A DNA stretch of 64,000 nucleotides from Advenella kashmirensis W13003 (GTDB taxonomy: Bacteria > Pseudomonadota > Gammaproteobacteria > Burkholderiales > Burkholderiaceae_B). The translations under genes were made by a program, and so were the position numbers. Location: assembly GCF_000506985.1 (NCBI RefSeq), contig NZ_KI650979.1:1860710-1924709 (forward strand), read 5' to 3'. Below, one piece after another: positions 1 through 64,000 of the stretch (position 1 is its first letter; every line of letters begins with the position of its first letter). The notes under the pieces were generated by a model. That model saw only the letters and a program-made list of their open reading frames with translations, was not told the origin of the DNA and searched no databases.

Positions 1-1577
1 CGCTGACACCGGAGCAACGTGCCAAAGCTGGACCGAAGAATGGTGGCATTGCAGCGGCTACGGTCAGTATCGATTTGCTCGGCGGCGTTACGGTGATAAT
101 CGCCTCTTCACCGGCAGGGCAGGGTCATATTACGGTGTGTGCACAGGTGGTAGCAGATGTTTTCGGACTTCAGCCTAAGGATATCAATGTCAATGTCGAT
201 TTTGATACGGACAAGGACGCCTGGTCCGTCGCTGCAGGTAATTACTCCAGCCGGTTTGCCGGTGCCGTGGCGGGGACTGTCCATCTGGCGGCCACCCGGC
301 TGCGAGGGAAATTGGCTGACGTGGCAGCTCATCAGCTTAAATGTCCGGCCAACGAGATTGTTTTTGACAGCGGAAAGGTCTATCGCGAGCATCATGCGGA
401 CAGGGCAGTGCCTTTTGCGCGTCTTGCCAGCAGCGCACACTGGGCACCGGCCGAACTGCCTGAGGGTATGTCGCCTGCTATGCGGGTCACGGAGTTTTGG
501 ACGCCAGAATCACTGGGTGCGCCCACCAAGGATGACCGAGTCAATACGTCGGCTGCGTACGGTTTCGCCTTCGATATTTGTGCGGTGGAAATCGACAGGA
601 GAACCGGAAGTGTCAGAATTGATCGATATGTGACTGCACATGACGCAGGGAAAATACTGAATCCCGCCATGGCGGACGGTCAAATTCGAGGCGCTTTCGC
701 TCAGGGACTAGGGGCCGCATTGCTGGAGGAGTTTCGCTATGGCGACGATGGGGCGTTTCAGTCGGGCACTTTTGCCGATTACCTGGTTCCTACCAGCTAT
801 GAAGTGCCTGATCCCGTTATTGTCCATTTGGAGACGCCGAGCCCCTTCACTCCTTTGGGTGCAAAAGGTCTCGGCGAAGGCAACAATATGAGTACGCCGG
901 TATGTATTGCGAATGCTGTGGCGGACGCATTGAGCCCGCTCGGCGGCACGCCGGATATCCGGCTGCCCCTGAATCCGAACCGGGTACTCGAGCTGATCGG
1001 ATTTGAGGATCCGGCTCCTTCGGGAGATGTGCAGATTCAGAAACCGGCGAAAAAAGCCGGCAAGGGGCACGCCCTGTCGGCATCGGGCAGCACACAAATT
1101 CCCGCGCCGCCAGAGAAAGTGTTCGATGTGCTTATGGATCCGCAGGCACTGGCCAGGGTGATTCCGGGCTGCCGCGAACTGCAGCGCATTGGAGAGAACC
1201 AGTACAGGGCCGACGTCGCGATCAGCATCGGGATGATTAAGGCCCGTTATGAAGCCACCATTTCCCTGTCCAATATTGATAGGCCAAACTCACTGCATCT
1301 GCAGGGTATCGGTGTGTCATCTCTGGGCGGTGCGGAAGGTGGCGGCGACATTGTGTTGCAAGCCAACGAGCAAGGCACGCTGATGAAATATCAATACGAG
1401 GCCGAGGTACAGGGGAAGGTGGCCGCTGTCGGAGGCCGCATGCTGGAAGGGGCTGCGCGTATGGTGCTGGGCCAGCTGTTTGAACAACTTGGCCGCCAGG
1501 CATCGGGTCGGGGCGGGGGTGGCAGCACCAGTTCTTTCTGGCGTCGCGTTTTGCGCTTTCTGAGGATAGGAAAATGA
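1..1577 (+). CDS. Molybdopterin-binding large subunit of a xanthine-oxidase-family hydroxylase, C-terminal part, fused to a CoxG/SRPBCC domain
   Basis: The frame is open from base 3 with no start in the window, so only the last ~524 residues are seen. Roughly residues 1-330 match the C-terminal half of CoxL/XdhB-type large subunits, which hold the molybdenum cofactor: GQGH near residue 40 and the GAKGLGEG loop near 286-293 with the conserved glutamate. After a Lys/Ala/Gly linker, residues ~360-495 form an SRPBCC domain of the CoxG type (IPAPPEKVFDVLMDP...). CoxG is normally a separate protein linked to cofactor maturation or membrane attachment, so the fusion is notable. The tail is Gly/Ser-rich then basic. 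The stop overlaps the next start (ATGA), indicating a coupled operon. The substrate cannot be read from sequence; the neighbouring CoA ligase and BenE suggest an aromatic acid or its CoA ester. Confidence 0.88.
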   Translation, partial: LTPEQRAKAGPKNGGIAAATVSIDLLGGVTVIIASSPAGQGHITVCAQVVADVFGLQPKDINVNVDFDTDKDAWSVAAGNYSSRFAGAVAGTVHLAATRLRGKLADVAAHQLKCPANEIVFDSGKVYREHHADRAVPFARLASSAHWAPAELPEGMSPAMRVTEFWTPESLGAPTKDDRVNTSAAYGFAFDICAVEIDRRTGSVRIDRYVTAHDAGKILNPAMADGQIRGAFAQGLGAALLEEFRYGDDGAFQSGTFADYLVPTSYEVPDPVIVHLETPSPFTPLGAKGLGEGNNMSTPVCIANAVADALSPLGGTPDIRLPLNPNRVLELIGFEDPAPSGDVQIQKPAKKAGKGHALSASGSTQIPAPPEKVFDVLMDPQALARVIPGCRELQRIGENQYRADVAISIGMIKARYEATISLSNIDRPNSLHLQGIGVSSLGGAEGGGDIVLQANEQGTLMKYQYEAEVQGKVAAVGGRMLEGAARMVLGQLFEQLGRQASGRGGGGSTSSFWRRVLRFLRIGK

Positions 1578-2413
1578 AGCCACACGCGTTTGAATACCGG
1601 CGGGTCGAGAAGGTCTCCGAGGCGTTGCAATGGTTGCGTGAAGACGGCGAGAACGCGCGCATCCTCGCCGGCGGGCAATCTTTAGTTATTCTGCTGAATA
1701 TGCGGTTGGCTCAGCCCGCCAGATTGCTGGATATATCACGGTGTGCCGAACTGAACTACCTGAGGCAGGAAAAAGGCATGCTGTGCATTGGCGCCAGTAC
1801 AACCCAAGCGCAGTTGCAATACTGGCCCGATCTGCCCAGAACCGTGCCTCTTCTGGCTGAAGCCATCCCCTTCATTTCTCATTATCAGATCCGTAATAGA
1901 GGCACCGTGGTTGGCTCGATTGCGCACGCCGATCCCAGTGCGGAGTTGCCTTTGTGCCTGGCGACGCTTTGTGGCCGCGTCGTGCTGCGTTCCCACAAAA
2001 AATCCCGTGTGCTGGACGCCGCACAATTCCAGCAGGGCATGCTGACGACGGCCAAAGAGACCGATGAACTGCTCACTGAGGTTCGTTTTCCTGTGGCAGG
2101 GGAAGGGCATGGTTATGCATTTGATGAATTTGCCCTGCGCCGTGGTGATTTTGCCATCGTCGCCTGTGCTGTCGATGTTGGACCGGAAAAAGTACGACTC
2201 GGCATTGGTGGCGTGGCGGACAAGCCGATGGTGGTCGAATGGGAACGCAGGGACTCCGCTTCCTTCGGACAAAAACTTAATGACCTGGCCTGGCAGCTGG
2301 ATGCCCAGGACGACCAGCATGCCTCGGCAGCCTACCGTCGCCATTTGGTGCGGGAACTGGGACAGAGCACCATTGATACTGCGCTTTCCCGTTGTGCAAA
2401 AAAAGAGGACTAA
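1574..2413 (+). CDS. FAD-binding medium subunit of molybdenum hydroxylase (CoxM/CutM type)
   Basis: This 279-residue protein is the usual size for the flavin subunit that passes electrons between the 2Fe-2S subunit and an external acceptor. Two FAD-binding signatures are visible: ILAGGQSLVILLNMR (~34-48) and RNRGTVVGSIAHADPSAELP (~107-126). The start ATG overlaps the stop of the large subunit by 4 bp, preceded by AGGATAGG. The gene order large-medium-small is one of the common orders in this family. Together with the flanking genes it should form a heterotrimer in the cytoplasm. Family assignment is secure; the substrate is unknown. Confidence 0.9.
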   Translation: MKPHAFEYRRVEKVSEALQWLREDGENARILAGGQSLVILLNMRLAQPARLLDISRCAELNYLRQEKGMLCIGASTTQAQLQYWPDLPRTVPLLAEAIPFISHYQIRNRGTVVGSIAHADPSAELPLCLATLCGRVVLRSHKKSRVLDAAQFQQGMLTTAKETDELLTEVRFPVAGEGHGYAFDEFALRRGDFAIVACAVDVGPEKVRLGIGGVADKPMVVEWERRDSASFGQKLNDLAWQLDAQDDQHASAAYRRHLVRELGQSTIDTALSRCAKKED

Positions 2414-2416
2414 ACC

Positions 2417-2929
2417 ATGTCGGAAGAGCTGATCAGACATCCGATTCGACTTACGCTCAACGGCGTTGCACGTAGCAGCCATGCCGAAAGCCGCTTGTTG
2501 CTGTCGGATTTTATTCGTCACGAACTGGGGGCCACGGGCACCCACGTGGGTTGCGAGCATGGCGTATGTGGCGCATGTACGGTGCAAATCGACGGGGTCG
2601 CCACCCGTTCCTGTCTGTGCCTGGCGCGACAGGTCGATGGCTGCGACTTGCGTACCGTGGAGGGCCTGGCTAATGAGGATGGAACGCTGAGCATTCTGCA
2701 GCAGGCATTCAAGAAACACCATGCACTGCAATGCGGCTTTTGCACCGCGGGCATTCTCATGTCCTGTGTCGATTTTCTGGGGCGCTTTACTGACCCGTCT
2801 GAAGAGCAGGTCCGGGATATGTTGTCAGGGCACCTTTGCCGCTGTACCGGATACACACCTATCGTAGAGGCCATCCTTGACGTGGCTGCCCAATTGAAAA
2901 CTGAAAAATCGGAGACTGAAAATGCTTGA
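2417..2929 (+). CDS. 2Fe-2S small subunit of molybdenum hydroxylase (CoxS/CutS type)
   Basis: This 170-residue electron-transfer subunit has the two expected cluster domains. The N-terminal plant-ferredoxin-like cluster is marked by CEHGVCGACTVQIDG and a following Cys (RSC). The C-terminal helical cluster is marked by CGFCTAGILMSC and HLCRCTGYTPIVEA. All eight cysteine ligands appear to be present. It starts 3 bp after the FAD subunit and overlaps the following CoA ligase by 8 bp, so the three hydroxylase subunits and the ligase are translationally packed. Confidence 0.93.
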   Translation: MSEELIRHPIRLTLNGVARSSHAESRLLLSDFIRHELGATGTHVGCEHGVCGACTVQIDGVATRSCLCLARQVDGCDLRTVEGLANEDGTLSILQQAFKKHHALQCGFCTAGILMSCVDFLGRFTDPSEEQVRDMLSGHLCRCTGYTPIVEAILDVAAQLKTEKSETENA

Positions 2930-4475
2930 TCTGGGAAGCACTTTTATACAAAGTGTTGAACGCAACCCCAACGCGCCGGCACTGGTGGCTGACGAAAAAC
3001 GTCTGACGTATGCGCAATGGTTCGATATTATAAAAACGGTCGCGGGCGGTCTGGAGGAACGTGGGATTGGGCATGGCGATCATCTCTTGATTGTGATGCA
3101 GAATCGCTGGGAAATGGCCACTGTTCACTGGGCCTGCCAGATGCTGGGTGTGATCGTCACCCCCCTGAACTGGCGTTCCAAACCCGATGAAATTGATTAT
3201 TGTTTGGCCGATTCCAATGCAAAAATTATTATGTATGATGACTCCTGCATTGAGGCCGTGCGCGAGGCAAAAAATGTATCGAATATAGGGATAATTGCCG
3301 TGGGCGATACCCTGCCAGGCAGTCATCGTTTCGAAGACCTGCTGGCCGCAACGCCGATAGATGGTGTTTCCCGCGCGACCGCAGAGGATTTCTCGCTCAT
3401 GCTGTATACCTCGGGAACCACTGGCAAACCCAAAGGCGTACCACGTCGACATCGACACGAGCGGGCCGCTGCGTTGGCTCATGTCGCACAGAATCTGTAT
3501 GCCTGCGGGGAGCGTACTTTAGGTGTCATGCCGCTTTATCACACGATGGGTGTGCGCTCTTTACTTTCGATGGCGCTTATTGACGGATGTTTCGTGTGTA
3601 TGCCCAGGTTCGATGTGGAACAGGCCCTGACCTTGATTGAGCGCGAGGGTGTCACTAACTTGTACCTGGTGCCGACGCTCTATCACGATATGTTGTCCCA
3701 TCCGCGCTTTCCTGGAACAGATGTCAGCCGCGTGCGCAAACTGGGCTTTGCAGGCGCTCCCATGTCCGAAGCGTTGCTGCGGCGACTCGACAAGGCGTTT
3801 TCGCCAGATCTCTTTGTCAATCATTATGGCAGTTCCGAGGTCTACACCATGGCCATCACGCAGAACGCGCGCACAAAAGCGGGGTGTTGCGGACGCGCGG
3901 CCATCAATTGCCGCTTGCGGGTTATACAGCTCGGCAGTGATAACCCCGACAGTCTGGTTAATGCCATGGAAGAGGGGCAGATCATTGCTCATCTGGATGG
4001 TGACGAAGCCTTCGAGGGTTACTGGAATCGCCCTGATGCGAATCAGAAGTCCCTGATTGGCCGGTGGTATTTCACTGGTGATATCGGTTATTACGATGCC
4101 GACGGCGAATTGTTCGTTAGTGGTCGGGTCGACGACATGATTATCAGCGGCGGAGAAAACATTTCACCTGTGGATATTGAGTCTGTGATATCGCTGCACC
4201 CGGCGGTCGACGAAGTGGCTGTTGCCGGAATCAAGGATGAACGGTGGGGGCACCGGGTGGTAGCTTTTGTAAAACGTCAGGCCAGCGTAAATGCCGAGGA
4301 ACTGGACCGATACTGCCGCTCGACTGATCTTGCCAATTTCAAGCGGCCGCGCGAGTATGTTTTTGTAGCGGCCTTGCCCAAATCGCCCGTCGGAAAAATT
4401 CTGCGCCGCAAGCTGGTCTCCGGCGAGTACGAGATCGACGCCAATTGTGAACCTGCTATTAATCTTGCTAACTGA
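2922..4475 (+). CDS. Acyl/aryl-CoA ligase (AMP-forming, ANL superfamily)
   Basis: This 517-residue adenylate-forming ligase should activate a carboxylic acid to its CoA thioester with ATP. The P-loop-like A3 motif is YTSGTTGKPKGVPRRH (~159-174). The hinge region reads GRVDDMIISGGENISPVDIE (~403-422), and the catalytic C-terminal lysine is in LPKSPVGKILRRK (~488-500). The start ATG lies inside the 3' end of the 2Fe-2S gene with GGAG upstream. Its position between a molybdenum hydroxylase and an enoyl-CoA hydratase implies that the pathway runs through CoA esters; the BenE gene downstream points to an aromatic or cyclic acid as substrate. The exact acid cannot be named. Confidence 0.88.
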   Translation: MLDLGSTFIQSVERNPNAPALVADEKRLTYAQWFDIIKTVAGGLEERGIGHGDHLLIVMQNRWEMATVHWACQMLGVIVTPLNWRSKPDEIDYCLADSNAKIIMYDDSCIEAVREAKNVSNIGIIAVGDTLPGSHRFEDLLAATPIDGVSRATAEDFSLMLYTSGTTGKPKGVPRRHRHERAAALAHVAQNLYACGERTLGVMPLYHTMGVRSLLSMALIDGCFVCMPRFDVEQALTLIEREGVTNLYLVPTLYHDMLSHPRFPGTDVSRVRKLGFAGAPMSEALLRRLDKAFSPDLFVNHYGSSEVYTMAITQNARTKAGCCGRAAINCRLRVIQLGSDNPDSLVNAMEEGQIIAHLDGDEAFEGYWNRPDANQKSLIGRWYFTGDIGYYDADGELFVSGRVDDMIISGGENISPVDIESVISLHPAVDEVAVAGIKDERWGHRVVAFVKRQASVNAEELDRYCRSTDLANFKRPREYVFVAALPKSPVGKILRRKLVSGEYEIDANCEPAINLAN

Positions 4476-4496
4476 ACGACACATAAGGATTACAGA

Positions 4497-5303
4497 ATGA
4501 GTCAAATTAAACACCCTGCGCACGACTTGCTGCAGAACCTGGATGGTTTCAGGGTCGAAATCGATCCAGCAAAACATCGCGCTGATATCGTGCTGGATCG
4601 TGCGCCTTTTAATATTATTTCCATGCCTGAACGAGAACAGCTACGACTGGTTTTTGAAGCCCTGGATGCTGATGATAATGTCCGTGTCATCGTCCTGCGC
4701 GCCGAAGGCGAGCATTTTTCAAGCGGTGGCGATATTCGCGGTTTTCTTGAGGCGTCGCCCGAACACGTGTCAAAGCTGGCGTGGAATATTGCCTCGCCGG
4801 AGCGTTGTTCCAAACCGGTCATTGCAGCCAATCGGGGTTATTGCTTTGGCGTCGGCTTTGAGATTTCACTGGCCTGCGATTTTCGAATTGCGACTACCAC
4901 CACAGAATACGCTCTGCCGGAACAAAAACTCGGACAGATTCCGGGTTCTGGTGGTTCGGCTCGTCTGCAGAAAATGGTAGGCATCGGGCGTACCAAAGAT
5001 ATTGTGATGCGTTCGCGCCGCATTCCTGGCCCGCAAGCATATGACTGGGGATTGGTGCTGGAATGTGTTGAGGATGAACAGCTTGAATCCGCAACTGACA
5101 AATTGGTGGCTGAGTTGGTGAAATTCTCGCCGCTTGCTCAGCGAACTGCGAAAAAATTGCTGAATGACAGCGAAGACGCATCCCTAGCCGCCGCGATTGA
5201 ACTGGAAGGTCATTGCTACAGCCGGCTACGCAGTTCGGAAGACTTTCGCGAAGGTGTGGAAGCTTTCCACGCCAAACGCAAAGCCAATTTCACAGGAAAA
5301 TAA
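4497..5303 (+). CDS. Enoyl-CoA hydratase/isomerase family protein
   Basis: This 268-residue crotonase-fold protein has the usual length. The oxyanion-hole regions are visible: EGEHFSSGGDIRGF (~69-82), and NRGYCFGVGFEISLACDFRIA (~111-131) where ordinary hydratases have GxAxGGG. The region LPEQKLGQIPGSGGSARL (~139-156) is typical of hydratases, and the second catalytic glutamate may be the one in LPEQK. The cysteine and valine in the second oxyanion motif (CFGVG) differ from the common AxGGG pattern, as in some ring-acting crotonases such as dienoyl-CoA hydratases. It begins 21 bp after the CoA ligase with AAGGATTACAG upstream, so it belongs to the same operon. Cyclic dienoyl-CoA hydration is one option but is inference. 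Confidence 0.85.
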   Translation: MSQIKHPAHDLLQNLDGFRVEIDPAKHRADIVLDRAPFNIISMPEREQLRLVFEALDADDNVRVIVLRAEGEHFSSGGDIRGFLEASPEHVSKLAWNIASPERCSKPVIAANRGYCFGVGFEISLACDFRIATTTTEYALPEQKLGQIPGSGGSARLQKMVGIGRTKDIVMRSRRIPGPQAYDWGLVLECVEDEQLESATDKLVAELVKFSPLAQRTAKKLLNDSEDASLAAAIELEGHCYSRLRSSEDFREGVEAFHAKRKANFTGK

Positions 5304-5315
5304 AACCGCTGGCAT

Positions 5316-5373
5316 GCACGCATTCACTCCGCATGCGTGCCGGCATAACAACGACCGCCGAGCATTTTCGGCG
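5316..5373 (+). promoter_or_regulatory. Two hairpins in the hydratase-benE intercistronic gap
   Basis: Two perfect stems lie in the 87-bp gap. The first is GCACGCAT (5316-5323) pairing with ATGCGTGC (5333-5340), 9-nt loop. The second is CGCCGA (5356-5361) pairing with TCGGCG (5368-5373), 6-nt loop. Neither is followed by a T-run, so they are not standard terminators. The benE ribosome site GGAGACAATT follows at 5381. They may tune mRNA decay or benE expression. Confidence 0.4.
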
Positions 5374-5390
5374 ACCGATAGGAGACAATT

Positions 5391-6710
5391 ATGAATATAC
5401 AACAATCGGTGCCCGCACAAGGCGACGGGCACAAGGACCCGGCGGCGTCAGGATGGATGGCCGGTTTACGGGGCCTACCCTCCGCACTGAACCTGAACTC
5501 GGTCAGCGCAGGCTTGGTTGCTGCCATTTTTGGATGCTCCGGCCCGGCCCTGATTGTGATCGGCGCGGCTCAGGCTGGAAATCTGAACAACGGGCAAACT
5601 GTGGCATGGCTGCTCGCGATTTATCTTCTGGGCGGCATCATCAGCCTGTTTATGGGTATGCGCTACCGCATGCCGATTACCGGTGCCTATTCGATACCTG
5701 GGGCGGCAATCATGACTGCTGCCTTCGCAACGTTTTCATATCAGGAGGCCATCGGTGCGTTCATTATGGCGGGCGTCCTTGTGTTAATTCTGGGTGTCAC
5801 GGGTGTGATCGGTCGCATCATGCGATGGGTGCCTATGCCAATTGTTATGGCCATGATAGCGGGTGCAATGATCCGGTTCGGTGTAGCTGCGGTCGATGCG
5901 GTCAGCGCTGCGCCGCTGATTGCGGGTCTGGCGGCGCTCGCTTTCTTTCTCACTGGCCGATTGACGCGTCGTGTACCTCCAGTACTGGCCGCATTGATTG
6001 TCGGGTTGGTTGTCACCCTGGCTACCGGACAACTGCAAATGGGGACATCTGAACTTGCGTTTGTGATGCCGCAGTTTACGGCGCCGTCATTTACCTTGGG
6101 TGCTTTCTTCGGCATTGCCGTCCCATTGGCTGCATTGGTAATCGGAGCTGAAAACGCCCAGGCAATTGGCGTGCTGATGGCAGAAGGTTACAAACCTCCG
6201 ATTAACGCCATGACCATCGTCAGCGGCGTGGGCGGCATAGTAGCGGGCATGATGGGAGGGCACAATGCCAATATTGCAGGACCGATGACGGCAATTTGTT
6301 CTTCTGAGCAGGCCGGGGAAGACAAGGATAAGCGCTACGGCGCAACCGTTGTCAATGGTTTGCTGTTCGGCGCATTCGGCCTGATTGCAGGGCTTGCGGT
6401 CCCATTTGTGATGGCCTTGCCCAAATCATTGATTGGCGTAGTCGCGGGCTTGGCTATGATCGGCGTCCTGCTCAGTTCGTTGCAGGGCGCGTTTGGTCCA
6501 CGACTCGGGAATCAGGTGGGTGCCTTCGTCGCTTTTGTGGTTGGCATGAGTTCCCTCAATCTCTTGGGGATCAGTGCGCCGTTCTGGGCGTTGGTATTCG
6601 GTGTAATAGCCTCGGCGCTGGCAGATAAGTTCAGCCTGGGTCAGCGCGACCGCGCAGACAAGTCTCCGGAACAACTGACCAAAGTATCCGGTGAGCGTGG
6701 GACAGCCTAG
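5391..6710 (+). CDS. benE: BenE-family benzoate/H+ symporter-like permease
   Basis: This 439-residue inner-membrane protein is very hydrophobic, with about 12 predicted membrane spans. The N-terminus (GLPSALNLNSVSAGLVAAIF...) and repeated Gly/Ala-rich helices match the BenE family, whose characterised member imports benzoate with protons. The start is the ATG at 5391 after GGAGACAATT. It follows the hydroxylase-ligase-hydratase genes in the same direction, so the likely role is uptake of the aromatic (or heteroaromatic) acid that the ligase activates. A substrate other than benzoate is quite possible because no benzoate dioxygenase or benzoyl-CoA oxygenase gene is present in the window. Confidence 0.85.
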   Translation: MNIQQSVPAQGDGHKDPAASGWMAGLRGLPSALNLNSVSAGLVAAIFGCSGPALIVIGAAQAGNLNNGQTVAWLLAIYLLGGIISLFMGMRYRMPITGAYSIPGAAIMTAAFATFSYQEAIGAFIMAGVLVLILGVTGVIGRIMRWVPMPIVMAMIAGAMIRFGVAAVDAVSAAPLIAGLAALAFFLTGRLTRRVPPVLAALIVGLVVTLATGQLQMGTSELAFVMPQFTAPSFTLGAFFGIAVPLAALVIGAENAQAIGVLMAEGYKPPINAMTIVSGVGGIVAGMMGGHNANIAGPMTAICSSEQAGEDKDKRYGATVVNGLLFGAFGLIAGLAVPFVMALPKSLIGVVAGLAMIGVLLSSLQGAFGPRLGNQVGAFVAFVVGMSSLNLLGISAPFWALVFGVIASALADKFSLGQRDRADKSPEQLTKVSGERGTA

Positions 6711-6730
6711 TGATTGAATGGCCAAATTAT

Positions 6731-6739
6731 TGATATAAT
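6731..6739 (+). promoter_or_regulatory. Extended -10 promoter element for the AraC gene
   Basis: The string TGATATAAT (6731-6739) is a perfect extended -10 (TGn plus TATAAT). No good -35 is visible 17 bp upstream, which is expected for extended -10 promoters. A start near 6746 would give a leader of ~80 nt that contains the strong hairpins described separately. It gives the regulator its own promoter after the benE stop at 6710. Confidence 0.55.
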
Positions 6740-6752
6740 TGAAGAATGCTGC

Positions 6753-6810
6753 GAGACGGGCCCGGATGATGCAGCACGGGCTCGTCTCCACCCGTCCATC
6801 CGGGCGGGTG
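6753..6810 (+). promoter_or_regulatory. Strong leader hairpins ahead of the AraC gene
   Basis: A 12-bp stem (6753-6764 GAGACGGGCCCG with 6777-6788, one G-U pair) encloses a 12-nt loop. A second stem CACCCG/CGGGTG (6789-6794, 6805-6810) follows immediately and ends just before the start codon region. There is no T-run, so simple intrinsic termination of benE is unlikely. The pair could reduce read-through from benE or control translation of the regulator. Confidence 0.5.
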
Positions 6811-6826
6811 TCTCCATTTGGGTACC

Positions 6827-7696
6827 ATGTCAACGGCGATTAAAATATTCCAAGGCGCCTTTGGCCGCGTATCTTTGCTCGATATGAGCAAGCCGCTGGT
6901 CATTCATGCCCATCATCACTGTCACGCCCTGATCAAAGTAAGCGGTGTAGACAGTTCATTTTTGGTCAAAGGCAAAAGCCAGCCCTTGACTGAAGAGAGC
7001 GTCGTTCTTATCAATGCGTGGGAGCCACATGCTTATGAGCATACGCCCAGCGGTGAAGGGCGTTGTATCTTGCTGGCGCTTTACCTTGAAACAACCTGGC
7101 TTAGTCAGGTGTTGCACTCCCTCACGGTCAGCGGTCATCCGCAGTTTTTCCCCAAACCCTGTGCCACACTTCCTCCTGGCGCACGCCATCTTGCCAATGC
7201 GCTGGCAGCCGAAATGCTGGTATCTCAGGATATTGCATCTGATATTCTTGAAGGTAAGATCTTTGATCTGTTCATGGCCACGGCGGAGCGACATTCTTCA
7301 CTCAGAGACTCTTCTCCGTTGTTCAGCAGTTTACGGGCAAACACGATGGACCCCCGTATTCGCCGTGCCATTGGGAGAATTCGCGAAAACTTGCGCTACG
7401 GTGAAAACTTCTCAGAACTGGCAGCAGAAAGTGGATTGTCACGTGCACATTTTTTTGAACTGTTCCGCCGTAGTACCAATCTGACACCGGCTGTATATGC
7501 AAATGCGCTAAGGGTAGAAGCGGCAATCGCGGAACTGTGTCAGCCACAATTGCGTATCGGTGAAATTTCATACAATGTCGGTTTTTCTGCACCGGGACAT
7601 TTCACTCGTTTTTTTCGGCAGCATTTAGGTATTACGCCAGGCGAGTACCGGCGGGTTGTCGATCTTATGGATGACGACATTGATTTGCTGTTATAA
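6827..7696 (+). CDS. AraC-family transcriptional regulator
   Basis: The protein has an N-terminal cupin-like sensing domain (HAHHHCHALIKVSG, ~21-34) and a C-terminal double helix-turn-helix (~185-285). The latter has the family signature around ELAAESGLSRAHFFELFRR and IGEISYNVGFSAPGHFTRFFR. The ATG at 6827 is chosen; an in-frame TTG at 6818 is possible, but it lies closer to the leader hairpin. It is 289 residues long. Standing at the end of the hydroxylase-benE operon and in the same direction, it is the likely local activator of that operon. Confidence 0.87.
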   Translation: MSTAIKIFQGAFGRVSLLDMSKPLVIHAHHHCHALIKVSGVDSSFLVKGKSQPLTEESVVLINAWEPHAYEHTPSGEGRCILLALYLETTWLSQVLHSLTVSGHPQFFPKPCATLPPGARHLANALAAEMLVSQDIASDILEGKIFDLFMATAERHSSLRDSSPLFSSLRANTMDPRIRRAIGRIRENLRYGENFSELAAESGLSRAHFFELFRRSTNLTPAVYANALRVEAAIAELCQPQLRIGEISYNVGFSAPGHFTRFFRQHLGITPGEYRRVVDLMDDDIDLLL

Positions 7697-7858
7697 ATGT
7701 CCAATTGTGTTGCATTATAAAAATAGTCGCCTGGCTGATCGCTTCTGATATATATGGTGGTACATTCTAATCCGGCACGCATTTATCAGGTTTGCAGAGT
7801 GTTGGAGAATCCAGACGCTTTCATTCGGACGGATACGTGAACAGCCTGGTTTTCTCTG

Positions 7859-8749
7859 TCATTGGTCATCCAATGTCGCTTTGAAAGCCTCTTTCATACA
7901 GTCCACGAAAAAATCCGTATGCATATCCTGCTGTGCCAGCTGAGGCTTGAGCATGTAGCTTTTGAACGGAATGTCCGGCTTGAACGGAATGGAGACAATC
8001 CCCGGAAATTTCGTGGTACGGCTGACAATGGGATTCACCAGGCTGATACCCAGGCCTTCGTTCACCATCCGGCATATGGTAACAGCGTAGGCGGTTTCAA
8101 GAACCATCGTGCGTTGTATCGCGCCGAATGCTGCGTCAACCGCAATGCGTGAAGCACTGCCGGACGGCAGGGAAATGAAGCGCTCTCCCTCAAGGTCTCT
8201 TGGCGTCAGGTGGCTTCTGCCGGCAAGACGATGCCCGGATGGCACAATACACGTGGCGTTCTCCGCGTGAATTAACGACGTAATAACACCTGGCTTGTCG
8301 GGCATATAGGCTACGAATCCGATGTCGGAGTGCTGCGTCGCGATCCAGTTCGCGACGACGGAAGATTCGCCAGTATCAACAATCACTCGGATACGCGGGT
8401 GGCGCGCATGGAACAAGCGGATTGCAATCGGCAATGCACTCATCACAATGGATGCCGCTGCCGCCACCCTGAGCGCCCCCTGGCCAACGTCCCTGATGAC
8501 CCGCGCTGACTCAGCCATGCTATCGAGTCCGATGAATGATCGTTCCACTTCCCGGAAAAACGCTTCCCCCGCTTTTGTGGGCTGAATACGTCCTGCGAAA
8601 CGATCAAAGAGCGCGAAACCCGCTTCCTCTTCGAGCTTGCCAATGATGCGAGTGACATTAGGTTGTGACGTATGGAGCTGCCTGGCGGCAATTGTCATTG
8701 AGCCGGTGAGCATGACGGCCCGGAATGTTTCAAGTTGCTTGAAGTTCAT
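7859..8749 (-). CDS. LysR-family transcriptional regulator
   Basis: This is a ~296-residue LysR protein. The N-terminal winged helix-turn-helix is residues 1-60 (MNFKQLETFRAVML..., AARQLHTSQPNVTRII). A periplasmic-binding-protein-like effector domain follows. The ATG at 8749 is chosen because the conserved N-terminus starts there; an upstream in-frame start at 8782 would add 11 unrelated residues. It is divergent from the argininosuccinate-lyase-like gene at 8946 across a ~200-bp gap, so it probably controls that lyase and the following Bug receptor. Confidence 0.87.
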   Translation of the reverse strand: MNFKQLETFRAVMLTGSMTIAARQLHTSQPNVTRIIGKLEEEAGFALFDRFAGRIQPTKAGEAFFREVERSFIGLDSMAESARVIRDVGQGALRVAAAASIVMSALPIAIRLFHARHPRIRVIVDTGESSVVANWIATQHSDIGFVAYMPDKPGVITSLIHAENATCIVPSGHRLAGRSHLTPRDLEGERFISLPSGSASRIAVDAAFGAIQRTMVLETAYAVTICRMVNEGLGISLVNPIVSRTTKFPGIVSIPFKPDIPFKSYMLKPQLAQQDMHTDFFVDCMKEAFKATLDDQ

Positions 8750-8945
8750 AAGCGTCCAATGAAGAGCATCATTTTTACACAATCATGTTGTCCAAACGCG
8801 AATATCCAAATGTGTATTCGCCTCAGGCCTCCCTGCATGATACTGGAGGTCATATCAAAAATGTATGAACTCGCGTGAATTTGTGATTTGACGTGATGAT
8901 GTGCTGCGTCGATACTGGTTTCCATATCAAATGGAGTAATAAAAA

Positions 8946-10445
8946 ATGGAATCAAAAGTGAGCCGACGGCTGAAAGAGCCTCTCGCCCAGGAAATCTGTG
9001 AACTGATTTATGCGCCGCGCATAGGACGGGACTTTCTCAAGGTCTTTCCCCATATGACAAGTGTGAACAAGGCACATCTGCTGATGTTGTACAAGACGGG
9101 GCTGATCGCACCTGATAGCGCCACAAAACTTGCCAGAGGCTTGCTGCAAATAGAATCGGAAGGTCCGTCCTCGGTTGAGCTGGATCCGGCCAAGGAGGAT
9201 CCCTATTTCAATTACGAAGCCAGGCTGATGGCGATCACCGGCAGGGATATCGGGGGGCGGGTCCATATGGCGCGCAGCCGTAATGATATTAGCGTGACCA
9301 CGGACCGCATTCGCGCCCGCGATGTCGTCCTCGATATTCTGGAAGCAGTTGGCCGGGTTAGAAAGAATATGCTTGAACGCGCAACAGGTTTTGCCGATAC
9401 GATCATGCCTGGCTACACGCATCTGCAGCCGGCGCAACCCATGACCTTGGGCTTTTATATGTCAGGTGTCGCCGAGCATCTTGGACGAGATATGGACCGT
9501 CTGCTAAACGTTCTGGTACGCATCGATATATGTCCATTGGGAGCAGGGGCCTTTGCAGGCACACGATTCCCGATTGACCGGAGCATAACAACCAGGCATC
9601 TGGGGTTCACAACAGTCCAGGCCAACACGCTGGACTCGGTCGCATCCCGGGATTTTGCCTGGGAAGCGATGTCTGCCATGGCCTTGCTTGCCATTACCTG
9701 GGGACGGGTTGCGCAGGATCTGCATGTTTGGTCTACACCGGAGTTCGGACTTGTATTCTTTCCGGACCGCGTGGCCAGTACATCGAGCATCATGCCGCAG
9801 AAAAAGAATCCGGCGGTGCTGGAGTATTTGAAAGGCAAGAGTGCCCATGTTCTTGGCTTGCTCAATACAGCGCTGGTGACTGTAAAAGGTACGCATTACA
9901 CACATGCCGGCGATAGTAGTCGCGAGAGCATGAGAAATTTCTGGGAGTGCGCGGACGAAGTCCTTCGCAGCCTCTCCCTGTTCGGCCTGGTTATGGGCAG
10001 CGTAGAACCACGAAAGCAGCATATGTTGGAGCACGTCAACAGGGATTTTTCAGTGGCAACCGATTTGGCAGATGGCCTCGTCGCTGAAGCGGATATGCCC
10101 TTTCGTGATGCTCATCATATTGTCGGCGAACTGGTGCGACTGGCCATGGATGCTGCAAAAACCGCAAATGAGCTGACCAGCGAAATGCTGGATCAGGCTG
10201 CGATTGAGGTGACGGGGACGCCTCTCGGATGGTCCGAGGATAAGCTGCGCAAGTACCTGAATCCGGTTGACAGTGTAATTGCCCGCAAGAGTGGGGGGCC
10301 GGCACCAGACTCCACACGGGAGGCAGCGCAAAGGCAGTTGCAGCACATTGATCAAGCTCTGGCGGTCGTGGCATCAAACCGATCAAGGCTGGAGGCCGCG
10401 AGTCGGGAGATGAATAACGAGATCAAGGCCCTTGCATCGCTTTGA
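8946..10445 (+). CDS. Argininosuccinate-lyase-like C-N lyase (fumarase/aspartase superfamily)
   Basis: This 499-residue protein carries the three conserved regions of the superfamily: HMARSRNDISV (~103), GYTHLQPAQPMTLG (~156), and the signature loop STSSIMPQKKNP (~280) with the mobile catalytic serine. It is longer than typical ArgH (~460). It is not in an arginine gene setting: it is followed 34 bp later by a Bug receptor and is divergent from a LysR. The family removes fumarate from N-substituted aspartates. Ethylenediamine-disuccinate (EDDS) lyase is a catabolic ArgH-like enzyme of similar length, so a catabolic lyase acting on an imported N-succinyl-type amino compound is a reasonable inference. 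Arginine biosynthesis cannot be excluded from sequence alone. Confidence 0.85.
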   Translation: MESKVSRRLKEPLAQEICELIYAPRIGRDFLKVFPHMTSVNKAHLLMLYKTGLIAPDSATKLARGLLQIESEGPSSVELDPAKEDPYFNYEARLMAITGRDIGGRVHMARSRNDISVTTDRIRARDVVLDILEAVGRVRKNMLERATGFADTIMPGYTHLQPAQPMTLGFYMSGVAEHLGRDMDRLLNVLVRIDICPLGAGAFAGTRFPIDRSITTRHLGFTTVQANTLDSVASRDFAWEAMSAMALLAITWGRVAQDLHVWSTPEFGLVFFPDRVASTSSIMPQKKNPAVLEYLKGKSAHVLGLLNTALVTVKGTHYTHAGDSSRESMRNFWECADEVLRSLSLFGLVMGSVEPRKQHMLEHVNRDFSVATDLADGLVAEADMPFRDAHHIVGELVRLAMDAAKTANELTSEMLDQAAIEVTGTPLGWSEDKLRKYLNPVDSVIARKSGGPAPDSTREAAQRQLQHIDQALAVVASNRSRLEAASREMNNEIKALASL

Positions 10446-10479
10446 CGCATCAATACAATAACTTTGGAGGAAGGTGGAC

Positions 10480-11469
10480 ATGAAAAAATTCAATATCAAG
10501 CTATTTGGCATCAGATTTATTTCGGGCATCATCATGGCATGCTCCCTGAACATTGCCGCAGCAGCTTCTTACCCGGAAGAACGGCCGATTAAACTCATCG
10601 TGCCATTTGCGCCTGGCGGCTCTGTGGACATTATTGGCAGGTTGCTGGCAGATAATCTCTCTAAAGTCCTGGGGCAACAGGTGATCGTCGAGAACAAGTC
10701 CGGAGCTGGCGGAACCCTGGGAGCAGATGTCGTAGCCAAGTCTCCTCCCGATGGATACACCTTATTGCTGGCCGCATCATCACATCAGGCATTTCACCCC
10801 TTATTGTACAAGCGACTACCCTATGATCCTCGCAAGGATTTCACACAGGTTGCCCTTTTTGCCACGGTACCCAACGTGCTAGTGGTCAACAATAACGTAC
10901 CGGTAAAGAGTGTCCGGGAACTGATCAGCCTATCCAAGTCCCGGGGACAGAAACTCTTCATGGGCTCCTCCGGAGCTGGCGGGGTCAATCATCTTATTGG
11001 CGAATTTTTTCAGTTCAGAACGGGCGTCAAGTTCGAGCATGTTCCCTACAAAGGGGCAGGCCTGGCCAATAATGACCTGATTGGCGGCCGGATCGACCTG
11101 ATGTTTGTGAATATGCCCACGGTCCTGGCGCAAATCAAGGCAGGCAAGCTTCGCGCCCTGGCTGTTGCGAGCGACAAACGGTCTCCCTTGCTTCCCGATG
11201 TACCGACCATGGCTGAAGCGGGTGTTCCTGACTTTGCAGTGGATTCCTGGTCTGGTGTCCTGGCCCCGGCGGGCACGCCCGCTCCGATAGTCGATAAGCT
11301 TTCGCAAGCTATCACCGGGATAGCGCACAGCCCGGACGTTGCCAAAAGCCTGGGCGGCATCGGGGCCGAACCTCGTGCTGGAAACAGCAAGGAATACAAG
11401 AATCTGGTCGACTTCGAGTTGAAACGGTGGACCGAAGTGATCAAGTCGGCGAATATCTCCCTTGATTGA
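10480..11469 (+). CDS. Bug-type tripartite tricarboxylate receptor (TctC family)
   Basis: This periplasmic solute receptor has ~329 residues with a signal peptide ending in the Ala run near residue 29. The family motifs are clear: PFAPGGSVDIIGR, ENKSGAGGTLGA, PDGYTLLLA, VPYKGAG and the C-terminal ELKRWTEVIK. The ATG at 10480 is preferred over a GTG at 10474 because GGAGGAAGG (10467-10475) then has good spacing. It follows the ArgH-like lyase in the same operon, so its ligand is probably that enzyme's substrate, a di- or tricarboxylate. No TctA/TctB membrane partner is present in the window. Confidence 0.93.
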   Translation: MKKFNIKLFGIRFISGIIMACSLNIAAAASYPEERPIKLIVPFAPGGSVDIIGRLLADNLSKVLGQQVIVENKSGAGGTLGADVVAKSPPDGYTLLLAASSHQAFHPLLYKRLPYDPRKDFTQVALFATVPNVLVVNNNVPVKSVRELISLSKSRGQKLFMGSSGAGGVNHLIGEFFQFRTGVKFEHVPYKGAGLANNDLIGGRIDLMFVNMPTVLAQIKAGKLRALAVASDKRSPLLPDVPTMAEAGVPDFAVDSWSGVLAPAGTPAPIVDKLSQAITGIAHSPDVAKSLGGIGAEPRAGNSKEYKNLVDFELKRWTEVIKSANISLD

Positions 11470-11521
11470 AGACCGGACCTGATTCGCATTCATTGTATTC
11501 AGGCGCAGGTCACACTGGGGA

Positions 11522-12505
11522 TTATCTGGCGCTCAGGTTGAGATCGCTGATGGTTTTTGACCAGCGGGCATATTCGTCCTTGATGAAGGCCTGACATTCC
11601 GAAGGGGGCATATGCATGATGTCGGCACCCTGATAATGCAGGCTTTTGAGAACTTCCTTGTCCTTCAGGGCGGATTGCACGCCTGCATCAAGTGCTTTCA
11701 GCACGTTTGCCGGGGTATTTTTCGGCGCCAGCAATGCTTGCCAGGTGCCGGCATCATAACCCTTGAGTTCGTTCACACTTTCACTCAGAGTCGGAACATC
11801 AGGAAGGGCACCAGAACGTTTCGACGATGTGACCGCAAGTGCCTTGATCGTCCCTTTCTGGATGAACGGCAGAGCGCTGTTGAACGAGCCCGAGTACATG
11901 AAATTTACATTGCCTGCCGCCAGATCTGTCAATGCAGGCCCATTTCCCTTATAGGGCACGAGTTGAAATTTCTGCCCCAGCTTGCTGGCAATTTCCATCG
12001 CGACCAGATGATCGATAGACCCGTTTCCTGAAGAACCCATAAAGAATTTGCCCGGGTTATCCTTGATCTGTTTGTAGAATTCAGCGACGTTGTTGGCAGA
12101 TATCTTGTTGTTCACCAGCAGTATCAATGGGACTTTGGTTGTGCATGCGGCAGCATCAAACGCTTTCTCCGGATTCAGATCATCACGTTTGAAAAGAGGT
12201 GGCGCCGTGGTGACCGACGAGGTGCCGTACATGGTTGTATAGCCATCGGGCTTGGCCCGGGCCAGGTCCTGGGAGCCGATGTTGCCGCCGGCGCCAGGGC
12301 GATTCTCTATCACAAACGGGGTTTTCATCACCTCCGCCACTTTGCGGAAGAGGACACGGCCGATAGCATCGGTTGGCCCGCCCGGTGAAAAGCCGATGAT
12401 GACGCTCACTGGCTTGTCCGGATATGTCGGTTCGGCGTGCGCCGCGGTTATGTTAAAAAGGCTGGCCAGTGTGACGGCCGCTACGGCAGGAACTGTTTTC
12501 ATCAT
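11522..12505 (-). CDS. Bug-type tripartite tricarboxylate receptor (TctC family)
   Basis: This is a 327-residue periplasmic receptor with signal peptide MMKTVPAVAAVTLASLFNITAAHA. Family motifs are GFSPGGPTDAIGR, ENRPGAGGNIG and PDGYTTMYG, and the end reads DEYARWSKTISDLN. The start has GGAGACAA upstream on the minus strand. It lies 42 bp downstream of the CoA-transferase gene and convergent with the previous Bug gene, so it belongs to the LysR/CoA-transferase module. The ligand is probably a carboxylic acid that is then converted to a CoA ester. Confidence 0.93.
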   Translation of the reverse strand: MMKTVPAVAAVTLASLFNITAAHAEPTYPDKPVSVIIGFSPGGPTDAIGRVLFRKVAEVMKTPFVIENRPGAGGNIGSQDLARAKPDGYTTMYGTSSVTTAPPLFKRDDLNPEKAFDAAACTTKVPLILLVNNKISANNVAEFYKQIKDNPGKFFMGSSGNGSIDHLVAMEIASKLGQKFQLVPYKGNGPALTDLAAGNVNFMYSGSFNSALPFIQKGTIKALAVTSSKRSGALPDVPTLSESVNELKGYDAGTWQALLAPKNTPANVLKALDAGVQSALKDKEVLKSLHYQGADIMHMPPSECQAFIKDEYARWSKTISDLNLSAR

Positions 12506-12547
12506 TTGTCTCCGATTTCATTATTCGAATATTATTTTCCTGAATAT

Positions 12548-13972
12548 TCAGGATTGCCAGCGGGCAGGAAACGCTCCGGTTGGGGAAGGGGGAAGTGACC
12601 ACTTTGCAGGGGTATGAGAAAACCGGGCAACAGGTCCCAATTGTTCCAGGATCCCGTAGGGAGAGTCACGACGCTCCAGTACAGGCCGCAACTGGGTGGC
12701 AAAATGCTGGCCGCGGATGGCGGCATCCGGTATGGCAAGCAGCCCGAGGTCCTGTACCCACATTGAGGTACGCGTCAATGAGACTTTGACATGGTAGCTG
12801 CCGCCTTCCCGGGCCCGGCGCATAAGCGCCATCATCACACCTGTGGCACCCAGATAGCCGGTCAGATAATCATTGAGCAGATAGGTGGGGACAAGACGGG
12901 GCCGGTCGGCATCGCCTTCATCCATGGCGATACCGCTGACGATTTGTCCCAGTTGCTCGAAACCGCCACGTGTGGCCCAGGGGCCGCTGTCTCCATATGC
13001 ACTCACTGAAACATAAATAATACCGGGCCGGATCGCTGCTGCCTGTTGTGCTCCGAAGCCGCGTCCTTCGAGACTGCCAGGCCGCCACGACTGGACCATG
13101 ACATCTGTGTTTGCAATCAGTGTTTGCAGACGGGTGCGGTCTTCGTCCCGATCCAGATCGCAGAAGGCCGAACGCTTGCCGATATTGGTATCGATGGTTT
13201 GGCGGAAGGGATCCTGACGCAGCGGGGGGTCGAGCCTGAGCACTTGCGCACCGTGCTCAGCCAATGTGCGTGCGACGACCGGGCCGGCAATGACATGACC
13301 CATATCCAGTACACGCAGTGCATCAAGCGGGCGTTCGCCGGCGCTGGCAGGAATAACCGGGCTGTCGTCGATTCTTTCAATCTGTATGGGAGGTTGCGCC
13401 GCCAGCAAGGAACCCTGCGGATGCGCCCGCCACTCGCTTTGGCTCCTGGCATAAATGCCAGGTAATCGGGCTGCGGCAAAGGCGTCTTCCAGCTCATCGG
13501 CGCTCCATTTGGCAATGGCGTCGGCCAGGCCCCTCTCGGTATTGGGACAGTTCAGCACCTTGAGTACGCCGTCGCGCAGGTGCGGATATGAACCAATGGG
13601 GAAAAACCAGCGATTATCCCGGGTGCGATAGAAGTCGGCTTTCAGCTCAGTCAGTAAAGACAGGGCGGGCAGACCATAGCCGCTTTGGGTCTGAAAATGT
13701 CCCGGATTAAGTGAACTGGCCGCTTGCATCCAATCGATATCAATGGTTTGAGCGTGTCCGGTGCATTGTTGCCACCATTGTTGCACGGTGACGGCGTATG
13801 CACCGATAGCCGAAGCGGCGCTGACGGCAAGCTTGTGTCGTGAATCGAAATCAGGCAGTGTGCCATGCAGCGACAGACAGGCATCTGGCCGTTCGCTGGT
13901 TTCAGGATTCTGGGCCAGCAGGGTTCGAATAGCGCGCCGAACGTCCTCTTCGGCTTGAGTGTGATCTGTCAT
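12548..13972 (-). CDS. CaiB/BaiF (family III) CoA-transferase with permuted-looking domain order
   Basis: This 474-residue protein should move CoA between carboxylic acids. Residues ~219-474 look like the Rossmann-type half (LRVLDMGHVIAGPVVARTLAEHGAQVLRLDPP...; SVSAYGDSGPWATRGGFEQ). Residues ~95-200 resemble the region that normally lies in the C-terminal part of family III enzymes (DNRWFFPIGSYPHLRDGVL..., WRAHPQGSLLAAQPPIQIERI). The two halves thus appear in reverse order. The residue aligned by eye with the catalytic Asp of formyl-CoA transferase is Glu339 in GGFEQLGQ; this alignment needs checking. Its partner is the downstream Bug. A LysR gene is divergent from it. The ATG at 13972 has only a weak ribosome site. 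Confidence 0.82.
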   Translation of the reverse strand: MTDHTQAEEDVRRAIRTLLAQNPETSERPDACLSLHGTLPDFDSRHKLAVSAASAIGAYAVTVQQWWQQCTGHAQTIDIDWMQAASSLNPGHFQTQSGYGLPALSLLTELKADFYRTRDNRWFFPIGSYPHLRDGVLKVLNCPNTERGLADAIAKWSADELEDAFAAARLPGIYARSQSEWRAHPQGSLLAAQPPIQIERIDDSPVIPASAGERPLDALRVLDMGHVIAGPVVARTLAEHGAQVLRLDPPLRQDPFRQTIDTNIGKRSAFCDLDRDEDRTRLQTLIANTDVMVQSWRPGSLEGRGFGAQQAAAIRPGIIYVSVSAYGDSGPWATRGGFEQLGQIVSGIAMDEGDADRPRLVPTYLLNDYLTGYLGATGVMMALMRRAREGGSYHVKVSLTRTSMWVQDLGLLAIPDAAIRGQHFATQLRPVLERRDSPYGILEQLGPVARFSHTPAKWSLPPSPTGAFPARWQS

Positions 13973-14033
13973 GTTGTTGATTTTCCGTGAATGATCAGAA
14001 AATTCTAGAGAGGTCGCACAGTTATGTCTAATA

Positions 14034-14067
14034 TATAATTAATGACAATTAAGATAAAAAATATCTT
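14034..14067 (+). promoter_or_regulatory. -10 element and small palindrome before the LysR gene
   Basis: A consensus TATAAT lies at 14034-14039. It is followed at 14051-14067 by the palindrome AAGATA-aaaaa-TATCTT. Transcription would start near 14046, downstream of an ATG at 14042, which supports the second ATG at 14069 as the real LysR start. The palindrome may be a regulator site or a short hairpin. The -35 is poor. Confidence 0.4.
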
Positions 14068-14068
14068 T

Positions 14069-14956
14069 ATGCTCAATAGCAAATTACTCAGGCAATTCAT
14101 TGCCGTTGCCGAAGAACTGCACTTTGGGCGAGCTGCCCAGCGGGTCAATATTGCCCAGTCGCCCCTTAGCCAGGCGATCCAGAAACTGGAGGAACACCTG
14201 GATGTGCAGCTGTTTGAACGCAATAAAAGAAATGTGACATTGACTGCAGCTGGTCGGGTCTTTCTGGAAGAGGCTCGGCAGTGGCTGAAATACGAGCGGC
14301 TGGCGATAGAGCGCGCGCAGCACGCCCGCAATGGCGACATCGGTCATCTTTCAATGGGTTTCATCGGCAGTGTGGGATATGGATTTATGCCTGATCTGAT
14401 TACCCGCTTCCGGGAGCAATATCCGAATATTACCTTTCGTCTGGTGGAAACAACGACGCTGGATCAACTGGAACAATTACAGAATCACAACCTTGATGTC
14501 GGTCTGTTGCGCACACCGCTGGCCTCCCAGGCACGTGGTGTCAAAACCCGGTTTTATGCGCGTGATAGGCTGATGGTGGCTTTGTCGGTCAATCATCCCC
14601 TGAGCAGCCGAAAACGGATTTCGCTCAAAGAGCTGGCGCAGGAATCCTTTGTAGCGTTCTCCCGGGAGCGGGTGCCTGCTGCTCATGCGCAGCTTATAGC
14701 CGCTTGTATGGAGGCCGGCTTTTATCCAAATATCGAGCAGGAATGCGCGCAGGTCGCCAGCATGGTGTGCATTATTGCGACGGGGTTGTCGGTCGCACTG
14801 GTTGCGGGCAATCTGACTGCTTTGATTCATCCCAGCGTACGCTATATCCCGCTGTCGGATAAGACACCGCATCTGCACCAGGAAATATCGGTGGCGTGGC
14901 GCGAGGACGATCAAAATCCGGCGCTGACTTCGTTGTTGAAGGTTGCCCGGATTTAA
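14069..14956 (+). CDS. LysR-family transcriptional regulator
   Basis: This ~295-residue LysR protein has an N-terminal HTH (MLNSKLLRQFIAVAEELHFGRAAQRVNIAQSP is split here as LRQFIAVAEELHF then AAQRVNIAQSPLSQAI). The effector domain is ~90-290. HFGRAA and SQAIQKLEEHL resemble the BenM/CatM side of the family. The start at 14069 is chosen over 14042 because of the promoter position and the conserved N-terminus. It is divergent from the CoA-transferase/Bug operon with a gap of only ~100 bp, so it likely regulates it. Confidence 0.86.
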   Translation: MLNSKLLRQFIAVAEELHFGRAAQRVNIAQSPLSQAIQKLEEHLDVQLFERNKRNVTLTAAGRVFLEEARQWLKYERLAIERAQHARNGDIGHLSMGFIGSVGYGFMPDLITRFREQYPNITFRLVETTTLDQLEQLQNHNLDVGLLRTPLASQARGVKTRFYARDRLMVALSVNHPLSSRKRISLKELAQESFVAFSRERVPAAHAQLIAACMEAGFYPNIEQECAQVASMVCIIATGLSVALVAGNLTALIHPSVRYIPLSDKTPHLHQEISVAWREDDQNPALTSLLKVARI

Positions 14957-15005
14957 GTCTAACTATTGCTCATTTAAACGGTTATCTGCAATCGCATTTT
15001 TTGTA

Positions 15006-15986
15006 CTACTGTGGTTCAAGACCCGTAATTTTCATCATTTTTTCGGTCCATGCCGTTTGGTCTTTCAGACGCTGGCTATATTCCTGCCCGCTCAGGCGTG
15101 ATATTGAAACGCCGGTGGTTTCCAGTTGCTTTCTTACTTCCGCGTTATCAAGCGCCACATCAAGCGCATGCTTGATCGCGCTCACTACACTGTCCGGTGT
15201 ACCTTCAGGAACTGAGATTCCTCCGATAGACGTATTGTCGACATCGGGAATCCCCAATTCGGCAACCGTTGGTACTTGTGGAAGTTGAGGATTCCGCGCT
15301 TTTGTCAGGATCGCAAGCGGCCTGATTTTGCCGGCTTTTATCTGGGGGATGGCAACAGATGCCAGCACAAGAGCAAAGTCGACTTGTTTACCAATGACCG
15401 CATTCAAAGATTCAGATGCGCCTTTGTACGGGATCTGCAAGGCTTTGGTGTGCGTTTTGGCCAGAACGAGTTCGGCACCCAGATGCGACGGCGTTCCCAC
15501 TCCACCTGATGCGTAAGTCAACGGTTCATTTGCTTCCTTGAGTTTATCGATTAATGTCTGGAAACGATCGTAGGGTGAGTCCGGCCGTACGATTATGACG
15601 GAGTCCGACTGAGACATGCTTCCTACATGCGTGAAATCTTTCATCACATCAAAGCCGGGCCTTGCGTAAATACGCATATTATCTGCCATGGCAGTCGAAG
15701 AATAAAGCCAGGTATACCCATCCGGACGGGCACGCTTGACCGCTGCAGCGCCAATATTGCCAGCGGCACCACCACGGTTTTCCACGACAATCGTTTGTCC
15801 GAGAACGCCTGACATTGCATTCGCGATAATTCTGGCATTGGAGTCGGGGCCGGTGCCGGGCAGGTAGGGCACGACCCATGTAATGGCAGACGACGGATAG
15901 TCGCTTTCTTTGGCATGCCCGGCAGTCATTGTTACAGCTGCGGCACAGCATACAACAGACGCTATTTTTCTGATTTTTTTGTTCAT
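15006..15986 (-). CDS. Bug-type tripartite tricarboxylate receptor (TctC family)
   Basis: This 326-residue periplasmic receptor has a signal peptide ending near GHAKE (~27). Motifs include ENRGGAAGNIGA and PDGYTWLYS. The usual PFxPGG motif reads PYLPGTGPDSNAR, with Thr in place of the second Gly, which may reflect a different ligand contact. The start has AAGGAGACAAAA upstream. It is the last gene of the minus-strand operon acyl-CoA synthetase, acyl-CoA dehydrogenase, Bug, so it should bind the acid activated by the synthetase. Confidence 0.92.
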   Translation of the reverse strand: MNKKIRKIASVVCCAAAVTMTAGHAKESDYPSSAITWVVPYLPGTGPDSNARIIANAMSGVLGQTIVVENRGGAAGNIGAAAVKRARPDGYTWLYSSTAMADNMRIYARPGFDVMKDFTHVGSMSQSDSVIIVRPDSPYDRFQTLIDKLKEANEPLTYASGGVGTPSHLGAELVLAKTHTKALQIPYKGASESLNAVIGKQVDFALVLASVAIPQIKAGKIRPLAILTKARNPQLPQVPTVAELGIPDVDNTSIGGISVPEGTPDSVVSAIKHALDVALDNAEVRKQLETTGVSISRLSGQEYSQRLKDQTAWTEKMMKITGLEPQ

Positions 15987-16022
15987 TTTTGTCTCCTTGT
16001 CATTATTTAAATATAGATATTC

Positions 16023-17210
16023 TTACTGCCGCTCACTTGCCAGCAAATCGCGAGCAATGGTATTGCGCTGAATTTCACTTGTTCCGGTCAGGATGCGGTA
16101 CATGCGCAGCAGCCGGAACATGAACTCTACCCGGCTGCCCTGGACGATGCCTTGTCCTCCATGGATTTGCACGGCCCGATCGGCAATGCGGAAAGCAGTT
16201 TCTGAGCAGAATAATTTGGCCATGGATGTCTGCGCACGCCCGTCAATGCCCTGGTCCAGCGCATGGGCGACGCTCAGGACCAGGGCGCGTGCTGCTGTCC
16301 ATTCGGTCGCCATGTCGGCCAGCATATGTTGTATTGCCTGGAAGGCCCCAATGGGCTGGCCGAATTGGCGGCGTTCCATGGCATATGTGATGGAATCACG
16401 CAGCGCAATACTCGCATGCCCGAGCATGGCAGGGCAATGCATCAGCCGGTTCACGGATATTCGACCCAGCGCCATCGCCAGGCCTTTACCCTGTTCACCA
16501 ATCATATTGGCAGCCGGGATGCGGCAATCGGACAGGATGATATCCCCGGTGCTTGATTGACCTGCCAGCGTTTTGTACCCTGATTCGACCACAAAGCCCG
16601 GTCGACTGCGTTCCACAAAGAAGGCGGAGGTCTCGCGGCGTTGCGGATCATCACTGGTCGAGGCAATGACCACGGCCATGTCGCAAAAAGGGGATCCTGA
16701 AATATAGCGTTTTTTACCGGTAAGGATGAAGTGATCGCCGTCGCGCACCGCTTTTGTTTGCACTGCGCCGGCATCGGAGCCCGCTTCCTGTTCTGTGATG
16801 GCAAAACAAATAGCCTGCTCCGCGCGGGCTACGGGCAGGATAAAGCGCTCCATCTGATCGGGTGTAGCGGCGCGCGCCAGGGCCCCCACTCGTGGCGGTC
16901 CAGACAACTCTCCCATCACATGGGGGGCCAATACTGATCCTGTCGCATAAATCGCTTCTTTGATGAGAACGAGGTCTCGAACGCCAAACCCGGCACCACC
17001 AAGTTCTTCAGGCAGATTGACCCCGTAGAACCCATGACGACGAGAAAGCGTCCATACGTGTTTGAGCAGTTCGCGTGAGGCGCCGGATTCGTATGTAATG
17101 CCATTTTGCGAAGCCAGCGGGTCTATCTCATTTGAAATAAACGCCTGTACTTCCTGAATAAATTCATATGCTTGTGGGGAGCCTTCAAATGTTTTTGTGT
17201 CCAGATTCAT
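16023..17210 (-). CDS. Acyl-CoA dehydrogenase
   Basis: This 395-residue flavoenzyme introduces an alpha,beta double bond into an acyl-CoA. Family signatures are AICFAITEQEAGSDAGAVQTKA (split: ITEQEAGSDAG with the FAD-contacting region), KRYISGSPF, and the C-terminal HGGQGIVQGSRVEFMFRLLRMYRILTGTSEIQ region (YRILTGTSEIQRN). It lies 12 bp after the upstream acyl-CoA synthetase and 36 bp before the Bug gene on the minus strand. The trio (activation, oxidation, uptake receptor) looks like the first steps of degrading an imported carboxylic acid. Confidence 0.92.
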   Translation of the reverse strand: MNLDTKTFEGSPQAYEFIQEVQAFISNEIDPLASQNGITYESGASRELLKHVWTLSRRHGFYGVNLPEELGGAGFGVRDLVLIKEAIYATGSVLAPHVMGELSGPPRVGALARAATPDQMERFILPVARAEQAICFAITEQEAGSDAGAVQTKAVRDGDHFILTGKKRYISGSPFCDMAVVIASTSDDPQRRETSAFFVERSRPGFVVESGYKTLAGQSSTGDIILSDCRIPAANMIGEQGKGLAMALGRISVNRLMHCPAMLGHASIALRDSITYAMERRQFGQPIGAFQAIQHMLADMATEWTAARALVLSVAHALDQGIDGRAQTSMAKLFCSETAFRIADRAVQIHGGQGIVQGSRVEFMFRLLRMYRILTGTSEIQRNTIARDLLASERQ

Positions 17211-17222
17211 GCTGTCTCCGCT

Positions 17223-18788
17223 TCAATTGACCAGGCGGGCTCTGCCGCGCCAGTAGGGTTCGCGTACATCTTTGCGCGAGAGTTTGCCGTTTGCATTTTT
17301 GGGTAACTGATCGACAAATGCCACGGAGCGGGGACGCTTGAAATCGGCAAGCCTGTCGCGGCAAAAGGTCATGATTTCTTCTTCGCTTGCCTCTTGACCG
17401 TCTCGCAAAACGACAACCGCAGTCACGGCTTCTCCCCAGCGCTCATCCGGTATGCCGATCACGCATGCCTCATACAGAGCAGGGTGTTGAGCCAGTACGG
17501 TTTCCACTTCATTGGGGTAAACATTGAATCCGCCGGTCACAATCATTTCCTTGCGACGATCTACAATGTAGATGTAACCTGCATCGTCCATCCGTGCCAG
17601 GTCGCCCGTACGCAGCCAGCCGCGCTTATCGAAAGCATCGGCAGTTGCCTGGGGTGTGCGCCAAAAGCCAGCAAAAACATCCGGGCCGCGCACGCAGATT
17701 TCGCCGATTTCATCACCCTTGACGCGGTTACCTTGCTCATCCAACACCTCCACCTCGGACTCACAAGATATGCGTCCGCAGGCGCCAAGCAGTTCATCCC
17801 GCCCTTCCTCGATAGCGATACGATGGTCCTCTACACTCAGCGCAATGATGCCGCCAGTCGTTTCTCCTGCCCCATATCCCTGCGATAATACGGGACCGAA
17901 GGCTGACCATGCTTCCCGGATACGGGTGGGTGAAATGGGCGCGGCACCATAAAGGAGCAGGCGCAGGCTGGACAGATCACGTGTCTTGATGCCGGGATCC
18001 GCCAGCAGCGCGTTAATCATGGCAGGTACGACAAAGCAAATTGTCGCTCGGTGTTTCTCTATTGCTTCCAGGACCTGGTTGGGCTGGAATTTTTCAAGCA
18101 ACAGAATCGTACCGCCCTGGTAGAGAATGGCCTGCATGAACATCCCACTGGCATGCGTAATAGGTCCGCTCAGCAGTAGCACTTCTTTTCCCTGCATATG
18201 CATCCGACCCATTACATTCTTGCGCAAGGACGCCATGCGATTGCCCACCGTTTGCATCGCCGCCTTGAGCTTGCCTGTCGAACCAGATGTGTAATGCAGA
18301 ACGGCAAGATCGTCTGTCGCCATATCAATATGGATATGCTCATCGGAATGCCGGCTGAGCAATGTTTCGTAGTCTTGCCAGTCTTCAGCGGTTTCGTCTG
18401 AAGAGAAAATAAAGCGGTGAGCCAGGGCAATGCCATTTTGAGTTGCTTTGTCTATCATGGCCTGATGTTCCGGCCCGGTAAAGCAGATGCTCGGCTCTGC
18501 ATTGGACAGCGCATCTTCCAGCTCATTCTGGGCCAGGCGGGCGTTGAGTGCTACTTTAACCAGGCCAGCCTTGTACAACGCACACTCCAGCTCTATGATT
18601 TCTGGCCGGTTTGGGGAAACGATTGCTACCCGGTCGCCTTTCTGTAAGCCAAGCCCGAGCAAAGCATGGGCAAGGCGATTGGACCTTTTTTCAAGTTCTG
18701 CATAAGTAATGGCGTGATCGCGAAACAGGATGGCTGTTTTCTGCGGCCAGAAGCGTGCACTGCGTTCCGTAAAAATTCCAATATTCAT
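17223..18788 (-). CDS. Acyl-CoA synthetase (AMP-forming)
   Basis: This is a 521-residue ANL-superfamily ligase. The phosphate-binding motif is HYTSGSTGKLKAAM (~164-177), slightly unlike the common TSGTTGKPKG. The hinge is DRRKEMIVTGGFNVYPNEVE (~411), and the catalytic lysine is in LPKNANGKLSRKD (~497). The start has AAGGAGATCAA upstream. It is first in the minus-strand operon with an acyl-CoA dehydrogenase and a Bug. A LysR gene is divergent from it, with a clear palindromic box in the gap, giving a compact regulated uptake-and-activation unit. Confidence 0.92.
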   Translation of the reverse strand: MNIGIFTERSARFWPQKTAILFRDHAITYAELEKRSNRLAHALLGLGLQKGDRVAIVSPNRPEIIELECALYKAGLVKVALNARLAQNELEDALSNAEPSICFTGPEHQAMIDKATQNGIALAHRFIFSSDETAEDWQDYETLLSRHSDEHIHIDMATDDLAVLHYTSGSTGKLKAAMQTVGNRMASLRKNVMGRMHMQGKEVLLLSGPITHASGMFMQAILYQGGTILLLEKFQPNQVLEAIEKHRATICFVVPAMINALLADPGIKTRDLSSLRLLLYGAAPISPTRIREAWSAFGPVLSQGYGAGETTGGIIALSVEDHRIAIEEGRDELLGACGRISCESEVEVLDEQGNRVKGDEIGEICVRGPDVFAGFWRTPQATADAFDKRGWLRTGDLARMDDAGYIYIVDRRKEMIVTGGFNVYPNEVETVLAQHPALYEACVIGIPDERWGEAVTAVVVLRDGQEASEEEIMTFCRDRLADFKRPRSVAFVDQLPKNANGKLSRKDVREPYWRGRARLVN

Positions 18789-18811
18789 TTGATCTCCTTT
18801 CGGGCAAGTGT

Positions 18812-18872
18812 ATCAACGCGTTGATCAGCCCGGGATAAGTAGGAGGTGGCATCTGATAAGGTATACTTATCA
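18812..18872. promoter_or_regulatory. LysR-type operator region between divergent promoters
   Basis: Two palindromes lie in the 107-bp gap. ATCAACGCGTTGAT (18812-18825) is perfect. TGATAAG-GTATA-CTTATCA (18854-18872) is a 7-5-7 palindrome that contains a T-N11-A motif, the classic LysR box. The second lies 24 bp before the LysR start and could serve autoregulation as well as activation of the synthetase operon. Confidence 0.6.
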
Positions 18873-18895
18873 CCAAAAATGACAATTGAAAACCT

Positions 18896-19795
18896 ATGAG
18901 TATCCGCCTTGACGATGTCGATTACTTTCTTGCTGTCGCCAAACATGGCAAGGTCCGCCGTGCTGCCGAAGCACTTGGAGTGAGCCAACCTGCGATTACC
19001 CAGGCGCTGCATCGTCTGGAAAGCGAGTGGGGTTTCCCGCTATTTTTTCGTAGCAGCACCGGCATGCAACTGACGCCGGCGGCGCAACCGTTTTATGAGC
19101 GCATATGTAAATTACGGTCAGGGCTGGACGACGCGGTCAAAGAAGCGTCTGACCTGCACCTGGGAGAACGTGGTCTGCTGCGGGTGGGTGTATCTACGCT
19201 TTACATTCAGCGCGTATTTGTTCCGGCTGCGCTGGAATTGCAACGGCAGCGCCCTGCGGCACGTTTGCGGCTCATGTTCAATTTAAATGACCGGTTACAG
19301 GAAGCGCTGCACGCAGGCGACATCGACTTATGCATCAGCGCCTTGCCACGCGTGGTGCATGAGGACCTGACGCCAGTGTCCTTGCTGGATGACCCCATCG
19401 TGCTGGTAGTGAATAATCGCCATCCTTTGCTGAAAATCGCGGAACTTCGGCTTGAAGATTTGAGCGACGAATCCTGGTTGCTGCCTGCGTCTACTGTAAA
19501 TATCCGCAGGGAGATAGAAGGCCGATTCGCAGAAGCCGGATTACCGCCTCCACGGGTCGTTGTCGAATTCAATAATGGAACGTCGGGTCAGCTGAATCCG
19601 CTCATTGAGAATACCAACCTCATCGGTTTGATGAGTGAATCGACGCTTAATAGTACCGCGGGCGCGGGGCTCAAGGCGTTGCCTCTGGAGCAGGGTCGAT
19701 TTATACGCAAAGTGGGTATCCTGTACCGGAATACTGCAATCCTGTCTCCATTGGCGCAACGGTTTATCGATTTGGTGCATGGGCAACATTCCTGA
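18896..19795 (+). CDS. LysR-family transcriptional regulator
   Basis: This 299-residue LysR protein has an HTH (RLDDVDYFLAVAKHGKVRRAAEALGVSQ region; AAEALGVSQPAITQAL) and a full effector domain. It starts with ATG AGT ATC at 18896. It is divergent from the acyl-CoA synthetase/dehydrogenase/Bug operon and shares with it the palindromic region at 18812-18872, so it is the probable local regulator. Confidence 0.88.
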   Translation: MSIRLDDVDYFLAVAKHGKVRRAAEALGVSQPAITQALHRLESEWGFPLFFRSSTGMQLTPAAQPFYERICKLRSGLDDAVKEASDLHLGERGLLRVGVSTLYIQRVFVPAALELQRQRPAARLRLMFNLNDRLQEALHAGDIDLCISALPRVVHEDLTPVSLLDDPIVLVVNNRHPLLKIAELRLEDLSDESWLLPASTVNIRREIEGRFAEAGLPPPRVVVEFNNGTSGQLNPLIENTNLIGLMSESTLNSTAGAGLKALPLEQGRFIRKVGILYRNTAILSPLAQRFIDLVHGQHS

Positions 19796-19809
19796 CAAAA
19801 CGTGGACGG

Positions 19810-20200
19810 TTATTGCGGTGTGACGCCTGTATCTTTTATTAATTCCCCGACAATACGGTCTTCCGAGCGTAATAAATCCAGGCAAAGATCTAAACTTACA
19901 CAGGTGAAGGGGCGGCTTGCCAAATTTTCCAGCCTTTTAATGACATCCGGGTCTGACACGATTTTTGCTGTTGTGTCATGCAGGAGTTGTTCTGCAGGGT
20001 GAACTGATCGGCTTGCTTCGTCCGTTCGTTCAGAAATTCAGCAGCGTGGGAGTAGAGTGGCTGGGTGAAATGCCTTGATGTCGCTTCGTTAATAAGAAAT
20101 GAGATGACGTTGTCGAGTCTGGCTTCCTTTCTAAGAAAATTACAGGCCCGATCCTGGCGGTAATGCGGGGGACAGACGCTAAGTACCCGGCAGAGGCAAA
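19810..20200 (-). pseudogene. Possible frameshifted coding remnant, function unknown
   Basis: The 432-bp gap after the LysR gene holds no intact gene. On the minus strand two open stretches join only through a frameshift near 20027-20032. The upstream part reads ...FLRKEARLDNVISFLINEA... The downstream part reads ...SVHPAEQLLHDTTAKIV... to ...GELIKDTGVTPQ and ends at the TAA at 19810-19812. Composition and acidic/basic balance look protein-like, but I do not recognise the family. No start codon with a ribosome site is seen, so it may be the 3' end of a lost gene. Confidence 0.3.
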
Positions 20201-20227
20201 ATAGTCGCCTCTGTCTCTCCTGCGCTG

Positions 20228-21862
20228 CTATTCTCTTACAAAATCCTCACCATTTCTGTTCAGAACACGCCCTTTGCGGATGTCTTTGTAGTTCGCTTCG
20301 TCAACGGCAAGTTTACCGTTCACAAAGACATATTTCATTCCTTTGGCCAACTGATGGGGTTCAGTGAAAGTGGCCATATCCTTAACTTCTTTTAAGTCAA
20401 AGATGGTTATGTCTGCGTACATATTCGTCATGAGAAAGCCTCGATCCTTCATGCGATGAACAGTAGCCGGAAGACCTGTCATTGAGTGTATCGCTGTCGC
20501 CAGCGGAACCAGATTATCGTCACGCGAATACTTGGCAATCATTCGTGGAAATGTACCGTAGACTCGAGGATGCGGCACACCTTCTCCCATAGGGACAAGA
20601 TCACCATCAGACGAGGTCATGCGCCACGGTTTGTTCATAAAAGATACGACGTCGCTCGTGAGCATATTGAAAGAAACGATGCCAATCTGTCCTTTTGCCT
20701 CGATCAATAACTCGATTGTCGTATCGACCGGACTCTTGCCTCTGCTTTCAGATATTTCGCTGAGCAACTTTCCTTCCAGAGAAGTATCCGGGCTGAAATT
20801 GGCCAATTGAATGCGTTCCGCGCCCCCGCGTCGTTCTAAATTCGTCTCGATTTCAGGTCGCATTTTGTCAAGGGCTGCGGTATCTTTAAGGTTTTCCAGC
20901 ATTTTCGATGTGCCGCCTGCCATAGCCCATCGTGGAATGAGCGCAGAAGATAACCCGGTCTTGGAAGCTTCATAAGGATATTGGTCTGCCCACATTTCTA
21001 CGCCATCGGCCCGCGCTTGCTCTATGCGTTGAGTTACCGCCTCAGAAAAGCCCCAAACTCGTGGGCCCAATGCTTTGACGTGTGTTACAACGCCGGGAAT
21101 TTTTGCCTCTCGGGCGACCTTGATGACTTCGTCGACTGACGGGATAAGTCCGATTGAGTAGTCGCTTTCGTCTCGGATATGGCTGGTATATAAGCCGCCG
21201 AACTCTCCGACGACCTTGCCCAGCTCCACAATTTCAGAAATATCAGCAAAAGATCCCGGAACATAAAAAAGACCGCTGGACAAACCGAACGCGCCATCCT
21301 GCATGCCCTTACGTACCAATTCGCGCATTTTATCCAGCTGCTCTTCACTTGCATGTTCGTCTACATCTCCCATTACCAAGCGACGAACCATCCCATGCGG
21401 AACAAGCTGGGCCACATTCACGCCAACTCCGTGGCTAAGAAGCTTTTGGCGCTGATCGGCGATATTGACGGTATCAGTGCCGGCCGAACCGCCGCCGCCA
21501 TCCGGGTTGACGACGACGGTGGTCAAGCCTTGTGCTAAAAGGGGTTCTGCTCCCCCCAGTTCAGCCTTTACCAGGCCGTCCCCAGCATGCGTGTGCGGGT
21601 CGATGAACCCAGGCGATACATAGAGTCCAGTGGCGTCAATGCGTCGTTCTGCACTCATATCCTTCAGATTTCCAATTGCTTTTATGCGGTCCCCCTTTAC
21701 AGCCACATCGGTCTTAGTCCATGGCGCACCGGTACCATCGAATACGAATCCGTTTTCGATAATCACATCGACTTTGTCATTGCTTATATCTTGAGCCAGA
21801 GCCGCTGAAGAAATCACACAGAGTGCAAGCCCGGCCAGTGTCTTTCCCACATTATTTAACAT
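20228..21862 (-). CDS. Periplasmic D-aminoacylase-like amidohydrolase (N-acyl-D-amino-acid deacylase family)
   Basis: This 544-residue metal-dependent amidohydrolase has a signal peptide (MLNNVGKTLAGLALCVISSA, cleavage near AQD), so it acts in the periplasm. The metal site HxH is in GFIDPHTHAGDG. The dihydroorotase/D-aminoacylase pattern continues with VTHVKALGP and the C-terminal YADITIFDLKE region. The start at 21862 is chosen because GGGAGGAAGG lies just upstream; an in-frame ATG at 21934 would add 24 residues before the signal peptide. It stands alone with no obvious partner. Likely substrates are N-acyl-D-amino acids or similar amides, not proven. Confidence 0.85.
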   Translation of the reverse strand: MLNNVGKTLAGLALCVISSAALAQDISNDKVDVIIENGFVFDGTGAPWTKTDVAVKGDRIKAIGNLKDMSAERRIDATGLYVSPGFIDPHTHAGDGLVKAELGGAEPLLAQGLTTVVVNPDGGGGSAGTDTVNIADQRQKLLSHGVGVNVAQLVPHGMVRRLVMGDVDEHASEEQLDKMRELVRKGMQDGAFGLSSGLFYVPGSFADISEIVELGKVVGEFGGLYTSHIRDESDYSIGLIPSVDEVIKVAREAKIPGVVTHVKALGPRVWGFSEAVTQRIEQARADGVEMWADQYPYEASKTGLSSALIPRWAMAGGTSKMLENLKDTAALDKMRPEIETNLERRGGAERIQLANFSPDTSLEGKLLSEISESRGKSPVDTTIELLIEAKGQIGIVSFNMLTSDVVSFMNKPWRMTSSDGDLVPMGEGVPHPRVYGTFPRMIAKYSRDDNLVPLATAIHSMTGLPATVHRMKDRGFLMTNMYADITIFDLKEVKDMATFTEPHQLAKGMKYVFVNGKLAVDEANYKDIRKGRVLNRNGEDFVRE

Positions 21863-22027
21863 CTTTTCCTTCCTCCCTTCATGATCAATATTTATTATTG
21901 GCTGTAATTTAATAAAGGGGATGAACTTCACCATGATTCACAATGAAGTACTCCCGATATTTATATTTAGTCTAGCGCTGTCATGATAATTCAGGCTAAC
22001 GTAATGCTATTGACTGAGTGTAAAAAA

Positions 22028-22141
22028 ATGAAAGTAAAAATATATTTAATGGGAAGGATTAGCTGCACCAACCAACCTGACGCGCATTATGATTTTTTCG
22101 CAGGTGCGCTCGGTTGCCTAACTGTTGTACGTCCGAAATAG
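22028..22141 (+). CDS. Candidate 37-residue ORF ending at a terminator-like hairpin
   Basis: A short frame starts with ATG at 22028 (MKVKIYLMGRISC...) and stops with TAG at 22139-22141, four bases before a perfect 17-bp hairpin. There is no convincing ribosome site, only an A-run. It may be a small gene or the tail of a decayed one. The argument for it is only the placement of the hairpin. Confidence 0.2.
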   Translation: MKVKIYLMGRISCTNQPDAHYDFFAGALGCLTVVRPK

Positions 22142-22144
22142 AAA

Positions 22145-22187
22145 AACTAAAGCCATCAAAATTGCTTAGATTTTGATGGCTTTAGTT
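22145..22187 (+). terminator. Perfect 17-bp hairpin, terminator-like
   Basis: AACTAAAGCCATCAAAA (22145-22161) pairs perfectly with TTTTGATGGCTTTAGTT (22171-22187) around a 9-nt loop. The flanking A-run on the left and T-rich right arm would let it act as an intrinsic terminator in either direction. It isolates the AT-rich region from the amidohydrolase gene. Confidence 0.6.
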
Positions 22188-22221
22188 GTGAATCAGCAGG
22201 CGTTGAAAGAAAATAAAAAAC

Positions 22222-22376
22222 CAACAGACTTCAGTCTTTCGATTTAATATGAACAGAAGAAATAAAGTCTGTCGATTTCTTCTTAGAGGAATTTTTAAGG
22301 AAAATTGGACGTTAAGTCTGTCGATTTATCTGGTCGTCGCAATTTTCCATATCAAATTTGAACTAAAGTCTGTCGA
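22222..22376 (+). repeat. Cluster of degenerate AAGTCTGTCGATTT repeats
   Basis: Copies lie at 22232-22245 (CAGTCTTTCGATTT), 22265-22278 (AAGTCTGTCGATTT), 22314-22327 (AAGTCTGTCGATTT) and 22366-22376 (AAGTCTGTCGA). An inverted partial copy (ACAGACTT) lies at 22222-22229, and a weaker TCTGTCG at 22764-22770. Spacings of 33, 49 and 52 bp are irregular, unlike a CRISPR. Multiple short protein-binding sites, as at ends of Tn7-like or Tn552-like transposons or in an operator array, would fit. Confidence 0.5.
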
Positions 22377-22972
22377 GGCCAGTAGAACTGCGGCTTTTGA
22401 AGCCCCAGAATACCTGCGTTTGCGGAATTGAGTATTATGAATTTTTCTAATTCCCAGCTTGATTTCGTATTATGAAAATATTATATGGACTAGTTGATGA
22501 GATATCCGAGACCAGCGCCTACCGGATTGCTTAAGTTCATGCTTATCCCTATATCAATTTGATTGATCTTCAAAAGTGCAAAGCCATAGCCTTTCCCCCT
22601 GAAAAAGAAAATCAGTAGAAAAGGAATAGAGCTTGTTGATTTTTATTCTTCTCTTAACAGAACTCTATTTCTATACAAAACCACCGAAAGCGACATAAAA
22701 AATTCCTCAGGGACTAGGTCCTTCGGGATGCGTATCACGGAGATGACGCACAAATCTGAAGAATCTGTCGGACGTACGCTGGAACAGCGTACGTCTTGAA
22801 TGATATGGATGTCAAAGGTATCCATATCATTGCGGCTAACGAAGCATCCTTAATCCATCTTACCGCCATTTCTGACGTTCAGTGCAAAGGGTGAGGTGCT
22901 ACACGAAAAAAACCTGCTACAGACGAATTGGTGTGGTAATCAGTTGTATTTTTTTAAAATATTGTATTATTA
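22377..22972. other. AT-rich gap with two perfect hairpins, no recognisable gene
   Basis: No convincing gene is seen. The notable structure is at 22771-22830. GACGTACGCTG pairs with CAGCGTACGTC around a GAA loop (22771-22795). ATGATATGGAT (22800-22810) then pairs with ATCCATATCAT (22820-22830) around 9 nt. Two perfect 11-bp stems four bases apart suggest a structured RNA or a mobile-element end. A 60-codon minus frame (22643-22825) covers the same bases but has no ribosome site. Confidence 0.4.
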
Positions 22973-22987
22973 TATTGTAGTACAATA
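22973..22987. promoter_or_regulatory. GntR/FCD operator (TATTGTA-G-TACAATA) before the PrpD-like gene
   Basis: TATTGTAGTACAATA is a perfect 7-1-7 palindrome 22 bp before the PrpD-like start. The 13-bp core ATTGTAGTACAAT recurs exactly at 26250-26262, in front of the PrpF-like gene and next to the GntR gene. The TTGTA/TACAA form is typical of FadR/FCD-type GntR operators. It marks the genes on both sides of the GntR gene as one regulon. Confidence 0.7.
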
Positions 22988-23008
22988 ATTCGCAACTAAA
23001 CTGAAAGA

Positions 23009-24412
23009 ATGGGCGCGTGCAAGCTCTTCTATGATCAAGAGAGGTGGTCAAATTTGAACGCTCAATACCTGATTTCTAAATTTTCCAATGAGTTTTCCAA
23101 TGAATGCTTGTCGGAAAGCATTGTGAGAAGCGTTGCGTTAACGTTGTTGGATACCTATGCAGTAGCCCTTGGGGGACAAAGTGAACCAGCCTGCCTGGCG
23201 GCCGGGCAATATTTAGACGCACCGGGTCTGGATCCACAAGGAGTGTCAACCGTTTGGGGCTTGCGGCGGAAGACGTCACCGGAAGTCGCAGCATTAATAA
23301 ACGGGGTTGCTGCACATGTTCTAGACTATGACGATGTGAGCAGCCCATTACGTGGTCATCCCAGTGTCGTTCTGTGGCCTGCATTGGCTGCATTGGGAGA
23401 ATATACGGATATGCCAACAGCCAAAATGGCCAGTGCATATCTTGTAGGTTTCGAGGTGATGCTTAAGCTGGCGCGAGGGTTTGCCATTTCACAGTATGCG
23501 ACCGGATGGCATACCACAGCCTCCATTGGAATTATCGGCGCGACTGCGGCGTGCGCTCATCTTCTAGGGCTGAATATCTTCCAAACCAGCCACGCCATTG
23601 GTCTGGCGGTTGCGCAGACTGGCGGCAGTCGACAGAACGTCGGAACCCAGGCTAAATCATTTCAGGCGGGCCATGCCAATGCGGCTGCGGTACGTGCTGT
23701 CTTGATGGCACAAGCGGGATTCGAGGCTTCACCGGAAGCTTTGGATGGACCCTTTGGTTATTTTGCTCTTTATGCGCAAGATAGAAATGGCGGTAATGAG
23801 CTCTTCTCCATGGGAAAAGGAGCTTTGGAATTTGAGTGTATTGGCATCGATGTAAAAAAGTATCCAATGTGTTATGCCACTCATCGCGCGCTTGACGCTG
23901 TCACCGATCTGATGACGACACATAAAATTCATTGCGATGATATCGAGTCCGTAACGGTGCAAACGAACTCAGGCGCTTTAATCCCTCTTGTACATCCTTC
24001 GCCAGAAAGAGGGTTGGAAGGAAAATTCAGTATGCAATACGGAGTCGCTGCGATGCTGCTGGACGGCCAGGTCTGTTTATCGAGCTTTACCGATGCTGCG
24101 GTGGCCAGGCCTTCGGTCCGCGCGCTGATGCGACGTATTGCAGTCAGGGAAACCGACTCACCTATTGCTCCCCGTTGGGCCGAGGTTTGCATTCGCACAA
24201 AAAATACGGCTGTATATACCCAGAAAAGCGAGCTATTAAGAGGATCGGCGGCTGCACCTCTGTCAGAAAATGAAATGCTGCTCAAGGTGAAAGATTGTCT
24301 GGAATGGGGTAACTACAACGTCGATACTGCAAAGCTATACAAGGCGGTGATGAGGTTGGGAGAGGGGCATTCAAGGTCGTATTTTCAGCAGATTTACGAA
24401 ACACTTTTGTAA
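23009..24412 (+). CDS. MmgE/PrpD-family dehydratase-like protein (cassette A)
   Basis: This 467-residue protein belongs to the MmgE/PrpD family, which includes 2-methylcitrate dehydratase and cis-aconitate decarboxylase. Typical regions are HVLDYDDVSSPLRGHPS (~109) and KYPMCYATHRALD (~286), the latter equivalent to the KPYPxCxxxH motif. Two starts are possible. ATG 23009 has only GAAAG upstream. An in-frame TTG at 23054 has AGAGAGGTGG upstream and would give a protein starting MNAQYLISK, closer to family N-termini. It is followed by a Bug gene and controlled by the shared GntR operator. The likely role is dehydration or isomerisation of a tricarboxylate or branched hydroxy-acid. Confidence 0.85.
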   Translation: MGACKLFYDQERWSNLNAQYLISKFSNEFSNECLSESIVRSVALTLLDTYAVALGGQSEPACLAAGQYLDAPGLDPQGVSTVWGLRRKTSPEVAALINGVAAHVLDYDDVSSPLRGHPSVVLWPALAALGEYTDMPTAKMASAYLVGFEVMLKLARGFAISQYATGWHTTASIGIIGATAACAHLLGLNIFQTSHAIGLAVAQTGGSRQNVGTQAKSFQAGHANAAAVRAVLMAQAGFEASPEALDGPFGYFALYAQDRNGGNELFSMGKGALEFECIGIDVKKYPMCYATHRALDAVTDLMTTHKIHCDDIESVTVQTNSGALIPLVHPSPERGLEGKFSMQYGVAAMLLDGQVCLSSFTDAAVARPSVRALMRRIAVRETDSPIAPRWAEVCIRTKNTAVYTQKSELLRGSAAAPLSENEMLLKVKDCLEWGNYNVDTAKLYKAVMRLGEGHSRSYFQQIYETLL

Positions 24413-24486
24413 TGACTGATGTTCAAAAACAGGCTGCTTTTATATATAAAAAACGCAACCTTAAATCAATGATTGGAGACGAGTAA

Positions 24487-25449
24487 ATGAATTTAAATAA
24501 GTTTTCTAAAATATTATGTTGGGCCGTGAGTGGCACCCTAGGAGTTTCAACGGCGGCTGCCGCCACTTTTCCCGACAGACCTGTTACCGTAATGGTGCCG
24601 TATCCGGCAGGCGGGGGAACGGATGCGCTTGCGCGGAAACTGGCCCGCAGCCTGGCAGATTATTGGAAAGTGCCTGTTGTTGTAGAAAATGCAGGCGGTG
24701 CGGAAGGACAGATCGGTACCCAGCGTGTGCTCAATGCGCCAGCCGATGGCTACACGCTCTTGTTTCAGATCAGTCAGATGTTGTTGTGGAATAAAACAGT
24801 ACCGAATAACAAAATCGATGCAGTGAACGATTTTCGTTATGTCTCCAAAATCCAGACCTCACCTTTGGTATTTGGGGTTTCCTCAAAGCTTCCAGTGCGT
24901 AATTTCGAAGAGTATGTGACTTGGTGCAAATCGAATGATTGCGCATGGGGTTCCGGAAGCGCTTATGCGCAGCTGATTGGCAAGCAGTTAATGGCAGAAG
25001 CGGCTCTTGCTGACACCGTTAACGTGCCATACCGAGGAACTGCGCCGATGATGACCGATGTATTGGGGAGCCATATTGCAATGGCGGTTCCGGCAGTAAC
25101 GTCAAGCCTGGGGCAAATTAAAGGTGGAACGTTTAGGGCGCTGGCGGTCGGATCGAAAATGCGATTTGATCAATTGCCTGATGTCCCGACTCTCGCTGAA
25201 CTCAAGTATTCAGTCCAGGGTGAGACGTGGTATGGTTTGCTGGTTGCCAAGAAAACTCCCCAGCCTGCTTTCGAACGTATTGTCCAAGCCGTCAGGGCAG
25301 TCTCGACTGACGAAAGCTTGCGGGCACAGATACGCGCCGAAGGCGGCACGCCGGTATTCAATGCGCCGGATGTTTTCCAGCGTGAAGTGGAGCAGGAAAG
25401 CGAGCAGCTCAATACGCTACTGGATCGATACTGGGCTCCCCAAAAGTAA
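24487..25449 (+). CDS. Bug-type tripartite tricarboxylate receptor (TctC family)
   Basis: This 320-residue periplasmic receptor has a signal peptide ending near STAAAA. Motifs are PYPAGGGTDALARK, ENAGGAEGQIG and PADGYTLLFQ. A pair of cysteines (WCKSNDCAW, ~150) could form a disulfide, which is unusual among the Bugs here. It starts with ATG after TTGGAGACGAG, 74 bp after the PrpD-like gene. It is convergent with the GntR gene. It should bind the acid handled by cassette A. Confidence 0.92.
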   Translation: MNLNKFSKILCWAVSGTLGVSTAAAATFPDRPVTVMVPYPAGGGTDALARKLARSLADYWKVPVVVENAGGAEGQIGTQRVLNAPADGYTLLFQISQMLLWNKTVPNNKIDAVNDFRYVSKIQTSPLVFGVSSKLPVRNFEEYVTWCKSNDCAWGSGSAYAQLIGKQLMAEAALADTVNVPYRGTAPMMTDVLGSHIAMAVPAVTSSLGQIKGGTFRALAVGSKMRFDQLPDVPTLAELKYSVQGETWYGLLVAKKTPQPAFERIVQAVRAVSTDESLRAQIRAEGGTPVFNAPDVFQREVEQESEQLNTLLDRYWAPQK

Positions 25450-25464
25450 CTCAAAGTCCGTTTT

Positions 25465-26136
25465 TCAAGGAAAAATATCGGGTAATTTCATTACCCGGTC
25501 AGCCGCGTTCGCCAGGTGCTTTTGCATGAGACGCTCGGCAAGTTTTGCATCGCCCGCGAGCATTGCCGTTGCGATTTGGCTATGTTCCTTCTTCGAGCTA
25601 GTAATGTAGTCCCGATCCAGCGAACCCCTGATTTGGTATTTGACAAATGGGAGCTGCATTTGTTCGACAAGGCTTTGCAGTTTCTGGTTGTCGCAAAGTC
25701 TGAGTATGGTGCTGTGAAATTTGCTGTTTTCTTCTGAGAAATTCGCTATGTCGTCCGGGGCGCCGCTTGCGATCTGCTCTAACATTTTGTGTTCTTCCTT
25801 AAGTCCATGCTCTTTCAGATTCTCTGTCGCCAGTCTGGTGGCAAGTCCTTCGATGACCTGTCGAATCAGAAATAGATCGTGGATCTGTTTTCTGGAGAAT
25901 TTTTTGACGATAGCGCCCTTGTTTGGCACGACATCAATAAATCCCTCTGCCCCCAGTCTTCTGAACGCTTCGCGCAACGGCCCGCGGCTGACACCATAGT
26001 CTTTTACCAGGTCGGTAGCGACCAGACGCTGGCCGGGTGCGAAGGTCCCATTCTGAATGGATTTTTTTAACTGATTAAATAGCTGTTCGACCGTATTGCC
26101 ATGCAATTTGGGTGAAGACGACGGGGCTTCTGACAT
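25465..26136 (-). CDS. GntR-family regulator, FadR/FCD type
   Basis: This 223-residue regulator has an N-terminal winged HTH (~10-75: PGQRLVATDLVKDYGVSRGPLREAFRRLGAEGFIDVVPNKG) and an all-helical FCD ligand domain (~85-210) with the expected Asp/His-rich helices. FCD regulators bind carboxylates. It lies between the two halves of cassette A. The palindrome ATTGTAGTACAAT occurs before both the PrpD-like gene and the PrpF-like gene, so it is the likely repressor of both, relieved by the pathway acid. Confidence 0.9.
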   Translation of the reverse strand: MSEAPSSSPKLHGNTVEQLFNQLKKSIQNGTFAPGQRLVATDLVKDYGVSRGPLREAFRRLGAEGFIDVVPNKGAIVKKFSRKQIHDLFLIRQVIEGLATRLATENLKEHGLKEEHKMLEQIASGAPDDIANFSEENSKFHSTILRLCDNQKLQSLVEQMQLPFVKYQIRGSLDRDYITSSKKEHSQIATAMLAGDAKLAERLMQKHLANAADRVMKLPDIFP

Positions 26137-26222
26137 AGATCCAGGCTCGAAGAAAAAATAGGTTAATCGCCACGCTCTATTACAAGACAGGCGAGAAAAT
26201 TTGTGTGTCCTATTTTACTACC

Positions 26223-26262
26223 ATATTGTAGTATCGAATATATTCATTGATTGTAGTACAAT
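26223..26262. promoter_or_regulatory. GntR/FCD operators before the PrpF-like gene
   Basis: A perfect 6-1-6 palindrome ATTGTAGTACAAT is at 26250-26262, and an imperfect copy (TATTGTAGTATCGAATA) is at 26224-26240. Both lie between the divergent GntR and PrpF-like genes. The perfect core is identical to the one at 22974-22986. Its location means translation of the PrpF-like gene must start downstream, at GTG 26319. Confidence 0.7.
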
Positions 26263-26318
26263 ATAGGGATACAATAAAATCATTCAACCTCATTATTTAT
26301 TCTGTGCCAGGAGCAGCC

Positions 26319-27512
26319 GTGAACAAACCAGCCACACTTACACAGCCAGAGCAACGTGCCGTACCCTGCGTCATTCTGCGAGGCGGTACGAGTAAGGGGA
26401 TTTATTTTCATGAGGAGCATGTACCAGCGCCTGGTCCGGAAAGAGACCATTTTCTGCAAACCGTCATGGGCAGCCCCGATATCTTGCAGATCAATGGTCT
26501 GGGTGGGTCTCGCCTTATCACTTCCAAAATCGCAATCGTCAAGCGTTCAGAGCGAGACGATGCAGACATCGATTACACCTACGCGCAAGTGGTTCCCGAT
26601 CGCGATGTCGTCAGTTATGCAGGCAATTGCGGCAATATTTCGTCGGGTGTCGGGTCATTCGCAATTGACGAGGGACTTGTGAGTGCCGTGGAGCCCATCA
26701 CTCAGGTCCGTATATTCAATACGAATACGCAGAAAATACTTGTTGCGCATGTGCCTGTCGGTGGCGGCCTTGCCAGAGTTCACGGTGACTTCGCCATTCC
26801 TGGCGTGCCCGGAACGGGCGCGGAAATTTTTATGGACTACAGCAAAACGGCTGGAGCCAAAACTGGAAAATTGCTTCCGACAGGCAGCGCCCAGGATGTT
26901 GTTCAGTTAGAAGATGGCACTCAACTGACTGTTACGCTGGGCGATCTGGCCAATCCATGCGTATTCGTCCACGCACAGGACGTTGGATTGACTGGCAGCG
27001 AAATGCCAGTACAAATCAATGAAAACAAGGCGCTTATTTCCCGACTTAAGGAAATAAGGGGAAGGGCAGCGGTATTGGCTGGGTTCTGTGATGATTGGAA
27101 GCGGGCAGAAGCGGCATCGCCAAGTTTGCCTCTGGTCGTCATCATCGCTGGATCTGACGATTACTTAGACATGAATGGCAAGGCCGTTCCTCAGGAACAC
27201 ATGGATTTGCGAGCACGGCTGGTTTTTTATAACAAATGTCACGAGAGCATGGCAGGAACAGGTTCAATGTGCACGGCTGCAATGTCCAGAATACCCAATA
27301 CCATTGTGAATTTGACGGCGCGTAATACTGAGGGCGACACGCTGCGTATTGGTCATCCTTTGGGGGTAATGCATGTTGTTGCTGATGCAAACTCCGATGC
27401 GGTACAGGGAGAAGTCAGGTTCAAGCGCCTTGGCTTCAGCCGCACAGCCCGGCGGATTATGAGCGGTACTGTCTATATACCCAATAAACTGACATCAGAC
27501 GAAATTGGATAA
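26319..27512 (+). CDS. PrpF-family isomerase (methylaconitate/methylitaconate isomerase type)
   Basis: This ~397-residue protein has the diaminopimelate-epimerase fold used by PrpF, 4-oxalomesaconate tautomerase and 3-methylitaconate delta-isomerase. Typical regions are VILRGGTSKGIYF (~18-30), GSPDILQINGLGGSRLITSKIAIV (split around GLGGSRLITSK), YAGNCGNISSGVG with the conserved Cys, and CHESMAGTGSMCTA with the second Cys. The start is GTG 26319 with AGGAG upstream; a further-upstream frame would include the operator. It begins the main run of cassette A. A double-bond shift in an unsaturated di- or tricarboxylate is the expected reaction. Confidence 0.87.
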   Translation: MNKPATLTQPEQRAVPCVILRGGTSKGIYFHEEHVPAPGPERDHFLQTVMGSPDILQINGLGGSRLITSKIAIVKRSERDDADIDYTYAQVVPDRDVVSYAGNCGNISSGVGSFAIDEGLVSAVEPITQVRIFNTNTQKILVAHVPVGGGLARVHGDFAIPGVPGTGAEIFMDYSKTAGAKTGKLLPTGSAQDVVQLEDGTQLTVTLGDLANPCVFVHAQDVGLTGSEMPVQINENKALISRLKEIRGRAAVLAGFCDDWKRAEAASPSLPLVVIIAGSDDYLDMNGKAVPQEHMDLRARLVFYNKCHESMAGTGSMCTAAMSRIPNTIVNLTARNTEGDTLRIGHPLGVMHVVADANSDAVQGEVRFKRLGFSRTARRIMSGTVYIPNKLTSDEIG

Positions 27513-27568
27513 GCACCAGGAAAGTGGATTGAGCTTGGCGCTCACTTGATAATAATTGGAGAAATTGA

Positions 27569-28471
27569 ATGAACAAAGCGTCCGAAAAATTCCGTGCACT
27601 TCTTGGTGCAGGAGAAATGGCGGTTGCGCCAGGTGTCTATGATGGCCTGACAGCCCGTCTAGTTGAGCAGGCCGGCTTTCCGGTAGCCTATATGACCGGA
27701 GCGGGTACCTCTGCAGCCAGAGGTTATCCGGACTATGGCTTACTGACGATGACTGAAATGGCCGAGGCTGCCGGCGTCCTGGCTCGAACCGTCAACATTC
27801 CTGTTATTGCTGATGCGGACACCGGTTACGGCAATGAACTGAATGTCACACGCACCGTCCGTGAGTTTGAAATGCGCGGGGTAGCGGGTATACATATTGA
27901 GGACCAGGTCTTTCCGAAGCGTTGTGGCCACTTGGATGGGAAGGAGATTGTTCCTGTAGACGATTTTTTAGCGAAAATTCGCGCTGCTGTGGCGGCGCGT
28001 CAAGATAATAACTTTTGTATCATCGCCCGCACTGATGCGCGTGCCGTTACTACGTTCGAGGAAGCAATTTCCCGGGCAAATCAGGCAATTGACGCCGGCG
28101 CAGATATGATTTTTGTTGAGGCGACGCAGTCTATTGAAGAATTTGAGCAAGTGCCCAAATTGGTGCGCGGGCCGTGTCTGATTAATATTGTAAAAGGGGG
28201 TAAAACACCTGACATATCCCTGGTGGACGCTGCTAATGCGGGTTACCGGCTTGCAATATTACCAAGCTTGTTGTCGGTCGCTGCGACCGATGCTTGTGAA
28301 TTGGCCCTGACACAATTGATCCAGACAGGACGACCGCCTTCCTCGGCTAAGGGCGCTTCTTTACAGGCGCGTTTTCAACGATTCCGGGCCGACGAATGGG
28401 ATGCATTGCGTACCCGCTTTCGTGGTGAAACGTCGGAGTCCAGCGAGCACGTGGATCAGAAGAGGGCGTGA
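27569..28471 (+). CDS. Isocitrate lyase/PEP mutase family C-C lyase (PrpB/dimethylmalate-lyase-like), cassette A
   Basis: This 300-residue TIM-barrel lyase has the metal-binding DADTGYGN (D82, D84), the EDQ motif (~111) and the active-site loop PKRCGH (Cys119), as in methylisocitrate lyase PrpB and 2,3-dimethylmalate lyase. It should cleave a 2-hydroxy branched acid to pyruvate plus a smaller acid. It starts after TTGGAGAAATTGA and overlaps the aconitase-type large subunit closely. Two paralogs are in the window, at 35826 and 63097. Oxaloacetate decarboxylase activity, also found in this family, is an alternative. Confidence 0.88.
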   Translation: MNKASEKFRALLGAGEMAVAPGVYDGLTARLVEQAGFPVAYMTGAGTSAARGYPDYGLLTMTEMAEAAGVLARTVNIPVIADADTGYGNELNVTRTVREFEMRGVAGIHIEDQVFPKRCGHLDGKEIVPVDDFLAKIRAAVAARQDNNFCIIARTDARAVTTFEEAISRANQAIDAGADMIFVEATQSIEEFEQVPKLVRGPCLINIVKGGKTPDISLVDAANAGYRLAILPSLLSVAATDACELALTQLIQTGRPPSSAKGASLQARFQRFRADEWDALRTRFRGETSESSEHVDQKRA

Positions 28472-28473
28472 TA

Positions 28474-29874
28474 ATGAAAGCGCGTACCTTACTGGATAAG
28501 CTCTGGGATAGTCATGTTATTCAGCAATATGAAAATGGCTGGGCATTGTTGCATATTGATAGGCAATTACTTCATGACCTTTCGGGGACCGCAAGTCTGA
28601 ACGCACTATCCGCTCGTGGCTTGAGTGTACACAATCCCGAACTGGTATATGCAACGCCGGATCATGCCGTCTCTTCGGCAACTGGCAGGGACGCGTTTAC
28701 CTATGAGACGGGTGGAAAGTTATGGAAACGCCTTCACAATCTTACTCAGCAAGAGAATATCCGTTTCTTCGACATTGGTCAGCAGGGACATGGGATTGTT
28801 CATGTGATGGCGCCTGAACTGGGTCTGGTATTGCCCGGACTCACCGTGATTTGTGGCGATAGCCACACGTGCACAAATGGGGCGCTGGGGGCTCTGGCAT
28901 TTGGTGTGGGTTCTTCTGAACTTGCGCATGCATTGGCTACCCAGACATTGAAACAGCGCAAGCCCAAATCGATGCGAGTTCGATTCGAGGGGGCGCTATC
29001 GGCGGATGTGACCGCCAAAGACCTGATTCTATACACGATCGGACGGCTAGGAGTTTCTGCCGGGACAGGCTACGCGGTCGAATATACCGGTCCGGTGATC
29101 AGGCAGCTTTCCATGGAACAGCGCATGACATTGTGCAATCTGTCCATAGAGTTCGGTGCAAAAATGGGTTTCATTGCACCTGACCAAACCACGTTTGAGT
29201 ACATAAAAGGACGCCAATACGCGCCACGCGGAGACATATGGGATCAAGCTTGTGAGGCCTGGCTTACGTTGAACTCGGACGCCGACGCCCTATTCGATAG
29301 CGAAGTGGTCATTAACGCCGATGAAGTCGGGCAAATGATCACCTGGGGTATCAGCCCCGAACAGGTCATTTGCGTCGACCAGAATATTCCCGATGTTGAT
29401 GTGTCTTTGGACGATAGCGTGCGCAAGGCACGACAAGCTGCAGCGGAGTATATGGGCTTGACGCCTGGCGCCCCGCTTGCCGGCACACCGGTGGACCGTG
29501 TTTTTATTGGGTCCTGTACCAACGCTCGGCTGTCCGATCTTGTGGAGGCGGCCCGGGTGGTTCAAGGGCGTCATGTGGCGGGACACGTCAATGCTTGGGT
29601 TGTGCCTGGTTCGGAAGAGGTTAAGCAAGAGGCTCAGGCGTTGGGGCTTGACGTGGTTTTCAAAAATGCAGGATTTGAGTGGCGGGAACCGGGTTGCAGT
29701 ATGTGCGTGGCAGCTAATGGAGAAATCGGGCGATCCGGTGAAAGAATCGTTTCGACGACGAACAGAAATTTTGTCGGGCGCCAGGGACCTGGGGTACGCA
29801 CTCATCTAGCCAGTCCGCGCGTGGCCGCCGCGTGTGCGCTTGCGGGCGCCATCACCGGGACAATTGGAGGTTGA
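28474..29874 (+). CDS. Aconitase-superfamily dehydratase large subunit (LeuC/DmdA-like), cassette A
   Basis: This 466-residue protein has the 4Fe-4S ligands in LeuC-like places: GSCTN (Cys348) and PGCSMC (Cys408, Cys411). It also has ICGDSHTCTNG (~127). LeuC ligands in E. coli lie at nearly the same positions. The ATG at 28474 is preferred over GTG 28468. Together with the next gene it forms a two-subunit hydro-lyase. Because a PrpB-like lyase precedes it, hydration of an alkylmaleate or aconitate-like acid is more likely than leucine biosynthesis. No leuA or leuB is nearby. Confidence 0.9.
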   Translation: MKARTLLDKLWDSHVIQQYENGWALLHIDRQLLHDLSGTASLNALSARGLSVHNPELVYATPDHAVSSATGRDAFTYETGGKLWKRLHNLTQQENIRFFDIGQQGHGIVHVMAPELGLVLPGLTVICGDSHTCTNGALGALAFGVGSSELAHALATQTLKQRKPKSMRVRFEGALSADVTAKDLILYTIGRLGVSAGTGYAVEYTGPVIRQLSMEQRMTLCNLSIEFGAKMGFIAPDQTTFEYIKGRQYAPRGDIWDQACEAWLTLNSDADALFDSEVVINADEVGQMITWGISPEQVICVDQNIPDVDVSLDDSVRKARQAAAEYMGLTPGAPLAGTPVDRVFIGSCTNARLSDLVEAARVVQGRHVAGHVNAWVVPGSEEVKQEAQALGLDVVFKNAGFEWREPGCSMCVAANGEIGRSGERIVSTTNRNFVGRQGPGVRTHLASPRVAAACALAGAITGTIGG

Positions 29875-30495
29875 ATGGACAAGGTAAGAATCATTGAAGG
29901 TTGCGTGGCCAATTTGCGCAGGGATAATCTGGATACCGACACCATTATCCGTATTGAGCGCCTTAGCGCCATCGAAAGAAGCCAGCTCGGGCAGTACGCG
30001 TTTGAGGCCCTTCGTTACGGCAAAGACGGCGAGGCCGATCCGTCCTTTCCCTATAACCAGCCGATGTTTGCGCAAGCCCCGATTCTGATGGCCGGAAAGA
30101 ATTTCGGCTGTGGCTCATCCAGAGAAGGCGCAGTGTGGTCGCTGGTCAGTCTGGGTGTTAGATGCATCATTGCGCCCAGTTTTGGTGAAATATTCCACAA
30201 TAATTGCTTTCAGAACGGTGTGTTGCCGATTGTTTTGCCAGAGGGAACGATTACATCAATCGACTTGCAGACAAGCCAGGGACATGCGCTCACAGTGAAC
30301 TTGGAAACGCAGCAAATCCTGTTGCCTGACGGTCATGCCATCGGATTTGAAATTGATGCGCGCAGACGTGACGCCTTACTTGAGGGCCGGGACGATATTG
30401 AGCAGACATTGACCCAGGATGCAGAAATATGTGCATGGCAAGCACAGGATCGTCAGGCCAGACCATGGGTCTGGCTGCACATAGCGAACAACTAG
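29875..30495 (+). CDS. Aconitase-superfamily dehydratase small subunit (LeuD/DmdB-like), cassette A
   Basis: This 206-residue swivel-domain subunit has the substrate-binding loop GKNFGCGSSREGAVWSL (~77-93) and FGEIFHNNCFQNGVLPI. The loop has REGA where leucine-pathway LeuD usually has REHA, which hints at a different substrate. Its ATG follows the large-subunit stop directly; the ribosome site GGAGG lies inside that gene, showing coupling. It pairs with the large subunit in the cytoplasm. Confidence 0.9.
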   Translation: MDKVRIIEGCVANLRRDNLDTDTIIRIERLSAIERSQLGQYAFEALRYGKDGEADPSFPYNQPMFAQAPILMAGKNFGCGSSREGAVWSLVSLGVRCIIAPSFGEIFHNNCFQNGVLPIVLPEGTITSIDLQTSQGHALTVNLETQQILLPDGHAIGFEIDARRRDALLEGRDDIEQTLTQDAEICAWQAQDRQARPWVWLHIANN

Positions 30496-30518
30496 TAAAC
30501 TCATCAACGGAGATATTG

Positions 30519-31493
30519 ATGTATTCGATACTTAAAAAAATTTCATCAACCATATTCTTTGGTTGTCTAGGTTTAAGTCAGGCGCTTCACGCTCAGGCGA
30601 CCTATCCCGAAAAGCCGATAAAAATAGTTGTTCCTTATACTGCAGGTGCAAGTACAGACACATTGGCGCGCATTGTAGGAGAATCAGTATCCAAGCAACT
30701 CAAGCAACCGGTAATCATCGAGAATAAGCCTGGCGCAGCCGGCATTATTGCCAGCAATTACGTTAAGCAGCAAAAGCCGGATGGTTATACCTTGATGTTG
30801 ACTACAGACGGCATAGCGTCGGTCAATCCCTCTCTGTACAAAGCCGTGTCGTACGATTCAGTCAAAGATTTCACATCGTTGACAGTGGCGGTTTCGGTGT
30901 CCAATGCGCTGGTCGTACGCAACGACTCGGCGTTCAAGACAGTGGGTGACGTTGTGGACTATGCGAAGAAAAATCCGGAGAAACTGTCGTATGGCTCAGC
31001 GGGTGTTGGTAGTTCGTTGCATATCGCTGGCGAATTGCTAAACGATACAGAAGGCATCAATATCCTGCATGTACCATACAAGGGTGGCGCAGCAGAAATG
31101 AATGCCCTGCTCGGCAACGAGGTCTCGATGATTTATATACCCATGGTATCGGCCTTGAATTTTCAGTCGGCTGGGAAGGCGCGTATCCTGGGGATAGGCA
31201 GTAAAGAACGCAATTCTGCCGTACCTGATGTGCCCACTTTCAAAGAGCAGGGGATCGAATACGATTCCGATACCTGGTATGGATTTGTAGCACCTACCGG
31301 CGTTGACACCGCTGTAGTCAATGTGCTGAATGCGGCGATAGAAACTGCGCTGATCGATAACAAAGATCGCCTGGAAAAAATGGGATTTACGGTGACAGCA
31401 AGCAGTCCAGAGCAAATGGATGACGCAATTAGGACAGGCCTCGAAAGATGGAAGCCGCTTCTGCAGAAGATTGATCTATTCCAGAAAATGTAA
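30519..31493 (+). CDS. Bug-type tripartite tricarboxylate receptor (TctC family)
   Basis: This 324-residue receptor has a signal peptide (MYSILKKISSTIFFGCLG..., cleavage near LHAQA). The usual PGG motif reads PYTAGASTDTLAR, with Gly-Ala-Ser. Other motifs are ENKPGAAGII and PDGYTLMLT. The ATG at 30519 is chosen (ACGGAG upstream); longer frames would overlap the small-subunit gene and lack a signal peptide. It is the second Bug of cassette A, so the cassette may use two receptors or two ligands. Confidence 0.91.
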   Translation: MYSILKKISSTIFFGCLGLSQALHAQATYPEKPIKIVVPYTAGASTDTLARIVGESVSKQLKQPVIIENKPGAAGIIASNYVKQQKPDGYTLMLTTDGIASVNPSLYKAVSYDSVKDFTSLTVAVSVSNALVVRNDSAFKTVGDVVDYAKKNPEKLSYGSAGVGSSLHIAGELLNDTEGINILHVPYKGGAAEMNALLGNEVSMIYIPMVSALNFQSAGKARILGIGSKERNSAVPDVPTFKEQGIEYDSDTWYGFVAPTGVDTAVVNVLNAAIETALIDNKDRLEKMGFTVTASSPEQMDDAIRTGLERWKPLLQKIDLFQKM

Positions 31494-31683
31494 GTCTGGG
31501 GAAGGTACGGGAGCAAATGTAAGTTATTGCACTGGCTTTGCTTATCGGCCAGATAACGAGCGACTCCCTACTATATTTGCATAGAATAAGTGTCAAATAA
31601 TTAAAAAATGGGCCAAGGTGGCACATTTAACGGTTTTATTCGCTAGCGGACAGCTAACTTGTGTGTCTATGACGAGTTGTTCG

Positions 31684-32469
31684 CTATCCAACGTCATGTA
31701 CCAGATGACCTGCCGAAACGGTATTCAATTCTTTACCGGAAATTGACATGACCATTCTGCTGCGTAACGGGGTTGCTCGAATGACGAGGTACTGGAGAGG
31801 CTGTTGTTTGCTATCGTAGACCAATCGGGTGGTTCGAAGAACGGGAGAATTGACTTTGATTTTCAGATGGTCTGCCACATTAGGGTCTGCCATTTCTGCC
31901 GTCACTTCCTGAACCACTTCTCCCAGTTGTGTGCCATCGCTGATCAGCAATTCGTATAAAGGTCTAGAACGTAAAGCGGATGCAGTTAGAATCGGCGCAA
32001 AGCGCGGTAGCATCCACGCGTCCAGTAACATCAGTGGCGTGCCTTTACGCTCGCGCACGCGCACCACATGTACCGCATTTTTGTCTTCGCTCAAACCAAT
32101 CGCCCGCGCTATCGTTAACGGTGGCTTCGCCAACTCCGACAGAATCAGCAAAACCCTGGTTTCATGGACAACCTGTTTCAGGCCTTGCAGGTATGTAAGT
32201 GATACGGTGGCCGCAGGCTTTCGCTGGTTCGGAAGAACGAATGAGCCGACACCTTGTTCATTTCGAATCAGGCCTTCTGTTTGCAGTTCTGAAAGCGCGC
32301 GCCGCACGGTAATACGTGATACTTTGAATTGCCTGGTAAGCGTATCCTGAGTCGGCAGTTGTTGACCTTCCAGATAAACACCATCCAATATTTGCTGACG
32401 AAGCGTCAGAAAAAGCTGGTAATGCAATAGTGTACCTTGAGCTTTGAGAGAAACTTTAGATGTTGGCAT
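31684..32469 (-). CDS. GntR-family regulator, HutC/UTRA type
   Basis: This 261-residue regulator has a winged HTH (~20-85: LPTQDTLTRQFKVSRITVRRALSELQTEGL) and a UTRA ligand domain (~100-245; LEDAxxxR-like region in RTTRLVYDSKQQPLQY). It is the last gene of a minus-strand run TauD-Bug-GntR, 32 bp after the Bug gene. It is a good candidate to bind the long inverted repeat at 34709-34750 ahead of this operon. Confidence 0.88.
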   Translation of the reverse strand: MPTSKVSLKAQGTLLHYQLFLTLRQQILDGVYLEGQQLPTQDTLTRQFKVSRITVRRALSELQTEGLIRNEQGVGSFVLPNQRKPAATVSLTYLQGLKQVVHETRVLLILSELAKPPLTIARAIGLSEDKNAVHVVRVRERKGTPLMLLDAWMLPRFAPILTASALRSRPLYELLISDGTQLGEVVQEVTAEMADPNVADHLKIKVNSPVLRTTRLVYDSKQQPLQYLVIRATPLRSRMVMSISGKELNTVSAGHLVHDVG

Positions 32470-32501
32470 AGGGAAAGTTGTGAATAGAGCAATGTGGCCG
32501 G

Positions 32502-33473
32502 TTATTGCGATGTCTCGTTTAAATGTAATCGCCTGATCATTGCTTCGTATTCTACCAAATCGCCCTGAAATCGTTTGTTAAATTCTTCAGGAGGGTCTCC
32601 TCCGATTTCGGCACCCAGAAATTTTAACTTATTCAGCACCTCGGGGTCTGTGAGCACGGTTTTAACGTCTTCGTAAATAGCATCGACTGTTTCCTTGGGC
32701 ATTTTTCCTGGACCGAATAGCCCATACCAACTATGTGATTCCAGGCCTGAAATGCCCTGTTCCAGCAGCGTGGGAGCGTTCGGTAACAGTTCACTGCGGC
32801 GAGAGGAGAGCACACCAAGGACTTTGACTTTACCGTCTTTGAGAAACGGCATGGCAGATGTGATACTCATAAAACCGGTGTCAATCAGGCCATTGAGCAG
32901 ATCAATTGTCCATTGGGAAGAGCCTCTGTAGCCAATATGTTGCATATCAAATTTTTCGCTCTCTTTGAGTCGTTCCCCATACATGCGCGTGCTTGTTTCA
33001 GCGCTCCCGAAAGTGAATTTTCCGGGTTTTTTTCTCGCTTCACTGATAAACTCAGGTACATTTTTCGCCTGCATGCCAGAAGAGGCAATCATTACCACTA
33101 CTGGGCGGGCAAGTGTCGTGATCGGAGTAAAAGCGGTTTTGGTGTTGTAGGGAAGTTTCTGAGTCATTATGTAGGGGTTGATGACAATCGAGGCGACCGA
33201 CAGCAGTAAGGTCGTGCCGTCTGGCTTCGACCTCGCTACATGTGCTGCACCGATAGAGCCATCGCCACCAGATCGATTATCGACCACTACAGGTTGGCCC
33301 CATATCGCACTCAGCTTTTGAGCAAAGAGTCGCCCGACTGTATCAGTCCCTCCTCCCGGGCCATAGGGTACAATCAACGTAACGGGTTTGGACGGCTTGA
33401 ATTCAGAGGACCAGGCCGATTGTGCGCAAACGCCCATTAACAGGCCTACTAATAATTGGTTGAATATTTTCAT
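32502..33473 (-). CDS. Bug-type tripartite tricarboxylate receptor (TctC family)
   Basis: This 323-residue receptor has signal peptide MKIFNQLLVGLLMGVCAQSA. Motifs are PYGPGGGTDTVGR, DNRSGGDGSIGA and KPDGTTLLLS (Thr replaces the usual Tyr). The start has AAGGAGACAAT upstream. It lies between the TauD-type dioxygenase and a GntR gene, so it should deliver the dioxygenase substrate. Confidence 0.92.
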   Translation of the reverse strand: MKIFNQLLVGLLMGVCAQSAWSSEFKPSKPVTLIVPYGPGGGTDTVGRLFAQKLSAIWGQPVVVDNRSGGDGSIGAAHVARSKPDGTTLLLSVASIVINPYIMTQKLPYNTKTAFTPITTLARPVVVMIASSGMQAKNVPEFISEARKKPGKFTFGSAETSTRMYGERLKESEKFDMQHIGYRGSSQWTIDLLNGLIDTGFMSITSAMPFLKDGKVKVLGVLSSRRSELLPNAPTLLEQGISGLESHSWYGLFGPGKMPKETVDAIYEDVKTVLTDPEVLNKLKFLGAEIGGDPPEEFNKRFQGDLVEYEAMIRRLHLNETSQ

Positions 33474-33574
33474 AATTGTCTCCTTAGCTATAAAAATACA
33501 TCAATACGCGCGGCTGCGGAATGATCAGCAGTCCGAGTTGAAGTTCGACGTATTAACGCTGAAAAATGCGCGTA

Positions 33575-34675
33575 TCACGGTTGAAATGACATACCCATTG
33601 CGAGAGCCTGGTCGGTATCGAAGCGCAGGCAATGTGCGTCGTAGTTCAGTCCCTTGTTTCCTCCGCGTACCGTCCCGGCTTCGCATGAACCCGTATACAG
33701 GTCCCAACCCTTGGGTAATTTGAACGAGTCCGGCATCGCCAGCCACAGGCGGTAGAGTGTGCGCTTGTTACTTTCGTTTGCATCGTCCTGAAAGCTCGTC
33801 CGGGAATGCAATATGGTTTGGTTGCTCAACAGTTGCAGGTCTCCACGCTCCAGGTGCATGCAGTACATAAGATCGGGGCGTCTTATTACAGCGTCCAAGT
33901 ACCCAATTGCTTCACTCTGCAGTGCAGTCAAACTTGGTACGCCTTCCAGTCTCTGGGCATTCCAGACGCGATTGCGGTTCCATGCGCAAAAAGTTCGGCC
34001 TTCTTCAAATCCATAGATCGGTGCATTTATCCACGAGGCTTCACCGGGTGCTTCCTGACCGTTCTTGCTGAATGGATAAGGCAGGAGTAAGGTTCGGGCC
34101 AATTCCGATCGCTCATGGGCAACAACCTCAAGGGCTTTGACGGCGCTGGTGCACATACTCATTCCCCCAACGGGGGCCTGGTTATAGCAACTGAGAAGAA
34201 CAATGTCCGCGCCGTCGACATGGAAGTCCAGTTGTTCGTGGGACGAGTACCCTCGACCATTCGGGCTTCGATAATCGGTACCGATATTTTTCACCTCATT
34301 CATGTATGAAGTGGATCGATCCTGAGGACGAGCGACGCCAAAATGTAGTCCTATGGCCCAGGTTATCAGTGCAAATTCATCCGGCCGCACATTCTCGCGG
34401 GGTATGCCCTTGATAAGGGCCATGCCGCGACCATCGCGCACTTCCCTGAAGCTCGTTGTCAGGGCATTTAGCACCGCATCAGAAAATGGAAAATCCGTCT
34501 TGCGGTATTCCAGCATTGATTTCTCTTCCCGACGGCCGTTGCGTACGGTGCTTAATAGTTCGGTAGCAATGTCGGGCGAGAGTTGATTTATCCAGCTGGT
34601 ATCTTCGGTTACGTCAGCTACCGTCCATGCTGCGCGAGGGTTGGGATTTTTCTTGAGTTCGGATATGACGTCCAC
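33575..34675 (-). CDS. TauD/TfdA-family Fe(II)/2-oxoglutarate dioxygenase
   Basis: This 366-residue dioxygenase has the HxD...H iron triad as His152-Val-Asp154 (LDFHVDGADIV) and His290 (NQTILHSRTSF). The 2-oxoglutarate-binding arginine is near 305-309 (RTLYRLW). It is longer than TauD (~283), with an N-terminal extension. The family hydroxylates sulfonates, phenoxyacids, betaines and other acids. It heads a minus-strand operon with a Bug and a GntR. The long inverted repeat lies 34 bp upstream of its start. The substrate is unknown. Confidence 0.85.
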   Translation of the reverse strand: MDVISELKKNPNPRAAWTVADVTEDTSWINQLSPDIATELLSTVRNGRREEKSMLEYRKTDFPFSDAVLNALTTSFREVRDGRGMALIKGIPRENVRPDEFALITWAIGLHFGVARPQDRSTSYMNEVKNIGTDYRSPNGRGYSSHEQLDFHVDGADIVLLSCYNQAPVGGMSMCTSAVKALEVVAHERSELARTLLLPYPFSKNGQEAPGEASWINAPIYGFEEGRTFCAWNRNRVWNAQRLEGVPSLTALQSEAIGYLDAVIRRPDLMYCMHLERGDLQLLSNQTILHSRTSFQDDANESNKRTLYRLWLAMPDSFKLPKGWDLYTGSCEAGTVRGGNKGLNYDAHCLRFDTDQALAMGMSFQP

Positions 34676-34708
34676 GAGTAGTCTCCTTTTGAATTGATGA
34701 TGAACAGT

Positions 34709-34750
34709 TTGTAAGTATGTTGATATACCAATATACCAACATACTTACAA
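34709..34750. promoter_or_regulatory. Long inverted repeat (operator) upstream of the TauD-Bug-GntR operon
   Basis: Two 19-bp arms (34709-34727 TTGTAAGTATGTTGATATA; 34732-34750) are inverted copies with one mismatch and a 4-nt centre. The centre also contains tandem ATATACCA units. This length and the GTATA/TATAC content fit a UTRA-type GntR operator. In RNA it would be a strong hairpin at the 5' end of the transcript. Confidence 0.6.
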
Positions 34751-34873
34751 AAAAGCGAGTTTTTTTTCTTGTTGATGCTACGTTGTCAATAGTGGCGGCT
34801 GAGCGACTTGCTTCTGTGCTAATAATTATTGAATTATTGTGGGAACGGGGCTGCGGAAACAAAGGCGCCGCTT

Positions 34874-35713
34874 TTATTCTTTTTTGGAGGCTCTCTGCCG
34901 TTTAGTTCGCGGTTCAGCTGTTTCTGCCAATAGAGGATCGTGCACTATATGCCCGGCACTGAGTGTGTCGATGGCGTCACCAGGGATTTCCATCAGGATT
35001 CGACTGTGCTGCGGTAGCATATGTGCCGTGACATGCATCACCGGCCGTCCGCCCTTGTCGTGCATTAAGCGTGTAAGGCGAATCAGCGCAGTGCTGAGTT
35101 CGCAATGGAGCAATCCGGCCTTGTAGGGATCCGCTGACTCGGCGCTGATTTCCTGTACCACGCGGCCAAATTCAACGCCATGTGCCATCACGATCTTGTA
35201 CATTGCGTGCTTTTTGAGTGTTGCGGCGGTGACGCCGACAGCGGCGTCTCGACGTACCCAGGCTTCGGTGAGCATCGCCGGTGTTTTTCCCAGCAGGCGC
35301 ATCCGAACGGCGCGAACCGCCAGATCTTCTCGCGGTATCTGCATCACGGCGCTGACCCAGGGCGGTGGGGCAACGGTTTCCACCGTGATTACCTGTACAT
35401 CGGTTGTTTGGGCGTTCTGCCGAAGTTCGTCCACAAAACTTAAGGATGCAATATTCGCTCCGGTAGATAGGTTGGCCCGAACAAACGTGCCGCTGCCATG
35501 ACGTCTTTGCACCAGTCCCTCTGCTTCAAGGTCGGCCAGGGCCCGGCGCACCGTTGCGCGGGCTACACCAAATAACTTCACAAGCGCTTCTTCTTTGGGA
35601 AGTGCTGTTCCGGGCGCATAGAACCCCTGGATAATGCCATCGCGCAGTACCAGAAAGATTTGTTGGTGCAGCGCGGTGCCTTTGGCGCGAAGAAGATGAG
35701 ATTCGGTTGTCAT
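34874..35713 (-). CDS. GntR-family regulator, HutC/UTRA type
   Basis: This 279-residue regulator has an HTH (LPKEEALVKLFGVARATVRRALADLEAEGLV, ~45-75) and a UTRA domain (~110-260), and ends in a basic tail (RTKRQRASKKE). The ATG at 35713 is chosen where the conserved N-terminus begins (MTTESHLLRAKG). It is divergent from cassette B and shares a ~110-bp promoter region with it, so it most likely regulates the lyase-dehydratase genes. Confidence 0.88.
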   Translation of the reverse strand: MTTESHLLRAKGTALHQQIFLVLRDGIIQGFYAPGTALPKEEALVKLFGVARATVRRALADLEAEGLVQRRHGSGTFVRANLSTGANIASLSFVDELRQNAQTTDVQVITVETVAPPPWVSAVMQIPREDLAVRAVRMRLLGKTPAMLTEAWVRRDAAVGVTAATLKKHAMYKIVMAHGVEFGRVVQEISAESADPYKAGLLHCELSTALIRLTRLMHDKGGRPVMHVTAHMLPQHSRILMEIPGDAIDTLSAGHIVHDPLLAETAEPRTKRQRASKKE

Positions 35714-35772
35714 GGAAAAAGTATAGCAAATGCGAGACCTCTGTGACAGCAACATTTCTGGCTTCAAACAGC

Positions 35773-35802
35773 TTGACGATATTTGACTAGTTGTGCAATA
35801 CT
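35773..35802 (+). promoter_or_regulatory. Promoter of cassette B
   Basis: TTGACG (35773-35778) and AATACT (35797-35802) are separated by 18 bp, giving a transcript start near 35808. AGTTGT (35789-35794) and ACAACT (35807-35812) form an inverted pair around the -10, a plausible regulator site. The short leader places GGAGG (35816-35820) just ahead of the TTG start of the lyase. Confidence 0.45.
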
Positions 35803-35825
35803 CTAGACAACTTATGGAGGCTAAC

Positions 35826-36695
35826 TTGAATCCTGCACATTCGTTGAGACAGTTGCTCGCAAAGCCTGGAACATTAATTGCGCCTGGCGCGTATGACGCC
35901 ATCGGCGTACGGTTGATCGAACAAGCCGGTTTTCTCGCGGCATACATGACCGGCGCAGGTACATCTCTTGCCCGGGGTTACCCGGATCTCGGTTTGCTTA
36001 CCATGGGAGAGATGGTCGAAAATGCCGCAGCCATGGCTCGTTCTTCGCAGATTCCCCTGATCGCTGACGCGGATACAGGATTTGGCAATGAACTGAACGT
36101 GACACGTTGCGTCAGGGAATACGAGACGCGTGGTGTTGCAGCCATTCATCTGGAAGATCAGATAATGCCTAAGCGTTGCGGACATACCGATGGCAAAGAC
36201 GTGGTGTCGCGCGACGAATTTATCAGTAAGATCCGTGCTGCGGTTGCCGCCCGGCAGGACCCTGCTTTCGTTCTCATCGCACGAACCGATGCTCGTGCGG
36301 TCGTGGGGTTTGACGAGGCAATCTGGCGCGCCAACGCCGCGCTGGCGGCAGGGGCCGATATTGCATTCGTAGAAGCACCACAAACAGCCAAAGAGGTTGC
36401 AGATGTGCCTAAGTATGTGCGAGGCCCTTGTCTGCTGAATATCGTACCGGGGGGGCGAACGCCGATAGACAGTTTGCGTGATACGGAAAAGGCCGGCTAC
36501 AAACTTGCAATCCTGCCGGGATTTATGTTGATGGCGAATATTGATGCAGGCGATCAGGCGCTTGCGACACTCAAATCGACGATGATGTCGCCCGCAGCAA
36601 AGGGCAGCGTGACCGACGTGTTTCGTCGGTTCGGACTTGATCAGTGGAATGCACTAGCTACCCGCTTTACAGCGTCTGATGATGACAGCAGGTAG
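35826..36695 (+). CDS. Isocitrate lyase/PEP mutase family C-C lyase (PrpB/dimethylmalate-lyase-like), cassette B
   Basis: This 289-residue paralog of the 27569 lyase has the same DADTGFGN, LEDQ and PKRCGH (Cys118) motifs. The TTG at 35826 is chosen as start: GGAGG lies 5 bp upstream, and the resulting N-terminus aligns with the cassette A protein (MN..., APG). An ATG at 35814 lacks a ribosome site. It heads cassette B and is followed by the same two dehydratase subunits, so the lyase-hydratase step is duplicated in the window. Confidence 0.88.
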   Translation: MNPAHSLRQLLAKPGTLIAPGAYDAIGVRLIEQAGFLAAYMTGAGTSLARGYPDLGLLTMGEMVENAAAMARSSQIPLIADADTGFGNELNVTRCVREYETRGVAAIHLEDQIMPKRCGHTDGKDVVSRDEFISKIRAAVAARQDPAFVLIARTDARAVVGFDEAIWRANAALAAGADIAFVEAPQTAKEVADVPKYVRGPCLLNIVPGGRTPIDSLRDTEKAGYKLAILPGFMLMANIDAGDQALATLKSTMMSPAAKGSVTDVFRRFGLDQWNALATRFTASDDDSR

Positions 36696-36702
36696 CGGAA
36701 TG

Positions 36703-38118
36703 ATGGGAACGAAGTCTCTTTTCGACAAGTTATGGGACGATCATATCGTCCGCAACCTCGGCGACGGCTGGGCTCTGCTTCATATTGATCGTCACCTTCT
36801 TCATGATCTTTCAGGCCCGCCGGCACTTGCAAGCATTGCGAATAGGGGCATGCAGCTTCACCATCCCGATCTGGTCTTCTCAACGCCTGATCATGCGGTG
36901 TCCAGTCGCCCCGGACGTATCTCTACAACGTTTCCGCTGGGTGGTAAGCTGCATGGTGATCTGAGTCGTCTCAGTGCCGAAATGGGTGTCCGGATGTTTG
37001 ATCTTGGCCACCCCGGCCAGGGTATTGTACATGTCATGGGGCCTGAGTTAGGCATCGTGCTTCCGGGTCTGACCGTCATCTGTGGAGATAGTCATACTTG
37101 TACGAATGGCGGTATTGGTGCGCTGGCATTTGGTGTTGGTTCGTCGGAGAGTACCCATGCTTTAGCCACACAAACATTGCGCATGCAAAAGCCCAGGCAA
37201 CTTCGCATCCGCTGTACTGGCAGGCTTGGTCGTGGAGTGACTGCCAAAGACCTTGCGCTGCATATTATTGGAAAATATGGTGCGGCTGCTGGCGTCGGAT
37301 GTGTCGTGGAGTTCTGCGGGCCGGCTGTCGAAGCGATGGGCATAGAGGAAAGACTAACTCTGTGCAACCTTGCCGTCGAACTGGGTGCGCGTACGGGCAT
37401 CATTGCGCCGGATGACAGAACATTTGCCTATCTTCGTGATAAGCCTTATGCGCCGACAGGTGAGTTGTTTGATCAGTCGGTTGACTACTGGCGAACTCTG
37501 TTTAGTGATGATCATGCCGTGTTCGATCGGGAAGAACAGGTGGACGTTTCAGAGCTGCGCCCAACCATTACCTGGGGAACCAGTCCGGAACAGGCGATTA
37601 CAGTGGATGGCTGCGTGCCCAGCCCCTGTGACATAGAAGACGAGGCTGAACGAAATGCGTTGGCTGCCACACTTCAATACATGGGGCTGGAAGCGGGGCA
37701 GCCGATTGTCGGAACTCCCATTGATTGGGTTTTCATTGGCTCATGCGCCAATTCGAGAATCACGGATCTTCGTGCGGCTGCTGAGGTAGTGCGCGGCAAA
37801 AAGGTATCTGCGTCCGTCACTGCTTGGGTGGTGCCCGGGTCTGAAAATACCAAACGTGCTGCCGAAGCAGAGGGGTTAGACAAAATATTTCAGGCCGCTG
37901 GCTTTGTGTGGCGCGAGCCTGGCTGCAGTATTTGTGTTGCAGCGAATGGAGAGCAGGTCCCTGCGCGGAAGCGATCGGTGTCCACGTCGAACCGAAATTT
38001 TGTTGGTCGACAAGGGCCGGGAGCACGTACACATTTAGCAAGCCCAGCGATGGCGGCCGCAGCTGCCATCGCTGGTGTCATTGTTGATGTGTCTGCGATT
38101 TCGGAGGTTATGTCATGA
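36703..38118 (+). CDS. Aconitase-superfamily dehydratase large subunit (LeuC/DmdA-like), cassette B
   Basis: This ~471-residue paralog of the 28474 gene shares long identical runs with it, such as LPGLTVICGDSHTCTNG and GWALLHIDR. Cluster ligands are in GSCANSR and PGCSIC. ATG 36703 aligns with the paralog start (7 residues before DKLW); ATG 36700 and two upstream ATGs are alternatives. The gene begins just after the lyase stop and overlaps the small subunit by 4 bp. Confidence 0.9.
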   Translation: MGTKSLFDKLWDDHIVRNLGDGWALLHIDRHLLHDLSGPPALASIANRGMQLHHPDLVFSTPDHAVSSRPGRISTTFPLGGKLHGDLSRLSAEMGVRMFDLGHPGQGIVHVMGPELGIVLPGLTVICGDSHTCTNGGIGALAFGVGSSESTHALATQTLRMQKPRQLRIRCTGRLGRGVTAKDLALHIIGKYGAAAGVGCVVEFCGPAVEAMGIEERLTLCNLAVELGARTGIIAPDDRTFAYLRDKPYAPTGELFDQSVDYWRTLFSDDHAVFDREEQVDVSELRPTITWGTSPEQAITVDGCVPSPCDIEDEAERNALAATLQYMGLEAGQPIVGTPIDWVFIGSCANSRITDLRAAAEVVRGKKVSASVTAWVVPGSENTKRAAEAEGLDKIFQAAGFVWREPGCSICVAANGEQVPARKRSVSTSNRNFVGRQGPGARTHLASPAMAAAAAIAGVIVDVSAISEVMS

Positions 38119-38756
38119 GCCTGTTGCCATTTACTATCGTTACCGGTGCGGCGCCTTATCTGCGACAAGCCAACATGGATACCGATGTGATCATCCGGAT
38201 CGAGCGACTAACGTCACTCGGACGTGCTGAGTTAGGCCCATATGCGCTGGAGGCGCTTCGCTACTTTCCGGATGGCAGCGAAGATCCGGCGTTCATCCTG
38301 AACCAGAAGCAATTTCGTGGCGCCCCTTTTATTCTTGCAGGGGAGAACTTCGGATGTGGATCATCCCGGGAAGGGGCGGTGTGGGCATTGCAGGGCATCG
38401 GCATCCGCTGCATCATCGCTCCCAGTTTTGGCGATATTTTCTACAGTAACTGCTTCCAGAACGGCGTTCTTCCAATTCGTTTATCGCTGCAACATATAGA
38501 GACGCTGGCAGCAGCGTGCCAGGACGGCGTGCCGTTAACCGTTGATTTAGAGCAATGCATCTTGCATGTCTCTGGTGCTTCCGCTATCCGATTTGAGGTG
38601 GATGTGCTGCGTCGCGAGGGCCTTTTGCACGGGCTCGACGATATTGGCCTCACATTAAAGCACAACGCTGAGATTCTGGCCTGGCAACACAAGGACCGCC
38701 AGCGTCGCCCCTGGGCCTGGAATACGGTAGCGCGTACCGACTACTTCCCGCCATGA
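38115..38756 (+). CDS. Aconitase-superfamily dehydratase small subunit (LeuD/DmdB-like), cassette B
   Basis: This 213-residue partner of the preceding gene has GENFGCGSSREGAVWAL and FGDIFYSNCFQNGVLPIR. As in cassette A the loop is REGA, not REHA. The ATGA overlap and a GGAGG site inside the large-subunit gene indicate translational coupling. It forms the second complete hydro-lyase of the window. Confidence 0.9.
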   Translation: MSLLPFTIVTGAAPYLRQANMDTDVIIRIERLTSLGRAELGPYALEALRYFPDGSEDPAFILNQKQFRGAPFILAGENFGCGSSREGAVWALQGIGIRCIIAPSFGDIFYSNCFQNGVLPIRLSLQHIETLAAACQDGVPLTVDLEQCILHVSGASAIRFEVDVLRREGLLHGLDDIGLTLKHNAEILAWQHKDRQRRPWAWNTVARTDYFPP

Positions 38757-38840
38757 ATATACGATTGAATATATAACACATGTCTGATCGGATAGAGTTT
38801 ATTAAAAGATAGAGCTTATTAAAACGAAAAGGAGACAACC

Positions 38841-38974
38841 TTGTTGCATCATTTTGAGCCACGCCAACTATCCCTGGCACAGCACTCAGGTACGCTTGGA
38901 ACGAGCGTGCGAACTAGCGGTGCACTCCATTACGCAGACGCTGAAGCGATCACCCTGACTGATTATCACAATTG
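38841..38974 (+). CDS. Candidate 44-residue small protein between the dehydratase and acyl-CoA synthetase genes
   Basis: A TTG start at 38841 follows AAAAGGAG with 6-bp spacing. The frame (MLHHFEPRQLSLAQ...TLTDYHN) stops at 38972-38974, about 16 bases before the next gene's ATG and overlapping its leader. I do not recognise it. The good ribosome site and position inside the operon support translation. It might be a leader peptide, a small accessory protein or the remnant of a larger gene. Confidence 0.35.
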
Positions 38975-38989
38975 AAATGGAGGAATCAA

Positions 38990-40636
38990 ATGTTGGGTTT
39001 AATGCAGGATCACCCACTATTGATCTCGTCGCTGATTGAATTTGCGGAACGCCATCATAGTGACGCCGTCATTGTTTCCAGGCGAGTGGAGGGGGACGTC
39101 CATCGATACACCTGGGCGGCCGCGGCGAGACGCGCCCGTCAGGTAGCCAAGGCCCTGGATGCAGAGCGACTGCTTGTTGGTGACCGCGTCGGTACCCTGG
39201 CGTGGAACGGGTATCGTCATCTTGAGCTTTATTACGGTGTCTCGGGATCCGGTCGGGTGCTGCACACGATTAATCCGCGCCTGCACGTCGACCAGATCGC
39301 ATGGATTGTAAACCACGCAGAGGATCAGATTCTGTTTTTCGATGTGAGCTTCCTGCCTCTTGTTCAGGCGATCCACTCGCGCTGTCCTACCGTTAAGAAG
39401 TGGATTGCGCTCTGTGAGAGTGATAGTCTTCCAGCGGACACGGCAATGTCCGGTCTGCAGAGCTATGAGAGCTGGATGGGTGCGCAGTCATCGGACTATG
39501 CATGGCCACGCATTGATGAGAATTCGGCTTCAAGCATGTGCTATACAAGTGGCACCACGGGTAATCCAAAAGCTGCGCTATACAGTCATCGATCGACTTT
39601 GCTGCACGCCTATGCTGTCTCGCTGCCTGATGTAATGAATATTTCCGCGCATGACTCGGTGCTGCCGGTTGTACCCATGTTCCACGTAAATGCTTGGGGA
39701 ATCCCGTATGCTGCAGCATTAACCGGCTGCAAGCTTGTGTTCCCAGGACCGGCACTTGATGGAAAAGCGGTGTACGAGCTCATTGAAGCCGAGCAAGTGA
39801 CTTTTGCGGCAGGTGTGCCAACAATCTGGCAAATGTTGTTGACGCACATGAAGCCCGCCGAGCTGCGGTTCTCGACACTCAAACGCACAGTGATTGGCGG
39901 TTCTGCTTGCCCACCTTCTATGATCCGTGCTTTCGGTCAGGATTATGATGTTGACGTGCTACATGCCTGGGGTATGACAGAGATGAGTCCGCTAGGCACG
40001 CTGTGTAATCTCAAGCACAAGCATCTTCTGCTTCCCCTCGAAACGCAGGACGAGATCCGACAGAAACAGGGGCGCGCTATCTTCGGCGTAGACATGAAGA
40101 TTGTCGACGAAACGGGTAACGAACTTCCCTGGAACGGGAAAGCCTATGGCGAACTGCTGGTTAAGGGGCCCTGGGTTATCAAGAATTATTTCAGCGACGA
40201 AACTGGCGATCCACTGATTTATGACTCGCAGAATCAGGGCTGGTTTCCAACGGGTGATGTGGCGACGATTGATGCAGACGGTTTTCTCAATATCACCGAT
40301 CGCAGCAAGGATCTGATCAAGTCCGGGGGAGAATGGATCAGTTCCATCCATCTCGAAAATATAGCAATGGCACATCCCGCCGTGCAAATGGCAGGCTGCA
40401 TTGGTGTGCCTCATCCGAAATGGGATCAGCGTCCTGTTGTCATCGTGGTGACAAAGCCAGGAGCGACGCTGACAAGAGAGGAATTGCTAGCGTTTTACAT
40501 AGGAAAGACGGCTAAATGGCAGATTCCCGATGACGTACTTTTTGTCGAATCAATGGCGGTAGGCGCGACCGGTAAGATCATCAAAAATCAACTGCGCGAG
40601 CAATTCAGGAACTATCAACAGCGGACACATTCATGA
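38990..40636 (+). CDS. Acyl-CoA synthetase (medium/long-chain AMP-forming type)
   Basis: This 548-residue ligase resembles AlkK-type medium-chain enzymes: [19 protein letters not shown] (~184), GAxMTEM region [12 protein letters not shown], and hinge [21 protein letters not shown]. The catalytic lysine is in [14 protein letters not shown]. The ATG at 38990 has ATGGAGGAATCAA upstream. It distinguishes cassette B from cassette A, suggesting that in B an acid is activated to a CoA ester before or after the lyase step. Confidence 0.9.
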
Positions 40637-40703
40637 CCAACCTTGTCACCCTTGAGGTCATGCTGTTTTATCAAATTACTTGTCATCACACTGGACACTC
40701 ATC

Positions 40704-42140
40704 ATGATCTCGTCTATCCAAAAAGCCAATGAACCGACTGACCCCACCGGACCTACCGGTATTCTTTGTAACTGGCTTGCTGCTTTTGAACTGGACCAAA
40801 CTTCTGCCATTGCACGTGAATGCGCCAGAGCTCTGACGCTCGACGGTATTGCATGTGCGATAGTGGGTGCCAGGCTACCCTGGTCGGTGACAGCTGCCAA
40901 CATAGTACAGAAGTTTGAGGGCCTGGGTGATCGAACCATCGTTGGCTGGGGCACCAAAACCAGTGCTCCAGGAGCCGCCCTACTGAATGGAACATTCATT
41001 CAAGGCTTCGAGCTCGATGACTATCATCCACTGGCACCATTGCATAGTACCTCGTTGGTATTGCCCGCCTTGTGGGCTGCCATTGAGGGGCAGCCTATGG
41101 TTTCCGGGCGACAATTTCTGGAAGCCGCGATGGCCGGATATGAAGTTGGCCCTCGTGTCGGCAAGGCGCTGCATGGTATTGAAATGCTATCGCGTGGATG
41201 GCATTCCGGTGCGGTGTTCGGAACCCACTCCGCAGCCGCAGCAGTGGGTAAGCTTCTGAAGCTGGATGCTGCGCGCTTCGAAGATGCGCTTGGCCTGGCT
41301 GGCACGCAGTCCGCTGGCCTGATGGCGGCACAGTATGAAGCGATGTGCAAGCGCATGCATCATGGATTTGCTGCACGTAATGGCCTGTACGCCGCCATGC
41401 TGGCAGAGGGTGGATATACGGGAATTAAACGCGTTTTTGAGCGTGAATATGGGGGATTCCTTTCCACGTTTGGCGAAGGCCACGAGCCGGATGCCTCTCA
41501 GATTTGCAAGGACCTGGGACAGCATTGGGAAGTGGAGCATATTGTCATCAAGCCCTACGCGGCAATGGGGGGTATCCACTCGCCGCTTGATGCATTGTTT
41601 GATGTGAATCGGCAACGTGCGTTGAAGGCGGAAGAAGTGACACGTATTGAGGTGGATGTATCTCATCCCGTCTACCATCACGGCTGGTGGACGCCGACAC
41701 GACCTTTGACACCTGTGGGTGCGCAGATGAATATTGGTTACTGCCTGGCTGTCGCAGTGCTTGACGGCACGGCCATGATGCGCCAGTTTGCGCCTGCACG
41801 TATAGATTCTGACGATGTATGGGCGCTTATTCCAAAGATAGAGGTACGGCACGAACCAGCCTTCGACGTGGGTGGTGCCGCTCAGCGTTTTCAATGCCGT
41901 GTAGCGGTCACTTTCACTGATGGTGAGCGAATTGAAGTCTTACGCCAGACTTCGCGCGCAATGGCCGCGAGGCAAAGTACCGACGAAGTGGCGGAGAAGT
42001 ACCGATCTCTGACAGACGGGTTAATTGACAGGTCGCGCCAGCAGCAGATTGAGCAGATGGTGCGATGCATAGAAGAAGTGGATGACATCCGGGATCTTCT
42101 TGCTCTGTTGTCGCCTGTCGTCAAGCCCGTGTTTGATTAA
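40704..42140 (+). CDS. MmgE/PrpD-family dehydratase-like protein (cassette B)
   Basis: This ~478-residue MmgE/PrpD protein has the family regions FIQGFELDDYHPLAPLHS (split: GFELDDYH, ~90) and IKPYAAMGGIHSPLDAL (~280) in place of the usual KPYPxCxxxH. The Cys is replaced (AAMGG). This makes it a divergent member compared with the 23009 protein. The ATG at 40704 is used; TTG 40680 is possible. It is followed by a Bug gene, as in cassette A. Confidence 0.83.
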   Translation: MISSIQKANEPTDPTGPTGILCNWLAAFELDQTSAIARECARALTLDGIACAIVGARLPWSVTAANIVQKFEGLGDRTIVGWGTKTSAPGAALLNGTFIQGFELDDYHPLAPLHSTSLVLPALWAAIEGQPMVSGRQFLEAAMAGYEVGPRVGKALHGIEMLSRGWHSGAVFGTHSAAAAVGKLLKLDAARFEDALGLAGTQSAGLMAAQYEAMCKRMHHGFAARNGLYAAMLAEGGYTGIKRVFEREYGGFLSTFGEGHEPDASQICKDLGQHWEVEHIVIKPYAAMGGIHSPLDALFDVNRQRALKAEEVTRIEVDVSHPVYHHGWWTPTRPLTPVGAQMNIGYCLAVAVLDGTAMMRQFAPARIDSDDVWALIPKIEVRHEPAFDVGGAAQRFQCRVAVTFTDGERIEVLRQTSRAMAARQSTDEVAEKYRSLTDGLIDRSRQQQIEQMVRCIEEVDDIRDLLALLSPVVKPVFD

Positions 42141-42186
42141 TTATAGCCTGGTCGCACTATGGCGGCTTGCAATCCTGGAGATTCTT

Positions 42187-43173
42187 ATGAAGCCATTCTT
42201 CTTGAAGCACTCTTTGCTGGGCGTCATCTTATGCGCCTGGCTGGGGCTGATGAATGTACCCGCTAACGCGGCGAACACCTGGCCTGAAAGACCGATCCGG
42301 TTAGTCTTGCCCTTCTCCGCAGGTGGTCCCGCAGACACGGTAACCCGACTGATTGCGCAGGGTCTTTCCCGGCAACTGAACCAGCCAGTCGTTGTGGAAA
42401 ATAAGCCAGGCGCCGGCGGTATTATTGGGTCTGCATTGGTAGCGAAAAGTAAGCCGGATGGTTACACGCTTTTGGTGGCAGGAAACGGTTCGATTACCAA
42501 TGTTTTGTTACGCAGTAAAATGCCCTACGAAGATGCAGATCTGGTACCGGTGGCCAGTACACACACCTCACCATCTGTTATTGTGGCGTCCGTGACGAGC
42601 GATTTCACTAACCTTACGGAACTGCGAGACAGTGCGAAGCGTAAGGGCGGCCTGAACTTCGGTACTGCAGGCGCGGGAAGTACAGGGCACTTCGTGGCCG
42701 AGATGATTCAGGAAGTGCTTGGGGTTCCCATCACGCTCGTACACTACAAGAGCGGTTCTGAAACGATCAATGCGCTGATGAGTGGCCAGATCGATTTGGC
42801 CTCGGAGGCCCCGGTGGGGGTCAGTGGCTATGTGGCCGGAGGAAAACTGCGCGCACTTGCTGTAACAGCAGGCGAGCGGTCGTCCTTTCTGCCCGATGTA
42901 CCCACTACGGCGGAACAAGGTTTTTCGGCAATAAGCATGCAGCATTGGGGCGGGATTTACGCACCCAAAGGAACGCCGACGAATATCCTGAATCATGTGG
43001 TAAGCGCCTTGCTTGCTGCGTCGGAGGAGGACAATGCCGCACTCAGAACAAAATTGGAAGCGATGGGCAACGAGCCGATGATGGGATCGCGGCAGGATTT
43101 CGAGCGGTTTATTGCGTCGGAAAAGGAGAGGCTTGGTAAGCTTATTCGGAAATCCAATATGAAACTTGACTAG
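42187..43173 (+). CDS. Bug-type tripartite tricarboxylate receptor (TctC family)
   Basis: This 328-residue receptor has a signal peptide (MKPFFLKHSLLGVILCAWLG..., cleavage near ANA). Motifs are PFSAGGPADTVTR, ENKPGAGGIIG and PDGYTLLVA. The ATG at 42187 is chosen (CTGGAGATTCTT upstream); longer frames run into the PrpD-like gene. It ends cassette B, 147 bp before the IS3-family element. Confidence 0.92.
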   Translation: MKPFFLKHSLLGVILCAWLGLMNVPANAANTWPERPIRLVLPFSAGGPADTVTRLIAQGLSRQLNQPVVVENKPGAGGIIGSALVAKSKPDGYTLLVAGNGSITNVLLRSKMPYEDADLVPVASTHTSPSVIVASVTSDFTNLTELRDSAKRKGGLNFGTAGAGSTGHFVAEMIQEVLGVPITLVHYKSGSETINALMSGQIDLASEAPVGVSGYVAGGKLRALAVTAGERSSFLPDVPTTAEQGFSAISMQHWGGIYAPKGTPTNILNHVVSALLAASEEDNAALRTKLEAMGNEPMMGSRQDFERFIASEKERLGKLIRKSNMKLD

Positions 43174-43309
43174 GCGATATTGCGCGTTTTTCATGTGCGT
43201 TCCCCAGGATCTGAACAAAGCATCTTGACATGTCTTCAGAAGGCAGCCCATGCTCAATCGCAAATGAATTACGTGTTTCATCAAGGTAAGTTCAGCCATA
43301 GCGCGATCC

Positions 43310-43319
43310 TGAATCGGCC
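43310..43319 (+). repeat. 10-bp match to the terminal repeat of the second IS type
   Basis: TGAATCGGCC directly abuts the left end of the IS at 43320 and equals the first 10 bases of the inverted repeat of the IS at 57857. It may be the tip of a lost copy of that element, or a chance match because both ISs share TGAATCG. Confidence 0.35.
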
Positions 43320-43352
43320 TGAATCGAACTGGGAATTGCGGAGGCTGTTTGG

Positions 43353-44237
43353 TTAAAGTAAAACAGGTTCCGCAGCCTGCGCTGCAAGTTGTCGATAGTA
43401 ACGCTCTTCGGCTTCGGCTGGTGGAATATGCCCGATCGACCCGAGCAAACGCTGGTGGTTGAACCAGGATACCCATTGCAGGGTGGCTAATTCGACGGCT
43501 GCCTTGGTCTTCCAGGGAGCCCTAGGATGAATCAGTTCGGTTTTGTACAAGCCGTTAACGGTCTCAGCCAGCGCGTTGTCATACGCACTGCCGGTGTTGC
43601 CCACAGAAGGATTAATGCCAGCCTGCCCGAGGCGCTCGGTGTATCGAATGGACACGTATTGGGAGCCGCGGTCCGAATGATGGACGAGTCCATCGGATTC
43701 GGTGGGACGCCGATCATGCACGGCCTGTTCCAGGGCATCCAGCACGAAGTCGGTAGTCATGCTACTGCTCGCCCTCCAGCCGACGATCCGTTTGGCATAG
43801 ACATCAATCACAAAGGCCACGTACAGCCATCCCTGCCACGTGGAAACATAAGTGAAATCTGCCACCCACAGCCGGTTCGGACGATCTGCCTCGAACCGAC
43901 GCTTGACCAGATCCAGCGGGCAGGCGGGCGCACGGCCCGCCACTGTGGTGCGCACCCGCTTGCCGCGACGAACCCCTTGGATGCCTAACTGGCGCATCAA
44001 GCGTTCGACCGTGCATCGTGCCACCCTGGTGCCCTCTCGGTTCATTTGCCTCCACACCTTGCGGGCACCGTAGACCCGAAAATTCTGTTCCCAGACACGG
44101 TGGATTTGTACCATCTGTTCTTGGTCCTTCTGTGCTCGCTGGCTGCGTAGCAGTGGGTCCCGACACCGGGCGGCATAGCGTCTGTAGGCTGACGGGGCAA
44201 CCTGCAACACTTTGCAGACTGGCTCGACCCCGTACAA
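43353..44237 (-). CDS. IS3-family transposase OrfB (DDE catalytic part)
   Basis: This ~294-residue integrase-core protein has the DDE residues in LWVADFTYVST, VHHSDRGSQYVS and NALAETVNGLYK. The frame is open upstream to the slippery site at 44300-44306, so it is mainly made as an OrfAB fusion. TTG 44237 is only a nominal start. It works with OrfA to move the element. Confidence 0.92.
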   Translation of the reverse strand: MYGVEPVCKVLQVAPSAYRRYAARCRDPLLRSQRAQKDQEQMVQIHRVWEQNFRVYGARKVWRQMNREGTRVARCTVERLMRQLGIQGVRRGKRVRTTVAGRAPACPLDLVKRRFEADRPNRLWVADFTYVSTWQGWLYVAFVIDVYAKRIVGWRASSSMTTDFVLDALEQAVHDRRPTESDGLVHHSDRGSQYVSIRYTERLGQAGINPSVGNTGSAYDNALAETVNGLYKTELIHPRAPWKTKAAVELATLQWVSWFNHQRLLGSIGHIPPAEAEERYYRQLAAQAAEPVLL

Positions 44238-44263
44238 ATCCCGATGCTGATCGATATAGGCGT

Positions 44264-44587
44264 TTATTTCTTCAGTTCGCGGTCGAGCGCCGCCTGAGCG
44301 AAAAAAGCGCTGGCTGACTTCAGGATCTCATTGGCTCGGCGCAATTCGCGGTTCTCCCTCTCCAAGGCCTTCATGCGCTCGCGTTCTTCGGTGGTTATGC
44401 CAGGCCGAGTTCCCTGGTCGATCTGCATGCGTTTGACCCAGTCCAGTAGCGTGCTGGGCGTGCAACCAATCTTCGGTGCAATCGACTCTACAGCCGCCCA
44501 GAGCGACCGATACTCGTCGCGATGCTCCTGCACCAGTCGCACTGCACGCTCACGCACTTCAGGGGAAAATTTGTTGGTCTTGTTCAT
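44264..44587 (-). CDS. IS3-family transposase OrfA (HTH DNA-binding part)
   Basis: This 107-residue protein has an HTH ([16 protein letters not shown]..., [15 protein letters not shown]) and a leucine-zipper-like C-terminal helix ([18 protein letters not shown]). It ends ...ELKK just after the frameshift site. It binds the IS ends. Confidence 0.92.
44300..44306 (-). promoter_or_regulatory. Programmed -1 frameshift heptamer T TTT TTC
   Basis: In the OrfA frame the codons GCT TTT TTC contain the canonical X XXX XXY slippery heptamer. A -1 shift enters the OrfB frame with no stop before it. This explains how the full transposase is made. Confidence 0.7.
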
Positions 44588-44670
44588 GGCTCTATTCTCT
44601 CAAGATTTAGAGCCTCCTCAAAACCCAGTTCGATTCACTAGCGTCGCTCAGAAATTGCCAAACTGAATGA

Positions 44671-44712
44671 TCAAGACATACCAAAGTTGTAGAGAATAGA
44701 AAGCGTTTTCAT
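44671..44712 (-). other. Short start-like peptide with a strong ribosome site, probable gene relic
   Basis: On the minus strand AAGGAGCGCAA precedes ATG (44712) and a 13-codon frame (MKTLSILYNFGMS). It stops 34 bp from the IS end. It looks like the 5' end of a gene broken near the IS insertion. Too short to identify. Confidence 0.25.
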
Positions 44713-44844
44713 TTGCGCTCCTTATATAGTCAAAAATATGTCTAACATTTAGGGCGCAGTTCAATTTTACGTGGGTACTATCCTTGCATTTTTAATAAGG
44801 CCGTGAAATGTGGGATCAGTGAACGGTTACTTAAATGGAACGGT

Positions 44845-45777
44845 TCACTGGTCCACATCGAACACCGAACCGAGCCAGTCCAGAAACAGCGTGGTGCTGC
44901 GCCGATGTGCTGTGCGGTGTGAGCACAGAGCATAGTAATTTAAGTGGTCGTGGGCAGAGCCGTGCCATAAGCGCACGAGGCGTCCCTGCTCGATGGCGTT
45001 CTTTACGAGCGAATATCGGGTGATTGCTACACCAGAGCCCGATTCTACAGCTGCCAGCAAAGTCGAAGAATCGTTGAATTTCAAGATGCTATTAAAGCCT
45101 GAAATCGCTTCATTAGGATTCTCTTTATTCCAACGCTCTAGGTAGTCTCTTTCCTGATTAATATAAAAGATGCAACCGAGAATATCGCCAGGACTTCTAT
45201 TGGCGAGAAAACTAGCGCGGTCTGGTGCACATACAGGAATAAGAAAATCATCAGTCAGACGTACCTGAAGATGATCATCCCAATTACCATCCCCGAGTCG
45301 GATTGATATATCGGCGCCAGACGAGTCCATATCCGAGAAATAGCGATGGACATCGATGTGAACGTCGATCCAGGGATGCAATTCTACAAAATCACCTACC
45401 CGAGCTGATAGCACTCTCTCTGCAAAACTTCGTGCAGCAGAGACGACAAGGGTCTGTCGCTCCACGTTCAAGACCAGTCTACCGAGCCCTTCGTTGAGGA
45501 GTGAGAACGACCGTTTTGTGAAGTCATAGAGCAGCTCTCCTTCCTGTGTGAAGCAAAGCCCTTTAGATGTTCGCTCGAAAAGCAAAACGCCTAGATGATC
45601 TTCCAGGGATTTAATTTGTCTGCTAAGTGCGCTTTGGGTCAAGGAAAGACTTTGTGCCGCGCGTACTTGATTCAAATGCTCTGCTACGACATTGAAGATC
45701 AATAAGGAGCGTAAGGAAGGAAGGCGGTGCAGATTAGGGGTATTCGATGAACTCATAGCAGTCGTCCGTGAAGTCAT
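44845..45777 (-). CDS. LysR-family transcriptional regulator
   Basis: This 310-residue LysR protein has an HTH in AAQSLSLTQSALSRQIKSLEDHLGV and an effector domain with the GcvA-like pattern (SIRLGDGNWDD, ITRYSLVKNAI). ATG 45777 is used; ATG 45756 is an alternative. It is divergent from the Bug/aminotransferase pair with a ~70-bp gap and likely regulates it. The gap sequence is AT-rich without a clear palindrome. Confidence 0.87.
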   Translation of the reverse strand: MTSRTTAMSSSNTPNLHRLPSLRSLLIFNVVAEHLNQVRAAQSLSLTQSALSRQIKSLEDHLGVLLFERTSKGLCFTQEGELLYDFTKRSFSLLNEGLGRLVLNVERQTLVVSAARSFAERVLSARVGDFVELHPWIDVHIDVHRYFSDMDSSGADISIRLGDGNWDDHLQVRLTDDFLIPVCAPDRASFLANRSPGDILGCIFYINQERDYLERWNKENPNEAISGFNSILKFNDSSTLLAAVESGSGVAITRYSLVKNAIEQGRLVRLWHGSAHDHLNYYALCSHRTAHRRSTTLFLDWLGSVFDVDQ

Positions 45778-45846
45778 TGGCGGGAATATGTCGGAAAAAT
45801 TACACTTCCTATTTCTATAAACGATTATTTACATCCTCGGGAAAAT

Positions 45847-46833
45847 ATGAAATTATCCATGACTCGACAATCCATACTAGCCCATACGAAAGGCATTGTT
45901 TTTGGCCTCGCAGCTGTGTTAGGAAGCGCTGCTTCGGCTCAGAATTTTCCTACTAAGCCCATCACTGTCATTGTTCCCTATACGGTAGGTGGAAGTTCCG
46001 ATGTCATTGCGCGACTGGTTACTCAGGGCATGTCTGAGCCGCTGGGCCAATCGGTCGTTGTGGACAACAGGGCTGGTGCGGGAGGGACAATTGGTACGGG
46101 CCTTGCGGCTCGCAAAGGTCAAGGTGGCTACCACCTGCTGATGGCCGACAACGCCCAGGCTGTGATCCCCGCGACTTATAAGAAGCTGAACTACGATCCG
46201 GTGGCTGATTTCTCCATGGTGGGCTATGTGGGCGAGGCTCCGGTCATGTTGTTCGCCAGCGGTACTTCGGGAATCAAATCGTTGGAGGATCTGTTGACGA
46301 AAGCCCGTGCTCAGCCTGGGAAGATCACGATTGGTACAGGTTATGGCTCGCCTAGCCACTTGATGACGGAACTTCTCCAGAAAAAAGCTGGCATTGAGTT
46401 GCAAATCGTTCCTTACAAAGGAGCCGCAGCGGCGCTGACGGATATGATCGCCGGACATATTGATCTGGTGCTGTCCAACTCGGCTTCCGGAGCTTCCTAT
46501 CTCTCGACTGACAAGGCCGTGGTTCTTGCACAGTCCGGTTCGAGCCGGGACCCGCGGTTCTCCAAAGTGCCGACTTTCAGCGAAGGTGGCGTGCCTGGCT
46601 TCGACGTACAGTATTGGTTCGCCCTCCTGGCTCCTAGCGATACGCCAGCGCCAGCACTGCAGACGCTGCGCGGAGCGATGAAAAAGGCGCTGGTCGATCC
46701 AGAACTTTCGCGCAAACTCTACGAACTGGGTATCAATAAGGCGACCAGCGATGCCGATTCCATGAGTTCCATCAAGGACGAAGCCGATCTCTGGAAAAAA
46801 GTCGTGATCGATTCTTCGATCTCTATCAACTAA
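45847..46833 (+). CDS. Bug-type tripartite tricarboxylate receptor (TctC family)
   Basis: This 328-residue receptor has a signal peptide ending near ASAQN. Motifs are PYTVGGSSDVIAR and DNRAGAGGTIG. The domain-2 strand lacks the usual PDGYT and reads GQGGYHLLMAD. It precedes a class V aminotransferase by 21 bp, so the ligand is probably an amino acid or amino-carboxylate. Divergent from a LysR. Confidence 0.92.
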   Translation: MKLSMTRQSILAHTKGIVFGLAAVLGSAASAQNFPTKPITVIVPYTVGGSSDVIARLVTQGMSEPLGQSVVVDNRAGAGGTIGTGLAARKGQGGYHLLMADNAQAVIPATYKKLNYDPVADFSMVGYVGEAPVMLFASGTSGIKSLEDLLTKARAQPGKITIGTGYGSPSHLMTELLQKKAGIELQIVPYKGAAAALTDMIAGHIDLVLSNSASGASYLSTDKAVVLAQSGSSRDPRFSKVPTFSEGGVPGFDVQYWFALLAPSDTPAPALQTLRGAMKKALVDPELSRKLYELGINKATSDADSMSSIKDEADLWKKVVIDSSISIN

Positions 46834-46854
46834 ACGAAAGACAGGTATTTCTCT

Positions 46855-48036
46855 ATGATTCAAAGTATCGATGCAGATTTCGACAGAGTGAAGACACATT
46901 TTTCCGGTGCACGCAACAAGGTATATATGGACGTTGCAAGTCGAGGCCTGCTTTATGACCGCGCGGTGGCGATCACGGAAAGCCACTTGCAGGAACGGGT
47001 CGACGGCGTAGCTGACAAGAAAAGATATTTCAGTTTGGTCGAATCGGCCCGAGAGAAGTTCGCTCGATTGATCGGCGCGCACGCCGACGAGATTGCCATC
47101 ACGAAAAACGTCTCTGATGGACTGGCCATCGTGGCGGGTGCGATCGACTGGAGCCGTGGCGGCGAGGTTCTGCTGTGCTCCGACATCGAACATCCGAATA
47201 ATATCTATGTATGGCGTAATCTGGAGTCTCGTGGCGTCAAGGTGAACGACTTGCCCAGCGAAAACAAAAGTTTTCCCGTCCAGGCAGCGTTGGAATGGAT
47301 TGCGAAGCCAGCCGAAGTGCCTCGGGTCGTGACGCTCTCGGCCACTTCGTTCAAACCCGGCTTCCGAGCCGATCTGCGGACGTTGTCCGAGGCATGCGAT
47401 CAGTATGGAGTGCGGCTGGTCGTCGATGGGGCACAGTCTGCGGGCGTGACCCATCTCGATGTGAACGAGACGCCCATCGGGGCGTTGGCGGTGAGTACCC
47501 AAAAAGGGCTGTGTTCTCTGTACGGCATGGGCTTTCTCTACGTGCGGCGCGAATGGGCGAACAAGCTGCACCCGCAGAGTCTGGCTCGCTTTGGCGTAGA
47601 GATCGAAGCCCAGCACGAGGCTGATTACGACAGTGGGCCTATCCGCTTGCGCGAGGCTGCACGGCGGTTTGACCTCGGTAACTACAACTTTCTCGCGGCA
47701 GCGTTGGTCAACGAAAGTCTGGATCTGCTGTTGCAGTTTGGCACCGAGGCAATCGACCGTTATGTCTCCACCTTGGCTACACGGCTGACTCATGCATTGA
47801 TGGGTCAGGGGCTCAAGGTGCCTCGCAGCGATGCGAACATCCGGCCTTCGAACATTGTTTGCGTTGATTTTGGAGGTGACGCGGCATGTGCACACAGGAT
47901 CCAGCAAGGTCTCGCAACCCGCAATGTGTTTGTAACAGTGCGCGGCAGCATGCTGCGGTATTCGCTGCACTTCTATAATGATGTTCAAGATGTCGATGTG
48001 GCAGTCGCAGCCACGATTGAGGCGCTGGCGGACTGA
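46855..48036 (+). CDS. Class V aminotransferase-fold PLP enzyme
   Basis: This 393-residue protein has the cysteine desulfurase / isopenicillin-N-epimerase-like fold. The PLP-binding Asp is in VVDGAQSAG (Asp191) and the Schiff-base lysine in STQKGLC (Lys217). No cysteine-desulfurase active-site Cys loop is obvious. It is co-oriented with the Bug and divergent from LysR. A role in transforming an imported amino acid (elimination, epimerisation or transamination) is plausible but not defined. Confidence 0.85.
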   Translation: MIQSIDADFDRVKTHFSGARNKVYMDVASRGLLYDRAVAITESHLQERVDGVADKKRYFSLVESAREKFARLIGAHADEIAITKNVSDGLAIVAGAIDWSRGGEVLLCSDIEHPNNIYVWRNLESRGVKVNDLPSENKSFPVQAALEWIAKPAEVPRVVTLSATSFKPGFRADLRTLSEACDQYGVRLVVDGAQSAGVTHLDVNETPIGALAVSTQKGLCSLYGMGFLYVRREWANKLHPQSLARFGVEIEAQHEADYDSGPIRLREAARRFDLGNYNFLAAALVNESLDLLLQFGTEAIDRYVSTLATRLTHALMGQGLKVPRSDANIRPSNIVCVDFGGDAACAHRIQQGLATRNVFVTVRGSMLRYSLHFYNDVQDVDVAVAATIEALAD

Positions 48037-48047
48037 AAAACGGGCCA

Positions 48048-49001
48048 TCATGTGGCTGGAGATAATGACAGTGATTTGCGCAGAGCATCCACTTGGGGCC
48101 GGAGCGCATCACCCAGGGACGCTTCGTGCTGCACGTATTCGATGAACCGTTGTGCGGCTGGAGACAGATCCCGGTCAGTGCGCCGCAAGATGCCAATGCG
48201 CCGCATCGGACTTGACTCACCGAAAGGGCGGAATGCGAGGCCGTCCATTTTTAGTGCGTCGAGCGCCAGCCGTGGCAGCACTGTCACTCCGAGACCGGCG
48301 CGCACCATCGCCAGCGAAGTGACCATGTTGACGACTTCATGGGCTGGTTCGCGGTGTGCGCCTAAGCGAGCTAAACCGGCATCGACCAGTCTACGTACGC
48401 TCGACGTGGATGGTAATAAGATCAGCTTTTCGTTCGTTAGATCACGCCACTCGGCCTGTTTTTTATGTATCAATGGATGCTCTTGCGCAACTACCACGAC
48501 CAGATCATCGAAGAACAAGTGATCGAATCGCAACACAGCGTTAGTGCGTCCCGCCATGCCGATGCCAAAATCCACTTCGCGATTGAGTACCTTGTCGGCC
48601 AGCAGCCGGTCCTGATCCTCGATTTGAAGCACCTGGACGTCAGGGAAGTCGGCTCGAAATCTCCCCACAGCCCGCGCGCCGAGTCCGAAGGCCACCGAAG
48701 GCAGGGCGGCAAAGCGTACCACTCCGCGCGTGCCGTCTGCTAGTTGAGTTACGGCCAAATACGCGTGGTGCAAATCCTCGATTGGCCGCTTCGCTTGCGT
48801 ATAAAGCAACTGCCCGGCTTCGGTCAAGTCGACACGGCGGGTGGTCCGCTCGAAGAGCCGCGCACCGAGTAGTGTCTCCAACTCCCGGATGAGCTGCGAG
48901 AACGCAGGTTGTGTCATGCACAACCGTTCCGCTGCGCTACTGAAAGAATGCTCATCGGCTGCTGCAATGAAGCCTTCGAGCTGGCGAAGCTTAAAATTCA
49001 T
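48048..49001 (-). CDS. LysR-family transcriptional regulator
   Basis: This 317-residue LysR protein has an HTH (MNFKLRQLEGFIAAADEHSF..., AAERLCMTQPAFSQLI) and an effector domain. It lies convergent to the aminotransferase gene (11-bp gap) and divergent from the HyuA operon. ATTAT-CGC-ATAAT at 49052-49064 in the ~100-bp gap is a candidate site. It likely controls the hydantoinase/oxoprolinase genes. Confidence 0.88.
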   Translation of the reverse strand: MNFKLRQLEGFIAAADEHSFSSAAERLCMTQPAFSQLIRELETLLGARLFERTTRRVDLTEAGQLLYTQAKRPIEDLHHAYLAVTQLADGTRGVVRFAALPSVAFGLGARAVGRFRADFPDVQVLQIEDQDRLLADKVLNREVDFGIGMAGRTNAVLRFDHLFFDDLVVVVAQEHPLIHKKQAEWRDLTNEKLILLPSTSSVRRLVDAGLARLGAHREPAHEVVNMVTSLAMVRAGLGVTVLPRLALDALKMDGLAFRPFGESSPMRRIGILRRTDRDLSPAAQRFIEYVQHEASLGDALRPQVDALRKSLSLSPAT

Positions 49002-49051
49002 AAGTATTTCGTATAAAAACGCGTTAATTATCCATTTGTTTTAATTTTCGC

Positions 49052-49064
49052 ATTATCGCATAAT
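49052..49064. promoter_or_regulatory. Small palindrome in the LysR-hyuA gap
   Basis: ATTAT-CGC-ATAAT is a 5-3-5 palindrome midway between the divergent LysR and HyuA-type genes. Its ends fit a T-N11-A LysR box loosely. Candidate only. Confidence 0.35.
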
Positions 49065-49105
49065 TCTTTCAGACTAAAGGAAGTTTGAACAAAGGACTTG
49101 ATTTA

Positions 49106-51178
49106 ATGAGCGAATACTGGATTGGAATCGATACGGGCGGTACCTTTACTGACCTCGTGTTGGCCGACCCCGCGAGCGGGCACTGGCATTATCATAAGGT
49201 TCCCACGCGCACGGCCGACCCGGCGCAGGGCATTCTGGACGGCATCGGGGAAATCATCGAGTTAGCTGCGGTGCAGCCAGCAGATGTCGGATTCCTTGTA
49301 CTTGGCACGACATTGGCGACCAATGCTGTGCTCGAAGGCAAATGGGCTCGCACCGCGCTGATGGCGACTAGCGGCTTCGGCGATGTTCTGGCCCTTGCGC
49401 GCCAGCGACGACCACACTACTTCAATCTTGATGTACGCAAGCCTGTTCCACCGGTGGCCGCTGATTGCTGTGCTGAAGTCGTCGAGCGACTTGATGCTGA
49501 TGGAGAAGTGGTCAGAGCATTGGACGAAACGAGCGTGCTCGCTGCAATTGACCAGCTCAAAAGCACAGGCGCTGCGGCCGTTGCAGTCTGCTTTCTCCAT
49601 GCTTATCAGAATCCGCAGCACGAGGCGCGTGTTCGGGAACTCATTCATGCGCAATGGCCTGATGTTCACGTTTGCCTATCATCCGATGTGCTGCCAGAGT
49701 ACCGGGAGTACGAGCGCTTCGTGACCACAGTTGTCAATGCTAGCTTAGTTCCGATTATGGATGCCTATTTGGCACGCTTTGAGGCTGGTGTGGAGGACAT
49801 TGGCGTGTCTTCCGCAGCCCATGTGATGCAGTCCAACGGCGGCGCGGCTACGACGGCTACAGTGCGCGAACGCCCGATCAACACTTTCTTTTCGGGACCT
49901 GCGGGAGGCGCGATGGGGGCTGTCGCGTTAGGTGAAGAAACGGGGGTGCGTAATCTCATCACCTTCGACATGGGCGGCACCAGCACGGATGTCTGCCTCA
50001 TCCGCGATGGCAGGCCCGCTATGAAGAACGAGCGTGACATGGGTGGATTCCCTGTCCAGACGCGCACTATCGACATCCACACGATCGGAGCAGGTGGAGG
50101 CAGCATTGCCTGGATCGACGCCGGCGGCATGCTCAAGGTGGGACCGCAGAGTGCTGGCGCCTACCCGGGACCGGCCGCCTACGGTCGGGGAGGTGAACTG
50201 CCTACTGTAACCGACGCCAATGTCATCCTCGGTCGACTTAGCCCTGCATCGCTGCTGGGTGGTCGGATGGATATGTATCCGGAACGCGCATTTGATGCGG
50301 TGGAGTCGGTCGTGGCTGGCAGCATCAGAAAAAGCGTAGAAGATTCCGCCATTGGCATCTTGGAGATCGCCAATGCCCATATGACTGGTGCTGTGCGAGT
50401 CATTTCCGTGGAACAGGGCGAGGATCCACGCGACTATACACTGGTGGCGTTTGGAGGTGCCGGACCTCTTCATGCAGCCGATGTAGCTCTGATGGCCGGC
50501 ATGCGCTACGTCATTGTTCCCTCGCGCCCGGGCGTATTCTCTGCGCAGGGCCTATTGCAGTCCGACCGTCGTGCCGACTTTTCGCTCACGCGCATGACTG
50601 CGGCGAATGAGACATCCCTGCCTGTGCTGAACGCAGGGCTCGTAGAACTGCAACGGCGAGGCGATGCTTGGCTGCATGCGGAAAAAATCGATGACGTTAC
50701 GACTGATGTCCGCTACGAATGGCAGATCGACCTTCGATACGAGGGACAAAACTCCGTCCTCATCGTAGACCTTCCGGACGCGAGTCTGAACGCAGGAAAA
50801 ATCCGCCAGGCTATCGACGAGTACCATGAACGGCACAAAGCGCTCTACGGTTACGACCTACCAAAACAGGCCGTGGAGGTAGTAAATCTTCGACTTACCA
50901 TTGTGGCTGTGCACGGCCGCATTGGCGTTGCATCTACCACTGCGACCGATGCAATTGAAGGAAAGCCTCAGTCGCCAGCCACACGTCGAGTATGGTTTGT
51001 CTCCACTGGCTTCATTGAGACGCCGGTTATCGCGCGGGATCAGCTGGCCCCGGGCGTTGTCTTCCAAGGCCCCGCCATTGTCGAACAGATGGATACGACG
51101 ACCGTTATACCGCCGGGTTCGTCGGTACGCGTCGATGCGGGACGCCACCTCCATATCGATCTTCATCCGAATTCTTGA
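49106..51178 (+). CDS. hyuA: Hydantoinase/5-oxoprolinase family subunit A (HyuA)
   Basis: This 690-residue protein has the actin/Hsp70-like ATPase signature IDTGGTFTDLVLAD at the N-terminus and the hydantoinase A core (GPAGGAMGA, DMGGTSTDVCLI, AGGGSIAWID). It cleaves a cyclic amide or carboxylates a ketone with ATP, depending on the subfamily. ATG 49106 is chosen; TTG 49085 would add seven residues. It forms a complex with HyuB 6 bp downstream. A Bug in the same operon points to an imported cyclic imide or lactam acid. Confidence 0.9.
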   Translation: MSEYWIGIDTGGTFTDLVLADPASGHWHYHKVPTRTADPAQGILDGIGEIIELAAVQPADVGFLVLGTTLATNAVLEGKWARTALMATSGFGDVLALARQRRPHYFNLDVRKPVPPVAADCCAEVVERLDADGEVVRALDETSVLAAIDQLKSTGAAAVAVCFLHAYQNPQHEARVRELIHAQWPDVHVCLSSDVLPEYREYERFVTTVVNASLVPIMDAYLARFEAGVEDIGVSSAAHVMQSNGGAATTATVRERPINTFFSGPAGGAMGAVALGEETGVRNLITFDMGGTSTDVCLIRDGRPAMKNERDMGGFPVQTRTIDIHTIGAGGGSIAWIDAGGMLKVGPQSAGAYPGPAAYGRGGELPTVTDANVILGRLSPASLLGGRMDMYPERAFDAVESVVAGSIRKSVEDSAIGILEIANAHMTGAVRVISVEQGEDPRDYTLVAFGGAGPLHAADVALMAGMRYVIVPSRPGVFSAQGLLQSDRRADFSLTRMTAANETSLPVLNAGLVELQRRGDAWLHAEKIDDVTTDVRYEWQIDLRYEGQNSVLIVDLPDASLNAGKIRQAIDEYHERHKALYGYDLPKQAVEVVNLRLTIVAVHGRIGVASTTATDAIEGKPQSPATRRVWFVSTGFIETPVIARDQLAPGVVFQGPAIVEQMDTTTVIPPGSSVRVDAGRHLHIDLHPNS

Positions 51179-51184
51179 GAGACC

Positions 51185-52780
51185 ATGTCCATGAACCATA
51201 GCACCAGCAATTTCGACCCCATCCAGGCTGAGGTCGTCGCCCGTTTCCTACTCGGGGTGACAGAAGAGATGAGCGCGGCACTCATGCGTACTGCTTTCTC
51301 GCCTAACATTAAGGAGCGCGGCGATTGCTCCACCGCTGTCTTCGACGCTGAAGGCAATGTTGTTGCGCTACCGCAACGGGTGCCGATCCACCTAGGATCA
51401 ATGGTAGGCGTGGTCGAGGCTGTGCTCGCGAAATTCGATCGTAATGCCATCCGGCCAGGAGACATGTTCCTAGCCAACGATCCTTATTCAGGCGGCGGTT
51501 CGCACCTCCCTGATATCAACGTCATTGCGCCGGTCTTCGTTGAGGACGCCATCGTTGCATTCGTCGCCTGCATTGCGCACCACGCTGACGTGGGCGGCAT
51601 GGTTCCTGGCTCGGAAGCTGCTGTATGTACTTCGATCTTTCAGGAAGGTATCCGGGTTCCCCCCGTTCGCATCGTCAGCGAAGGCAAGCTCAATGAGGAT
51701 GTATTCGATATCCTGTTGCTGAACTCTCGCACACCTGAGGAGAGGGCAGGCGATCTACGCGCACAGGTCGCCGCGAATAATGTTGGGGCGCGCAGTGTGC
51801 AAGCATTGTTCGCGCGGCTAGGAGTTAAGAAGACCCGCGAGACAATGGCGGCTTATCTCGAATTCACCGAGCGTCGCTTTGCCGCGGCGATCGACCGAGT
51901 TCCTGCAGGTACCTACACTGCGTGCGAATATCTGGATGGCGCTCGGCAGGGCGAGACGGCGGCAATCCGTCTGACTCTCACTGTCTCGCCAGGAAAGCTG
52001 GTCTTCGATTTCGATGGAACGTCTCCGCAGATCGAGGCGGCGCGCAACATTCCCTACCGTGCACTGATTGCAACTATCTATACCGTTGTCAAGAGCCTAT
52101 TGGATGCTGACGTACCGGCCAACTCAGGATACTTCCGCACTATTGAGGTGAAGTTCCCGAGGGGCAGCGTAGTTTCACCCGAAGCGCCTGCGGCGGTAGG
52201 GGCCCGTTCCATGTCCAGTGCTGTCCTCGGCGATGCCGTGGCGTCAGCGCTGTCACAAGCCCTCCCCGAGAAGGCGCTTGCTCCGAGCGGGCCACACCAG
52301 CTCATTGTGCTGGCCGGCACCGATCCGCGAACAGGCAAGTATTTTGTGAACTACGAAACCATCGCTGGTGCGATGGGCGCACGTGCCTACCGAGATGGCG
52401 TGGATGCAGTACGAGTGCATGCTTCCGGCGCGGCCAATCTGCCGGTCGAGGCGCTCGAACACGCTTATCCGCTGTTGGTCGAACAGTACGCTTTACGTCA
52501 AGATTCTGGGGGTGGTGGGCGCTACCGAGGCGGGCGCGGCGTGGTGCGCGATTACCGCGTTCGGGCTGATGCCGCCGTACTGAGCTTGTCGTCAGAACGG
52601 CAAAATGTACCTGCAGAAGGTGTTCAGGGCGGCGGCAAAGGCGCGCTCGGTGTCTTCATTCTTAATCCAGGAACGCCCGATGAGAAAGTCCTGCCTTCGG
52701 CAGCCGCCGAGATTCAACTTTGCCGAAACGATTTGCTGCGGGTTTGCACGCCAGGTGGAGCGGGATTCGGCGTCGGTTGA
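51185..52780 (+). CDS. hyuB: Hydantoinase/5-oxoprolinase family subunit B (HyuB)
   Basis: This 531-residue partner has the typical N-terminal FDPIQAEVVARFLLGVTEEM and ERGDCSTAVFD regions and the DPYSGGGSHLPD motif. The glycine-rich C-terminus (DSGGGGRYRGGRGVVRDYR) is diagnostic. It starts 6 bp after HyuA. The pair could be an N-methylhydantoinase, an oxoprolinase or a lactamase; sequence alone does not decide. Confidence 0.91.
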   Translation: MSMNHSTSNFDPIQAEVVARFLLGVTEEMSAALMRTAFSPNIKERGDCSTAVFDAEGNVVALPQRVPIHLGSMVGVVEAVLAKFDRNAIRPGDMFLANDPYSGGGSHLPDINVIAPVFVEDAIVAFVACIAHHADVGGMVPGSEAAVCTSIFQEGIRVPPVRIVSEGKLNEDVFDILLLNSRTPEERAGDLRAQVAANNVGARSVQALFARLGVKKTRETMAAYLEFTERRFAAAIDRVPAGTYTACEYLDGARQGETAAIRLTLTVSPGKLVFDFDGTSPQIEAARNIPYRALIATIYTVVKSLLDADVPANSGYFRTIEVKFPRGSVVSPEAPAAVGARSMSSAVLGDAVASALSQALPEKALAPSGPHQLIVLAGTDPRTGKYFVNYETIAGAMGARAYRDGVDAVRVHASGAANLPVEALEHAYPLLVEQYALRQDSGGGGRYRGGRGVVRDYRVRADAAVLSLSSERQNVPAEGVQGGGKGALGVFILNPGTPDEKVLPSAAAEIQLCRNDLLRVCTPGGAGFGVG

Positions 52781-52831
52781 GTTTCACGTCTCCTATATAT
52801 CTCGCAATTCAGAATCGAAAAGGAGTAAGCA

Positions 52832-53821
52832 ATGGCAATTCTTAACTCAGCGCTAAAGATCATCCTCTGCGTGGCGGCGAGCGCCGGGGTCATGGGCGGC
52901 GTCCAGGCGGCAGAGGCTGATGAATATCCGACACGACCCATCAGAATCATCGTTCCCTTTGCCGCGGGTGGCGGTGTCGATGCGACGGCGCGTATCATCG
53001 GCGAGCAAATTGCGAAGAAGTTGGGGAAACCTGTCTATATTGAAAACAAGCCGGGCGCTGGCGGTCTGATCGGGGTACGGCAGACAATCGCCGCACCAGC
53101 TGACGGCTATACGCTTCTTCTTAGTGCCGCCGGGGAAGTTGTCATCAATCCTGTGTTTAACAAAGAGGCGGGATACGATCCGAGTAAGGATTTGGTTCCT
53201 GTGGCGGTCGTGGTCCGGGCACCCAATCTACTCGCGGTAGGGACCGAAGTGCCCGTGAAATCCGTGGCTGAGTTAATCGAATATGGGCGCAAGCACCCTG
53301 GCGAGCTGACATATTCTTCCAGCGGTGTCGGTACGATCCAGCATATCACCGGGGAAATTTTTAGCAAGGTGGCTGGGATCGAGGCGCGGCATGTACCATA
53401 CTCTGGCGCTGCACCGGCTACGCTTGATGTTGCGAGCAATCAGGTCAGTATGACGTTCTCCAGTCCCGGCGCGGTCATGCCATTCGCTCAAAAGGGCCAG
53501 CTGCGTGTACTCGCTGTTGCTATGTCGAAGAGATATTCGGAGCTTGCCGAGCTTCCGAGCATTAAGGAGTCACCCGGGATGTCGGCTTTTAACGTGGAAA
53601 GCTGGTTCGCCCTATTCGCTCCGGCTGGGGTACCCTCATCGATCATCACGCGCCTCAATGCCGAGGTGCGTGAGGCAATGCACAAACCTGAGGTGGCGGA
53701 AAAGCTGATAAAGAACGTCGGAATTCCGTCGTTCGAGGATGAGACTCAGGCCAAAGCCTTCATTGATGAGGAGATAGCCAGATACTCGACGATTGTAAAA
53801 GAACTGAATATCAGGCCGTGA
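52832..53821 (+). CDS. Bug-type tripartite tricarboxylate receptor (TctC family)
   Basis: This 329-residue receptor has a signal peptide ending near VQAAEA. Motifs are PFAAGGGVDATAR, ENKPGAGGLIG and PADGYTLLLS. AAAAGGAG is upstream. It is third in the HyuA-HyuB-Bug run. The chimeric relic downstream carries a different Bug C-terminus, so this locus once had two Bug genes. Confidence 0.92.
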   Translation: MAILNSALKIILCVAASAGVMGGVQAAEADEYPTRPIRIIVPFAAGGGVDATARIIGEQIAKKLGKPVYIENKPGAGGLIGVRQTIAAPADGYTLLLSAAGEVVINPVFNKEAGYDPSKDLVPVAVVVRAPNLLAVGTEVPVKSVAELIEYGRKHPGELTYSSSGVGTIQHITGEIFSKVAGIEARHVPYSGAAPATLDVASNQVSMTFSSPGAVMPFAQKGQLRVLAVAMSKRYSELAELPSIKESPGMSAFNVESWFALFAPAGVPSSIITRLNAEVREAMHKPEVAEKLIKNVGIPSFEDETQAKAFIDEEIARYSTIVKELNIRP

Positions 53822-53967
53822 ATCAAATTAGATCTGATTGTTGAAGATTGTTGAAATAAGCGGAAGTTCTGATTTTTGTGAGACTGTGTAGCTTTATCTC
53901 CAGAGCTCATCTCGCCATGCTGCCAGCAAAAGGGCACCCTTTTTGACATTTGAACTAGGAGATAGAT

Positions 53968-54300
53968 ATGTACGGATGGCGAGGAAGAATAGGGATGATG
54001 GTTCCTTCGGTGAATACTACAATGGAATCCGAGTTTTGGGCAACAGTTCCGAGAGGTGTGCCGGAATACGTGTTCAAAGACCACTATGCCATCTTCACGT
54101 CGCCGAGCGTGCCGGCTTCGGTGGTCGGCGTACTGGCAGCCGCTGTGAAAGCGGCTCTTGCCGAGCAGCAGGTGCAGGATCTGCTGACGGAACTTGGCAT
54201 CATCGCCTATGATGACAAGGAAACGCTAAAGCAACTCTTGGAGACGGAAACTATAAAATGGTCCAAGATACTGAAAGCTGCGGGCTTCCAACCTGCGTAG
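53968..54300 (+). pseudogene. In-frame chimera: Asp/Glu-racemase-family N-terminus joined to a Bug receptor C-terminus
   Basis: The 110-codon frame has a good ribosome site (TAGGAGATAG). Residues 1-30 (GWRGRIGMMVPSVNTTMESEF) match the N-terminus of the maleate isomerase / arylmalonate decarboxylase group. Residues ~31-110 (YAIFTSPSVPASVVG..., ETETIKWSKILKAAGF) match the last quarter of a Bug receptor. The junction is near 54052-54066. A deletion that kept the frame fused two adjacent genes. The product lacks the catalytic cysteines of the racemase and any signal peptide, so it is almost surely non-functional in either role. Confidence 0.75.
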
Positions 54301-54305
54301 CGGTT

Positions 54306-55352
54306 ATGGGTTCCATCAACGACACCCCCCTTGCTCTAGACTTTCGCAGCGATACCGTGACACAGCCTCCAGAGGGTATGTGGGAAATGATGCGGGCAGC
54401 GGAACTGGGCGATGACGGTTTGGACGGTGATCAGACCGCCAGGCGCTTGGAAGAAGAGACTGCAAACTTGCTGGGTAAAGACGCGGCCATCTATTTGCCG
54501 ACCGCGACTATGGCGAATTTACTTACAGTTCTTGCGACTGCTCCGCGTGGTGCGCAGGTGATCACGCAGATCAATTCCCATCTTTATTCCGCCGAACGCG
54601 CAGGTAGTACGTTAGCCGGTGTGCTGTACACTGCGATCGGTGGCCGTCAGGGAGAGCTTTGCCTAGATAGCCTCGCGGACATACTCTTGAGTGTTAGTGG
54701 GCCGTCGATCGCCTTAGTATGCACTGAGAATACGCACAACGACTCGGGTGGAATTGTACTTTCACTGGACTACTCGAGGAGGCTCTACGAGCTCTGCGCT
54801 GCTCGTGGTGTGCCGGTGCACTTGGATGGCGCGCGGATCTTCAATGCATCTGTGGCGCTAGGATGCTCTGCAGCTCGAATTGCTCAGTATGCCGACTCCG
54901 TTACTGTCTGCCTGTCCAAAGGGCTTAGCGCGCCTGGTGGTGCGCTGCTAGTCGGCTCATCGCCGCTTGTCCGCCAAGCCAGGTTGCTACGGAAGACGGT
55001 GGGCGGCACACAGCGGCAAACCGGAATTCTGGCTGCAGCAGGACTGTATGCCATTCGGCACATGTCTGCGCGGCTTGCGGAAGACCATCGGCGTGCCTGC
55101 ATGCTCGCTCAGGGGCTAAGGGGACTCTTTCCCTCTGCACAGTGTGACCTTCCTGATTCGAATATTGTTTTACTTGATCTGGCGGGCTCGAAACTCGCTA
55201 GTCGTAATGTCGTAGACGCACTTGCGCAGGTCGGCATCCAGGCGCGAGCGCGACGCGAAAGTCGAACAAGATTTGTAACGCATCGGCACATCACTGATGC
55301 GTCTGTCGCCGCTGTGCTAGCTCGATGCATCGATTGGGCGAGAGAGTTTTAA
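54306..55352 (+). CDS. Threonine-aldolase-like PLP enzyme (beta-eliminating lyase family)
   Basis: This ~348-residue protein has the low-specificity threonine aldolase pattern. FRSDTVTQP is at residues 13-21 and DD.LDGDQTARRLEE follows (~36-50). ENTHN is at ~141, HLDGARIFNA at ~172, and the PLP lysine is in SVTVCLSKGLSAP (Lys205). It cleaves beta-hydroxy-alpha-amino acids to glycine and an aldehyde. ATG 54306 is chosen because an earlier ATG at 54258 overlaps the chimera and adds residues outside the family. Its ribosome site is weak. Confidence 0.85.
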   Translation: MGSINDTPLALDFRSDTVTQPPEGMWEMMRAAELGDDGLDGDQTARRLEEETANLLGKDAAIYLPTATMANLLTVLATAPRGAQVITQINSHLYSAERAGSTLAGVLYTAIGGRQGELCLDSLADILLSVSGPSIALVCTENTHNDSGGIVLSLDYSRRLYELCAARGVPVHLDGARIFNASVALGCSAARIAQYADSVTVCLSKGLSAPGGALLVGSSPLVRQARLLRKTVGGTQRQTGILAAAGLYAIRHMSARLAEDHRRACMLAQGLRGLFPSAQCDLPDSNIVLLDLAGSKLASRNVVDALAQVGIQARARRESRTRFVTHRHITDASVAAVLARCIDWAREF

Positions 55353-55489
55353 AAATGTGAAGAATCAATTGGCATAGTATGCCAGTATCAGGCGAAATTA
55401 AATTCACACCGAATATATGAATTCTAAATATTCAACGTGAATTCATTCAAAAGCTTGCTCCATGATTTTGTTCACTTCAGCACTTTTCG
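55353..55489. other. Intergenic AT-rich stretch, no gene seen
   Basis: This stretch follows the aldolase-like gene. An 8-bp inverted repeat, ATGAATTC (55417-55424) with GAATTCAT (55439-55446), is present. No coding signal is evident. Confidence 0.4.
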
Positions 55490-55920
55490 GTGCCTAGGTA
55501 AAAACTGAACTGCCCCGGGTTTGAACTGACATCCAAGAGTTGGACGGTTAAATTCCAGTACGATACTGTTCGTAGTTGGCATTCAGTTGTTCGATATTCT
55601 CGAAATCAGAGAGATGGAAATATTCTGCTTTCAGTGTAGCAAAAAGCTCTCCATAGCTGCGTTGTCGAAACAATTTCCCTTTCGCGACATACTTTTCCCG
55701 GTTATTCGGATGCCGCCATGTTTCAGTGATGTACTGCGCATTACCTCATCAATGACGTTGCACAACTGCAGACGGTAGTCGTTGTCTAGTACATGCTGCT
55801 TCCGGCAGTATCGGATGCGAGCGCCATCAAGTGGCCTGCGAGCTCAGTAGAAGTACCATTGACATGCCTCCGCTCGAACCACAAGTGCATGACCATTCCG
55901 AAGAAGTTGCTATGGACCGC
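55490..55920 (-). pseudogene. Decayed IS3-family (IS150-type) transposase
   Basis: Read on the minus strand, MSRKGNCFDNAAMES starts at 55690 and continues after a frameshift into ATLKAEYFHLSDFENIEQLN and YEQY, ending at TAA 55550-55552. This is the region around the third catalytic residue (Glu) of IS150-like OrfB. A further tail resembling the VQFKP...VQFLP end lies at ~55495-55545, and broken frames extend to ~55920. Stops and frameshifts show it is dead. Confidence 0.65.
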
Positions 55921-56121
55921 CGTTTTGTCGTAATTTCAGAGTCAAAGCAACTGACTTTTTTTTGAGATTTGCTAAGACTTGACACACTATCGAATCTGGC
56001 GACTTGCTAATTTCGTCGGCCGGTGTCGATGCAGATGATTTTTAATGCTCGACATCAGGCATTCGTAGCATGAACGCATCGGTTTTGTTATAGAAGGGCC
56101 GTCTTAGCACTGAATATGGTG
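55921..56121. other. Intergenic stretch, no gene seen
   Basis: No open frame or motif is recognised between the decayed transposase and the terminator at 56122. Confidence 0.35.
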
Positions 56122-56160
56122 AAAGAAAAAAAACCACCTAAATTACCGAAATTTAAGTGG
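56122..56160 (-). terminator. Intrinsic terminator overlapping the 3' end of the HTH-domain gene
   Basis: On the minus strand CCACTTAAATT (56150-56160) pairs with AATTTAGGTGG (56134-56144), one mismatch, followed by a long T-run (A-run 56126-56133 on the plus strand). The stop codon of the 56153 gene lies inside the stem. Confidence 0.75.
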
Positions 56161-56464
56161 TGCGAGGCGCTCGTGGAGGTGGCGGTGGTACATTGGCCGG
56201 GTTCCACTGAAGTTCATCCCCTGGTTCCGCTTCAGGTAACGGCCGCCTAGGAGGGGCTTTGCCTGCGCCCAGCTTGCTCCAGTAACCAGGGCGTGGCCTC
56301 GGAACACGCAAGCGGTCACACACCCTCGCTAGAAAACTACCGGAGACGCCATATTTCTCCGCCAAGTGCATTGCTGGCTCGGACCATATTTCTTCGTAAA
56401 GCCGTTCTCGACTCACGATATTATTATCATTTCGTTCATTTTCAGAATTGGCAGTCTGATCCAT
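56153..56464 (-). CDS. Small HTH-like protein, probable truncated form of a longer family
   Basis: This 103-residue protein has a predicted DNA-binding helix-turn-helix (LYEEIWSEPAMHLAEKYGVSGSF..., VCDRLRVPRPRPGYW). The pattern 'SRERLYEEIW...KYGVS...YW.KL..GKAP.RP.LPE..PGDE' occurs as the N-terminal domain of longer uncharacterised bacterial proteins. Here it ends soon after in a Pro/Arg tail (PPPPPRAPRTT) at a terminator. No good ribosome site is seen at the ATG 56464. Function unknown. Confidence 0.6.
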   Translation of the reverse strand: MDQTANSENERNDNNIVSRERLYEEIWSEPAMHLAEKYGVSGSFLARVCDRLRVPRPRPGYWSKLGAGKAPPRRPLPEAEPGDELQWNPANVPPPPPRAPRTT

Positions 56465-56488
56465 TCGCTAAGCTCCTCTGGGTGGATG

Positions 56489-56647
56489 CGCGATCTTGAT
56501 AGTTTGCAGAAAAATCTGAATGTATGGCTGGATTTTTATAACAATGAACGAAATCATCAAGACAAGATGTGCTGCGGCAGAATGCCAATGCAGACTTTGC
56601 TTGAGGGTAACTCTCCTTTTTTCCAGGACTTTTTCAGAGCAGATTGA
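56489..56647 (+). pseudogene. C-terminal remnant of an IS481-family transposase
   Basis: The frame from ATG 56489 reads LDSLQKNLNVWLDFYNNER, then CCGRMPMQTLLEG, the typical last ~45 residues of IS481-family transposases. Upstream catalytic parts are missing. A related remnant lies inverted at 60950-61110. Confidence 0.65.
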
Positions 56648-56675
56648 GACTAGTTCATTTAAAGCCCTTCATTCA

Positions 56676-57521
56676 CTACGGAACTGCAGGCTTCTTGCGC
56701 GAAATGTACGAGCCATGTTCGTTATACTTTCGGCCGACATCCCAGTCTGGGCCAACCTCAAACATTGATGATTCTAGATATAGTAGGACAAGCGCCGTGC
56801 CCTTTGTGCTAATGAGGCATTGTTCTTGAACCTCATACTCCCCAGCGTCATTGTTTATGAACCAGACGTCAGCCGGTTGTTTCCCCAGCCCTGGACACTC
56901 CTTACCATAATGAAGTAAGTCGTAAGTAAAAGAGTCTTCATCTAGTTCCTCGTTTAGGCGCCAGCGTGTTGGGATATCTTGTGCGGGAATCGCCCACCGT
57001 TTCCCATTACGGTCATAGCAAGCCACGATAACAGGCTGCGTGTTAACGTTGGCTAAACGTAGCGCAGTGGTCATTATGCTTGTCTCAAAATCATTGGCAA
57101 CACATATCAACTGCTGAAATGTTGGCTTGCCGAATGACTTGATCATTGGATTAAATAATGGTCTAGGGAGCAGTAGATGCGCAGCAAAGCTATCTGCTTC
57201 TCTCTCTAAAACTCGGTCAGATGACAAGTTTGTATCGGGATCATCCACGCGACACCTAAAAGAGCGACCTCGATGTAGATGCCAATGCCCGAGTTCGTGC
57301 GCCACCGAAAATCGCTCGCGACCACGGACCCCTGACGGGTTGATGGTAGCGATCGCACGATGACGGTAACCCACTAGAGATGCCTCGCACCCCGTCATAG
57401 GTTCATAGACAACTTCAACTTGAGAGTCGAATGCGATGGCTTCGATGTCCAGCTCTTCAGGACTACTGATACCCAGATCTGCGATCAATTCTTCCGCGCG
57501 CTCTCCAATGCTCGCTGTCAC
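56676..57521 (-). CDS. ImmA/IrrE-family metallopeptidase
   Basis: This 281-residue protein has the zinc site HELGH (His75, Glu76, His79) and the downstream EREADSFAAHLLLP (Glu108) of the COG2856 family. Such proteins cleave a partner repressor or sense stress. They are common in phage and integrative-element immunity systems. Residues ~150-280 are an extra domain without a known match. The ATG overlaps the stop of the upstream small gene (4 bp), so the two are coupled. That partner gene is cut by the adjacent IS. Confidence 0.88.
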   Translation of the reverse strand: MTASIGERAEELIADLGISSPEELDIEAIAFDSQVEVVYEPMTGCEASLVGYRHRAIATINPSGVRGRERFSVAHELGHWHLHRGRSFRCRVDDPDTNLSSDRVLEREADSFAAHLLLPRPLFNPMIKSFGKPTFQQLICVANDFETSIMTTALRLANVNTQPVIVACYDRNGKRWAIPAQDIPTRWRLNEELDEDSFTYDLLHYGKECPGLGKQPADVWFINNDAGEYEVQEQCLISTKGTALVLLYLESSMFEVGPDWDVGRKYNEHGSYISRKKPAVP

Positions 57522-57805
57522 TTATCATCTCCATCCCTAGTCGATTCCAAAAGACTTTTTAGCTGCGTGTATAACGCTATCGCCTCAGTGTCAGACAACT
57601 CCCCAAGGTTGCGTGCAGCCAGCGTAAATCTGCGGTCATTAGATGCTTTCTCTAAAAAAAGTCGAGCTTCTTCTGCTGAAACGTCGCGCAGTGTCGCAGT
57701 AGTTTTCGACTTTAGGGCAGCATATCCGGCTTGCGCCGCAGCAAGGCGTGAACGATTTGCTTGTGCCTTGGCGGCTTTGAGCAGGTGAAGCCCCTTGGCT
57801 TGCAC
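57518..57805 (-). CDS. Small hypothetical partner of ImmA/IrrE, 5' end interrupted by an IS
   Basis: At least 95 residues, Ala/Leu-rich and probably helical (KAAKAQANRSRLAAAQAGYAAL...). GTG 57805 is only a nominal start: the frame is open upstream (SLIETPDDQILEGLSPETV) right to the IS end at 57857, so the true N-terminus was lost. It ends overlapping the peptidase start, a layout typical of regulator-protease pairs. Not recognised further. Confidence 0.6.
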   Translation of the reverse strand: MQAKGLHLLKAAKAQANRSRLAAAQAGYAALKSKTTATLRDVSAEEARLFLEKASNDRRFTLAARNLGELSDTEAIALYTQLKSLLESTRDGDDK

Positions 57806-57872
57806 TGTTTCTGGACTCAGTCCTTCCAGAATCTGGTCGTCGGGAGTCTCTATTAGTGAATCGGCCAGGCTT

Positions 57873-58712
57873 TTATAGACAGTTCGTAGTCTCAGAAAAG
57901 TATTGCTGTTCGTAGTTTACCGGTGATAGGTTGGCCGCATGACTATGACGGCGGACAGGGTTATAAAACATTTCGATATAGTCAAAGATATCCTGTCGTG
58001 CGTGCTCTCTGGTTTTGTATATATTACGTTTAATTCGTTCACGTTTGAGTAATTGAAAGAAGCTTTCTGCGACAGCATTATCATGGCAGTTTCCTCGGCG
58101 GCTCATGCTCGGTTGAAGATTATGATTGGCTAGGAATGCGCCGTATTCATAGCTGGTAAATTGACTACCCTGATCTGAATGGACCATGACGGGTTGCTTG
58201 GGTTTACGACGCCATACTGCGGCGAGCAATGCCTGCAGAACTAAATCTTTATTCATACGAGAATCCATCGACCATCCTACTACCTGGCGCGAGAATAAGT
58301 CCACCACAACAGCCAGATAGAGCCATCCTTCATGGGTACGGATATAGGTGATATCGGTCACCCAGACCAGATTCGGTGCCGCAACGTTGAATTGCCTGTC
58401 CAGAATGTTAGCCACTACATTATGAGCAGCGCCACCATAAGATCCGGGTCGACGACGACCATATCCAATCTGAGCTCGCCATCCACAGCTACGCATCAAG
58501 CGCGCTATGCGATGACGGCTGCAGGTCTCGCCCAATGCCAGTAAATCCAAATGCACCTTGCGATAGCCATAAACCCGGCCACTCTCAAGCCAGGAGGGCT
58601 TCATCAGGGCTAACAATCGTTGGTCTTCATGATGGCGTGTGCTATAGGCATTGCGTCTCCAGGCGTAATATCCACTAGGATGAACGCCCAGCACCTGACA
58701 CAGTCTGCGCAC
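57873..58712 (-). CDS. IS3-family transposase OrfB
   Basis: This ~279-residue DDE integrase core has VWVTDITYI, VMVHSDQGSQFTS and NAVAESFFQLLKRE. The frame is open upstream to the slippery site (…YSTQYPVRRLCQVLGV), so the working product is an OrfAB fusion. It differs clearly from the 43353 transposase. Confidence 0.92.
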   Translation of the reverse strand: MRRLCQVLGVHPSGYYAWRRNAYSTRHHEDQRLLALMKPSWLESGRVYGYRKVHLDLLALGETCSRHRIARLMRSCGWRAQIGYGRRRPGSYGGAAHNVVANILDRQFNVAAPNLVWVTDITYIRTHEGWLYLAVVVDLFSRQVVGWSMDSRMNKDLVLQALLAAVWRRKPKQPVMVHSDQGSQFTSYEYGAFLANHNLQPSMSRRGNCHDNAVAESFFQLLKRERIKRNIYKTREHARQDIFDYIEMFYNPVRRHSHAANLSPVNYEQQYFSETTNCL

Positions 58713-58750
58713 GGGGTATTGAGTCGAATATTGTTCTACAAACGCGTACT

Positions 58751-59041
58751 TTAGCCGGACTCCTTGGCAAAATACGCGGCGGCCTTTTTTAGGATATCTC
58801 GCTCTTGAGTCAATCGTTTGACCTCAGCGCGCAAACGCCTGAGCTCAACCGCCTCGGCACCGGCTTGCTGGCCCGACTGTGCAGACTTACCGTACCGTTT
58901 GACCCACGCATACAGGCTGTGGCTCGACACGCCTAGTCGTTGGGACACTTCGGCCACCGGTCGGTGGTGTTCTGTAATTTGCTTTATCGCTTCGAGTTTG
59001 AATTCTTCCGTGAATCGGACCTTGCTCATAATAATCTCCAT
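58751..59041 (-). CDS. IS3-family transposase OrfA
   Basis: This 96-residue HTH protein (FTEEFKLEAIKQITEHHRPV..., LGVSSHSLYAWVKRYGK) has a C-terminal coiled coil (LRRLRAEVKRLTQERDILKKAAAYF). Its start follows TGGAGATTATT. It overlaps the frameshift region with OrfB. Confidence 0.92.
   Translation of the reverse strand: MEIIMSKVRFTEEFKLEAIKQITEHHRPVAEVSQRLGVSSHSLYAWVKRYGKSAQSGQQAGAEAVELRRLRAEVKRLTQERDILKKAAAYFAKESG
58784..58790 (-). promoter_or_regulatory. Programmed -1 frameshift heptamer A AAA AAG
   Basis: The codons CTA AAA AAG in OrfA contain the canonical slippery heptamer of IS3 elements. A -1 shift leads into the OrfB frame without a stop. Confidence 0.75.
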
Positions 59042-59211
59042 CTGTGAGTATTATGAGGCTTAAAAGTGTCTAGTAAACCCTGGCCGATTCAAGCTAATGC
59101 ATTGCGTACAGTACGCTTAGCATGCTATGCACGTTCAACAAAGCGATAGACTAATTTCAAGCTTATCAACAGCAAAGATTAAATCGAGTTAATTCGGAAT
59201 GGGAGTTATAT

Positions 59212-60753
59212 ATGAATGGCGCGCATAGTCTAGTCAAAACACTACTGGCATCAGGCGTAGACACATGTTTTGCTAATCCTGGCACGAGTGAAATGCATTT
59301 TGTTGCAGCACTTGATCAAATACCTGGTATGAAATGCGTACTCGGTCTACAAGAGAACGTCGTAACAGGTATGGCTGACGGATATTATCGATTGGCGCGT
59401 AAACCAGCGTGTACTTTGCTGCATTGTGGACCCGGGCTGGCCAATGGAATGGGGAATCTTCACAACGCTCGCGGAGCCCGGAGTGGAATAGTAAATATTG
59501 TCGGTGACCAGGCTACCTATCATCGTCCTTTCGATGCCCCATTGACCGCTGACACAGACGGGATGGCAAGAACAGTTTCTCAATGGGTTCATACTAGTAC
59601 GAAATCTGAAGAGTTGGGACGTGATGCTGCTTTAGCTGTACGTGCTGCTAAAACTTATCCTGGCCAAATTGCCACGCTGATTCTTCCTGCAGACGTTTCT
59701 TGGGAAGAGGGCGGAATCGTTGCTGATCCGATACCACCAGCTCGTCCTCCTGTCGTTGACAATTATGCAATTGAAAATGCCGCGAGGATTCTTCACAATA
59801 GCAAAAATGTATTGATACTACTTGCGGGTCATGGCGTATTGAGTGAAGCTCAGTCTCTTGCTTGGCAAGTTGCAAGCGCAACTGGTTCTACCGTCATGGC
59901 AGATTATGTCACTTCTCATCTTGCCCGTGGACGGGGCCGTTTGCAACTTGAGCGGATACCCTACGGTATGGAAACTGCGATTAAAACACTCTCGCGGTTC
60001 GAGCATATTATCCTAGTAAATGCCAAAGGCCCAGTGGGATTCTTTGGGTACCCTGGGATGCCCTCAGAACAGTATCCATCGAGTGCCCAGTTGCATACAC
60101 TGACTCGCCCCGATCAGGATCCCATTGAGGCTTTGAAAGGATTGATTAATGAATTGAACGCTCCTGAGGTAGAGCTGCCGGATCCTGGGGTACGTCCATA
60201 CGCTGCGAGTGGAAAGCCGACACCTGAAGGTTTGGCACAAACAATAGCGGCACTGATGCCAGAAAACTCGATTATCTCGGATGAAAGTATCTCTTACGGC
60301 CGAGGATTTTATAAGTTTACCCATGCTGCACCTGCGCATGACTGGCTTCATTTGGCTGGCGGAGCAATTGGGGACGGTATGCCAGTTGCTACTGGGGCCG
60401 CTTTGGGAGCAAACAAAAAACGTCGAGTAATTAATATTCAAGCCGACGGCTCAGCAATGTATTCTCTACAATCTCTTTGGACTCAAGCACGCGAACAGCT
60501 CCCAGTCACGACGATTGTTTTAAATAATAGTAAATACAACATTCTGATCGGCGAGTACACCAACGTGGGCGCAGTTCCTGGCGATACAGCAATGAGTATG
60601 TTAGATCTTGGAAATCCAGGATTGAGTTGGGTCAACCTTGCTAACGGCATGGGTGTTGAGGCTGCGCAAGCCAGAACGCTTGAAGAATGCGCTGATCTGA
60701 GGAAAAGTAGTTTCAATAAGAACAGCCCTTTCTTGATTGAATTGATGATCTAA
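59212..60753 (+). CDS. Thiamine-diphosphate enzyme of the acetolactate synthase / benzoylformate decarboxylase group
   Basis: This is a 513-residue protein with all three TPP-enzyme domains. The activating Glu is in LQENVVTGMADGY (~46). The TPP-binding motif is ADGSAMYSLQSLWTQ...LNNSKYN (~407-440). No FAD-domain acetolactate partner (small subunit) is nearby, and length is shorter than IlvB (~570), nearer to benzoylformate decarboxylase-like or oxalyl-CoA-type enzymes. It stands alone between an IS and an IS481 remnant, with GGGAG before the ATG. The coding sequence looks richer in A/T than neighbours, suggesting transfer. Likely a 2-oxoacid decarboxylase or carboligase. Confidence 0.82.
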   Translation: MNGAHSLVKTLLASGVDTCFANPGTSEMHFVAALDQIPGMKCVLGLQENVVTGMADGYYRLARKPACTLLHCGPGLANGMGNLHNARGARSGIVNIVGDQATYHRPFDAPLTADTDGMARTVSQWVHTSTKSEELGRDAALAVRAAKTYPGQIATLILPADVSWEEGGIVADPIPPARPPVVDNYAIENAARILHNSKNVLILLAGHGVLSEAQSLAWQVASATGSTVMADYVTSHLARGRGRLQLERIPYGMETAIKTLSRFEHIILVNAKGPVGFFGYPGMPSEQYPSSAQLHTLTRPDQDPIEALKGLINELNAPEVELPDPGVRPYAASGKPTPEGLAQTIAALMPENSIISDESISYGRGFYKFTHAAPAHDWLHLAGGAIGDGMPVATGAALGANKKRRVINIQADGSAMYSLQSLWTQAREQLPVTTIVLNNSKYNILIGEYTNVGAVPGDTAMSMLDLGNPGLSWVNLANGMGVEAAQARTLEECADLRKSSFNKNSPFLIELMI

Positions 60754-60949
60754 GCTACTCGCTGGTAACCTAGTCTGGAACCATCAGTAATAACAGTCCC
60801 TTCATGATCAAAAAAAATATACACACTCATGTTACATAATGAATTATCCAAGTATCCAACTTTTTATCTATGCCGGCCGCTGTGTGCTGAATATAGGTGT
60901 ACTAGACATGATCTGACTGTTACCCGTTTGTCGCGCAGTGTCTGTCAGA

Positions 60950-61302
60950 TTAGATTTGGCTCACATTCTCCGATTCTCTAACCGCCTTACTCTCAAGCAA
61001 GGTCTGCATCTGCGTTCTGCCGCAGCACATCTTGCCAGGGCGAGCCGTTCGTTATTATAAAAATCCAGCCATACGTCCAGATCTTTCTGCAGAGAATCCA
61101 GATTACTGTATAGCGTTCTTCTAAATATGATCTGATAGAGCTCCTGCAGCCGCGCAAGCCCTGCACTACATTTGTACTTGCGTGCCCAGTCGAGCGATCG
61201 TGAGCCCCAATTTGTATAGTCCATCCGTATTGCCGTTTTGCGGAGCTTGGAACTACATGTTGGATCTCTGATTATTAAATAAGCGATTTTTCGCTGGACC
61301 AT
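60950..61302 (-). pseudogene. IS481-family transposase remnant (frameshifted)
   Basis: On the minus strand LDSLQKDLDVWLDFYNNER is followed, after a frameshift, by GKMCCGRTQMQTLLE and a stop at 60950-60952. This is the same C-terminal block as at 56489-56647, on the opposite strand. The preceding ~60 codons (to ATG 61302) are unclear. The two remnants bracket the ImmA/IrrE-IS-TPP segment in inverted orientation. Confidence 0.6.
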
Positions 61303-62181
61303 TTACATCACCGCATAGACTTCTAATACACACTCTAGAAAAGCATCAATGCGTCGTCTTTCCGCATCCGTTGAGCGGCGTGCTAATACGATTTGCCTTT
61401 TAGGCATCATTTTTTCCAAGGAGATAACCTTAACATCGTTCGCATCGATGACCAATTTTGGCGGAGTAGGTATGACGGAAAAGCCCAGGCCCTCGGCGAC
61501 CATACCCACAACGCCTTGCGCCGTCATGACCTCGTATTGCGGATGCAGGTCAGGGGCAATACGCCGGATAAAGTCTGATGCGATTCGACCACCTTCAAGG
61601 CTGCCGTTGTAGCGTATCCAAGCAAGAGTCTTGACGATTCTTCCTACCTCATCTGGCTGTTTAGTGCGGAACGGATAAACAAGGCTAAAGGGCTCCTCCA
61701 TAATTGTTTCGCAGGCCAGTTTTCGCGAAATCCCCGCGCGCGGCCGCACGACAATAGCGGCATCGATATCTCCCGCTTTGAGGGCTTCGAGCAATTTTTC
61801 CGAGGTGTTTTCTGGTTCCAGTGTGACATGGATATTTGGGTAGCGCTGGTTAGTTGTTCGAAGAATGGCAGGTAGGGTGGACAGCAGCACACTGTTGATG
61901 ACTCCTAAACGCAGGCGACCGCTGATTTCAGGCCTGTTTCGATCACGCAGCGCCTCCAGTTCTTCGAGGGCTTCGTCTATTGTCGCCACCACCTCCAAGG
62001 CAAAGGGCGTGGGTTTAACCGCTCTTCCTGAACGATCAAATAGGGGGCTGCCGAAATAGTTTTCCAATTGACGCATTTGCTGACTCACGGCACTTGGGGT
62101 TAGCGCGAGCTCACGCGCAGCTGCTGCGAAATTCCCCCTGCGAATGACCGCCTGCAGCGTAGGGAGCGTCCCAAGCTTCAT
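61303..62181 (-). CDS. LysR-family transcriptional regulator
   Basis: This 292-residue LysR protein has an HTH (MKLGTLPTLQAVIRRGNFAAAARELALTPSAV... split: AARELALTPSAVSQQMRQLE) and an effector domain. Its start is the ATG at 62181. It is divergent from the YrdC-like/lyase operon across an AT-rich ~145-bp gap, so it probably regulates it. Confidence 0.88.
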   Translation of the reverse strand: MKLGTLPTLQAVIRRGNFAAAARELALTPSAVSQQMRQLENYFGSPLFDRSGRAVKPTPFALEVVATIDEALEELEALRDRNRPEISGRLRLGVINSVLLSTLPAILRTTNQRYPNIHVTLEPENTSEKLLEALKAGDIDAAIVVRPRAGISRKLACETIMEEPFSLVYPFRTKQPDEVGRIVKTLAWIRYNGSLEGGRIASDFIRRIAPDLHPQYEVMTAQGVVGMVAEGLGFSVIPTPPKLVIDANDVKVISLEKMMPKRQIVLARRSTDAERRRIDAFLECVLEVYAVM

Positions 62182-62326
62182 ATGACCACCTCAAAAAGTC
62201 ACGATTGATTAATTATTCTAATCTTTATTTTAAAAAATTACCGTTTTTATTTTATCAGAGAGGTCTGTAGTATGAGGTCAATTCGCTAGGCTCAGAACCG
62301 AGCCTGCCCATCACAAGGAAACTCGA

Positions 62327-63100
62327 ATGAGCAAACAGACCAACAAAATTGCCCAGCGGCTGGATATCGATGGCGACATTGAACGTGTCTTTTCTGTCTT
62401 GCATGCCGGTGGTATTGCAATATGTCCGAACACAGTAGGCTACGGAATCTGGGGCGGATCTTCAGAGGCACTCGAGCGTATATACCGGACAAAGGAGCGT
62501 GGACCACATAAGCGTAACGCATTAATTACCGATGAGATCGGCCAGCGCGAAATTCACGACTTGGAGCCGCATAAACAAGCCATGATTGAGTGCGTGACGG
62601 TGGATCATGATCTGCCGATGGGGGTGATTGCGAAGTACCGCAAGGAGCATCCCTTACTGCAAAAGGTTGACCCTGATCTACTGCGTGCGAGTACTGCAGA
62701 AGGAACGATTGGGATGTTGCTTAACGGGGGGAAAATTCATTCGACAATTGGCAGACTCAGTCGCGAAGCGTTACATCCTGTTTTCGGCTCGTCGGCAAAT
62801 TTGACTGGCACTGGCACCAAGTTTCGATTGGAAGACATTCAGCCGGAAATCCGTGCTATTGCGGACATCGAAATAGACTATGGGCTGCGTCGTTATCACT
62901 TATACCAGCGCTCCTCAACGATTATAAATTTCACTGACCTGACGGTCGTGCGTATGGGATCCTGCTACGACCTGATTTCGGATGTATTGAAACGTCACTT
63001 TAAGGTCGAACTGCCACCTGATCCTGGGCGCAACGCCAATCCGTCTGGCCACCAACGGGAGTTTCAATTGCGAGACTTTGCTGAGGAATCCGTCTCATGA
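62327..63100 (+). CDS. YrdC/Sua5-domain protein, divergent, in a catabolic operon
   Basis: This is a 257-residue protein with the YrdC fold. The nucleotide/bicarbonate-binding features are GGIAICPNTVGYGIWGG (~28-44, replacing the usual YPTxTVYGLG), TKERGPHK (Lys56, Arg58, Lys62; KxRP...K pattern) and FGSSANLTG (Ser156, Asn158). Sua5/YrdC makes threonylcarbamoyl-AMP for tRNA t6A. Here the gene overlaps a PrpB-like lyase (ATGA) and is divergent from a LysR, so a different, catabolic role is likely. The C-terminal ~90 residues differ from YrdC and Sua5. AAGGAAACTCGA precedes the ATG. Confidence 0.75.
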   Translation: MSKQTNKIAQRLDIDGDIERVFSVLHAGGIAICPNTVGYGIWGGSSEALERIYRTKERGPHKRNALITDEIGQREIHDLEPHKQAMIECVTVDHDLPMGVIAKYRKEHPLLQKVDPDLLRASTAEGTIGMLLNGGKIHSTIGRLSREALHPVFGSSANLTGTGTKFRLEDIQPEIRAIADIEIDYGLRRYHLYQRSSTIINFTDLTVVRMGSCYDLISDVLKRHFKVELPPDPGRNANPSGHQREFQLRDFAEESVS

Positions 63101-63987
63101 AAAAGACCACTTTGTTAAATCAGCTAATTCATGCGCCTGAATTGCTCATTATGCCAGGGGCATTCGATCCGATTTCTGCCAAGGTAATTGCTGCAGCAGG
63201 TTTTCCTGCTATTCAATGTTCTGGCTTTGGCATGTCGATGTCGCGCCTCGGGCTACCTGATTACAGTTTTATGGCCATGTCGGATATGGTTGCCGCGTCA
63301 AGACTTATTGTTGATGCCGTTGATATCCCAGTGATGGCGGACGGAGACACGGGTTTTGGCAATGCGGTGAACGCGTGGTATACGGTCCAAGCATTTGAGC
63401 AGGCCGGATGTGCGGGTATCAATATTGAAGACCAGGTGCTCCCCAAACGCTGTGGACACCTTGATGGCAAACAGATAATTCCAATTGAAGACGCTGTAGC
63501 AAAAATACGGGCTTGCGCCGAGGCACGGCGGGACGACGATTTTGTCATCAATGCCCGTACCGACGCCTTGGCTGTAGGTGGCATTGAAGAAGTGGTCATT
63601 CGGGGCAATGCATATTTGGATGCCGGAGCGACGATGCTATTCATAGATGGTCTGACGGATAAAACACTCGCCCAGCAAGCGGTTAAACGTATTCGGGGGC
63701 CGGTAGCCATTAACGTGGTTGAGGGAGGGAAATCGCCTGCGGATTTTACGTTCGCCGAGATGCAAGCGATGGGAATTGCGCGCGTAAGTTTGCCTGGGAC
63801 ATTGTTGATGGCTGCTATCCAGGGAATGCAGAATGCGCTATCTGCGATGCTGAACAATGGGTATGCAGGCGGTCCTGGTGCCGTACTTGCTGGGTTCGAC
63901 ACATTGAAACACCTGGCCGGTTTCGAACAGGTATTTGAACTTGAGGGGCGCTATTTGGGCCAATTGTTGGAGCAAGAAGATGCCTAA
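63097..63987 (+). CDS. Isocitrate lyase/PEP mutase family C-C lyase (third paralog)
   Basis: This 296-residue lyase has ADGDTGFGN (Asp82, Asp84), IEDQ and LPKRCGH (Cys119). It is more distant from the other two: CSGFGMSMSRLG replaces the MTGAGTSxARG stretch, which implies another substrate. It overlaps the YrdC-like gene by 4 bp and the next gene by 8 bp, so the operon continues past the window. No dehydratase subunits are adjacent here. Confidence 0.88.
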   Translation: MKKTTLLNQLIHAPELLIMPGAFDPISAKVIAAAGFPAIQCSGFGMSMSRLGLPDYSFMAMSDMVAASRLIVDAVDIPVMADGDTGFGNAVNAWYTVQAFEQAGCAGINIEDQVLPKRCGHLDGKQIIPIEDAVAKIRACAEARRDDDFVINARTDALAVGGIEEVVIRGNAYLDAGATMLFIDGLTDKTLAQQAVKRIRGPVAINVVEGGKSPADFTFAEMQAMGIARVSLPGTLLMAAIQGMQNALSAMLNNGYAGGPGAVLAGFDTLKHLAGFEQVFELEGRYLGQLLEQEDA

Positions 63988-64000
63988 AGCGCGCAACATT
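63980..64000 (+). CDS. Start of the next operon gene (cut by window end)
   Basis: ATG 63980 (MPKARNI...) overlaps the lyase stop by 8 bp, and GGAG lies 7-8 bp upstream. Only seven codons are visible, so no family can be given. Confidence 0.5.

Follow-up and report, generated by a model that had tools for sequence, protein, structure and literature searches.

In the last steps of nicotinate fermentation, Eubacterium barkeri uses Mii, DmdAB, and Dml, with Mii converting 3-methylitaconate to 2,3-dimethylmaleate and having weak activity on itaconate as well. The methylcitrate pathway comprises PrpC, PrpD or AcnD together with PrpF, AcnB, and PrpB. LeuCD-type enzymes can be active on citraconate, and HbzIJ is a LeuCD-type maleate/citraconate hydratase of methylgentisate pathways. 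In the open-access literature, with most subscription journals outside the search, we found no paper on a cassette of PrpF, LeuCD, and a lyase, and none of the 20 listed among 39 papers naming dimethylmaleate or dimethylmalate deals, by its title, with the E. barkeri enzymes.

We analysed a window of 64,000 nucleotides from Advenella kashmirensis W13003. The eight genes of its cassette A (23009-31493) were confirmed as open frames and by Pfam, NCBIfam, and PDB searches, which bore out the families and positions proposed in an earlier sequence-only reading. By family, the cassette holds an isomerase, a hydratase, and a lyase that would act in the same order as the E. barkeri module, whose Mii (PDB 3g7k) is the nearest solved relative of the cassette isomerase; in trees, the cassette lyase shares a group with a 2,3-dimethylmalate lyase (DML). 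The cassette differs from that module in its hydratase, which family models assign to the bacterial LeuCD type rather than the DmdAB type, and in its additional MmgE/PrpD protein and Bug receptors. The genome also lacks the PF01642 mutase: this model found 0 matches in the genome and matched 8 of 14 control genomes, and the cobalamin-dependent methyleneglutarate mutase upstream in the E. barkeri pathway would presumably match it.

The gene content, two palindromic sites, linkage, a gene fusion, and family placement, all directly observed, point to cassette A as a substrate-induced, CoA-independent catabolic unit that would convert an imported branched unsaturated 1,4-dicarboxylate to pyruvate and a short acid, a reading to which we assign a probability of about 0.62. 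The two Bug/TctC substrate-binding receptors (24487..25449, plus strand, PF03401 132 bits; 30519..31493, plus strand, PF03401 246 bits) would bind the acid. The start of the second was set at 30519 rather than at 30429 of the program-made open reading frame, and an 87% identical gene occupies the equivalent position in G049. Judging from its conserved residues, the MmgE/PrpD protein might epimerise the carbon next to a carboxylate, so that a chiral succinate with a 2-methylene or alkyl substituent could be used in either enantiomeric form. The PrpF-like enzyme, by analogy with its nearest relative and the step from 3-methylitaconate to 2,3-dimethylmaleate, would move the exocyclic methylene double bond inward, the LeuCD-like Fe-S enzyme would hydrate the (alkyl)maleate as its family suggests, and the ICL-superfamily lyase would cleave the alkylmalate, giving pyruvate with propionate from dimethylmalate or with acetate from citramalate. 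The likeliest substrate would be 3-methylitaconate/2,3-dimethylmaleate or a close homologue, followed by itaconate/citraconate. The isomerisation, hydration, and C-C cleavage of an external acid expected by the sequence-only reading are thus supported by similarity, most closely to the dimethylmaleate end of nicotinate fermentation, whereas its comparison with the methylcitrate route and its DmdA/DmdB-type hydratase found no support; we add the epimerase-like MmgE/PrpD protein, a pair of operator candidates seen nowhere else in the genome, and LeuD-PrpF fusions. The gene labels in the records (leuC, leuD, PrpF protein, isocitrate lyase/PEP mutase family) mostly hide this likely catabolic pathway. 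If correct, it would allow CoA-free use of branched dicarboxylates such as 3-methylitaconate, dimethylmaleate, and citraconate, and could supply selective hydratases and lyases as well as a dedicated sensor for branched dicarboxylates.

Cassette A contains the only two copies of the palindrome ATTGTAGTACAAT in the 4.85-Mb genome, in which a control pattern had 0 copies. The first GntR operator candidate (22974..22986, unstranded) lies 22 bases upstream of the MmgE/PrpD start and is abutted by a two-mismatch copy at 22961-22973. The second candidate (26250..26262, unstranded) lies between gntR and the prpF-like gene, with a second two-mismatch copy at 26212-26224, and the gene of the GntR/FCD regulator, the presumed cassette repressor (25465..26136, minus strand; PF00392 and PF07729), sits between the two candidates. 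Six matches with at most two mismatches were found in the window, compared with 1.57 expected by chance; the chance level was computed for the window, and the control pattern served for the genome. An identical site stands upstream of prpF in Candidimonas humi (L033:9888) and a copy with one mismatch in B. petrii, and the operator was not found in five of the seven relatives scanned. We infer that the GntR protein binds the two candidates, from which the substrate or an intermediate would release it. As this pair is found nowhere else in the genome and precedes both the prpD-like and the prpF-like gene, cassette A has the appearance of a single regulated unit.

The arrangement recurs in relatives. 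Genes for PrpB, LeuC, and LeuD accompany PrpF at 12 of the 14 loci with a PrpF match of at least 350 bits and at none of the 25 with a weaker one, so that the gene arrangement is more than chance. Bacterial LeuCD is absent from the other two close-PrpF loci, and a PrpB-like gene is also found at 8 of the 25 distant ones. These counts cover the 39 loci of at least 11 kb among 51, with 12 shorter loci uncounted; the 51 consist of 44 PrpF-match loci, two from whole-genome searches, and five plasmid loci, which came from the six best of 349 plasmid records with PrpF matches, the sixth being a second record of one strain. LeuD and PrpF are fused as a single protein in three named species and in two further clustered proteins, and this fusion, together with the two unique operator sites, makes the prediction directly testable. 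In Streptantibioticus cattleyicolor, a PrpF of the same clade has as neighbours an MmgE/PrpD protein, a lyase, and a hydratase of the DmdB type, which scores 134 bits against a cut-off of 109.

The MmgE/PrpD protein (23009..24412, plus strand; 467 residues, PF03972/PF19305), a predicted dicarboxylate epimerase, has iminodisuccinate (IDS) epimerase as its best PDB match with 201 bits, compared with 48 bits for 2-methylcitrate dehydratase (1szq). It also falls far below the 2-methylcitrate dehydratase models (47 bits against a cut-off of 458 for TIGR02330, and 49 against 575), so that the family named by the sequence-only reading stands and the closeness to PrpD does not. According to PMC12290011, the catalytic residues of IDS epimerase are H85, D88, H99, Y145, H150, K198, and K266, and an extra Tyr marks the two-base isomerases. 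The cassette protein keeps all seven as H103, D106, H117, Y163, H168, K216, and K283, with Y163 as the second-base Tyr, and looks like a two-base epimerase rather than a dehydratase by these residues. Among known MmgE/PrpD systems, the (S)-(R)-methylsuccinate isomerase and IDS epimerase come closest to it; it has the seven residues of IDS epimerase and differs in standing outside any Ict/Ich/Ccl cluster. Cis-aconitate decarboxylase is disfavoured, as entries so named reach at most 128 bits and the epimerase Tyr is present. The Tyr alone is no proof of an epimerase, because the B. subtilis IRG1 entries (163 and 158 bits), whose function PMC12290011 gives as undetermined, also have it in the alignment.

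The strongest competitor, though unlikely, is a route in which the PrpF-like enzyme would convert itaconate to citraconate, LeuCD would form (R)-citramalate, and the lyase would release pyruvate and acetate, the MmgE/PrpD protein supplying itaconate or handling a derivative. The enzyme order would be unchanged, and the activities of LeuCD on citraconate and of Mii on itaconate mentioned above would fit. On Novosphingobium pLA3 and Methylobacterium pMaq22A_2p, relatives of the cassette LeuCD lie next to genes for a CoA-transferase and a hydroxymethylglutaryl-CoA lyase, a setting that would suit citramalyl-CoA cleavage. However, neither itaconate nor citraconate has a stereocentre, and an epimerase would therefore be superfluous. 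The genome also has a separate cluster matching CoA-dependent itaconate/methylsuccinate families (L168: CoA-transferase III, FAS1-dehydratase-like, HpcH lyase, acyl-CoA dehydrogenase, and MmgE), in which the RipC model reaches 156 bits, below its cut-off of 375. The MmgE protein of that cluster is nearest to B. subtilis IRG1, whereas that of the cassette is nearest to IDS epimerase, and Pfam and NCBIfam models found none of the CoA-transferase, hydratase, and citramalyl-CoA lyase of the Ict/Ich/Ccl route in 23009-31493.

The isomerase (26319..27512, plus strand; 397 residues) matches 3g7k, the E. barkeri Mii, with 356 bits and 47% identity, and PrpF (2h9f/2pvz) with 234 bits. Its start was placed by us at GTG 26319; the program-made open reading frame begins at TTG 26247, ahead of the operator. 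It remains under the cut-offs of the prpF (270 versus 441) and OMA-tautomerase models. The AU test rejected a clade of PrpF-like and true PrpF proteins (p 0.0111) in a reduced tree from which 46 of the 84 PrpF rows were left out by hand. A clade with Mii gave p 0.42 and was thereby neither supported nor rejected; the PrpF clade may be sister to Mii, although Mii joins other rows in the reduced tree. Repeats and rows with fewer than 280 aligned residues were excluded from the PrpF trees, and the groups of the PrpF and lyase AU tests were defined after the first trees had been inspected.

The lyase (27569..28471, plus strand; 300 residues, KRCGH motif) scores 200 bits with its top PDB match 4iqd, deposited as carboxyvinyl-carboxyphosphonate phosphorylmutase, 195 with the DML 3fa3, and 147 with methylisocitrate lyase 1mum. 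Trees place the lyase with 3fa3 and the oxaloacetate hydrolase (OAH) 3lye, so that the DML group includes that hydrolase, with support of 98/90 and, in a second tree, 92/89 (not starred). The DML of this comparison is 3fa3, not the E. barkeri Dml. The lyase trees omit repeats, own_L021, and rows with fewer than 180 aligned residues, and the second, used for the AU test, omits five further long rows. One clade with the methylisocitrate-lyase rows was rejected (p 0.0074), as was one with the group of the genome's methylcitrate-cluster lyase (p 0.0126); of the four rows labelled "MICL" in this test, one is 4iqd, under a label that is ours and not its depositors'. The score on the prpB model is 267 against a cut-off of 354, which the genome's own methylcitrate-cluster lyase likewise misses (283). 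The UniRef name of the B. pseudohinzii lyase (P0189), an automatic label, begins with "2,3-dimethylmalate", and two other relatives (P0129, P0164) are labelled oxaloacetate decarboxylase.

These placements also bear on a tricarboxylate route, in which trans-aconitate, methylaconitate, or a homologue would be isomerised, hydrated, and cleaved to succinate and glyoxylate or pyruvate. Aconitates are substrates of PrpF family members, and the LeuD loop of the cassette has two extra arginines, which could bind a third carboxylate. We consider the route improbable, as trees set the PrpF-like protein apart from true PrpF and the lyase apart from the methylisocitrate lyases, and the genome carries methylcitrate genes elsewhere, with PrpC at L114 and L116. 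The methylcitrate pathway itself, which shares overlapping protein families with cassette A, is rejected on the same trees, these canonical genes, and the missed PrpD, PrpF, and PrpB cut-offs. The absence of PrpC noted in the sequence-only reading is true for open frames and Pfam/NCBIfam models within 23009-31493. A Val in place of the Thr of the lyase NxTEFG motif was dropped as an argument against tricarboxylates; it decides nothing because the genome's methylcitrate-cluster lyase also has Val, and the prpB of Advenella mimigardefordensis, in the same gene order as that cluster, is reported as a methylisocitrate lyase in PMC5373536.

The LeuC-like subunit (28474..29874, plus strand; alternative start GTG 28468) exceeds the leuC model TIGR00170 (574 bits, cut-off 560) and stays below IPMI_arch (275 versus 410), and the LeuD-like subunit (29875..30495, plus strand) exceeds the leuD model TIGR00171 (169 bits, cut-off 116) and stays below LEUD_arch/DmdB (80 versus 109), scores that contradict the DmdA/DmdB-like hydratase suggested earlier. 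In a tree of 55 LeuC matches reduced to 37 rows (own-genome and same-locus repeats and rows with fewer than 380 aligned residues removed; the LeuC of E. coli and the two encoded in the window added), the cassette LeuC is separated from E. coli LeuC and the genome's own LeuC (31 versus 6 rows, 100/99). The LeuD motifs are IIRIERL/SSREGAVW in the cassette and IIPKQFL/SSREHAPW in the genome's own LeuD. By these family models and trees, the pair is a separate bacterial LeuCD-type clade, not DmdAB-type; as a predicted LeuCD-type hydratase of maleates, it would resemble HbzIJ.

LeuCD might instead isomerise 2- to 3-alkylmalates before cleavage, with PrpF and MmgE as accessories and cassettes A, B, and C divided by chain length. 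The genome has five PrpB-LeuC-LeuD modules, cassettes B and C share a related acyl-CoA ligase (68% identical), and that of B scores 968 on the 3-(methylthio)propionyl-CoA ligase model, above its cut-off of 822. Cassette A, however, has no acyl-CoA ligase, and its PrpF isomerase, which in relatives is fused to LeuD, implies that the acid entering at the hydratase is unsaturated; we give such a module little probability. That the pair, above the leuC and leuD cut-offs, is a spare isopropylmalate isomerase in a chance gene assembly is hardly credible, given the conserved linkage and fusion, and leucine synthesis is rejected by the genome's own leuCDB operon (L108), the separate clade, the different LeuD motifs, and the lack of linkage to leuB.

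Tentatively, and with a probability somewhat below one half, we propose that a LeuCD branch left leucine synthesis and became catabolic (alkyl)maleate hydratases with interchangeable downstream enzymes, of which cassette A would be the CoA-free version with a Mii-like isomerase and an epimerase. Its substrate would then be a chiral methylene- or dialkyl-succinate, a route for which our searches of the open-access literature yielded no paper, and the downstream partners along the branch would be an ICL-type lyase, a CoA-transferase with an HMG-CoA-lyase-like enzyme, or a LeuB-type dehydrogenase.

Cassette A (window 23009-31493) is a coherent and rare catabolic cassette. Open frames and family searches bore out the eight genes and the order claimed by the sequence-only reading, encoding an MmgE/PrpD protein, a Bug protein, a GntR/FCD regulator on the reverse strand, a PrpF-family protein, a PrpB-like lyase, LeuC, LeuD, and a second Bug protein, and no citrate synthase was found among the cassette genes, as had also been stated. 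The window covers C1:1860710-1924709 of a genome of 4,846,031 bases. Upstream of the cassette, an amidohydrolase gene (PF07969) lies on the opposite strand at 20228-21934, and AAGTCTGTCGA occurs three times in about 112 bases at 22265-22376.

The best-supported chain, with reactions judged from relatives of the enzymes, would begin with uptake of an acid, followed by epimerisation, conversion of a methylene double bond into an endo double bond, hydration, and cleavage to pyruvate and propionate or acetate. The product acid, if propionate, could feed into the genome's own methylcitrate pathway. The closest match of the MmgE/PrpD protein is iminodisuccinate epimerase, and it retains each of the seven residues listed for that enzyme, including the tyrosine described as the second base of the isomerases in PMC12290011. 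That paper reports a family member demonstrated as a methylsuccinate isomerase and a C4 dicarboxylate core common to all known substrates of the family. An epimerase fits better with a chiral substrate such as 3-methylitaconate than with itaconate, which would be less needed as a substrate because a CoA-dependent itaconate/methylsuccinate-type cluster is found elsewhere in the genome.

Compared through families and PDB entries, the enzymes of cassette A would work in the manner of nicotinate fermentation at its dimethylmaleate end. This part of the likeness proposed earlier was retained, but the cassette does not belong to that pathway, since it has a different type of hydratase and no front end turned up. 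Mutase family PF01642 has no member in the genome, so the front end is apparently absent, and the acid is probably supplied externally or by another pathway. In the PDB comparison, 3-methylitaconate isomerase from Eubacterium barkeri comes nearest to the PrpF-family protein, at 356 bits and 47% identity, ahead of PrpF (234 bits), YbhH (215), and oxalomesaconate isomerase (204). A joint clade with the E. barkeri isomerase is neither demonstrated nor rejected in the AU test (p 0.42), although a larger tree places the two side by side (91/85). The kinship is one of similarity rather than a resolved clade.

A methylcitrate pathway, the other comparison in the sequence-only reading, is ruled out for cassette A. 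Methylcitrate genes lie elsewhere in the genome as a PrpC-AcnD-PrpF-lyase cluster (AcnD 1804, PrpF 742) and a further PrpC-PrpD pair (PrpD 881), and the isomerase and lyase of the cassette fall outside those groups, with joint clades rejected for true PrpF (p 0.011), for the methylisocitrate-lyase rows (p 0.0074), and for the lyase group of the genome's own methylcitrate cluster (p 0.0126). The top PDB score of the lyase is 200 bits to 4iqd, deposited as carboxyvinyl-carboxyphosphonate phosphorylmutase, followed by dimethylmalate lyase (195), petal death protein (183), oxaloacetate hydrolase (179), and entries named methylisocitrate lyase (172 to 142). The methylcitrate-cluster lyase has the reverse preference, with 166 bits for dimethylmalate lyase and 184 to 196 for methylisocitrate lyases. 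In the tree, 15 cassette-type lyases group with dimethylmalate lyase, represented by PDB 3fa3, and oxaloacetate hydrolase (98/90; 92/89 in a second tree, not starred). The closest named relative is from Advenella (89%); among close lyases, many are labelled at source as isocitrate lyase/PEP mutase family, two as oxaloacetate decarboxylase, and one by a name starting with 2,3-dimethylmalate. The methylcitrate-cluster lyase at L114:7886-8743 scores below the prpB model cut-off (283 versus 354) and lacks the Thr present in printed methylisocitrate-lyase sequences; this residue therefore failed as a discriminator for tricarboxylates.

A role in leucine synthesis is ruled out by the genome's own leuCDB operon elsewhere (leuB 496 bits, cut-off 353; LeuC 793; LeuD 264) and by a tree of 37 LeuC proteins, in which 31 cassette-type rows are split at 100/99 from six comprising the E. 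coli, own, and four other LeuC proteins. The suggested DmdA/DmdB-type hydratase was not borne out, as the small subunit does not reach the DmdB-type model (80 versus 109). Cassette A LeuC narrowly passes the leuC model (574 versus 560) and LeuD exceeds the leuD model (169 versus 116), with the motifs IIRIERL and SSREGAVW versus IIPKQFL and SSREHAPW in the genome's own LeuD. Within the order, 15 of 399 genomes had related LeuC genes, at 17 places in all, three of them in this genome. The LeuD motif was readable at 16 of these places and had the R-I/V-E/D-R form at 13. A PrpB-like gene lies no more than 1.5 kb away at nine of the 13 and in a wider stretch at one more; at the other three, none was present in the stretches examined. 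Where this form was lacking, one place in three had a PrpB-like neighbour. In genome G318, a LeuD of the same broad clade is fused to an isocitrate/isopropylmalate dehydrogenase domain (L144:8339-10420; PF00694 and PF00180) and adjoins LeuC and MmgE/PrpD genes. Plasmid pLA3 of Novosphingobium pentaromativorans (L125) carries a LeuC 62% like the cassette A protein as well as a LeuD; a CoA-transferase gene and a hydroxymethylglutaryl-CoA-lyase-type gene come immediately after them, with ring-cleavage genes in the same stretch. In our genome, the aconitase family matched 16 stretches (two pairs each resembling one gene) and the MmgE/PrpD family 15 places; both families are greatly expanded.

A close PrpF relative (59-70%) occurs in seven of 44 genome loci found by the PrpF query; all seven have lyase, LeuC, LeuD, and Bug genes, and six an MmgE/PrpD gene. 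Together with two whole-genome and five plasmid loci, these make 14 close-PrpF loci among the 39 of 51 loci of at least 11 kb. Lyase, LeuC, and LeuD accompany PrpF in 12 of the 14, and MmgE/PrpD and Bug genes in 11 each. At the thresholds used, none of the 25 loci with a more distant PrpF has LeuC or LeuD; a PrpB-like gene occurs at eight, and a different kind of hydratase lies close by at one (L041). Of the two exceptions among the 14, the one from Paraburkholderia caribensis showed neither lyase nor hydratase nearby. The other, on pSCATT of the actinomycete Streptantibioticus cattleyicolor (L121, 5689-11146), carries, one after another, an archaeal-type LeuC, a DmdB-type LeuD, MmgE/PrpD, PrpF, and lyase. 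Its small subunit scores 134 bits (DmdB-type cut-off 109), and its large subunit 404 versus 386 for the homoaconitate-hydratase family and 400, below 410, for IPMI_arch. These scores mark the hydratase as DmdAB-type, so one isomerase clade has been combined with two hydratase types.

LeuD and PrpF form a single open frame, with PF00694 and PF04303, in B. petrii, B. pseudohinzii, and A. aloeverae (P0106 in the last), and the same layout occurs in two further clustered proteins (P0057 and P0116). The fusion speaks directly for hydratase and double-bond isomerase acting together. A close PrpF (at least 60%) occurs in six of 268 genomes of the family; at E <= 1e-120, two of 399 order genomes and two of 398 phylum genomes were found, both times this genome and G572. 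Within the genus, two of ten genomes have it, this one and G049, where cassettes A and B are adjacent (A 79-94% identical; lyase, LeuC, and LeuD of B 96-99%).

Cassette A appears to be regulated as a single unit. The palindrome ATTGTANTACAAT has exactly two sites genome-wide, just 5' of the MmgE/PrpD gene (22974-22986) and in the gntR-prpF intergenic space (26250-26262), and the reversed control pattern has no match in the genome. From these positions, one repressor could govern both transcripts and its own gene. In Candidimonas humi, the identical 13 bases lie 5' of prpF (L033:9888). Bordetella petrii has a one-mismatch copy (14396) a short distance 5' of the second Bug gene; it falls within a GntR frame that probably begins further downstream than the mechanically assigned start. 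Two-mismatch copies, weak on their own (1.57 expected per 64 kb), lie 5' of the MmgE/PrpD gene in C. humi (6380) and of the lyase gene in B. petrii (7065). The remaining five scanned loci have no copy with up to two mismatches; their regulators are of the UTRA type in three and GntR proteins just 51-52% identical in two.

Cassette B (31684-43173) has two GntR/UTRA-type regulators, of which one was scanned, Bug, a TauD/TfdA dioxygenase, PrpB-LeuC-LeuD, an acyl-CoA ligase, MmgE/PrpD, and another Bug. The ligase, at 968 bits, exceeds the cut-off of 822 for the 3-(methylthio)propionyl-CoA ligase model. By its lyase and LeuC, cassette B groups with cassettes from Variovorax and G572 that also have a cassette-A-type PrpF. 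Five such modules are present in the genome (A, B, L113, L112, and L111), and L113, a third PrpB-LeuC-LeuD-Bug-ligase module, starts at the window end (63097-64000 and beyond). Just 3' of cassette B, an open frame at 43353-44237 resembles an IS3-type transposase by eye.
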